DNA of 35,348 bases. Source: Nitrospira sp. (GTDB lineage: Bacteria; Nitrospirota; Nitrospiria; Nitrospirales; UBA8639). The stretch spans positions 1 to 35,348 of the forward strand of contig JAGQKG010000011.1 of the NCBI GenBank assembly GCA_020430245.1. The letters are read 5' to 3'. The notes under the pieces were generated by a model. The model worked only from the letters and a program-made list of their open reading frames with translations, did no database searches and had not been told where the DNA came from. Positions 1 through 35,348 of this stretch are shown piece after piece; positions within the stretch are counted from its first letter, which is position 1; each line of letters begins with the position of its first letter. Made by a program: the position numbers and the translations under genes.

Positions 1-465
1 GGCCATGGCCTGTCCCAATGCCGCTCCTCGTCCATGTCCGACATGCAATGGACCGGTCGGATTCGCACTCACAAACTCCAGGAGAATGCGCTTCCCTGCT
101 CCAATTTGGCTGGTCCCATACGACGATCCATTTTCCTGAATCATCCGTAGAACCTGAATCCACCTGAGGGGATGGAGAGTCAAATTCAAAAATCCTGGAG
201 AGGCAACATCAACGCGGATAAATACATCTGAAAATTGCGCACGAAGTCCTGTAGCTAACCGCTCGGCTACTTTTAAAGGTGGTTGTCGAACCTGTGAAGC
301 CAATGTCATCGCAACACTAGAAGAGAAGTCTCCCCATTCAGGTCGTTTTGGAGGTTCCACAACAATGGTTGGAGTCGTGTTCAGACTTAACTCGCCAGAT
401 TCCTTAACTCTTTCTAGAATAACCGCGATGGCTTCTATAACTTGATTTTGGATAAACTTATCCAC
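1..465 (-). CDS. argS: Arginyl-tRNA synthetase, N-terminal part (cut by window edge)
   Basis: Charges tRNA-Arg with arginine in the cytoplasm (class I aminoacyl-tRNA synthetase). I translated this strand by hand: 155 residues are open to the window edge. The N-terminal half is the tRNA-binding Arg_S N-domain, with the segment PPKRPEWGDFSS. Near residues 137-150 is the family signature SANPTGPLHVGHGRG, which contains the HIGH-type nucleotide-binding motif. The start is a GTG at 463-465, preceded by AGGA about nine bases upstream; there is no ATG nearby. The rest of the enzyme, including KMSKS, lies outside the window. It follows the glycosyltransferase gene after 68 bases and is probably co-transcribed with it. 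Confidence 0.93.
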   Translation of the reverse strand, partial: MDKFIQNQVIEAIAVILERVKESGELSLNTTPTIVVEPPKRPEWGDFSSSVAMTLASQVRQPPLKVAERLATGLRAQFSDVFIRVDVASPGFLNLTLHPLRWIQVLRMIQENGSSYGTSQIGAGKRILLEFVSANPTGPLHVGHGRGAALGQAMA

Positions 466-533
466 TCAGAAACATCCTATCTATGCAGAATATATGAGTT
501 TTTTAATAAACGCGGCGAATGTAACACAGCATT

Positions 534-1613
534 CTAACTAAGGCAAGACACAGTGAAAGCCTCATCAACACACTCAAAGGTTGGATAGGTCACGGCTGCC
601 TTCTCTCCACATAACACCCCTTCCACCCTTTTAAGGACTTCAAGTGGAGAAATAGAAAGGCATTGTTTATCCGTACAGCTCGCAATGGACGCTTTCCCAC
701 TGCAGTAACAGGATTTTCGCAGCACGGTTACATGTGTTCCCCTCGGTGCCCACTTTGCCGGATCAGTGGGTCCAAACAACAAAACCGAAGGGATTCCCAA
801 ATTTGCAGCTAAATGCGACAGTCCGGAATCATGTCCAATAAATATTTGAGCATATTGTAAATATTGCGCGGCTTGAAGCAGAACCGTTTCTGTCAGGATG
901 GCATACTCAAGATGAGCCAGTAGGCGTTGAACATTTCGTAGAGAGTCATTATCTGCGGGTCCTCCTACAAGACACATTTTAACTTTCGGTTGTCCCCTCA
1001 TCAGATCCTTGATAATACACGCCCATAACCCTGGAGAGGCACATTTGTAGAGACTGCCGCTTCCAGGATGGAGAACGATAAGCGGCTCTTTAATGGAAAA
1101 TGTCGCTCTTTTTGAGTCTAATTTGGGAAAAACAAGGGGACCTGTCAAATTTTCGTTTGATTCTATGTCACACGGGACCTGTGTCGTCTGGAGCCAGGGT
1201 TGAAGGATTTCGACATACCGATCAACCATATGATTATTAACCAATGTCGTGTCATGAGGTGACCGAAGAATCCAATTTTGGATTCCCACCGCCTCCAACC
1301 AACTTTGCCAAAGACCATCTGTGTCTTCCAACCAACCTATCGCTCTATCGCAACGAGAGATAAGCGACAGAAATTTTTCCTGATAGGAGGCGTTAGTCCC
1401 ACGATAGGCCAAAAATTCCAGACTATCAAATGAATAGGACTGAGAAACTTCCTGCGCCTCCACAAACACGTCACCTAATTCCTTATGTCCGAACCAAATC
1501 AGGCGATGCCCAGGAAATGTAGTTTTTAATGCCCGAAGAGCGGGCAGAGCCAATAACCCATCCCCTAATGCTCCAGGATGGAAAATCAATAAATTTTTTC
1601 CGGTAAAAAGCAT
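534..1613 (-). CDS. Glycosyltransferase family 9 (ADP-heptose:LPS heptosyltransferase-like)
   Basis: Likely transfers a heptose or related sugar to lipopolysaccharide core at the cytoplasmic face of the inner membrane. The 359-residue length is normal for family GT9. The N-terminus carries the Rossmann-type acceptor motif HPGALGDGLLALPALRAL (residues 12-29). The C-terminal half has HPGSGS (near 182) and the nucleotide-sugar-binding segment GHDSGLSHLAANLGIP (near 260-275), followed by LFGPTDPAKWAP. The ATG at 1611-1613 lies four bases after the mobA stop, so the two genes are probably co-translated. The exact sugar and acceptor cannot be read from sequence. Confidence 0.85.
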   Translation of the reverse strand: MLFTGKNLLIFHPGALGDGLLALPALRALKTTFPGHRLIWFGHKELGDVFVEAQEVSQSYSFDSLEFLAYRGTNASYQEKFLSLISRCDRAIGWLEDTDGLWQSWLEAVGIQNWILRSPHDTTLVNNHMVDRYVEILQPWLQTTQVPCDIESNENLTGPLVFPKLDSKRATFSIKEPLIVLHPGSGSLYKCASPGLWACIIKDLMRGQPKVKMCLVGGPADNDSLRNVQRLLAHLEYAILTETVLLQAAQYLQYAQIFIGHDSGLSHLAANLGIPSVLLFGPTDPAKWAPRGTHVTVLRKSCYCSGKASIASCTDKQCLSISPLEVLKRVEGVLCGEKAAVTYPTFECVDEAFTVSCLS

Positions 1614-1617
1614 GCCA

Positions 1618-2238
1618 TTATCTCAAGTGAGAAGCGGCTTTTCTGGCAAATTCATAATCAGAGGGAGTATTGATATTCAGAAATGAATATCCATATGGAT
1701 CGATGTCTTTGAATAGAGATTCATCAACAATTTGAACAGACAAAGACGGGTCATTAACTAAACTTTGAATTCGAAGATTCCCGTCATGAATCATCTGCTC
1801 CAAAATGAAGGAGCATCGTTTGGAATATCGTCCGTGAAGAGGCTGATATCCGTGCGAAAGTTTGACCATCAACACATCACTTTCAGGAAGTTCACAAAAC
1901 CTGGAAATGACAACAGAATTTAGAAATGGCATATCGCAAGCCACGACGAAAACCGAAGATTGAGAGGCCTCCTTGATTCCGGTAAATAGTCCGCCTAAAG
2001 ACCCTTTTTTGGGAATGGCGTCAGTCACCAAACGGACTGGGAGATGCCCAGCCGGGTAGTCTTCTATCGCAGTCACCAGTAAGACCTCCTCAAATAAACT
2101 CCCTATGGTGAGACAAACTCTATCAAGAAATTTAGTTCCCATCCATTCAAGTCCACGTTTATCTTTTCCCATCCTCCGGCTTTGCCCCCCAGCCAAGACA
2201 ACGCCGGAAATATTTGAAAATTTTTTCATACTAGCCAT
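1618..2238 (-). CDS. mobA: Molybdenum cofactor guanylyltransferase MobA
   Basis: Attaches GMP to Mo-molybdopterin to make the (bis-)MGD cofactor needed by DMSO-reductase-family enzymes such as nitrite oxidoreductase, nitrate reductase and formate dehydrogenase. The 206-residue protein starts with the nucleotidyltransferase signature GVVLAGGQSRRMGKDK (residues 12-27). It also has the conserved KGSLGGLFTGI, FVVACDMPFL (metal-binding Asp) and a C-terminal NINTPSDYEFA, which is typical of MobA. Two ATG starts are possible, at 2238 and 2229, and neither has a clear ribosome binding site. The U-tract of the upstream operon's terminator touches the 2238 ATG. No Mo-enzyme gene is in this window. Confidence 0.9.
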   Translation of the reverse strand: MASMKKFSNISGVVLAGGQSRRMGKDKRGLEWMGTKFLDRVCLTIGSLFEEVLLVTAIEDYPAGHLPVRLVTDAIPKKGSLGGLFTGIKEASQSSVFVVACDMPFLNSVVISRFCELPESDVLMVKLSHGYQPLHGRYSKRCSFILEQMIHDGNLRIQSLVNDPSLSVQIVDESLFKDIDPYGYSFLNINTPSDYEFARKAASHLR

Positions 2239-2267
2239 AAAAAAAGGGGGTGGTTACCCACCCCCTT
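2239..2267 (-). terminator. Rho-independent terminator of oxidase operon A
   Basis: On the minus strand a 10-bp GC-rich stem (arms 2244-2253 and 2258-2267) with a four-base loop is followed by seven U. It lies just past the stop codon of the di-haem/haem b cytochrome gene. The U-tract ends directly at the mobA ATG, which is unusual: mobA must be reached by read-through or from a promoter within the preceding gene. Confidence 0.88.
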
Positions 2268-2302
2268 CCTTCTTTCGGAGAATTCCGAATATTACAACTG
2301 CG

Positions 2303-4129
2303 TTAGACTTTACCCTTGCGTCTATTGGCTCGCCGAGTCAAAATCCACCCTTCAACGAGAACCAACCCAATGGCAGCCAATGTCGGATAAATATACGTTT
2401 CTTTTTCAATAGGTGGCTCTAACACAAGATAATAAAATGCGGAGACAGCCATCTTTCGACCAACATCTCCATTATGCCCATCCCACACAAAGAAATTGAT
2501 GGGAATATATTTCCCCAATTCAATGTAGGCATCTTCTTCATAGTCACCTTTGAGCGGTCGGGTTATGATAACTGTCCATCGCCCATTTGCCCATTCCGCT
2601 TTCACAACTTTCAGTTGTTCGGTAAAATCGTCACGATCTTCAAAATCTACATCCCACCCTTCACCCTGGTAGGCTTTCAGTTCGCCATCAGCCGTCCATT
2701 TGGCTATGTCAACCGGAAACCCCTCATCTCCCCAAAAGTACCTTGGCTTTCGAGGAGCAGGCAATTCCTGCCATTTTATGGGAAATTGGAAAGCCAGCCC
2801 ATCATTAAATACTTGATAGGCAGTTTGTTTGGCGGCAATGGATTCAGGATGCTCAGGGTCATCAGCAAACAATGAACCACCTGGAGCCTGTTCCTCAATT
2901 CCATAATCACCGAGATTCACTTCATATGGCTCCCAGTCGACACTATCTTTCTGTACGCTCTTTGTCCTGTCATCCCAACGGAACATAAAAGAGATATGGG
3001 TTTCGTTGTACAATGATTGAATCCAAACATCGTCAATTCTGGTAACAAAGTTTCGTGGCTTGTGGGTGATCTGCCCCCCCATCGCCACAATCCTACGATC
3101 AACCAGATTCCACCGTTCATCATGCTCATCAGCTGGCAGTTCCCCCTCAACGAATTTTGAAGGAATCACGAAATCAACTTTTGGCTTATCCGTTAAAGGA
3201 TCTATCGCCCTAGGTTTAGCTGCCACTAAAGCTGCCGCAATTTCATCGGTGACATTTCCACCGGCAATATCGACATCTTTATCCCGTTCGCATAGATGAT
3301 TGACATAATTAGCAATGTGCCACCGATCTTCGACCGTAGTATTATCGGCGAACGAAGGCATAGGTGTTCCACTCACCCCTGTTGAAAAAGTTCTAAATAT
3401 GTTCTTCACATTGTAGGCATCCTGCCGACTCCCTCTAAAATTCCAACATTTATGCCAATCAGCAGGTTGAATGGAAAAACCCCAGTCATCTTTCAGATTG
3501 AAGGCATTCCCATCTCCCCGACCTTCCAATCCATGACATTCTATACACTTCATTTCTTTCACAAGTTCTGAACCACGTTTCACCGATTCTGCGGTAGGAG
3601 GTACGGGTTGGATGGTCTCCAATTGCAGCACATGAAATTCTTCAAATTCGGTATCTTGCCAACTACGATCCTTAACTAGTTCCGTCGTTACAAATGCCAA
3701 AACATCCCTACGCTGATCCTCAGTTAGAATTCCTTCCCAAGACGGCATGGCCGAACCCGGCAACCCATGAGTCACGGTTTGGAACAAGTCAACATCAATG
3801 AGGGGCAATTCCCCGCTTGCTGTATGACGAATCTTAAAGGTACCGGCATTAAAATTACGAGGTCGCGGCCAAAGACGATCTGCCCCCGGCCCATCCCCCG
3901 CTCCGTTAACCCCATGACACCAGACACATTTGGTGAAATACACTCGTTTCCCTGCTTCAACTTGTTCCGCAGAAGGAGGGGATGGACGACTTCCTTCGGC
4001 AAATCCTTCCGCCATTTCTGCGTGTGACGTGGTAGTGAAGCTTAGTCCACCCATGAGGAGACTAAAACTGAGGAGCCAGGCTCCAAGGCCACCCCCACCA
4101 TACTTGGTTGGTGTCGTCGATTCATTCAT
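2303..4129 (-). CDS. Secreted di-haem cytochrome c with C-terminal ethylbenzene-dehydrogenase-type haem b domain
   Basis: Probable periplasmic electron-transfer protein anchored in the membrane by its C-terminus. Numbered from the ATG at 4129 (608 residues): signal peptide about 17-37; haem c motif CVWCH at 68-72 with likely axial Met at MPSW; second haem c motif CIECH at 195-199 with MPSF; then an EB_dh domain at about 330-575, the fold of haem b gamma subunits of type II DMSO-reductase enzymes (EbdC, ClrC, NxrC); a membrane helix at 580-598; and a basic tail. Two starts have good ribosome binding sites: ATG 4129 (GAGGA) and ATG 4177 (GGGAGG, 16 residues longer). I prefer 4129 because it gives a more normal signal peptide. 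It is the last gene of oxidase operon A. Fusion of haem c and EB_dh domains next to an oxidase suggests it feeds electrons to the oxidase (inference). Confidence 0.85.
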   Translation of the reverse strand: MNESTTPTKYGGGGLGAWLLSFSLLMGGLSFTTTSHAEMAEGFAEGSRPSPPSAEQVEAGKRVYFTKCVWCHGVNGAGDGPGADRLWPRPRNFNAGTFKIRHTASGELPLIDVDLFQTVTHGLPGSAMPSWEGILTEDQRRDVLAFVTTELVKDRSWQDTEFEEFHVLQLETIQPVPPTAESVKRGSELVKEMKCIECHGLEGRGDGNAFNLKDDWGFSIQPADWHKCWNFRGSRQDAYNVKNIFRTFSTGVSGTPMPSFADNTTVEDRWHIANYVNHLCERDKDVDIAGGNVTDEIAAALVAAKPRAIDPLTDKPKVDFVIPSKFVEGELPADEHDERWNLVDRRIVAMGGQITHKPRNFVTRIDDVWIQSLYNETHISFMFRWDDRTKSVQKDSVDWEPYEVNLGDYGIEEQAPGGSLFADDPEHPESIAAKQTAYQVFNDGLAFQFPIKWQELPAPRKPRYFWGDEGFPVDIAKWTADGELKAYQGEGWDVDFEDRDDFTEQLKVVKAEWANGRWTVIITRPLKGDYEEDAYIELGKYIPINFFVWDGHNGDVGRKMAVSAFYYLVLEPPIEKETYIYPTLAAIGLVLVEGWILTRRANRRKGKV

Positions 4130-4190
4130 GACTATCCTCTTTTCAAAATGTCCCGTATAGGATTGATTTCCATACATTTCCGCGTCCTCC

Positions 4191-5159
4191 CTATTCCCAA
4201 GTCCGCGGGTAATACCCGGTGTGCCAGTATTCAAACATGATGACTTTCCATATTTCATCGACGGTTAAATGCTGTTCCCAAGGAGGCATAACCGACGCCC
4301 ATGGAAATCCTTCCCCAGGAAGACCAATTCCTCCTTTAGCCACTCGCCAAAATACGAAGGTCTCTTGAAGCTGGGCAATCGTTCCGGCATCTGTAAAATT
4401 GGCAGGAATCGGATTAAATGCAAAAGCCCAAAGACCGCGGCCGTTCAAATTATCCCCGTGACAGAAATGGCAATTTTGGAAAAAAATTTCCCCACCTTCC
4501 CGAACGTGCTTGATGTAACCCTTGGCATTTGGGTCCCATGGGTTATCTTCCGGGTTTTTCACATCCTTCATCAGTCGTCCCATATCTTGGCTGACGATGT
4601 GGGCATTACTGTAGGCTTGGTCGTATTTCCCTTCTGGATTAATACGATACGGATTCGCAGCCGTTTGCAAGACATATGTTTTTCCGTGCACTTTGGTAGT
4701 TGCCGGTGGGGCTGGATGCACGGTCCTCAATTCAATGGGTTCATCAAAACTTGGGAGGAAGGAATTATAAGCAAAACCCCAGAGCCCGATTGGTAATAAT
4801 ATTAAAAGGGCCGTTCGGAGAAACTTAGTCATTCCTGTGTTTGCGTCCAAAACATTGATGATAGGCCGTTTAAATTCCTCCCACTCCTGCTGCGAACCCG
4901 AAACCCACATAAAAATTCCACAGGCCGACACTGTGCCATAAATAGCTCGAACGCTAAATGGAATGGGCGGATAGATTCGGTACTTGAGATAGAACAAATT
5001 CACAAAACACCAGACAAAGATTCCTGCCCAAAACTTTGGCAAACCCATGCCTGCTCTTTTGAGAGAATAGTTGATAATAGAAAATACAAGGATGCAGACC
5101 GCTAACTCTGAAATCATCTGCATCGGCATGTAGCCTTCAACAAGTTTAAGCCACGTCAT
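4191..5159 (-). CDS. Membrane-anchored mono-haem cytochrome c
   Basis: A 322-residue protein with an N-terminal block of about four membrane helices (roughly 12-32, 43-59, 70-87 and 114-132), followed by a periplasmic cytochrome c domain. The haem motif CHFCH is at 230-234 and a likely axial Met is in SVMPPW near 291. The ATG at 5159 lies 45 bases downstream of the previous gene's stop. It sits between the two-haem membrane cytochrome and the haem b/haem c cytochrome in oxidase operon A, so it is probably a subunit of that oxidase complex. I do not recognise a named family for the membrane part. Confidence 0.82.
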   Translation of the reverse strand: MTWLKLVEGYMPMQMISELAVCILVFSIINYSLKRAGMGLPKFWAGIFVWCFVNLFYLKYRIYPPIPFSVRAIYGTVSACGIFMWVSGSQQEWEEFKRPIINVLDANTGMTKFLRTALLILLPIGLWGFAYNSFLPSFDEPIELRTVHPAPPATTKVHGKTYVLQTAANPYRINPEGKYDQAYSNAHIVSQDMGRLMKDVKNPEDNPWDPNAKGYIKHVREGGEIFFQNCHFCHGDNLNGRGLWAFAFNPIPANFTDAGTIAQLQETFVFWRVAKGGIGLPGEGFPWASVMPPWEQHLTVDEIWKVIMFEYWHTGYYPRTWE

Positions 5160-5204
5160 TCTTCCTTACTCCTTATAAAGGGTTATCCCCTAAATTAATA
5201 TTTC

Positions 5205-6518
5205 TTATTCTTTTGGAGGTAAAGGTTGGCCTTCTTTTAATTGTGCCAAGTAATCGACCATTTTACTAAGAGCCCCGCCTGTCAGTCTTACACCGAAATC
5301 CTTTGGCATTTGATTGTCAGGAAAATCCTTCACTACGTAGGCACTTGGGTTTAAGATCGATTCGGTAATGTACTCCTTTGGCGATTTTGCCTTACCCTGA
5401 TACCCTGGATCTTTAAGACGATTGGGGGCATTCGATCCCTCCATCAGAAGAGGACCGACTTTTCCCGTGGCGCCTTCAATCCCTGGAATCGTATGGCAAG
5501 CCGGACAGCCAGCTTTCATGAAAAGCTTGTCATATGGTTCGCTACCGTCCGCCAAAAGATTTCCGCCACCACCACCTGCTTCCTCTTCTCCACCTGCAGA
5601 GGGGCGTTCGGCTTCCGGAATAAATTTTTCATATGAAGCTACAATTTCATCATAGGATGGAGATTCCTTCCCTTCACGCGTATACATCCATGTATCAACA
5701 GCGGCCAATTCCCCCAAGGTTAATGATATTGGTGGCTTATGAATTTTTGGCATGGGACTTACCGTATCGTTCGAACCTTTGACACCAAACCCTGTCACTA
5801 CAAAGCAACTCGGACATGCATGAGATTCCGCAATGTATTCTTGGGCATTTGTTGCCGTTCCAGAACCTTCAAATGCTTCCTTTTGCTCCGTAGTTCGAGC
5901 AGCGGCATTGTTCATGTGATAATTAGGCTCATTTAATCTCTCAGTTGATCTATCTGGTATTCCAAAGAGGTTAGGTGCCCGTTCACTTAAAAATCCCTGC
6001 TGGAATCCGTGGCACAAGGGGCACTGCCCCTTTCCAATTGCACCTTGGGTCTTACTTTGCCCAATTCCCCCAAAGATGATTTTTTCTCCTTCATCACCCA
6101 ACTGCTGTGGCGACATACTTTGAAAATCAAGCTTAACGACAGGGGGAGGAAACCCTCCCTCAACCTGAGGCAACCAATTTCCATACCCGGAAAGCGCAGC
6201 TGCCACAAAAAACATAAAACCTCCAATTTTCATGAGGGCACTAATATTAGGAAAATAAAGTCCCATCACGAAAGCCATAATAGTGATCATGACCAGAGAT
6301 ACCGGCAACAACCGACTTTCCCCTTCAAAATTGTGCGTATAATTGGAGATTGCGATAAACGCTAAAAAGGCACAAAATATTCCAATTATTGTCTGGAAAC
6401 TCGCTTGCTTCTTTTTTACCGGGTCCGAAATTGTTGCCTGAAAATACAGCAACAGCCCAACCAGCATTAATAACACTGGCCAACCCATTCCTATCGCCCG
6501 TCCCAATAACTCAACCAC
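5205..6518 (-). CDS. Membrane-anchored di-haem cytochrome c
   Basis: Start chosen at GTG 6518 because GGAGG sits eight bases upstream; the longer TTG start at 6533 would overlap that site. The protein has 437 residues. About four membrane helices (13-27, 45-60, 73-90, 97-112) are followed by two periplasmic cytochrome c domains: CPLCH at 166-170 with MP near 256, and CPACH at 338-342 with MP near 404. The domains are joined by a Gly/Glu-rich linker (about 307-320). The first domain also has the odd segment HACPSCF at 233-239, a C-x2-C not followed by His and so not a normal haem c site. Same membrane-plus-cytochrome layout as the next gene; likely a subunit of the CydA-like oxidase complex. 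Confidence 0.85.
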   Translation of the reverse strand: MVELLGRAIGMGWPVLLMLVGLLLYFQATISDPVKKKQASFQTIIGIFCAFLAFIAISNYTHNFEGESRLLPVSLVMITIMAFVMGLYFPNISALMKIGGFMFFVAAALSGYGNWLPQVEGGFPPPVVKLDFQSMSPQQLGDEGEKIIFGGIGQSKTQGAIGKGQCPLCHGFQQGFLSERAPNLFGIPDRSTERLNEPNYHMNNAAARTTEQKEAFEGSGTATNAQEYIAESHACPSCFVVTGFGVKGSNDTVSPMPKIHKPPISLTLGELAAVDTWMYTREGKESPSYDEIVASYEKFIPEAERPSAGGEEEAGGGGGNLLADGSEPYDKLFMKAGCPACHTIPGIEGATGKVGPLLMEGSNAPNRLKDPGYQGKAKSPKEYITESILNPSAYVVKDFPDNQMPKDFGVRLTGGALSKMVDYLAQLKEGQPLPPKE

Positions 6519-6585
6519 AGTGCAATCCTCCAACTTGGGGGCTGCTTATTGCAGCCCCACGATTGTTTGTAATTGTATTTCTCGT

Positions 6586-8553
6586 TTAATGACCAGTTGC
6601 AGACTGAGGAGTTGGAACTGGCTGCCCTGCGGGCGCAGGAACTGGTATTTTCTTCGCACCCAGTGTGCCTAACCAAAAGACAAACATAATACTGATCCAG
6701 AAAAACAGTACGTTAAACGAAATCACATTAGCGGCAAACCCAATGGTATGAGTATAGGCCCATGGTGAATTATCCCGCATAACTTCGTTGACGTGCCAAA
6801 ATAATCTCACCGAAGAACGGATATACCCCATCAATCCCATCATCCATGTAAATGCCGTTGCCAACATGATGATGGCATATTGGGAGCGTGGAGGAATCTG
6901 TCCCCACCTAATCGGGCCCAATTGCCTTCCATTTTTCAACATCGCCAGATTCAGTGGGGTCATTAACAGCAGGCAAGACAACGTTCCCGCTACCTGAGGA
7001 ACAGACAAGCCAATTCTGACGTTGGCAGGGATGAAATACCCGTAACACGCCAACCAAACATTGTTCAACTGCGCTATGACAAAGAAACATCCCATAAATA
7101 TATTGCCAAACTTAGCCCAACTAACCGTTGGCACCCTGTTACCTCGCTGATACCATATAAAACTCAAAACAGTCGTCATAATAATAGCATTAATGCCACC
7201 ATTTTTTGCTGACATCACACCATAATTCCCTAATACGGGATGCTGTTGACCACCCATGGCTTTCAATTCAGCAGGGGTCATGACGATCGTATGCGGTGTA
7301 ATAAAGACCAGAAGACCAACTACTAAAATAAACACGAGATACTTAATATATCTTTGGAATCGTTCTCCCCCGGTCATCCGACCAAGCGCTTGCCACAAGT
7401 AATAATTCGTGGTGAGAAATAGAATTCCAATCATGGTCGCTTGAATAATAAACAACCAAGCCAACAATCCACCCATGAGCGTAATACCCATTTGCTGTCG
7501 ATAAGCATACACCTCACGCATCAACCAATACCCTGCAAATGGTAGTGGGATTAAAAACGCCACCCCTAAACTCATTGCAATATAGCCCATCCAATCATAA
7601 TGCGCCCTCTCTTCGTCTGTCTTCGAAGAAAGGAAGCGATAGGCTGCATATGCTGCTACAACACCTCCACCAAATGCCATGTTTCCCAAAATCCTATGAA
7701 CATTCAGAGGATTCCACAATGCTGTATGAATTACATGCCAAATATTTCCAAGATATCGGCCCTGTTCATCAACCCCAGCTGGCGACATCATAAACGCGAT
7801 CCATGAATTGGCAAGGAACATTAGCACGGTTCCAATTACATTCAGAATAACGGACATGCTCAGGTGAACCCACTTCAGGACACCCTCCCTCATCTTATCC
7901 CAACCATAATAATAGATATAAAGGGTTGCGCTCTCCGCCACGAAAGTTAAAGCATAGATGTGCATGACTGGCCGGAATATGCTTGACAGATATCCAAAAA
8001 AGGCTGGATAGAGAGTCAAAAAGGTAAAAATCAGAATTCCACCCAAAATAGCTGTCAAGGAATAGGCCGTCAAACTGATCTTAATAAAATCATAAGCCAA
8101 TTGGTCATATTTCTTGGCCATGGCTTTGTCTTTACTTACCATCCCAGCAAACTCGATACACATACAAAAGATCGGCACAGCCAAAACGAAGCTACCATAA
8201 TACAGGTGCTGCTGGTTGGCTACCCAGAGCAGAACACGACTCTCGAAGTTATACCGGGGATAAAAAGTTTCGTTGTCGGCCGTGACGGGCGCCCCATCTC
8301 CAATTGCTGGGCCTTCTGTCTTGTAATAAACATCTCGGCCCATTTCAATCTTTTCCGGCTCACCCTCCTCACCTGCCTTTTGTGCAGCAACGACATCCGC
8401 AGGAGGACCACCGGCTGGAGCACCACCCCCACCTGCAACGGCGGTTACTGACAGGAAAATCGGCAACAAAAGCAGACCACCCATCACCATCAAAGCCGAT
8501 GCGGCCCAAAACTTTTTCTTCACCCGGGTCATTTGAATAAACAGGCGACCCAT
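6586..8553 (-). CDS. Extended CydA-like (cytochrome bd-like) oxidase subunit, copy A
   Basis: Probable haem-containing terminal oxidase subunit in the cytoplasmic membrane. Start at ATG 8553, preceded by AAGGAGGT; 655 residues, longer than ordinary CydA (about 450-520). A signal peptide or anchor lies at about 15-40. The CydA pattern R-x9-H (R106 to H116) matches the high-spin haem His. Also seen: an Ala/Phe-Glu helix with E207 and GWDK, LANSW...SPAG (248-260), VH286, and GYW...RE...RQQM (341-355), which resembles the GRQ loop. Roughly 200 extra residues with further helices and TPHTIVM (419-425) follow, giving about 14 membrane segments in all. No cydB is present. Cytochrome bd-like proteins of this kind are known from Nitrospira genomes. 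The electron donor is likely cytochrome c rather than quinol, judging from its neighbours (inference). Confidence 0.83.
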   Translation of the reverse strand: MGRLFIQMTRVKKKFWAASALMVMGGLLLLPIFLSVTAVAGGGGAPAGGPPADVVAAQKAGEEGEPEKIEMGRDVYYKTEGPAIGDGAPVTADNETFYPRYNFESRVLLWVANQQHLYYGSFVLAVPIFCMCIEFAGMVSKDKAMAKKYDQLAYDFIKISLTAYSLTAILGGILIFTFLTLYPAFFGYLSSIFRPVMHIYALTFVAESATLYIYYYGWDKMREGVLKWVHLSMSVILNVIGTVLMFLANSWIAFMMSPAGVDEQGRYLGNIWHVIHTALWNPLNVHRILGNMAFGGGVVAAYAAYRFLSSKTDEERAHYDWMGYIAMSLGVAFLIPLPFAGYWLMREVYAYRQQMGITLMGGLLAWLFIIQATMIGILFLTTNYYLWQALGRMTGGERFQRYIKYLVFILVVGLLVFITPHTIVMTPAELKAMGGQQHPVLGNYGVMSAKNGGINAIIMTTVLSFIWYQRGNRVPTVSWAKFGNIFMGCFFVIAQLNNVWLACYGYFIPANVRIGLSVPQVAGTLSCLLLMTPLNLAMLKNGRQLGPIRWGQIPPRSQYAIIMLATAFTWMMGLMGYIRSSVRLFWHVNEVMRDNSPWAYTHTIGFAANVISFNVLFFWISIMFVFWLGTLGAKKIPVPAPAGQPVPTPQSATGH

Positions 8554-8653
8554 TGGCCTACCTCCTTGTGAAAACGTGTTGTGTTTATACCCATCAAATT
8601 TACTAACAAAATTTCGAATTCTATTGGCCAATTTGAAATTGGATTATCTTTCT

Positions 8654-8770
8654 TTACCGGAACATATAGAAATAATCGAGCCCTTGGGCATCCATCAGAA
8701 CATAATCCAGCGTCTGAAAATACACAAAACATATCACCAATGAAACTATGACATACAGAACTGTCTGCAT
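8654..8770 (-). CDS. Small single-span membrane peptide (38 aa) of oxidase operon A
   Basis: Hand-translated ORF with a strong ribosome binding site (AAGGAGG, five bases before the ATG). The 38-residue product begins MQTVLYVIVSLVICF, one hydrophobic helix at about 3-18, and has an aromatic, acidic C-terminus ending YFYMFR. It lies between another tiny membrane gene and the CydA-like gene, all on the minus strand. Small peptides such as CydX are known subunits of bd oxidases, so this may be a small oxidase subunit, but I see no sequence match to CydX. Confidence 0.68.
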   Translation of the reverse strand: MQTVLYVIVSLVICFVYFQTLDYVLMDAQGLDYFYMFR

Positions 8771-8831
8771 GTGCTCCTCCTTGGGTCTAAGAGAATTAAA
8801 TGATTGTTTGATCTTTTGAAAGTCATGGTTT

Positions 8832-8966
8832 TTAACAGGGGCATTGAATACCCGAAAACCAATAAAAGAACCAGAGACTTACTGAACAGGTCAGATAAAA
8901 AATGGCTTTACCTATTTTTGTTTCCAACTCAGTTGATTCTCTTATGACAGCATTCGGATCACCCAT
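8832..8966 (-). CDS. Small single-span membrane peptide (44 aa), first gene of oxidase operon A
   Basis: Hand-translated ORF: ATG at 8966 with GGGAGG nine bases upstream, stop at 8832. The 44-residue product starts MGDPNAVIRESTELE, then has a hydrophobic, Trp/Phe-rich helix at about 21-38, and ends in C-P-C. It is 61 bases upstream of the 38-residue peptide gene. Good translation signals, a membrane-type composition and placement ahead of the CydA-like gene support a real small subunit. Family unknown. Confidence 0.62.
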   Translation of the reverse strand: MGDPNAVIRESTELETKIGKAIFYLTCSVSLWFFYWFSGIQCPC

Positions 8967-9096
8967 TTTTTAAATCCTCCCTGGGCTAAATTCACACACA
9001 AATATTAAATAGTTTACCCTAATAAACTTTATTGACACTATATAATTTTTCGTGGTATTCAGACATTTATTGATCACGTAAAACGAGGGACTGCTC

Positions 9097-9201
9097 ATGC
9101 GTACAAATGCAAAAGTGTTCGACATTATAGTTTTGGCTGGAATGGTTGTCAATATTCTTCTTGCCGTCTTTCTCATCCTCTACTATTTTGATTTCCTTTA
9201 A
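9097..9201 (+). CDS. Orphan plus-strand membrane peptide (34 aa)
   Basis: A plus-strand ORF: ATG 9097, TAA ending 9201, with GAGGGA six bases before the start. The product begins MRTNAKVFD and then forms one strongly hydrophobic helix of about 22 residues (VLAGMVVNILLAVFLI within it), ending YYFDFL. It is divergent from oxidase operon A and convergent with the SUMF1-fold gene. The intergenic stretch upstream holds TTGACA at 9032-9037 but no good -10 at standard spacing. It could be a small oxidase subunit or a membrane regulator. The opposite strand shows no convincing gene here. Confidence 0.5.
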   Translation: MRTNAKVFDIIVLAGMVVNILLAVFLILYYFDFL

Positions 9202-9245
9202 TTTTTTCAAATTCACCATATACAAAACATTCACGGTTTTTGTTC

Positions 9246-10118
9246 TTAATTTGAACGTGCGCATCTGAAACCGATTGTCTCATCTCGAAAATCAGGGACC
9301 ATAAAACTCCTATTGGTGATCCGGAGATCGATGCCTCGGCTCGTATAGCCACTGCCTCTCATTGTCTTGTAAGTCGATGTCGGTCGCTCACCTTCCTGCG
9401 AAACAGAATTTTTCTGCAGGTATAGATCTTCTACATACCAATTATCCGTCCACTCCATAACATTTCCTGCCCCGTCATATACCCCGTACACACTTTGATC
9501 AAGAGGAAACGACCCTACAGGAGCCGACACCTCAAACCCGTCACCCTCCCCTGCAAAGTTGGCAGGGTAACCGTTCAGCCCCTCACCCCATGGCCAGGTG
9601 CGTCCATCTGCCCCTCGCATAGCCTTTTCCCATTCCTGTTCAGTAGGGAGACGCTTACCTTTCCACTGACAATAGTCATTCGCATCGCTCCATGACACAT
9701 AGGTAATCGGCTGATAAGGCCCTCGTAACAACCCAAGCTTTTTGGCATAACGGGACGGTGGGCCAGGTTGCCGATGACCGGTAGCTTCCACAAATTCCAT
9801 ATACTGTTTATAGATGACTTCATACCGATCAATCCAGTACACCTCTAAATTAGCAATGTGAGCAGGCTTTTCATTAAATCCGCCTTCATCACTGCCAAGT
9901 ATGAATTCCCCTGCAGGTATTTCAACCATCTCATTTCCTATGCCTGGATCAGGAACCGCCGAATCGGTTGACGGCTCAATTGCGGAAGAAGACGGGGACT
10001 GGTGATCTGGGTCCGGGAGACTGGGAGGAGTATCGGTGCCTTTCAAAATCCCCAACAAAGGCAGGCCGGTCATAAATAACACGGCAATTAGAAAAATAAG
10101 CTTAAATCGACCGTCCAT
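9246..10118 (-). CDS. Membrane-anchored SUMF1/FGE-fold protein, no catalytic cysteines (copy 1)
   Basis: A 290-residue protein with an N-terminal membrane helix (about 7-25), a Pro/Ser-rich linker (30-60), and a formylglycine-generating-enzyme-sulfatase fold: EMVEIPAGEFILGSD near 63, WSDANDYCQWKGKRLPTEQEWE, GNVMEWT, and the closing GFRCA. The C-terminal RGSGY...TNRSF stretch lacks the Cys pair that known FGEs use, so sulfatase activation is unlikely. Proteins of this fold also occur beside copper nitrite reductase (NirV) and in pyoverdine maturation (PvdO), without FGE activity being required. It ends oxidase operon B, 84 bases after its paralogue. Role in the periplasm unknown. Confidence 0.85.
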   Translation of the reverse strand: MDGRFKLIFLIAVLFMTGLPLLGILKGTDTPPSLPDPDHQSPSSSAIEPSTDSAVPDPGIGNEMVEIPAGEFILGSDEGGFNEKPAHIANLEVYWIDRYEVIYKQYMEFVEATGHRQPGPPSRYAKKLGLLRGPYQPITYVSWSDANDYCQWKGKRLPTEQEWEKAMRGADGRTWPWGEGLNGYPANFAGEGDGFEVSAPVGSFPLDQSVYGVYDGAGNVMEWTDNWYVEDLYLQKNSVSQEGERPTSTYKTMRGSGYTSRGIDLRITNRSFMVPDFRDETIGFRCARSN

Positions 10119-10202
10119 GTTTCCCTATTTCTTATCCACTAATGTGTCCTATGCCGAGAAACCATGGGCGAGTTTTCTCACCGTTGAGGAGTATGTTGAT
10201 TT

Positions 10203-11120
10203 TTAGGAGGATTGAGGAATCTCGGTCAGAGGATCTTTTGCACACCGAAATCCCACACTGGCATCGTTCCTCCACATTTTCGCTGCAAAACGCTTGGTAA
10301 CCCTGGCGCCTATACGAGATTCACGCCAAGACCCGCCACGAATAACTTTATTCTCATCTTCCGTTTTCGGGCCAGGGGGGTCCCGATATGGGGCCTGCTG
10401 ATAATAGTCAGCAGCATAACTATCCATCACCCACTCGGCCACATTGCCGGTTGCATCATAGAGGCCGAAAGGGCTTCTCCCTACCTCAAAGGATCCAACC
10501 GGAGCCAAATACTGGAAGCCATCCTCCTCCCCATCAACATTGGCAAACTGATATTCGAACTTTTCCCCCCAAGGATAACGCCGTTTCCCTTCTCCCCGAG
10601 CCGCCTTTTCCCACTCCGCTTCGGTCGGCAACCGCTTCCCAGCCCACCGACAATACCCAAACGCATCGTTCCAGGACACGGCCACCACCGGATAATCCAG
10701 ACCGATCAGCTTGGCGACATCATCTTCAAAGACCGGCACCTTAGGTTTGCCCCGTTTTGTCATCTTGATGTACCGGTCATAATCTGCCTGTGTGACTTCC
10801 TTGAGATCGATGTAAAACGTCTGGAGGTACACCGGATGCGGTGGGCCCTCATCGGGATCCCCATCCTCAATACCCATGGTAAATGGCCCTTCAGGAATTT
10901 CGACCATTTCACGATTATCATCCCCCACAAGAATTTTATACATGGAAAAATCTTGCGTCGGCATCGGCTGCAACACGCGGACATTGGCAGTTCGACCAGC
11001 CGACAATTCCGCTAAATCCTTTTTATTTTTATAGGTCATAACAATCAACATCACCATCATCATGATAAAAGACCCGAAGACAAATACAATGGCCCCGATG
11101 AGGACCCGTTGGTTTTCCAT
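10203..11120 (-). CDS. Membrane-anchored SUMF1/FGE-fold protein, no catalytic cysteines (copy 2)
   Basis: A 305-residue protein: one N-terminal helix (about 5-28) followed by basic residues, then the SUMF1 domain from EMVEIPEGPFTMGIEDG (near 70), through WAGKRLPTEAEWEKAARGE and GNVAEWVMDS, to RGGSWRESRIGARV and GFRCAKD. The Cys pair expected between RGGSW and GFRC in active formylglycine-generating enzymes is absent. It is a paralogue of the downstream gene and of the copy at 25136-26077. It lies in oxidase operon B, 49 bases after the glycine-rich membrane protein gene. Likely an extracytoplasmic structural or assembly factor (inference). Confidence 0.86.
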   Translation of the reverse strand: MENQRVLIGAIVFVFGSFIMMMVMLIVMTYKNKKDLAELSAGRTANVRVLQPMPTQDFSMYKILVGDDNREMVEIPEGPFTMGIEDGDPDEGPPHPVYLQTFYIDLKEVTQADYDRYIKMTKRGKPKVPVFEDDVAKLIGLDYPVVAVSWNDAFGYCRWAGKRLPTEAEWEKAARGEGKRRYPWGEKFEYQFANVDGEEDGFQYLAPVGSFEVGRSPFGLYDATGNVAEWVMDSYAADYYQQAPYRDPPGPKTEDENKVIRGGSWRESRIGARVTKRFAAKMWRNDASVGFRCAKDPLTEIPQSS

Positions 11121-11169
11121 GACTACCTTGCCTCTCGCTTCGAGTTACGCAGCATGACGCTCGGATTGA

Positions 11170-11541
11170 TTACGGTTGTATATGACCATGGGGCTTCACG
11201 TCAGACTCAGGAATGGGCTGAGTCCGTTGTCGCCAGGTTTCTATGAGCATTGAAATCCATATGCCTAAAAATCCACCCATCGCCGCACCTGACGCGGCCC
11301 CAACAGTCACAGCCTCGGCTCCACTCAGCCCTAACGCCAACAATCCGCCTAAAATGGTTCCAATAAAGATGCTCAAAAAAAACCCTCGTCCTCCGACCAA
11401 GCCTACGCCAGCGCCAAGTAGAGCTCCCAATGCTATCGCGATAGGAAGCCAACCTTCTCCCATAAAGACCCCAATTAGCAGGCCCACTGTCCCTAATCCC
11501 AAGATACCCAAAAAGACATCAAAAATTTTCGATGGAGTCAC
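11170..11541 (-). CDS. Glycine-rich polytopic membrane protein, unknown function
   Basis: GTG start at 11541 with GAGGAG five bases upstream; 123 residues. The middle is built of Gly/Ala/Leu helices with many G-x3-G steps (for example LLGAGVGLVGG and GAASGAAMGGFLG), about four membrane segments between 7 and 101, and a short polar tail ending in HGH. Glycine-zipper packing is seen, but no named family is recognised. It lies between the DUF3047 gene and the SUMF1 genes of oxidase operon B. Confidence 0.7.
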   Translation of the reverse strand: MTPSKIFDVFLGILGLGTVGLLIGVFMGEGWLPIAIALGALLGAGVGLVGGRGFFLSIFIGTILGGLLALGLSGAEAVTVGAASGAAMGGFLGIWISMLIETWRQRTQPIPESDVKPHGHIQP

Positions 11542-11577
11542 TTTAGCTCCTCATTCCCGCCCAAAATCACCTTTGAC

Positions 11578-12285
11578 TTATTCAGCCTGAACCTGAATAG
11601 AACCAAAGTCCACTTCCACTCCGGGGCCTCCTAACAATGAAATGCCCCAGGCATGTGGTGCCGGTTCATGGTCATGAATTTTCAAAAAATCTTCATACAC
11701 ATTAACCCGCTCTTCAACCCACGTCCCAAGGGGTTGAGTCCCACTACGAATGACAATTTCTGTGGAGCTAAACATGCCACCCTCTTTGACTGACCCGACA
11801 GGAAGCGTTGCACTCCACACATATTTCGTGTTCACGGGAATAAACATCAAGTCAACATCCAGTGACGGGTAGATTGCGGCCAGGAAATCGGCATTATCAG
11901 GAACATTCTGTATGCGCCAACGCCAGGTCAAAATAGGGTGCTGCTTCGGGTCCCACGTCATATGCTTGGTATACACCCGTTGATTGGCGTTCTTTGCTGA
12001 AAGGAAAAAACTGCCACCCTCTTCTTGAATCGTATAGGTCTCATAGGCTGTGACTGTACTTCGCTGCGCTTCCCAACCCTGAGGAAATCCTTTGGCATCG
12101 GGATGCTGAAAATCCTCTAACACCATCGAACTACCAGAAGTCCCAGCAATCGGGACTTCTTGCCCCCAGGTGGCACTGCTCCAATTTAGAAAAATGCCCA
12201 TTACCAAACATGCCCAAAAAAAATGGCACACTCGATTTCGCTTTAAATTCGACCCACTATGATGTTTTCTACGACAGACGCTCAT
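11578..12285 (-). CDS. Secreted DUF3047-like protein
   Basis: A 235-residue protein with a basic N-terminus and signal peptide (cleavage near the AxWGQ segment, about 40), then a beta-rich domain. Features resembling DUF3047 are LTWRWRIQNVPDNADF, an aromatic KYVWSATLP and a closing GPGVEVDFGSIQV. The function of that family is unknown; it is periplasmic here. Its ATG overlaps the stop of the CydA-like gene by one base (TAATG), implying translational coupling with the oxidase and so a role in its assembly or function. Confidence 0.7.
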   Translation of the reverse strand: MSVCRRKHHSGSNLKRNRVCHFFWACLVMGIFLNWSSATWGQEVPIAGTSGSSMVLEDFQHPDAKGFPQGWEAQRSTVTAYETYTIQEEGGSFFLSAKNANQRVYTKHMTWDPKQHPILTWRWRIQNVPDNADFLAAIYPSLDVDLMFIPVNTKYVWSATLPVGSVKEGGMFSSTEIVIRSGTQPLGTWVEERVNVYEDFLKIHDHEPAPHAWGISLLGGPGVEVDFGSIQVQAE

Positions 12286-14156
12286 TACGCGGATTCCTCT
12301 TCTGAAATGACCTGAATAACCGGTGAAGGCCGAGCAAATTCAGCCGTTCGACTTTCTACCACTTGTTGATCCCGTCGGCTAAGCCAAAAAACGAAAAAAA
12401 CCGATGACCAAAAAACAATCATATTGAGGGTGACCATCTTGGCCGCAAACCCCAGGGAAGGGGTAAATGCCCACGAAGAACGATCCGGCATTATTTCGGA
12501 GATATGCCACTCCAACCGGCCAACGGACCGGATATACCCCATCAGGCCCATCACCCAGGTAAAGGCGGCCGCCACAATAAACAATGCCACAATCCCACGC
12601 GGAGTAATTCGGCCCCAATGCACAGGCCCGTTTATGTGAGCGCCTCGCAATAGCAAGCGATTCAACAATAAACCTCCAACCACCACCGTCGCAGTCGTCA
12701 TCCCTTGAGGATAAGAAAGGCCCACGCGAACATTTGCCGGAATATAAAATCCGTATATGGCCAACCACACAATATTGACAATCCCCATGAGGAACAAACA
12801 CATAAGAAGGATATTTCCCTTGGAGGCCCACGGTACTGTCATCACATAATTGGCTCGCCGATACAGAATATAACTCAGTGCGGTTAAACAGATCATAACG
12901 TTAACCGCACCATTTTTTGCAGACATGACACCGAATTGACCAATGACTGGATGCTGGGCCGCGCCCATTGCTTTCATCTCACTCCCACTCATCGCAATGG
13001 TGTGCGGGGTAAACCACACAAGAAAACAAACCATCAACGCAAAGATAATGGCCTTAAAGTGCGGATGAAAGCGTTCGCCACCCTGAATGCGGGCCAATGA
13101 TTGCCAGATATAATAGTTAATTCCTAAAAATAAGACCCCCACCATAATCGCCTGGAGGACGAATAACCAAGACAACATGCCCCCCATCATGGCCATACCC
13201 ATAGTTTGCCGAAACTCAAACACAGATCGCATTAACCAGTAACCTGCAAGTGGCATGGGCAGAAGCGCACAGACCACAACCACAATAAAGACATGCCCAA
13301 CCCAATCGTAATACGCCCGGTCCTCAGTGGTTTTTGCCATGAAATACCGGTAGGTCGCATAGGCAACGACTACTGCGCCACCTGACATAATATCAGCCAA
13401 AAAGCGGTGGGTATTCAAAGGATTCCATAATGGAGAATGCAAAAGATGCCACACATTTCCTAAAAAGTGCCCTTGGGCATCAACTCCGGCTGGTGCCATC
13501 ATAAATGAGGCCCATGAATTGGCTAACAACAACAAAACCACTCCGGTTGCATTTGCAAGAACCCCAAGAGTCATATGGACCCACTTCGCTGCCGGAGTTT
13601 TGAGAAAATCCCAGGTGTAATAATAGAGGGCCAACAAAAAAGCTTCACTCACAAACACCGTCGCATACACTGGCATGACCGGCTTAAACGTCGATCCCAT
13701 GTAACTCATAAATCCTGGGTAAAGAGTCACAAAGGTCATGAGCATAAGACAGCCTAATAAGGCCGTTATGGACAGCGACAACAGGGCCACGCGCAGAATA
13801 TCACGAGCCAGCCCATCGAATTTCTGTTGAGATGCCCGCTGCTTTCGGGTAATTCCTAAGAATTCTAACAATAGACAAAACAAGGGAATGGATAAGACAA
13901 AACCCCCAAAATAGGTATGTTGCTGAGTCACAAACCACACCACCAACCGGTTATCTACGAGAGGGTAGGTGGAATAGTCCTGGTGGGACTCTACAACAGA
14001 TGGGCTGGAGATAGACCCGGGAGTTTGATAGAAAATATCCCGGCTTGCCTTTCCATTAGTCACAGGCAAAGATTGCGCATCTACACCCAATGCAACTCCA
14101 GACAGCAGTAGAAAGATTAACCACACACTCCATAATGGTTTAACAAGATTTTTCAA
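12285..14156 (-). CDS. Extended CydA-like (cytochrome bd-like) oxidase subunit, copy B
   Basis: Paralogue of the protein at 6586-8553, 623 residues, again longer than CydA with about 14 membrane segments. A signal peptide is at about 8-28. QQH80 matches the high-spin haem His; LANSW...APAG is at 211-224; TH250 matches the next haem His; GYWLMRSVFEFRQ is at 305-317; TPHTIAM is at 383-389. The extracellular-loop residue H198 of copy A is Pro162 here, while E171 matches E207. The start is a TTG at 14156, four bases after the previous stop, with GGTGA upstream; no in-frame ATG precedes the signal peptide. No CydB gene in the operon. Copy B has no cytochrome c genes beside it, unlike copy A. Confidence 0.82.
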   Translation of the reverse strand: MKNLVKPLWSVWLIFLLLSGVALGVDAQSLPVTNGKASRDIFYQTPGSISSPSVVESHQDYSTYPLVDNRLVVWFVTQQHTYFGGFVLSIPLFCLLLEFLGITRKQRASQQKFDGLARDILRVALLSLSITALLGCLMLMTFVTLYPGFMSYMGSTFKPVMPVYATVFVSEAFLLALYYYTWDFLKTPAAKWVHMTLGVLANATGVVLLLLANSWASFMMAPAGVDAQGHFLGNVWHLLHSPLWNPLNTHRFLADIMSGGAVVVAYATYRYFMAKTTEDRAYYDWVGHVFIVVVVCALLPMPLAGYWLMRSVFEFRQTMGMAMMGGMLSWLFVLQAIMVGVLFLGINYYIWQSLARIQGGERFHPHFKAIIFALMVCFLVWFTPHTIAMSGSEMKAMGAAQHPVIGQFGVMSAKNGAVNVMICLTALSYILYRRANYVMTVPWASKGNILLMCLFLMGIVNIVWLAIYGFYIPANVRVGLSYPQGMTTATVVVGGLLLNRLLLRGAHINGPVHWGRITPRGIVALFIVAAAFTWVMGLMGYIRSVGRLEWHISEIMPDRSSWAFTPSLGFAAKMVTLNMIVFWSSVFFVFWLSRRDQQVVESRTAEFARPSPVIQVISEEESA

Positions 14157-14157
14157 T

Positions 14158-15231
14158 TTAATTCACCAAATTGCCATGCCCGACTTTGGCATCAGCGAGG
14201 GAAGGTAGAGGTTCAGGGGATTTAGAATTTTGGAGCATTCCCATCACAAAGGGACACCGTTGTATGGATTCAGGAATGCCGACGAGCTGTTCTTCATAGG
14301 ATTTGCGCCAACCCAGGAAAAGGGTATACAGCGCCATCAACATAGCGGTACAGGCGGCCATGCCCATAAAACCTCCTTGAGGGATCTGCTCTACCCGCAA
14401 AACAAAGGCGGCCATCCCCATGAGAACCAGAAAATACGTCGCTGAAAAGGTCAGATTTGGCCACATCCAAAACCAAAGAGATGACAGCCAGGTTCGTGGT
14501 TTGCCTCCCTCTGAATTTTGAGCATATAACGATTCGCCGCTAAAAAACGTTTTCATTCCAATTGAGGCAATCATAACGGGAACTAACAGTGATTGAAGAA
14601 TGGGTTGGAGTTTAATCGGCCCCACAGTGAACAGAAGCCATGAACCGGCTACCCCCATCACGGCCGCCAACGCTCCCCATTTCACAATGCTTCCTATCTC
14701 TTGTGGAATCCATTTTCGTAACGCCTCCCCGTCAGGAAAGGTTGGAACGACAACCCCTTGTTGCCTCATTCGTTGCACATGACCAATTTCAAATGCATCC
14801 CGGGTCACGGACGTGCATGAAATGATGGTCGCCATCATGGCTGGACCTTCCGGATGGAGCAAAAAGTCATAGGCCACAAATACTTGAAGAATTGCCAAAA
14901 CCAAGAGGGATAATTGAATTCCATAGACCAAACCAATCCATCCCACTAACCACACCCACTGCTGAGTCCCGTCTTCTCGCCAGGATTCCATGAGAGAGAC
15001 TCCACGTCCCTGTCGGTAGGACCAGATGGCGGTCAGCACACAAATACACCCGGTAAACGCCAAAAGTACCAACGGGTCGGAAAGCGGCAAGACTGGCTTA
15101 AGAAGGTGGTAGATTCCAAAAGCCACAAGGCCGGGTGCCAGCATCACCAAACGTTTCCGCTTGCGAACGGGTTGATCCGTCACCAACGCATTCAACTGTG
15201 GAAGGACACGAAGGGAAAGTCGATGCAACAT
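14158..15231 (-). CDS. Polytopic membrane protein of oxidase operon B, unknown family
   Basis: ATG at 15231 preferred over the TTG at 15261; 357 residues. About seven membrane helices are visible (29-48, 53-72, 93-120, 183-203, 208-229, 258-279, 287-307), with a large loop between helices three and four containing SVTRDAFEIGHVQRMRQQG. There is no haem c motif and no family I recognise. It immediately precedes the CydA-like copy B (gap of two bases after the stop), so it may be its membrane partner, in the place where CydB would be expected. That role is inference from position only. Confidence 0.7.
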   Translation of the reverse strand: MLHRLSLRVLPQLNALVTDQPVRKRKRLVMLAPGLVAFGIYHLLKPVLPLSDPLVLLAFTGCICVLTAIWSYRQGRGVSLMESWREDGTQQWVWLVGWIGLVYGIQLSLLVLAILQVFVAYDFLLHPEGPAMMATIISCTSVTRDAFEIGHVQRMRQQGVVVPTFPDGEALRKWIPQEIGSIVKWGALAAVMGVAGSWLLFTVGPIKLQPILQSLLVPVMIASIGMKTFFSGESLYAQNSEGGKPRTWLSSLWFWMWPNLTFSATYFLVLMGMAAFVLRVEQIPQGGFMGMAACTAMLMALYTLFLGWRKSYEEQLVGIPESIQRCPFVMGMLQNSKSPEPLPSLADAKVGHGNLVN

Positions 15232-15298
15232 AATGGTTACTCGCTTCGAAGAGATTTCCAAAGATTAATCGTTTGCGCCGCTTCGCTCACAAGGCGTG

Positions 15299-15778
15299 TC
15301 ATGCACGCCCTGACGCCATACCAAAATAACGGGCTTTCACCTCTTCCATGAGTGCAACCGTTACCTCAGGCATCCCGCGATCCATAGCCGTTCGCTCCAA
15401 CTCAATCCTCGCCATTGCCCGAATTCCTGACGGAACATTATTGATACGACGCTCTGCGTCCGGGCTCCACTCCACCATCCCCCTATTCCGCGCCGACCCA
15501 ACTCGCGCAAACGTCACAACCCTTTGCCCCCTATCAGCGGCAAACTCCTCCACCTCTTCCCGCACCAGAGGAAGTACATAGGGAGGAAGCCGGCTTAATT
15601 GATATAAGGCCTCATCTGTCCATAGAGTGTGAGGGACCATGGAATCCAATTCCTTGTCACTTCCTTCGGCCCCAAGAGAAAATCCGCACTGATCGCAATG
15701 AAATTTGGCAAATACTGAAGCGGGCGACGACTCTTCAATTCCCGTGATCCGCAAGGAACAATGACAACCACATTGCAT
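15299..15778 (-). CDS. Zinc-ribbon protein with two PCP_red-like domains
   Basis: ATG at 15778 (159 residues); a TTG six bases earlier is also possible. The N-terminus has CGCHC (3-7) and CDQCG (28-32), a likely zinc ribbon. Two repeats follow that resemble the PCP_red domain first named from light-independent protochlorophyllide reductase: WTDEALYQLSRLP...VREEVEEFAADRG (53-85) and WSPDAERRINNVP...ARIELERTAMDRG (104-136). In PCP_red proteins this helical unit occurs outside photosynthesis too. It lies seven bases from the DUF420 gene in oxidase operon B. Its role there is unknown; possibly a haem/oxidase assembly factor. Confidence 0.68.
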   Translation of the reverse strand: MQCGCHCSLRITGIEESSPASVFAKFHCDQCGFSLGAEGSDKELDSMVPHTLWTDEALYQLSRLPPYVLPLVREEVEEFAADRGQRVVTFARVGSARNRGMVEWSPDAERRINNVPSGIRAMARIELERTAMDRGMPEVTVALMEEVKARYFGMASGRA

Positions 15779-15785
15779 AAACAAC

Positions 15786-16511
15786 CTACCCGATTTTTCC
15801 CGGATACAGGATGTAGAGCATCGTGTAGGTGAACGTTCCCGTTACGAACAACACACAGTAGATCACCATGGTAAATCGCCCAAGGACCTGATGCCGTCTG
15901 GCCCCATTTGGCCAAATGCGCTGGATAGAGATTTCAATGCCGAACACCAATGCAATGAGAAGAATAAGACCAAGATACACACTGAATTTCCCCATGGAAA
16001 ATCCAGATGTCATCACCCGTGACAGGAAAAACAAGAGTACAATAGTGGTCACGCCTCCGAGGAACAGCACTATGCGTCGTCCGGAAGTCATTAAAACCGC
16101 ATCCTTTAAGACCCGCTTCCCTTCCACAAACGTCTGTGATCGAAAACCCAACACCATCATATAAATGGCCATCACAAGGCCGATCACGACCAGCAGAATA
16201 TGAAGGGTCAAGACAGGGACAAACACCTGGTCGTACAACCACTGAGGTCCACCAAAGCCCTCTTTGCCCTCAAAGGCCAGGACTCCAAGACTACGAAATA
16301 AATAATAACTGACAAAGAAGGCGAGCATGGCAATCATCCCACCGAACATCAGCCAATGATGCCGATCGTTTTTATGTTGTCTCGCCTGGATCCATCCGAC
16401 AATAAACAATGTCGTAAAGAAGGTCGCCATGAATTGGCTCACATCCGCTCCAACCGTCGCATGGGTCCCGAAAAATCCTGGTTCTCTCAACCATACTGCC
16501 ATTTCATCCAT
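15786..16511 (-). CDS. DUF420-family membrane protein
   Basis: Start set at ATG 16511 (241 residues). Upstream in-frame ATG 16559 lies inside the previous gene. Six membrane helices (24-41, 52-71, 99-121, 146-163, 176-194, 213-235). The sequence fits DUF420: HHWLM at 51-55, YYLFRS, LTLHILL near 101-107, and the end segment RRHQVLGRFTMVIYCVLFVTG. DUF420 genes often sit beside cytochrome oxidase genes and haem synthesis or assembly genes; the activity is not established. In oxidase operon B it follows the methyltransferase gene and may help assemble copy B. Confidence 0.75.
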   Translation of the reverse strand: MDEMAVWLREPGFFGTHATVGADVSQFMATFFTTLFIVGWIQARQHKNDRHHWLMFGGMIAMLAFFVSYYLFRSLGVLAFEGKEGFGGPQWLYDQVFVPVLTLHILLVVIGLVMAIYMMVLGFRSQTFVEGKRVLKDAVLMTSGRRIVLFLGGVTTIVLLFFLSRVMTSGFSMGKFSVYLGLILLIALVFGIEISIQRIWPNGARRHQVLGRFTMVIYCVLFVTGTFTYTMLYILYPGKIG

Positions 16512-16533
16512 AGGTTTGTGCCATGCCCTTCCG

Positions 16534-17511
16534 TTATTTCGTGCCTTGAAGCATGGCACGCGGTTCTAATTCTTCCACAACTCGAAAGCCGGCTTGATCC
16601 ATCCATTGGCGACTTTCTTGAATCGTAAAGCACTCGCCACATTCTGTGTTCACCAGGATATGAACCGCAAAGGCTGTCGTCCAAGCAGGGCTCGTTTTAG
16701 CCGGATCCAAAAACCGGTCTTTAATGATCAGTCGTCCCCCCTCACTCAAACAGGCATAGACTTTTCTCACCAATTCCGCATTGGTTTTGCCATCCTGATA
16801 ATGCAGAATATCCGACATGAGGGCAAGGTCATACGGCCCCTGAAACGCATCGACATGAAAATTGCCGCCTTGCAAATGTATACGATCACCTAACCCTGCA
16901 CGCTCGACATGCTGTTTAGTCACACTCAGGGTTTGTGGGAGATCAAAAACCGTGGCGGACAATTCTTGATGTTCCTGGCAAAAGGCAATGGCATTGGTTC
17001 CGGCCCCACCACCAACATCCAGCATCCGCCCGGCTCCTTGAATAGGGACACGCTTCGCCAACCCCTGTCCACTTCCTTGCCCGATCCGATCCAAGACGGT
17101 AAGCACATGGGCACCCAATTCGGGATTCGTTTCAAACACATGTTGGGTAACAGGTGATCGTCCGGTTTTTATGGTCTGTTCCAACTGCCCCCAATGACTC
17201 CACTCCGCATCATGCAATAATAATAAATGGCCCACATACTCTGGGCTTGATTGCACCAGATGTCGCTCAGCAACCGAAGTATTGGCATACACCTTCTCAT
17301 CTTTGGTTAACACACGCATCGCCACTAAGGCGTTCATGACCAACTCCAAGGCCCGTGCGTTGAGATTTAAGGCAACGGCAACCTCATGAGCCGTGAGAGA
17401 CTGCTCTTTAAGAGCTGAAAATAAATCCAGCTTCACAGCGGTGAGGAGAATTTTGGTTTCCCAGTAGTACCCTATCTGGAAAATATCTGCGAGAGATGAT
17501 TCACGAGTCAC
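16534..17511 (-). CDS. SAM-dependent O-methyltransferase-like protein (dimerising, class I)
   Basis: First gene of oxidase operon B. I place the start at GTG 17511 (325 residues): GAGG sits six bases upstream, and the alternative TTG at 17589 coincides with the -35 element of a promoter. ATG 17532 is also possible. A helical, winged-helix dimerisation domain comes first (DIFQIGYYWETK, then LTAHEVAVALNLNARALE), followed by a Rossmann methyltransferase domain with DVGGGAGTNA at 165-174, DLPQT, and the MSDILHYQDGK stretch. This resembles acetylserotonin/hydroxyindole O-methyltransferase-type enzymes. The substrate is unknown; a methylated cofactor, quinone or haem is conceivable given the oxidase genes that follow. 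Confidence 0.78.
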   Translation of the reverse strand: MTRESSLADIFQIGYYWETKILLTAVKLDLFSALKEQSLTAHEVAVALNLNARALELVMNALVAMRVLTKDEKVYANTSVAERHLVQSSPEYVGHLLLLHDAEWSHWGQLEQTIKTGRSPVTQHVFETNPELGAHVLTVLDRIGQGSGQGLAKRVPIQGAGRMLDVGGGAGTNAIAFCQEHQELSATVFDLPQTLSVTKQHVERAGLGDRIHLQGGNFHVDAFQGPYDLALMSDILHYQDGKTNAELVRKVYACLSEGGRLIIKDRFLDPAKTSPAWTTAFAVHILVNTECGECFTIQESRQWMDQAGFRVVEELEPRAMLQGTK

Positions 17512-17560
17512 ACGGAGCCTCAAACTCAACATACAACATAAAAAATCATTTTCGATGTCG

Positions 17561-17589
17561 ATCTTAACGGGGTCATTTTGCGAGGTCAA
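17561..17589 (-). promoter_or_regulatory. Sigma-70-type promoter for oxidase operon B
   Basis: On the minus strand TTGACC (17589-17584), a 17-base spacer and TAAGAT (17566-17561). Expected transcription start near 17554, about 43 bases before the GTG chosen for the methyltransferase. It lies directly after the terminator of the gene upstream. Confidence 0.6.
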
Positions 17590-17627
17590 ATGCTGAACGA
17601 TCAGAAAATTTGTCCAAGCTTCTCTAC

Positions 17628-17665
17628 AAAAAACAAGGGCAACTAGCTCGCGGCTAGTTGCCCTT
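17628..17665 (-). terminator. Rho-independent terminator, perfect 13-bp stem
   Basis: On the minus strand a perfect 13-bp stem (arms 17635-17647 and 17653-17665), a five-base loop, then G followed by six U. It stands 33 bases past the stop of the copper-protein gene and separates it from oxidase operon B. Confidence 0.92.
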
Positions 17666-17697
17666 GATAGAAGAGCTATCCCTCAATAGAAAGAGAC

Positions 17698-18492
17698 TTA
17701 CTTAATTTCAAAGTTGGCTTCGACGGTTCCCCCATCCTTCACATCCACATCGGCTTCTACTTCGCCTGCAATGGGATGCCACGCCTTCACCTTATGCTTA
17801 CCGGCAGGAACGTCCTTAATCTCGAAAGTCCCATCCGCACTGGCCACAGCATAATGGGCATTAGTCACCGGCAAATACCAGCCCTGCATAAATTCATGTT
17901 GGTCACATTGCAACCGCAACACCGAACCTTTTTTAGACATTTTCAGTTTCACGCTTTTCTCTAAAGAATCACCTTTTTTAGCCAACCCGATATTGAACTC
18001 CGTGCTGGACTTGGCTCCTAATTGATCAAAGCTATGAGGATTGTGCAATACGCCTTCCGCCGACTTAGGGTCGCTGGGATCGGCATCGTTATTGACGACC
18101 TTAAACATGCCTTTACTCACGGCTACCCCTGTATACGGCTTAAACTCGCATAATTCAGCCTCCACCAATTGGGGGGCCTCTTTCCCGGATTTATCTATAA
18201 ATGCTTTGTCTTGAATATCAGTAACCGCCACCACTGCATTCTTTAATCCTTTACTTCCATCCACTTCAACTTCCTTCAGCAACCGGGTATTGCCATCTGC
18301 GCTTTTGCTTTCATTTTTTTTGCAAAAGTCCACATTGGGAAATTTTGAGAACGCAAATTCTTTCGGCGGGGGAACTGCTCCGGCAAACGTGACTTTTCCT
18401 TTAATCGTTCCACCAGCCTGAGCGACTAAAGGGGCAGCAATAAGCATGCAGCCAACTAAAAAAGACATAGTTAAAGACTGACGATTCCTCAT
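17698..18492 (-). CDS. Secreted copper protein: amicyanin-like site plus carboxypeptidase-regulatory-like domain (copy 1)
   Basis: A 264-residue protein with a signal peptide (about 1-26). The core has a cupredoxin-like type 1 copper ligand set: His in LHNPHSF (H150 or H153) and C196-x2-H199-x2-M202 in CDQHEFM, the short spacing of amicyanin. A beta-sandwich carboxypeptidase-regulatory-like segment follows (GTFEIKDVPAGKHKVKAWHP, near 221-240). Cysteines at 57 and 115 may form a disulfide; both are conserved in the two paralogues at 22908 and 23846. Own promoter and terminator suggest strong, single-gene expression. Probable periplasmic electron carrier or copper carrier (inference). Confidence 0.78.
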   Translation of the reverse strand: MRNRQSLTMSFLVGCMLIAAPLVAQAGGTIKGKVTFAGAVPPPKEFAFSKFPNVDFCKKNESKSADGNTRLLKEVEVDGSKGLKNAVVAVTDIQDKAFIDKSGKEAPQLVEAELCEFKPYTGVAVSKGMFKVVNNDADPSDPKSAEGVLHNPHSFDQLGAKSSTEFNIGLAKKGDSLEKSVKLKMSKKGSVLRLQCDQHEFMQGWYLPVTNAHYAVASADGTFEIKDVPAGKHKVKAWHPIAGEVEADVDVKDGGTVEANFEIK

Positions 18493-18629
18493 GATTCTTC
18501 CTCCTAGTTAAGAATAAAATTGAGTTGACGTGGGAAAACAACCTAACGTGATTAGATCAACCCGTTTTACCCCGGCCAGGTATAAAAAAGCTGATCTTGA
18601 TATGGATCGTCCGACAGCACCCACCTCCG

Positions 18630-18659
18630 TATATATCAGGAATAAAAAAAACGTGTCAA
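18630..18659 (-). promoter_or_regulatory. Sigma-70-type promoter for the copper-protein gene at 17698-18492
   Basis: Minus strand TTGACA (18659-18654), 18-base spacer with a T-tract, TATATA (18635-18630). Leader of about 130 bases to the ATG. The 18493-18773 region has no convincing gene: the 77-codon ORF at 18508-18741 overlaps this promoter. Confidence 0.6.
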
Positions 18660-18773
18660 GAAAACCAATAAGCACTAGGTCCTTTGTCCTAATCCTTAGG
18701 CCTTTTAGTTCGCGGAAACATGCAAAAGTTTGAACAGACAATAATCACCAACAGACAACCGTATCATCATCAT

Positions 18774-20684
18774 TCATTTTTGAACGGGGTCCCTGAGTAG
18801 AGCTATCATATCAGCCACACTCTCTTTCATGGCCTCTGCATGAAAGACCGGAGCCGAACACATCCGGTCAGTACAGACAAAGGCGACGGGGCGTTCGTCA
18901 TAGGGAAAAATAATGTCCCCCCATTTCGGTTGGCCGGCCTTGGGGTCAAACCCTTTCACAATTTTTCCGGGGCAAAACATTCGCCGGCCTTCCAACAAGA
19001 GAATTTTGGCCATGGCATCGTCAAAATTTCCCACCACCGCAATATGAATAGGATCCCGAAACCATTGATCGATAACCAATCCGGATAATGCGAGGGGGAG
19101 CGGTTGTCGGGACCTGACCATTGTCTGCAACGTGTTTTCAGCGATGGATCGATACGTTGGCTTTTCCGTCAAATGAAAAAGATCAAGGTACCAGAGGACG
19201 GCTTGAAGATTTTCCTTGACCGGTTTGGCTGGGAAGTTCAGAAGACCCAATTTACCCGGCAACTGTGGATGATCATAAAATCCTCCATCTGCGGAATCTT
19301 GCAATAATCGCTGGCTCACTTCCGCAAGGGCTTCCGCATTTTTCAAAAATTGAGGTCGCCCTGTCACGCGATAGGCCTCAAGTAACGCTTGGCCAAAGAG
19401 TATGTGATCCGATAATAAACCGGAAAGGCCTACCCCCTCTCCCGTCTGTCCATGAGCGAGCCCCTTTTTCAGGTCAAACCGCTCCTCAAACAACCGGCTC
19501 AACATCTGAAGAGCCAAGTTCCCTATCTCAACTTTTTCTAACACCAATGAGGCATGTAAATAGGCCCATGCCATCAACGCATTACTCCCTGTGAAAATGC
19601 GTCGATCCACAGATGGGATACCGATGGCCAATCGCTCGGTTTCATTGAGCGAATAGTACTCGGCCCCAGACATGGCAGTTCTCCCTTCGGCCCCCCTGAC
19701 ATCGGCATCTTGACTTTCAAACACCAACCCCGTTTGCGGATCAGCTAAAAACTTGGAAACATACTCAATAACCGCCAAGGCTATGTGTTTAAACTGAAGA
19801 TCTCCGGTTAGTTGGAAGGCTTCGACATAATTGCGAAGATTCAGAGCTTGAATCGACAACATCTTTTCAAAATGAGGCTGACTCCAATCCGCTTGTTCAG
19901 CATAGCGGTAAAATCCGCCCCAAACGGGATCAAGCAAGCCCACTTGTTTTTTTAACGTATCAAACCCGATCTTGAGTAACCCTGGATCATCTTCAAAGAA
20001 ACCTTGGGCCAAAACCATCTGGATGGCTTCAGGTTCAAAGAATTTTGGGGCATCCCGAAACCCTCCATTGACGGGATCATATTGGGCTCTTATCATCGCC
20101 ACACTTTGCTGGACCATAGCGGCCTGTAGAACATCCTCTCTGGAAGAACCGGCTTCCATCTTCTCTTTGACCCGCTCCCATAACTGACCGGCTTGCTTAA
20201 GCAACACAGTCTTGTCGGTTACATAGATAGATTGCACCTCAAGAAGCATGGCTTCCATTTCCTCAGAACCCAAGGCATTCGCTTGAAAAAGAATTTCTCC
20301 GGTCGGCAGGAGAACATTGGTCGTCGGCCACCCTCCCGCCCGGTAACGAGCATCTAAATCGGGACGCAGATCAGTATCGACCCGAACAGGAATAAATTTG
20401 GCGTTAAGCAACTGTACGATTCGAGGGTTAACGTAAGTCGTCTGATCCATCACATGGCAAGCATGACACCATACTGCGGTCAGATCCAAAACGATTAATT
20501 TATCTTCAGCTTGTGCACGGCCGAATGCTTCCTGTCCCCAATCATGCCATTGAATAACTGGGTTGTCGGCAGACTCCCCATGAGGTCCTAATTCAGCATA
20601 AAGAGGATTTCCAAGAAGACACACGCTGAGCCCAGCCAACATCCACAATCTGCGACCGCCACGTATACGGCATGAGTCATTCAT
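18774..20684 (-). CDS. DUF255/YyaL-like thioredoxin-domain protein, secreted
   Basis: ATG at 20684 with GGTGA eight bases upstream (636 residues; a GTG four codons earlier lacks a site). A signal peptide (about 11-30) precedes a thioredoxin-like domain with WCHACH at 72-77 (C73-x2-C76) and the cis-Pro region GGWPTTNVLLP. The rest is a long helical toroid resembling the six-hairpin part of DUF255/SSP411 proteins (GGFYRYAEQADW, HFEKMLSIQA, DGGFYDHPQ). Length is close to family members. A secreted form with CHAC could handle thiols of haem c or copper proteins, but that is inference. Last gene of the copper/HEAT operon. Confidence 0.8.
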   Translation of the reverse strand: MNDSCRIRGGRRLWMLAGLSVCLLGNPLYAELGPHGESADNPVIQWHDWGQEAFGRAQAEDKLIVLDLTAVWCHACHVMDQTTYVNPRIVQLLNAKFIPVRVDTDLRPDLDARYRAGGWPTTNVLLPTGEILFQANALGSEEMEAMLLEVQSIYVTDKTVLLKQAGQLWERVKEKMEAGSSREDVLQAAMVQQSVAMIRAQYDPVNGGFRDAPKFFEPEAIQMVLAQGFFEDDPGLLKIGFDTLKKQVGLLDPVWGGFYRYAEQADWSQPHFEKMLSIQALNLRNYVEAFQLTGDLQFKHIALAVIEYVSKFLADPQTGLVFESQDADVRGAEGRTAMSGAEYYSLNETERLAIGIPSVDRRIFTGSNALMAWAYLHASLVLEKVEIGNLALQMLSRLFEERFDLKKGLAHGQTGEGVGLSGLLSDHILFGQALLEAYRVTGRPQFLKNAEALAEVSQRLLQDSADGGFYDHPQLPGKLGLLNFPAKPVKENLQAVLWYLDLFHLTEKPTYRSIAENTLQTMVRSRQPLPLALSGLVIDQWFRDPIHIAVVGNFDDAMAKILLLEGRRMFCPGKIVKGFDPKAGQPKWGDIIFPYDERPVAFVCTDRMCSAPVFHAEAMKESVADMIALLRDPVQK

Positions 20685-20692
20685 AACTACAA

Positions 20693-20782
20693 TCACCGTG
20701 GCAAAGGCGAATTGATGATTGTGCGCCAGACTTGGTCGAGAGATGAACCGTTCCGAATAACCTGTACCATTTGGTAAAACAT
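20693..20782 (-). CDS. Possible 29-residue peptide
   Basis: A small ORF in the 157-base gap between the HEAT-repeat gene and the DUF255 gene: ATG 20782 with GGTGG upstream. The stop TGA lies within the GGTGA that serves the next gene. The product starts MFYQMVQVIRNG and is not hydrophobic. Position suggests translational coupling, but nothing else supports it. Confidence 0.25.
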   Translation of the reverse strand: MFYQMVQVIRNGSSLDQVWRTIINSPLPR

Positions 20783-20853
20783 GTTACCACCCCTGATCTT
20801 GTCCTACCTGTCCATCTTCAGGAAGGCTTCGCTGAGGGTCGCAAACAAGCGGT

Positions 20854-22197
20854 TTAAATGCCGATCTCTTTATCTAAAATCCTCACAATGGCGGCGGCAG
20901 CGGTTACCCTCACCGCTTCATCCGCATCTCGAAGAGTGCGCTTCAAAGTCGGCAAGAGAGTGCGATCGCCAATACGACCCAGTGCGCGGGCAGCCCCAAT
21001 CCTGGGACGAGGCAACGGATCATTGAGAGCCAATATGAGAACATGGAGAACGTCCTGGCCTTTTCCATTTCCAATCGCCTTGACCGCGCCAGACCGAATG
21101 GCCGGATTTTGGTCATTGAGGAGAGGTTGAACCGTGTCCTTGACCACTGAATACGGTGCTCCGGATCGTAGCAATGAGGCCACGGCCGCCGCTTGCACAC
21201 CGGAATTCGAATCGGCTAACGCCCTGGTTAGGGGTGTTAACACGTGATGTTGTTCGTAATACCCCATACTAAAAGCCGCCACACTCCGCACCGCAGGAAT
21301 ACGATCAAATAAAGCCGCCTTCAGTGTCGGCAACGATTCAGGAGCTTTCAATTTCCCCAAGGATGCAATGGCCGCAGCACGAATAGATGGCTGAGAATCG
21401 GAAATAGTTTTTTCCAATATCGGTATCGCACGACGATCCCCTAATTCACCAAATGCGCGAATGGCCGCTCCCCGTTCATAACCTTCCTCGCTTGTCGCAC
21501 CTCGCTCCAAACGAGCCCAGTACTCCTTGTGACCCAACTCATATAAAGCTCTTGCTGCGGCAATTTGGACAAGATGCTGCTCATCGTTCAACGATGGTTT
21601 AATTAGGGAGTCTAGACTCTGGTCACCGGATTGTCCAAGCCCAATCAAAACGGTTGCCCGCACCAATCCTGCTCCGTCCTTCAATGCTTCACGAAACATC
21701 TTGGAACGCCGGCCAACTTCCCTTTGTCCTAAGGCTTCTGCCACCAATGCTCTAATCATGCCGGTTTCATCCGTTAAGCCTTTTTCCAAATATTCCACGG
21801 CATTATCAGATTCGATTTCTTTTAACGCCGTATAGGCAGCTCCTCGCATTTGTTCCCGCATATCGGAACGGACGGGCAAGATACTGGCAATCGCCATCTG
21901 CCGTAACAAAGGTTCATCGTCCCGATTTGCCCTGTCAACGGCTTTGTCATAGGCCTCAATGGCTTCGGGAGTCTTTCCCAAGCTAGCTAATGCAAGAATG
22001 TACAGGCGAGAAGCCTGCAAGAGGGGAGAGCTTTCTTTGTGTAAAGGCTTAACAAGGTCAACAACCTGTTGAAATTGACCCTGGTCGTAGGCTTTTTGCG
22101 CCTGAACAAGGGTTGAATCATGTGCCTCTTCCGCCAAAACCGAACCTGAGAGAACCCACAGAATTCCTAGAACGAGCACGGCATGAATACGATTCAT
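20854..22197 (-). CDS. Secreted TPR/HEAT-repeat protein
   Basis: A 447-residue protein with a signal peptide (cleavage near VLAEE, residue 22). A short TPR-like helical part follows (AQKAYDQGQFQQVVDLVKPL), then about nine HEAT repeats of the PBS-lyase type, about 30 residues each, recognisable by repeated A-A-x-A-L-G-x-L-G/K phrases (for example RALVAEALGQR, RAAAIASLGKLKAPE, GAARALGRIGDR). This is a protein-binding scaffold in the periplasm. It lies between the LolA-like gene and the thioredoxin-domain gene in the same direction. Confidence 0.82.
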   Translation of the reverse strand: MNRIHAVLVLGILWVLSGSVLAEEAHDSTLVQAQKAYDQGQFQQVVDLVKPLHKESSPLLQASRLYILALASLGKTPEAIEAYDKAVDRANRDDEPLLRQMAIASILPVRSDMREQMRGAAYTALKEIESDNAVEYLEKGLTDETGMIRALVAEALGQREVGRRSKMFREALKDGAGLVRATVLIGLGQSGDQSLDSLIKPSLNDEQHLVQIAAARALYELGHKEYWARLERGATSEEGYERGAAIRAFGELGDRRAIPILEKTISDSQPSIRAAAIASLGKLKAPESLPTLKAALFDRIPAVRSVAAFSMGYYEQHHVLTPLTRALADSNSGVQAAAVASLLRSGAPYSVVKDTVQPLLNDQNPAIRSGAVKAIGNGKGQDVLHVLILALNDPLPRPRIGAARALGRIGDRTLLPTLKRTLRDADEAVRVTAAAAIVRILDKEIGI

Positions 22198-22236
22198 CCT
22201 TTATTGTTTACCCCCATTTTCTAGCCATCTCATATT

Positions 22237-22911
22237 TTACCCTCTCGGAACCGTGGCCTCCTGAGCCTCAATCATTCGATAGCCCAAAGGCGCTTCAAAG
22301 TAATAATCCGGTTGCGAAGAAAGCACCACATGATGATATTCCACAAACCAATCTCGGTCCTGGCTTAAGAGTTTCAAGAGAATCTCTCGTTGAGGATCCA
22401 CCCATTCGAAATATCGTTCAAGCTGACCAAACCGATTTTTGACCTCCACGTCATAGAGCAGGGCAGATTGATCGCCCACCACGGATTCCCCAATAACTGT
22501 GCGACTCGTCTCTCCTTCCAACCGGACGGAAAATGGTAACAAAAAATCCAAAGTTAAGGGAACGCTGACGATCATTCGCCGTTGGGATAACACATACCAG
22601 GCTTTTTGTTCATCCAACCGAATTATTAGAACGCCCGCATAGCCTAATCCTGTTCGTATTCCCCCTGCCGGCTCAATGCGATAGCGATCCTTTTTTGCAA
22701 ACACCTGGCCCCTGGCGATATGACCTTCTGTTTTCCAAATCAATCTCGCCGAAAACTCTGTGGAATCGTGGCGGGCGAAATGGGGAGAGCCGGCAAAGCC
22801 CCACCCTAACGGGAACCAAGCCACCATTCCGAAAATGGCACAACCAACCAGGCTCGCCAATTTCTTATTACAAGTTCGGGAGAAAAGGAGGGAAAAGTCT
22901 ATCCATTTCAT
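22237..22911 (-). CDS. Secreted LolA/DUF4412-like protein
   Basis: A 224-residue protein with an N-terminal hydrophobic segment (about 18-40), then a beta-rich domain with alternating strands (EFSARLIWKTEGHIARG, KKDRYRIEPAGG, VLIIRLDEQKAWYVL) and later WVDPQREILLKLLSQD. This is the half-barrel pattern of LolA and DUF4412 proteins, which bind lipids or act in outer-membrane traffic. Its ATG overlaps the stop of the copper-protein gene by four bases (ATGA), so it is translationally coupled to it. The family assignment is from overall pattern, not a firm motif. Confidence 0.55.
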   Translation of the reverse strand: MKWIDFSLLFSRTCNKKLASLVGCAIFGMVAWFPLGWGFAGSPHFARHDSTEFSARLIWKTEGHIARGQVFAKKDRYRIEPAGGIRTGLGYAGVLIIRLDEQKAWYVLSQRRMIVSVPLTLDFLLPFSVRLEGETSRTVIGESVVGDQSALLYDVEVKNRFGQLERYFEWVDPQREILLKLLSQDRDWFVEYHHVVLSSQPDYYFEAPLGYRMIEAQEATVPRG

Positions 22912-23831
22912 GGTCTTTGGTGTTCAACCAAAGGCTCTATCAGAACAGGGTGGCCCAGGGCAGCGGTAGAAAATCGGGGCGGGGTCCTGATGGTATGCGC
23001 CGTCCAGCGGCCTACGGGAGATTCCAAGGAAAAATCCCTTCGCACGGTTTGATTTGGTTCTACCGAAAATTCATAAACCTGTTCATGTTTCACACTTGGA
23101 TGCCAGGCCCGAATGCGATAACTTCCAGGCGGGAGTGATGAAATAACATACTCTCCCCTTTCATTGGTAAAGTCGAAATAGGGATTATCCACCGCAATCG
23201 CCCAGCTTTCCATATAGGCGTGAAACCCGCACTGCATCACAAAGGTTTTACGTCCTTTGCTCAGTTGAAATTGATGAACCAAGGATTTCCCTGGCAAATG
23301 CTCATGCGTCGCATGAATATCCTGACGCTGATGCCGAGGATTAAAGGGCAGAGGAGAATTAAATAACACCCGTGTCCCTTGGCTCAACGACGTCTCATAG
23401 GCTTGAATGTCATGCATGACTGGATCCATATTCACCACTTCAATCCCATGCTCATTACGAACAACCGTCGTAAATGGGAGAAATTGACAGTCGCGAGCTT
23501 CCACCTTCGGAATAGAAAGGGAAAAAGGTTTCCCGGCATTCACACCTTCAACCACCATCACAACCCCTTGAAGTTGATTGTGATCATTCACCACAAAGTC
23601 CTTAAGGAGCCGCCAGCCCTGACCATCAGAAATGCGGCCGCAATACTCCGGATCAGGGAAGGTCACCAGGTTATACGCTTTCGGAGATGGCGGAATGCCC
23701 TTGAGGGTCACAGTGCCGACAATGGTGGCTCCGTCCGTTACGTCAATCACTTCATAAGCGAAAGCAGTCGAACTGGTGATCCAGAGTAGACCTACGATCA
23801 CGACAATTTCAATCACTCGATTTGTTTTCAT
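22908..23831 (-). CDS. Secreted copper protein: amicyanin-like site plus carboxypeptidase-regulatory-like domain (copy 2)
   Basis: A 307-residue protein with a signal peptide (about 8-26). Type 1 copper ligands can be read as H140 (NMDPVMHDIQ) and C201-x2-H204-x2-M207 (CGFHAYM). Cysteines 64 and 115 are shared with the paralogues. A beta-sandwich segment (GEYVISSLPPGSYRIRAWHP, 226-245) follows. A His-rich loop (RHQRQDIHATHEH, 166-178) lies between the ligand strands. The protein is closely similar to its upstream neighbour (15-base gap), so this is a tandem duplication. Likely periplasmic electron or copper carrier. Confidence 0.78.
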   Translation of the reverse strand: MKTNRVIEIVVIVGLLWITSSTAFAYEVIDVTDGATIVGTVTLKGIPPSPKAYNLVTFPDPEYCGRISDGQGWRLLKDFVVNDHNQLQGVVMVVEGVNAGKPFSLSIPKVEARDCQFLPFTTVVRNEHGIEVVNMDPVMHDIQAYETSLSQGTRVLFNSPLPFNPRHQRQDIHATHEHLPGKSLVHQFQLSKGRKTFVMQCGFHAYMESWAIAVDNPYFDFTNERGEYVISSLPPGSYRIRAWHPSVKHEQVYEFSVEPNQTVRRDFSLESPVGRWTAHTIRTPPRFSTAALGHPVLIEPLVEHQRP

Positions 23832-23845
23832 GCTCGCCCTTTCCC

Positions 23846-24763
23846 TCAGGGAACTTGTCGTCGTAACGACGGAATAATCTCAACGTCCTCTCCAAGCATC
23901 TCAAGCCCAAAATGCGGATTTTCCTGCATTTCATGCACGCTTCTCCGCCCTTGGGGAGACTCATATTGAAAGTCTAATGTCAGCGTTTTTCCCGATTCCA
24001 CGCGGACTGTTTTTTCTAAATAGGTTTTCATACCAGGATGCCAGACAGCCACTTCATATTCTCCTGCTGGAATATCGGTAATTTCGTAGGCTCCATCTTC
24101 TTTGGAAATCGAATAATAGGGATTTTCCACCACTAATCCCCATGAAAACATATAGGGATGAAACCCACATTGCATGACAAACACATCTCGGCCCTTTCGT
24201 AAATGAATTTTTTCAATCATCGGTTTTCCTGGCAGATGGGTATGCACATTTTTCCCAAACATCCCAACCACGTTATGAAAGGGGTTCATGGGTAATGGAC
24301 GATTGAACAATACCCTTGCCCCTCGTTCTCTGGCGGTCTCATATCCCTGGATATCATGTTCTACCGGATCCATATTGATCACGGTTATTTCATCCTGATC
24401 GCGTAACACATTGACAAATGGCAAAAAATCACAATCAATGGCTTCAACCTCCACCTTTGGCAAAGAAAACGGTTTGCCTTTGTCTACCCCTTTCACCATG
24501 ACCACAGCATCCTTTAACGAACCCTGGGATCCAATAATAAAATCCTCAACAATGCGCCACCCCGTTCCGGTAGAAATTCTTCCACAATATACGGCATCCG
24601 GGATCGTGACGAGATTAAACGCCATCGGTCTTGGGCGTTCCCCAAGAATGCGGACATGCCCTTGAATAGTCCCTCCATTGTTGACCGGACTCTCCTGATA
24701 GGCCAACCCCGTGGATGACATATTCACCAGGAACATCACGATCACCATGACCCTCATCCTCAT
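23846..24763 (-). CDS. Secreted copper protein: amicyanin-like site plus carboxypeptidase-regulatory-like domain (copy 3)
   Basis: A 305-residue protein, first gene of the copper/HEAT operon, with AAGGAGGG before the ATG and a signal peptide (about 1-22). Copper ligands: H136 (NMDPVEHDIQ) and C199-x2-H202-x2-M205 (CGFHPYM). C60 and C111 are the shared cysteines. The regulatory-like beta domain is GAYEITDIPAGEYEVAVWHP (224-243), followed by a C-terminal tail. Paralogue of the next gene. Its product and those of copies 1 and 2 are the only small type 1 copper proteins of this architecture in the window. Confidence 0.78.
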   Translation of the reverse strand: MRMRVMVIVMFLVNMSSTGLAYQESPVNNGGTIQGHVRILGERPRPMAFNLVTIPDAVYCGRISTGTGWRIVEDFIIGSQGSLKDAVVMVKGVDKGKPFSLPKVEVEAIDCDFLPFVNVLRDQDEITVINMDPVEHDIQGYETARERGARVLFNRPLPMNPFHNVVGMFGKNVHTHLPGKPMIEKIHLRKGRDVFVMQCGFHPYMFSWGLVVENPYYSISKEDGAYEITDIPAGEYEVAVWHPGMKTYLEKTVRVESGKTLTLDFQYESPQGRRSVHEMQENPHFGLEMLGEDVEIIPSLRRQVP

Positions 24764-25135
24764 TCCAATTCCCTCCTTCCCATCACTCCCTACCCAAAAT
24801 AGTAATGTGTGAAATCCCCCTGTTTTCTCAAAACACTATGAGCTGGAAGCACTCCGAGTCAGATACTACAACATCATCCTCAAACTTTTAAAAATCCATC
24901 CCGACAACCCAAAGAGTATGGAGGACTCTCCTTGCCTTGCGTAAACTCTCCTCTCACCTCACCCTATCATATTCTGCCCATCGAAAATTCCATTCTAGGC
25001 CTTTTGATAATTCAAACTTCCTGAGCGAGTACAATATACTACGCTCAGGGGATAAAAGGGTTAAAAAGGATTATTTGACTGTGTGAGAAGGAATGGAGAC
25101 CAGCTCAGAAACGAAAAAACATCCACCTCTCACCT
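24764..25135. other. Intergenic region, no gene seen
   Basis: Between the copper-protein operon and the SUMF1-fold gene. An imperfect dyad lies at 25021-25046 (arms TGAGCG/CGCTCA with AGTA/TACT inside). Just past the SUMF1 stop on the minus strand a weak stem precedes six T, a poor terminator candidate. No clear promoter for the copper operon was found. Confidence 0.5.
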
Positions 25136-26077
25136 TCAGGGAGTGGGGATTGAATGGGTGAGGTCATTTTTCAATCCGGTAGCACAACGGAAGCCAAGCC
25201 AGTTAGCCTGTGTCTCAGGAGCTTTTCCATTGCGCTGGGCTGTTCGCACAGTCGGAGTACTATCCATCCAGCCCCCTCCACGAAATACCCGATGCTCACC
25301 GGTAGACGGACCTTGGGGATTCCGGTCTGGGGCCGTTTGATAATAATCCGGATCGTACCAATCGTTCACCCATTCGGCGACATTCCCTGCCATCTGAAAA
25401 ACATTATAGGGACTGATCCCGATTTCATACTTATCAACGGAAATAATAGGTGGATAAAGGAGCAACCGCTCGGGACGATCACGAACCGGACCGGATATGC
25501 CGGTCCTCCCAAAATTGGCTCGTGTAAGTCCTGCCGGCGTATTTCCCCACGGATAAATTCGTGCATCCGTTCCCCTGGCCGCTTTTTCCCACTCGGCTTC
25601 CGTCGGGAGCCGCTTGCCCGCCCACCGGCAATAGGCATCGGCTTCATACCAGGATACATGCATCACGGGATGATGGGCCATACTCTTCTGAAAGTTCCCC
25701 CCGTCGAATTTCCAGTCCGGCAATGGCGGACGGTCCGTGTCCACGACAAAACGCAAATATTCCAAAGCAGTTACTTCATAAGCATCAATCTCAAATGCAT
25801 CCAGATACACCTGACGTTGAGGCATCTCCGGCCGATAGGCCTTCTTATCTATCTTCTTATTACTTCCCATGGTAAACCATCCGGCCGGAATCACCACACG
25901 CTTTTCTTTAGTAGGCCATTGGGTCCGTTGCAAAGCCAATCTCTTGCCCTCTTCCGTCCACTCCGGTCGTATGTCGGACACGTCCAACGCCAATCCCATA
26001 TTCGTGGACATCACCGTAAACCCAACCACCAACAAGCCCATTGCAACAAGGCATTTTCTGCTTTGTCTTTCACGCAT
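25136..26077 (-). CDS. Secreted SUMF1/FGE-fold protein, no catalytic cysteines (copy 3)
   Basis: ATG at 26077 with GGAGG five bases upstream (313 residues). A cleavable-type signal peptide (about 8-31) precedes the SUMF1 fold: VVIPAGWFTMGSNKK, YWAGKRLPTE-type segment (YCRWAGKRLPTEAEWEKAA), GNVAEWVNDWYDPDYYQ, RGGGWMDSTPT and a final GFRCA. As in the other two copies, the stretch between RGGGW and GFRC has no Cys, so formylglycine generation is not expected. It is the gene next downstream of the giant multicopper oxidase, about 480 bases away and after its terminator. Confidence 0.86.
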   Translation of the reverse strand: MRERQSRKCLVAMGLLVVGFTVMSTNMGLALDVSDIRPEWTEEGKRLALQRTQWPTKEKRVVIPAGWFTMGSNKKIDKKAYRPEMPQRQVYLDAFEIDAYEVTALEYLRFVVDTDRPPLPDWKFDGGNFQKSMAHHPVMHVSWYEADAYCRWAGKRLPTEAEWEKAARGTDARIYPWGNTPAGLTRANFGRTGISGPVRDRPERLLLYPPIISVDKYEIGISPYNVFQMAGNVAEWVNDWYDPDYYQTAPDRNPQGPSTGEHRVFRGGGWMDSTPTVRTAQRNGKAPETQANWLGFRCATGLKNDLTHSIPTP

Positions 26078-26500
26078 AGACCCCTCCAAATTTATCCGAC
26101 GATTGAGACGCCACTGATGGAAAAATTGGAGAATTCACCATCCCAAAAACAAAGTCTGGTTTCTTTGTGCCGTCCGGATAAGAAAGCAATCGCTGGGAAC
26201 CCCAATATTTTTATGTCAGCATAGTCAGGTATTGGACCGAATCGTAGCTTCACCTTTTAGTGAGGTCAAGGCGTCTGGGAACGACCACAATCGACTTTCC
26301 CTCCATGGTTGAATCGGTTTGATCCGAAGGATGTAAGACCTTAAAAAGAATACTTGAATGGATTACCCGAATATCACATAAATAAAAAACTTCCGGTAAA
26401 AGTATTATAACAATTGATCTGATGGCATTTTCAATTTTCCCTTAGATGGAATCTTGATTGGCTTGGCAATGAGAATCAAAAAATTCGGTTAACCCTAAGG
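26078..26500. other. Intergenic region with a possible promoter
   Basis: No gene seen in this stretch. On the minus strand TTGAAA (26434-26429), a long 19-base spacer and TATAAT (26409-26404) form a possible promoter for the SUMF1-fold gene; the leader would be about 320 bases long. No riboswitch-like structure recognised. Confidence 0.35.
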
Positions 26501-26537
26501 AAATAAAAAATGGGGGATTCTTGCGAATCCCCCATTT
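26501..26537 (-). terminator. Rho-independent terminator of the multicopper oxidase gene
   Basis: Minus strand: a perfect 13-bp stem (arms 26508-26520 and 26525-26537) with a four-base loop, then a U-rich tract. It lies 25 bases after the oxidase stop codon. The oxidase therefore appears to be a single-gene transcript. Confidence 0.92.
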
Positions 26538-26561
26538 GTAAAAGCTTACTGAAACAAGTGG

Positions 26562-29500
26562 TTATTTAGCTGCCACAGGCAGAACTCTGCCAGGCTCCAC
26601 CACTTTGTTCAAAGCTTGCTTAACCTCACTGGTCCCTCCTTCAAGAGGCAGGATCCGTTGGTCATTTTTGGGAAGCACCCTTAAATAGCCCCATTGCCCC
26701 GATTGGGAGTAAGGCAGGCGCTGATTATTCCAGACATAATCTGCGGGAAGCATATCACGCCCACCAGCGGATGGAATAAATACATCAATCGTTTCCGATC
26801 CAGCAAATTCAACCACGCTGATTTGGTCTGCTCCCGGCATGAACGGTTCAATCGGCCATTCATGCTTTTCCACACTAAACATTCCGTTTTGTTCGCTGTT
26901 GGCACCGAAAACATGAATTCTCACAGGATCACCGACATGTGCCTGAATGATGGGGGTGACCGGATCCTTTGGACTATCCACCTCACAAGGCTGGAACATG
27001 CGTCCAAGCGTACAACCAGCCTCCTCTCTATGGAGATAGGGTTCAGAACGATAATTAACCCCGGTGAGGCCTGCTACATTCTGGACATACGGCATAAAGC
27101 TGGTCCCGATGATGTTGTCTTCATCTTGAAAGAGTAAAGCTACATCACGGTAATTTCTGCGATGTTCTTGACCAGGAATGGTCTGATCAACAATCACGTC
27201 GGCTTCCCAGCTATTTTTAAGAGAAATGTCGGCACCGGTTTTTGGATCCCGATATTGCGACCCTTTTGGCCCGATGATAACTGCCCCGAACAGACCATTT
27301 CGCGGGTTCAGCATCACATTTCCCCAATCCCATACCAGGGATGAAATCTCCCCGTTAAAAGGATCAGCATAATAGGTATACGTCTTCGATTCTCCTGGGG
27401 CAATCGTTTGATCCCCTGAGTTATTTCCGACGTTGGCACCCAATGAATCTTGTGGATTAAAGGCCAATGAAATGGCCGAGAATGATGCCCGGCTTTCCTT
27501 CATTTTGTTTTTGAGATTCACTTTGATGCAATCGCCCACGTTTGCACGAATGGTCAATGGCATCGGATGGTAATCCCCTGCCACTTTCGTGACCTCATCT
27601 TCTAGAACGTAGATCTTGCCATCAGGATTTCTCAAATCGATGGTTCTCTCAAAGTCGATCTCAATAGATTCCGGAGCGCTAGGATTAAAACTCATACCCG
27701 GAAAGTCCATGGCGACCACATTAAATGACTTCACTGGCGCCTCTTCAGGACAAACTGGAAGGGTCTTCGGAATCTCATTTCGACCTGAATATCCTGTTGG
27801 GAGCGGCTTCAGGTCGTCCGTCTCCTTATCCAGGACTCGTAGGATCCCCCATCCTCCCTCGGAGAATTTGGAAGACCGCCCATTAAAATGAATATAGTCC
27901 CCAGGTTGCAGACGAGGGCCGCCTGCCTTTGGAACCACTAAATCATATCGTTCGGCAATGCCGATATGCATGGAATTTTTTCTGTTGGCATCCCCGGCAT
28001 ATCGCTCGCTCAAAAACGTGTGCCCTGATAATGTCCAGGTCATCGTTTCATTCATAAGCGTATGCAAAAGACGGAAAACTACCGTATCTCCCAGATACGC
28101 CCGTAATAGTGGTGTATCAGGATCTCCATGTTCAGCGCTACTGAATATTTTAGACGCATCAGGATTCACCGCTAAACGTTGGGCAATGGGTTCCGCCCTG
28201 AAATTTAATCCGCTTCCCGTCGTATGCGTCCCTCCATTGAGGAAGGGCATTGGGGTCATGAGAATTTTTTCCGGCATCATAAATGACACCGTTTTACCAG
28301 CTTCCAAGGCAACCTCAACAGGCTGACCAGGAGGATTACCAGCGGTGACAATATTGACCGTATGAGGCACAGTGTCATGAACCTGCACCATGAGCTCACG
28401 GAAGCTACCGTTTACTCCATACCCAACAGGCTCTACAGTATGAATATCCGCTATAGGTCCACTCCTGATTGGTTTCCCAGTCTTGGGATCATGATAGGTT
28501 GATCCCACGGGTTCCACAATCAAGGTGCCGAATCCGCCATGTGGCCATGTGGTAGCCCCGAATGCATGGTCATGCCAGAACACGGTTCCCACATCAGCAT
28601 CCGCCCAGAGTCGAGACCGCACAAATTCCACGGTCACGATATCACCCACGGGATGATCATGCTGCAAGGGTCGAACAAAGGAAATGGTATCTCCTTTAAT
28701 AGATTTGATGCGACGAATCTCGTTGCCTTTCACATTATCCGCACCGACCAGCAACTCGGTATTGACATGGTATTGCGCGGCATTTTTAACCTTAATGCTG
28801 GAATCGCCTTTTTTTGCCTTGCCCGTTAAGACGGTATTCATCGGCACAGGCAAACCTTTTTTCGTCTTTTTCTCCAACATAGTGAACGGACGGACAGACT
28901 GTTCATAGGAAAAACCCGTAATCACTCCATCCGATGCCTGGTTATCGAATTGGAGGAAATGAGGATGAATGTTAATTTTAGAAGATTGGAAATTCGTAAA
29001 ATCGTCATCCACCCATTCACTGGTCAACGTATAGTCGACACAGTCATAAATATTGGCTCGGAATACCAAAGGATACTTTTTATCGTTATTTTTTCGTGTC
29101 TCTTCTTCCTCTTCATGGAGAACGTAAATCAACCCGTAAGGATCAATGACAGGAGCTTCCTTACCCTGAGCCCCAGCCATCTCAATGGGAGTATTGATGA
29201 AGTGAATGTTGTAATATTTTCGCCCGGCATTCTCTGGACACAAACTCCAACGCCCGTTTTCTCCAGGTTTGGCTGGCTCGGAAGTTCGTAGCCCATTTTC
29301 ATCCTGATGAATCATTTCCAACCATGGGGCCGGATTGTGATTTGGTGGGAACATGACCCGTTTGCCGAAATGTGGAGTCAGATGCGGCCATGACACCTTT
29401 CCAGTCCTCGGCTCAAAAAGAATCGGCCGGCGCTTCCCAGGAGTTGGAGAATGGTACTTGGGATTCTCAATTGTGCTTTCTTTCTCAGACATGGCTTTAT

Positions 29501-31436
29501 TACCATCCCAAGCCCAATCCAATACCGTCGCATCATAAGAAACAATTTGGCCCTTTTCGTCATCTTTATGACCAGGTTTCCCCTGGGCCGGCAACTGAAT
29601 TTCCACCCATTCCTTAATATTGATGACCGCTGGGTTCGATTTCCAATTGCTCTTTCCCTTTTCAACAATGGTGAATGTTTTCCCGAACCAATCAACCGTT
29701 TTTCCAATCAATTGATCGGAGGTGACACCCACCTTCATCCGACCTTTTCTATCAGGCAACTCTCTGAGGTTTGGCATGACATCGGTACGATTGTCGCCTG
29801 TCTGCATGGTATTATATACCCGCCAATACCCCCACATTCCCGCAACGTAATGATGAGCGACATGGCAATGAAACAAGAAGTCACCAGCCAGTTGTTGGCA
29901 TAGGCCAGACCCACATTCCGTCTCCAAATCCAAAGCTTCTGATGGCCCGATCACCTCTACATCAACTCGGTCAGTTTTTGTCCTAATAACCGGATATTTA
30001 ACCGGACCGTTTTTCGCCGCATGCCACATCGGCATTTCATCAATCGCCCGTGGACTTCTGGGCCATCGAATCGTCCCGCCGTGTGGATGGTGGGAATGAA
30101 ATACCTCAGACCCTCCGTGAACCAACCTGAACTTGGCAGGATCCCCCAGATAGGATCGAGGAATAGTCGTTGGTGCATCACCAAATGTGTAAGAACTATA
30201 TCCCATCGATTCGTCTTCAAACCCGAAGTATTCGTGCTGCACATGCATGTTATTGATGCCGAATGGCTCACTCCGATAATTAAGAGCTCGAGCTCCTGGC
30301 CGATAGGCATCGGTGAGGGGATCCCGTTGTGGCAAGAAATCACCATGTTTATTCACCGGACGAAACGCTTCGTCACCCACCTCATGGTAAATCAATACGA
30401 ACTCACGAAAATCTGGTCCCGTCCCATTTTTGATAATGGCTTGCCATCCACTGGCCATGGGAGTTGGGTCTCCGTCTCCCAACGGATTCAAATATTCTGA
30501 GCCATGCGGTTCGACCACAAATGTCCCCATCAGACCCATGACCGTTAATTCTCGATCATTACTAAAGGTATGAAATTGTCGGCCACCCTCCTGGGTGTCT
30601 GGATGGATATACCACTCCATCTCTACGACTTGTCCCTCTTCAGCCACGGTGTCGCGGTTGGTTGTCGTAGCAGGCTGCCCAGTCTTGCTGATGACCATAT
30701 TCGAGCCATGAATGTGAAGACTGGCCTCCTCACCAAATTCAAGTTGGTTTCGGAAGGTGAATTTCACACAATCCCCTTGGTTTCCCCGAATCACCAGGGG
30801 TTGAATCCATTGATCCTGAAGACCGTTAGTGACCGCACCAGGGTCACCATGGCCATCCACCTCTCTCGCTTCAGCATTTTTGGCTTCCTCTTCCCGCACC
30901 TTCTCAATGTTTTCCGTCAGGACATACATGTAGCCGGGATAGTAATCAAGCCATTGATTGAGGGTGATCTCGGCATTAATGGCCGAAATATCATATTCCC
31001 TGACGGGGGCCGTGGAAGGACAACTTCCACCACTCGCTGCCACAGGCTCCACATTGCGATCAGATGCCAAAAGTAAATCCTGACCTCCTGCGCCATATTG
31101 ATGCATGTTGGTCATCGTGTTGTAAAAACCGGTAGCTGTATGGTCGGCATGTTGAGCGCCAGACTCGTTTTCCATTCTCAGCATGATCCGATCATGTTGG
31201 CGTTCCACCATGGCAGCTCGGTTCGGACGGCCTTCCTTGGTGTCTTCCATGATGGTCTGGCCCTTTAATCGCTCAGCCCATTCAGGTGATTTTTGATGAA
31301 CCATCCCCGTGCTGTGGATAATTTTATCCTGAATTTCTTCAGCCAGGAGTGTTCCCCCCGACAAAAAACCTGCTCCCCCGACTAACAATCCAATGGAAAG
31401 TGTGGTGATGGCTTTCCTAGATTTCTTGTGAAACAT
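26562..31436 (-). CDS. Giant secreted multicopper oxidase (MnxG/MofA-like)
   Basis: 1624 residues, signal peptide about 8-32; far longer than laccase-type oxidases (about 450-600) and near the size of MofA/MnxG-type manganese oxidases. Several cupredoxin domains can be traced. Copper motifs in order: HIHG (241-244), HSHHPH (447-452, an H-x2-H-x-H), HCHVAHHYVAGM (523-534, with C524 and axial M534), HPH (824-826), and HDH (955-957) with WPHGG. The last 600 residues (domains near 1040-1200 and 1230-1590) have cupredoxin-like strands but no complete ligand set. The motif order differs from two- and three-domain oxidases. ATG 31436 follows AAGGAGG seven bases upstream. It probably oxidises a substrate in the periplasm or on the cell surface; Mn(II) is a candidate from family likeness only. 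Confidence 0.87.
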   Translation of the reverse strand: MFHKKSRKAITTLSIGLLVGGAGFLSGGTLLAEEIQDKIIHSTGMVHQKSPEWAERLKGQTIMEDTKEGRPNRAAMVERQHDRIMLRMENESGAQHADHTATGFYNTMTNMHQYGAGGQDLLLASDRNVEPVAASGGSCPSTAPVREYDISAINAEITLNQWLDYYPGYMYVLTENIEKVREEEAKNAEAREVDGHGDPGAVTNGLQDQWIQPLVIRGNQGDCVKFTFRNQLEFGEEASLHIHGSNMVISKTGQPATTTNRDTVAEEGQVVEMEWYIHPDTQEGGRQFHTFSNDRELTVMGLMGTFVVEPHGSEYLNPLGDGDPTPMASGWQAIIKNGTGPDFREFVLIYHEVGDEAFRPVNKHGDFLPQRDPLTDAYRPGARALNYRSEPFGINNMHVQHEYFGFEDESMGYSSYTFGDAPTTIPRSYLGDPAKFRLVHGGSEVFHSHHPHGGTIRWPRSPRAIDEMPMWHAAKNGPVKYPVIRTKTDRVDVEVIGPSEALDLETECGSGLCQQLAGDFLFHCHVAHHYVAGMWGYWRVYNTMQTGDNRTDVMPNLRELPDRKGRMKVGVTSDQLIGKTVDWFGKTFTIVEKGKSNWKSNPAVINIKEWVEIQLPAQGKPGHKDDEKGQIVSYDATVLDWAWDGNKAMSEKESTIENPKYHSPTPGKRRPILFEPRTGKVSWPHLTPHFGKRVMFPPNHNPAPWLEMIHQDENGLRTSEPAKPGENGRWSLCPENAGRKYYNIHFINTPIEMAGAQGKEAPVIDPYGLIYVLHEEEEETRKNNDKKYPLVFRANIYDCVDYTLTSEWVDDDFTNFQSSKINIHPHFLQFDNQASDGVITGFSYEQSVRPFTMLEKKTKKGLPVPMNTVLTGKAKKGDSSIKVKNAAQYHVNTELLVGADNVKGNEIRRIKSIKGDTISFVRPLQHDHPVGDIVTVEFVRSRLWADADVGTVFWHDHAFGATTWPHGGFGTLIVEPVGSTYHDPKTGKPIRSGPIADIHTVEPVGYGVNGSFRELMVQVHDTVPHTVNIVTAGNPPGQPVEVALEAGKTVSFMMPEKILMTPMPFLNGGTHTTGSGLNFRAEPIAQRLAVNPDASKIFSSAEHGDPDTPLLRAYLGDTVVFRLLHTLMNETMTWTLSGHTFLSERYAGDANRKNSMHIGIAERYDLVVPKAGGPRLQPGDYIHFNGRSSKFSEGGWGILRVLDKETDDLKPLPTGYSGRNEIPKTLPVCPEEAPVKSFNVVAMDFPGMSFNPSAPESIEIDFERTIDLRNPDGKIYVLEDEVTKVAGDYHPMPLTIRANVGDCIKVNLKNKMKESRASFSAISLAFNPQDSLGANVGNNSGDQTIAPGESKTYTYYADPFNGEISSLVWDWGNVMLNPRNGLFGAVIIGPKGSQYRDPKTGADISLKNSWEADVIVDQTIPGQEHRRNYRDVALLFQDEDNIIGTSFMPYVQNVAGLTGVNYRSEPYLHREEAGCTLGRMFQPCEVDSPKDPVTPIIQAHVGDPVRIHVFGANSEQNGMFSVEKHEWPIEPFMPGADQISVVEFAGSETIDVFIPSAGGRDMLPADYVWNNQRLPYSQSGQWGYLRVLPKNDQRILPLEGGTSEVKQALNKVVEPGRVLPVAAK

Positions 31437-31534
31437 GGACCGGCCTCCTTAATGTGAAATAAACAGACGAACTAAAGTCGTATTTTACAAACCAAACAGT
31501 CGATAATATTCCATCAAAATAGTGGGAAGAGCAA

Positions 31535-31563
31535 AAGGTAATCCAATCAATTCAGGCTGTCAA
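31535..31563 (-). promoter_or_regulatory. Sigma-70-type promoter for the multicopper oxidase gene
   Basis: Minus strand TTGACA (31563-31558), 17-base spacer, TACCTT (31540-31535), about 98 bases before the ATG. The consensus -35 and exact spacing suggest a good promoter. No gene is seen in 31437-31721. Confidence 0.62.
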
Positions 31564-31721
31564 GTCCGAAAGGTATGAGTTTCATTTCATCAGCATTTAC
31601 GACCACAGAATAATAAAAAATGGCATTCTCTCAGTGAATATTTGAAAACAAGTAACGTACTGCCGAATAATGGTCAATGATTCACTGCCGGTTTCTTAAA
31701 ATTCCGCTTATTAACAAGAAA

Positions 31722-32576
31722 CTATTGCAGAGTAAGGCTGGCAACGTACGAGGAAAAATCCTTCTGCAGAGCTGTGGAAATTGGGCCTGGCTTTCCATCA
31801 TGTATAGTCTGTTCATTTACTTGAATAACAGGCAAAACTTCAATTGTTGTGCCAACGAGAAAGATTTCGTCTGACTGCAGGAACTCTGAAATAGCCATTG
31901 GTCGAAACTGGACGTCCAAACCTTTTGCCTGAGCTAAGGTTGCCACCTGTTGTTGCGTCACACCAGCGAGTACGAAATGATTACGCTCCGGAGTGATAAG
32001 CACACCGTTTTTTACCGCAAAGATGTTACTCGTAGCCCCCTCAGTCACCTGTCCGTCCCTCACAAAAACCCCTTCAAAGGCCTTGGCTTCACGGGCTTTT
32101 TGCTTGGCCATCACATTGGGGAGTAAATTAAGGCTTTTAATATCACAGCGGTGCCATCGAATATCAGGTAGGGTAATGACACGTACTCCCTGTTGGTAGA
32201 CTTCTGTTGGCAAGGCAACCATTTTCCGAAAGGCTAAAAAGACCGTAGAATCAACATTTGAAGGAAAAGTATGCTCACGCGGAGCGACCCCTCTGGTCAC
32301 CTGAATATAAATTTTTCCTTCCTCATACCCGCTCTGGTGAAGACCAGAAAGAAGGAGACGCTGAAACTGGGGTTGCTCTATAGAAAAGTGGAGCCTGATT
32401 TCATTGGCACTCCTAACCAACCTATTGAAATGCTCACTCCAAAAGGCAGGAACCCCATGATAGGCACGAATCACTTCATAGACGCCATCCCCAAATAAGA
32501 ATCCACGATCATCCGGAGAGATCTTAATCTCTTCCAATGGAGAAAAGTGCCCATTCAGATATCCAATATCCAACAT
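31722..32576 (-). CDS. dat: D-amino-acid transaminase (class IV aminotransferase)
   Basis: PLP enzyme that interconverts D-alanine and D-glutamate, supplying peptidoglycan precursors in the cytoplasm; 284 residues, the family length. The segment YIQVTRGVAPREHTFP (90-105) is typical of D-amino-acid transaminases rather than branched-chain ones, with the RxH carboxylate trap. The PLP Lys is K147 in DIKSLNLLPN. VTEGATSNIFAV is the phosphate/cofactor region. A branched-chain or 4-amino-4-deoxychorismate activity cannot be fully excluded. Next gene of the minus-strand run is 13 bases upstream. Confidence 0.85.
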   Translation of the reverse strand: MLDIGYLNGHFSPLEEIKISPDDRGFLFGDGVYEVIRAYHGVPAFWSEHFNRLVRSANEIRLHFSIEQPQFQRLLLSGLHQSGYEEGKIYIQVTRGVAPREHTFPSNVDSTVFLAFRKMVALPTEVYQQGVRVITLPDIRWHRCDIKSLNLLPNVMAKQKAREAKAFEGVFVRDGQVTEGATSNIFAVKNGVLITPERNHFVLAGVTQQQVATLAQAKGLDVQFRPMAISEFLQSDEIFLVGTTIEVLPVIQVNEQTIHDGKPGPISTALQKDFSSYVASLTLQ

Positions 32577-32589
32577 ACCCTAATTTCAT

Positions 32590-32904
32590 TCAGGAAGAGG
32601 GTAGCAAGACGATGATCTTAAAAATCCGTCGATCTTCTGCTGTAAACTTCCATGCCATTCTTTTACTAAACTCCAAATGATGTGTTCCGGGTTCCAACGC
32701 CTGAAATTCAAATGATCGCTGACCGGAATCTACCGCATTATTACTGACCGTTCGAAGAAACTCATCTCCCACTAATCCCAGCACTTTAGGGTCATAACTT
32801 GGGACCCATTGTTCCCCACGTGTCCGATCTTCCCATAAATGCACCATAAAGGTGGCCGACTGGAAAACTTGAATCGCTTTGGTCTGCATCTGATCTATAT
32901 TCAT
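32590..32904 (-). CDS. Small protein resembling the I42 (chagasin-type) protease inhibitor fold
   Basis: ATG at 32904 with GGTGA upstream; 104 residues and no signal peptide. The pattern WVPSYDPKVLGLVGDEFL, then QRSFEFQALEPGTHHLEFSKRMAW, matches the beta-sandwich order of I42 inhibitors (a G...F.F.A...G...L.F...R.W ending). The usual NPTTGYxW loop is not evident, and lack of a signal peptide is odd for this family. It lies between the transaminase and Rieske genes. Treat the family as tentative. Confidence 0.5.
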   Translation of the reverse strand: MNIDQMQTKAIQVFQSATFMVHLWEDRTRGEQWVPSYDPKVLGLVGDEFLRTVSNNAVDSGQRSFEFQALEPGTHHLEFSKRMAWKFTAEDRRIFKIIVLLPSS

Positions 32905-32950
32905 GCTCTCACCTTGCAATACTTAGCTCATGCTAGGCCCGTAAAGTCCA

Positions 32951-33316
32951 CTATTCTCCTGTCAGCCAATCACGTTTTTTCAAACAGACAAAAACATTTC
33001 CCTTATCAACCACCACATCATAATTAACCACACAATAGCCTCCGCCATCTGGACCAAATCCCGAGCGGATATCAAATTGCTGATGATGCCACGGGCAAGA
33101 AACCAGGAAACCCTTCAATCGGCCTTTCCCCAAAGAAGCTCCCTGATGCGGACAGATGTCATTGATAGCAAAGCACCGATCGTCTATACGAAAAACAGCC
33201 ACACTTTTGCCGTCGACCTTGAATACACGCCCCTTTCCATTGGAGATATCCTCCAGCTTCCCGACATAAACAAATCCCTCTTTGGGACTCAGCGGTTCAT
33301 ACATCCTGCAGTTCAT
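32951..33316 (-). CDS. Rieske [2Fe-2S] ferredoxin-like protein
   Basis: Small soluble Rieske protein of the NirD/BphF type. Cluster ligands: C55-P-H57 (CPHQGASLGKG) and C74-P-W-H77 (CPWHHQQFDI), near the C-terminal half of a 121-residue protein. The start is set at ATG 33316 with GAG seven bases upstream; an upstream TTG (33367) would overlap the DUF192 gene. No signal peptide, so cytoplasmic. Its partner is unknown; no oxygenase or nitrite reductase gene is beside it. Confidence 0.8.
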   Translation of the reverse strand: MNCRMYEPLSPKEGFVYVGKLEDISNGKGRVFKVDGKSVAVFRIDDRCFAINDICPHQGASLGKGRLKGFLVSCPWHHQQFDIRSGFGPDGGGYCVVNYDVVVDKGNVFVCLKKRDWLTGE

Positions 33317-33356
33317 CCCACGCTCAAAATTGGAATCATTCAAAACCAGTTCATCT

Positions 33357-33854
33357 TTACGAGACAAGCAGTGTAAAGGTTACCTGTGTCCCAACCTTTA
33401 CTTTGGCCTGGTCCACAAACCCAGCATTGGCTTCAACAATATAACGTGCATCTTGAGGCGGGGGACCATACCAGGGGCACTGTTTTTCACTGCATGGAAG
33501 GGCTCTTTCGACGATATGCACCACAATTTTACTTTCATCAACCCAGATCACATCAACAGGAAACTGAAACTCTTTTGTCCAGACCCGATGGAGGCCGGAA
33601 TTTTCAAAAATATAGATCATGCCTTCATTGGGAGGCAGCACATTTCTAAATGCTAATCCGAATAAAAGTTTTTCCGGTGTATCGGCAACCTCCGCCTTCA
33701 ACACCCCACCGCTGGGGAAATTTATATTGATGACTTCTGTCTGTTCCGGAGCGTTAAATAGCAATGCACCGGAAATCAGGAACAACGCCATTACCAGAAG
33801 AAAGATTATTCGCTTTTTATTTGGGCCCCCTTTACTTTGTAGAAAAGACAACAT
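33357..33854 (-). CDS. DUF192-family protein, membrane-anchored
   Basis: 165 residues with one N-terminal helix (about 16-33), then the DUF192 domain: TPEKLLFGLAFRNVLPPNEGMIYIF (in pieces), FPVDVIWVDES (about 98-108), PCSEKQCPWYGPPPQDARYIVEANAG, which are the family's characteristic C-terminal phrases. Function unknown in general. ATG 33854 has only a distant AGGA. Its stop codon precedes the chosen start of the Rieske gene by about 40 bases. Confidence 0.82.
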   Translation of the reverse strand: MLSFLQSKGGPNKKRIIFLLVMALFLISGALLFNAPEQTEVININFPSGGVLKAEVADTPEKLLFGLAFRNVLPPNEGMIYIFENSGLHRVWTKEFQFPVDVIWVDESKIVVHIVERALPCSEKQCPWYGPPPQDARYIVEANAGFVDQAKVKVGTQVTFTLLVS

Positions 33855-33941
33855 TGCTTTATACAGTTCCTATTCTAAAAATCTCTCCTGCTTCAGGCCA
33901 GGCTTGTACTCTAGGCAAGCTCATTTTTATTATTCCGCGAT

Positions 33942-33970
33942 TTGCTCAAATAATACACCCAGGATAAGAT
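33942..33970 (+). promoter_or_regulatory. Possible weak promoter for the plus-strand gene at 34074
   Basis: TTGCTC, a 17-base spacer and TAAGAT, about 100 bases before the ATG. Only partial matches to consensus. Confidence 0.28.
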
Positions 33971-34073
33971 ATCATGTAGTTTGAGATGATTTCAGCCATA
34001 ATGAAAGATGAAGAAACAGCCCTCACCCTACACCCCCCAAGGAAACCTTTACCTCATACCATGGAGGCCTCCT

Positions 34074-34406
34074 ATGCGCTACCTCCCAAAATTTTTTCTT
34101 GCGCTTTGTCTGATTCTCTTTTCCTCTACTGGCACCTTAGCAAACACTTCGATTTCCACGGCCATCGACCGGTTTGTCTCCAACCTCTATCCCAAAGGCA
34201 GCCACTACTTCTGGGTGATTAATAACACCACAACCGAATCTCCAGAGGAAATGATTGTCGATCTCAACACTAGTGTCAGGAATTTACCGGAGGAGGAGCC
34301 AACAGAGAGTCGATTTTTATTATTGGTTGTAGAAGGAGAACTGCTTGCGGCTCAGAAAATTCCGTTAAACGCTATCGTGGATTGTCAGAGTGACGAGGAA
34401 GTGTAG
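34074..34406 (+). CDS. Small secreted protein, unknown function
   Basis: One of only two plus-strand genes supported as complete. ATG 34074 is chosen over 34008 because GGAGG lies six bases upstream and the protein then begins with a clean signal peptide (MRYLPKFFLALCLILFSS, cleavage near LANT, residue 24). The mature part of about 87 residues is acidic at its end (SDEEV) and contains HYFWVINNTTTESPEEMIVDL. I recognise no family. A strong terminator follows. Confidence 0.65.
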   Translation: MRYLPKFFLALCLILFSSTGTLANTSISTAIDRFVSNLYPKGSHYFWVINNTTTESPEEMIVDLNTSVRNLPEEEPTESRFLLLVVEGELLAAQKIPLNAIVDCQSDEEV

Positions 34407-34428
34407 TTAATAAACGAATTCAGATATT

Positions 34429-34470
34429 AAGAAGCCCCATCCTCTGCAAGAAAGGATGGGGCTTCTTTTT
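34429..34470. terminator. Bidirectional rho-independent terminator between convergent genes
   Basis: A perfect 15-bp stem (arms 34429-34443 and 34453-34467) with a nine-base loop. Its 3' side is T-rich on the plus strand. The other side has only the two A of the stem base and TTAA beyond, so plus-strand use (gene 34074-34406) is clearest; it may also serve the convergent cupredoxin gene, whose stop is 27 bases away. Confidence 0.88.
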
Positions 34471-34496
34471 AACATAAAATTAAAACTAAACAATCT

Positions 34497-34994
34497 CTAC
34501 TTGGTCAAGACCAACAATTGCCCACCCAAATGGGCCGAATGTAATTGACACTTGTAGTTCAATAAATTGTTCGAAGTCACATAGGTAAGATCACTCATGG
34601 GAATACCAATATATTTGGTTTCACCAGGAGCTAAAACAAGCTTAATGTGCATTGAGGTCGGAGCGGCAAAAGCTGAATCAGCTGAAAGCTCAAAACCATG
34701 CTCCTTATCCATATTGTTGGTCACTTTAAACAATATGGGTCTTCCTGCTCTTCCACCTGTCGCACCAGCAACAAGACTTAGAATGGATGTTGCGGGATAC
34801 CAGACTTTCTTGCCTCCAATTTCCATGGCATTAAACTCAAGATCAACATCCAGTTTTTTAAACGGCTGACCCACGACAGAGCCTGTTTCAAGGTCACCAA
34901 TTTCCACACCGCCTGACTGTAACGCAAACGCCCCTGAACTACCGACCACAACGAACACGACACTTAAAAGGACGGATAGAAGCACTCTGTGCAT
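34497..34994 (-). CDS. Secreted cupredoxin-like protein with C-x2-H-x2-H site
   Basis: 165 residues, signal peptide about 1-25. The fold pattern is cupredoxin: ILFKVTNNMDKEHGFEL (H99, first ligand), a beta strand with APGETKYIGIPMSDL, then C149-Q-L-H152-S-A-H155-LGG. The usual axial Met three residues after the second His is replaced here by His155, so the site may be type 1 with a His axial ligand or another copper type. ATG 34994 follows AGGAGGT. A good promoter lies about 100 bases upstream. Likely periplasmic. Confidence 0.68.
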   Translation of the reverse strand: MHRVLLSVLLSVVFVVVGSSGAFALQSGGVEIGDLETGSVVGQPFKKLDVDLEFNAMEIGGKKVWYPATSILSLVAGATGGRAGRPILFKVTNNMDKEHGFELSADSAFAAPTSMHIKLVLAPGETKYIGIPMSDLTYVTSNNLLNYKCQLHSAHLGGQLLVLTK

Positions 34995-35250
34995 CGCCTA
35001 CCTCCTCATGAGAAGCTGTTGATAATGAAAGTTTTACCTAAGAACGCAAGCCAGTTTTCTGATTTATGTGGTTTAAATTTAAACAAGAGGGTTGGTTATA
35101 GCATATGACATTCTTCGACGCAAGAAGGTTTTTATCAATGCGGTTTATAACGGATAAAAATAGGAAGGCGTCTTCCATATTCCAGAAGGAAATTAAGAAC
35201 TACTCAACAATTTTTCAGTCATTTTTATAAGATTTTAAGGCCATTTCTTC
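34995..35250. other. Intergenic region
   Basis: Holds the promoter of the cupredoxin gene (35095-35123) and otherwise no gene that I can see. AT-rich. Confidence 0.6.
35095..35123 (-). promoter_or_regulatory. Sigma-70-type promoter for the cupredoxin gene
   Basis: Minus strand TTGCGT (35123-35118), 17-base spacer, TATAAC (35100-35095). Leader of about 95 bases to the ATG. Confidence 0.58.
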
Positions 35251-35348
35251 ATGGTGAATGAGTTTTTGAGAATTATTATGGCCTTCTCTCAAAGTCCCAT
35301 GCCTTTTGATGCATTTGAGACATACCTCAAATTGGGGAATGCATTGCA
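35251..35348 (+). CDS. Possible start of a plus-strand gene (cut by window edge)
   Basis: An ATG at 35251 with AAGG ten bases upstream opens a frame that stays open to the edge (32 codons). The product starts MVNEFLRIIMAF. Too short to identify; it may be chance. Confidence 0.25.
   Translation, partial: MVNEFLRIIMAFSQSPMPFDAFETYLKLGNAL

Follow-up and report, generated by a model that had tools for sequence, protein, structure and literature searches.

A six-domain MnxG-type multicopper oxidase and its cupredoxin neighbours in Nitrospira

The oxidase gene and its control signals

The window, by which we mean the whole stretch of DNA analysed, covers 35,348 nucleotides of contig JAGQKG010000011.1 from a Nitrospira sp. 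assembly (GCA_020430245.1). It contains a gene for a giant multicopper oxidase, the main elements of which are as follows.

31444-31450, reverse strand: ribosome-binding site AAGGAGG, 7 bases 5' of the ATG (read directly in the sequence)
26562-31436, reverse strand: six-domain MnxG-type multicopper oxidase, 1624 residues, ATG start (open reading frame, profile and homology searches, conservation)
31341-31436, reverse strand: putative export signal peptide, approximately residues 1-32, with a basic start, a hydrophobic core and then AEE (by inspection)
26508-26537, reverse strand: intrinsic terminator, a 13-bp stem and T-run, just 3' of the oxidase stop (sequence scan)

The preliminary description of this DNA had given the gene its own promoter and a strong terminator. 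The terminator is clear, with the 13-bp stem at 26537-26508 and the T-run after it lying directly past the stop codon, while the promoter gains no support, since the region holds six promoter-like sites against 9.3 in shuffled sequence, which is no excess. The nearest gene upstream encodes an aminotransferase. Also upstream, beside a D-amino-acid transaminase-like gene, is a gene for a chagasin-family (I42) peptidase inhibitor (32590-32919).

The open reading frame is intact, as are orthologues at 95-97% identity, which rules out a pseudogene. Orthologues 93-95% identical to the oxidase of the window are found in the metagenome-assembled genomes Nitrospirales bacterium NPIRA03, NPIRA06 and Dino_bin26, and the window's own genome, a member of the Nitrospirales (Nitrospirota), has oxidase matches on three contigs. 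A search of viral contigs for relatives of the oxidase found none.

Copper ligands and domain architecture

The ligand motifs, together with two further elements in domain 1 and an insert in domain 3, were placed by alignment or, for the insert, by modelling and structural comparison.

30705-30716, reverse strand: HIHG (241-244) in domain 1, a relic motif A, variable in Nitrospirales (alignments)
30558-30581, reverse strand: RQFHTFSN (286-293) in domain 1, a decayed motif B (alignments)
30081-30098, reverse strand: motif C, HSHHPH (447-452), with type 1 ligand H447 and trinuclear ligands H450 and H452 (alignments)
29835-29870, reverse strand: motif D, HCHVAHHYVAGM (523-534), with type 1 ligands C524, H529 and M534 and trinuclear ligands H523 and H525 (alignments)
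28959-28967, reverse strand: motif A, HPH (824-826), domain 3 (alignments)
28623-28847, reverse strand: small β-barrel between motifs A and B, approximately residues 864-938 (model and structural comparison)
28566-28574, reverse strand: motif B, HDH (955-957), domain 3 (alignments)

Within the 1624-residue open reading frame the motifs read HIH at 241-243, H447-x2-H450-x-H452, H523-C524-H525...H529...M534, H824-P-H826 and H955-D-H957, and both their positions and their order, C-D-A-B, are as first described. Conservation of the ligands in the family is far above chance. In an alignment of 91 homologues from Nitrospira-group relatives, H449, H450, H452, H824, H826, H955 and H957 are kept in 91/91 and H447, H523, C524, H525, H529 and M534 in 90/91, so that each of the twelve presumed copper ligands is kept in at least 90 of the 91. 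All twelve, in the same motif order, are also found in an MnxG-type protein of Priestia and in a Streptomyces homologue. The same 91-member alignment reveals an additional HxH at 926-928, of which H926 is replaced by N in about half of the family. Complete motif pairs are absent from domains 4, 5 and 6. Judged by motif positions and conservation, the presumed ligands of the trinuclear site are shared between domains 2 and 3, and those of the type 1 site lie in domain 2 only. This supports the original expectation that the trinuclear site must join C and D (450/452, 523/525) with A and B (824/826, 955/957) of a central domain.

The rearranged order, while real, is not novel. MnxG of Bacillus SG-1 has motifs C and D towards its N-terminus and A and B towards its C-terminus (PMC3618234), and a survey from 2013 gave this order, with the trinuclear site between domains 2 and 3, for every bacterial six-domain oxidase it analysed (PMC3600357). 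The C-D-A-B order is therefore already known, and by itself adds nothing new.

Comparison with solved structures points the same way. The best solved relative by sequence is MnxG (9bxa), which phmmer matches in six stretches with an e-value of 2.3e-74 (query residues 146-1399, chain residues 3-1212). It is also the top Foldseek hit for both of our AlphaFold2 models, which are of low confidence (E 5.8e-06 and E 2.3e-25, the latter alignment extending over 938 columns), and VIA-align places it first for the longer of the two (Z 14.8, 455 residues, rmsd 8.3), a result whose weight is limited by the same low confidence. The phmmer stretches and the Foldseek alignment support six cupredoxin domains, the sixth of them through sequence homology. 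Each ligand motif lines up with its counterpart in 9bxa, except that an Ala is found there opposite H529, which is explained by the entry being, according to its title, an H340A mutant. The models themselves, of residues 141-1250 (33 alignment rows, pLDDT 48) and 350-1000 (86 rows, pLDDT 55), both leave domain 2 unfolded at a pLDDT below 50, so that copper geometry is unreadable from them.

Domain 1 appears to record the history of a second site. In sister lineages, that is other families of the same class (loci L127-L136), 11/11 copies combine HIHG with FHSH or LHSH and so have both members of an A/B pair. Among Nitrospirales copies the second motif is mostly FHTF or FHSY, with F or Y at position 291, and HIHG itself is often lost; in the 91-member Nitrospira-group alignment H241 is kept in 66 and H243 in 73. 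The preliminary description was thus right to call RQFHTFSN a decayed second motif, given the FHSH of the sister lineages, although the segment runs from 286 to 293 rather than from 287, but its suggestion that HIHG is perhaps a separate metal site sits poorly with such conservation. It could still be argued that HIHG and H289 make up a second working metal site, an idea compatible with the other readings of this enzyme. H289 is retained in most Nitrospirales copies and the HIH and HSH motifs are complete in all 11 of the sister-lineage copies, but H241 and H243 are missing from many Nitrospirales copies, position 291 is mostly F or Y and the matching C and D motifs are absent from domain 6. 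We regard a working second site as very unlikely. Since domain 6 has no C and D motifs with which to complete such a site, the HIHG of domain 1 is best read, from these alignments, as half of a relic A/B site which is probably decaying in Nitrospirales.

Confidence in the model is good for the β-barrel between motifs A and B, which resembles a domain of phage tail or tailspike proteins (9n71: Z 10.6, rmsd 2.2, 74 residues; Z 5.9 with a second model). This insertion of about 75 residues accounts for the longer A-to-B spacing, 129 residues compared with 44 in the Priestia homologue; the stretch from D to A is also longer, at 290 residues against 184. The Streptomyces homologue has a comparable insert, the Bacillus-type homologue of Priestia none. 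A Pfam scan named neither the insert nor the linker, and our literature search found no description of a tail-protein-like β-barrel between motifs A and B, nor of a cupredoxin gene directly 3' of most copies of the oxidase (see below).

Taken together, we consider it highly probable, at nearly nine chances in ten, that the gene encodes an exported six-domain MnxG-type multicopper oxidase with the enzyme class and site architecture proposed, the substrate being a separate matter. Domain 2 would hold the only type 1 copper, bound by H447, C524, H529 and M534. It would also supply one half of the trinuclear site through H450/452 and H523/525, and domain 3 the other half through H824/826 and H955/957. 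A reductant would deliver single electrons to the type 1 copper, and the path H523-C524-H525 would carry them on to the trinuclear cluster where domains 2 and 3 meet; there O2 would be reduced to water. Domains 1 and 4-6 would be structural, domain 1 retaining the relic of a second half-site. The complete ligand set suggests that the enzyme reduces O2, and copper loading and a periplasmic location may likewise be expected.

Gene neighbourhood, distribution and candidate substrates

Downstream of the oxidase, on the same strand, lies a series of further genes.

23846-24763, reverse strand: cupredoxin-like protein (HDIQ ... QCGFHPYM) with a CarboxypepD_reg domain (profile scan, locus comparison)
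22908-23831, reverse strand: second cupredoxin-like protein, conserved neighbourhood (profile scan, locus comparison)
20854-22197, reverse strand: HEAT/TPR repeat protein, conserved neighbour (profile scan, locus comparison)
17698-18492, reverse strand: third cupredoxin-like protein, conserved neighbour (profile scan, locus comparison)
12285-14156, reverse strand: cytochrome bd-like oxidase, conserved downstream block (profile scan, locus comparison)
6586-8631, reverse strand: second cytochrome bd-like oxidase (profile scan)
2303-6533, reverse strand: two cytochromes c (5205-6533, 4191-5159) and a cytochrome c/EB_dh protein (2303-4258) (profile scan)

The association with cupredoxins is widespread. 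Of 104 testable copies of the oxidase, 85 have a cupredoxin/CarboxypepD_reg gene on their 3' side, within 2.5 kb and in the same orientation, a rough figure in that some loci of the same gene entered the list twice and the Priestia and Streptomyces outgroups are included. Five of the exceptions (L001, L002, L003, L112 and L113) are close copies of the window's oxidase in which a gene for an FGE-sulfatase intervenes, so that the 1.5 kb of flank retrieved stops short of the cupredoxin. In the window's genome the first cupredoxin gene follows the oxidase copies on all three contigs. Across Nitrospira, N. moscoviensis (L035) and N. defluvii (L060) among them, the conserved gene order starts with the oxidase and continues through cupredoxins, the HEAT protein, a further cupredoxin, a methyltransferase and DUF420, and where the locus is long enough the block extends to a bd-like oxidase.

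Between 2303 and 17589 the window holds two bd-like oxidases, two cytochromes c, the cytochrome c/EB_dh protein, FGE-sulfatase-like genes, DUF420 and PCP_red proteins. By description, rather than by sequence comparison, this cluster resembles the alt_NxrC_2/bd-like_3/bd-like_4 cluster which, in N. moscoviensis, is reported to be highly transcribed and linked to nitrite oxidation (PMC6606698). The FGE-sulfatase-like genes number three (25136-26089, 9246-10118 and 10203-11120), and in close relatives of the window one such gene separates the oxidase from the first cupredoxin.

The oxidase family is present in 116/117 genomes of the class and in all 105 of those of good quality. A housekeeping role accounts for such near-universal presence at least as well as one specific to manganese, and perhaps better. 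Our literature search found no measured substrate for the Nitrospira oxidase family, only guesses dating back to 2013. In that year a periplasmic multicopper oxidase common to Nitrospina and N. defluvii, resembling the Bacillus manganese oxidase and encoded in an NXR-linked gene cluster, was described and a Mn(III)-based defence against reactive oxygen species suggested for it (PMC3578206). Sand-filter Nitrospira have been proposed as manganese oxidizers because their genomes encode 'MnxG' (PMC12070406), and two novel multicopper oxidases have been noted in every member of the Manganitrophaceae (PMC9040806).

Mn(II), offered as a candidate substrate in the preliminary description, is a reasonable choice, given that MnxG is the nearest solved relative by both sequence and fold. 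Were the enzyme strictly a Mn(II) oxidase, it would form Mn(III) or manganese oxides outside the inner membrane, possibly as a defence against reactive oxygen species as in the published proposal for Nitrospina and N. defluvii. The proposal of manganese oxidation by sand-filter Nitrospira also speaks for this reading. Neither Fe/Mn-superoxide dismutase nor catalase was found in the window's genome, which is 88% complete, and this seemed to favour the defensive role, but among 21 sister genomes bearing the same oxidase seven have Fe/Mn-superoxide dismutase and eight catalase. The oxidase does not go hand in hand with a lack of these enzymes, so gene content lends the defensive role no support and we dropped the argument. 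The near-universality of the gene in the class also counts against a manganese-specific enzyme. The search for MnxE/MnxF partners relied on a single small protein encoded near the Priestia gene and regarded as MnxF-like, which has no match in the window's genome; this weak test, run with no positive control, speaks at most slightly against Mn(II) oxidation. On balance Mn(II) oxidation in the narrow sense seems quite possible, if short of probable.

The gene neighbourhood suggests another role, in respiration or electron transfer, whereby the neighbouring cupredoxins would feed electrons to the oxidase for reduction of O2 in the periplasm. Cupredoxin genes directly 3' of most copies across the class speak for it, as does the extension of the Nitrospirales block to bd-like oxidases, beyond which the window has cytochromes c and the EB_dh protein as well (compare the cluster of PMC6606698). 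However, in the loci examined from sister lineages the oxidase has no bd-like block nearby, several Nitrospira paralogues have no cupredoxin neighbour, the window has a terminator between the oxidase and the downstream genes, and O2 reduction in the periplasm would conserve no energy. We consider this role rather unlikely. A neighbouring cupredoxin may pass electrons to the oxidase or supply it with copper.

Metallo-oxidases are common among bacterial multicopper oxidases, and this opens the way to a third reading in which the enzyme oxidizes cuprous or ferrous ions for metal tolerance. A CopC gene adjoins the gene of the Streptomyces relative and another lies about 2 kb from that of Priestia, but no copper-resistance gene was recognized among the window genes scanned, and such a function is unlikely. 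A substrate other than Mn(II), cupredoxin electrons, Cu(I) or Fe(II) strikes us as more improbable again. Mn(II) remains the leading guess by homology, with the electron-transfer role a serious rival because the gene is all but universal in the class and has cupredoxin neighbours. It is tempting, but speculative and on present evidence unlikely, to see the MnxG-type oxidase and a dedicated cupredoxin as a core system of the whole class Nitrospiria, an unrecognized manganese- or cupredoxin-linked electron route to or from O2 in nitrite oxidizers and sister orders. The question matters because nearly every genome of the class encodes an MnxG-type oxidase, usually beside a cupredoxin gene, and these are drivers of nitrification suspected of manganese oxidation in water filters (PMC12070406).

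Relation to known multicopper oxidases

The motif order is real and was correctly read, but the oxidase is of a known kind and its family has already been noted in the literature. Several familiar types can be set aside. A three-domain laccase, with A and B at the N-terminus, C and D at the C-terminus and around 500 residues, is excluded by the C-D-A-B order and the length of 1624 residues. Ceruloplasmin and hephaestin share the six cupredoxin domains and, in part, the fold, but have their trinuclear site between domains 1 and 6 and up to three type 1 sites (PMC3600357); a ceruloplasmin-type enzyme is excluded since domain 6 here has neither HxxHxH nor HCH. The likeness first drawn to both MnxG and MofA survives for MnxG, with 9bxa the best solved relative and the order the same, but not for MofA. 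MofA of Leptothrix discophora is also a giant, at 1661 residues, and likewise has four motifs, but its A and B motifs are N-terminal and C and D C-terminal, and MoxA likewise has the ordinary order (PMC3618234), so that a MofA-like enzyme is excluded.

The enzyme is a genuine multicopper oxidase of MnxG type, as the preliminary description held. In the profile search proposed there, the NCBIfam MnxG equivalog NF041487 scores 136.4 bits, far below its curated cut-off of 3100, and the enzyme is accordingly MnxG type rather than MnxG in the narrow sense. This low score counts against the reading we prefer, as does an identity of only about 34% over 1137 columns to the Bacillus-type MnxG relative from Priestia. 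Some Nitrospirota additionally have proteins nearer the NCBIfam MnxG model (L100, L101 and L102, up to 1707 bits), which are distinct from the family of the window's oxidase.

Among the closest known systems is MnxG of Bacillus sp. PL-12/SG-1 (9bxa), which shares the order C-D-A-B, a single type 1 site in domain 2, a trinuclear site made by domains 2 and 3, and homology along all six domains. It differs in length, at 1227 compared with 1624 residues, and the extra N-terminus, the cupredoxin neighbours and the domain 1 HIHG relic are features of the window's oxidase. The Streptomyces sp. NBC_00335 plasmid protein WP_266914373.1 has all twelve ligands and a similar A-B insert, but is only 37% identical, does not have the HIHG of domain 1 and is encoded next to CopC. 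The MnxG-like oxidase described from Nitrospina gracilis and N. defluvii (PMC3578206) is, by its description, of the same family, and the N. defluvii locus (L060) provides a 75% match with the same neighbours, as a different species' copy of the gene.
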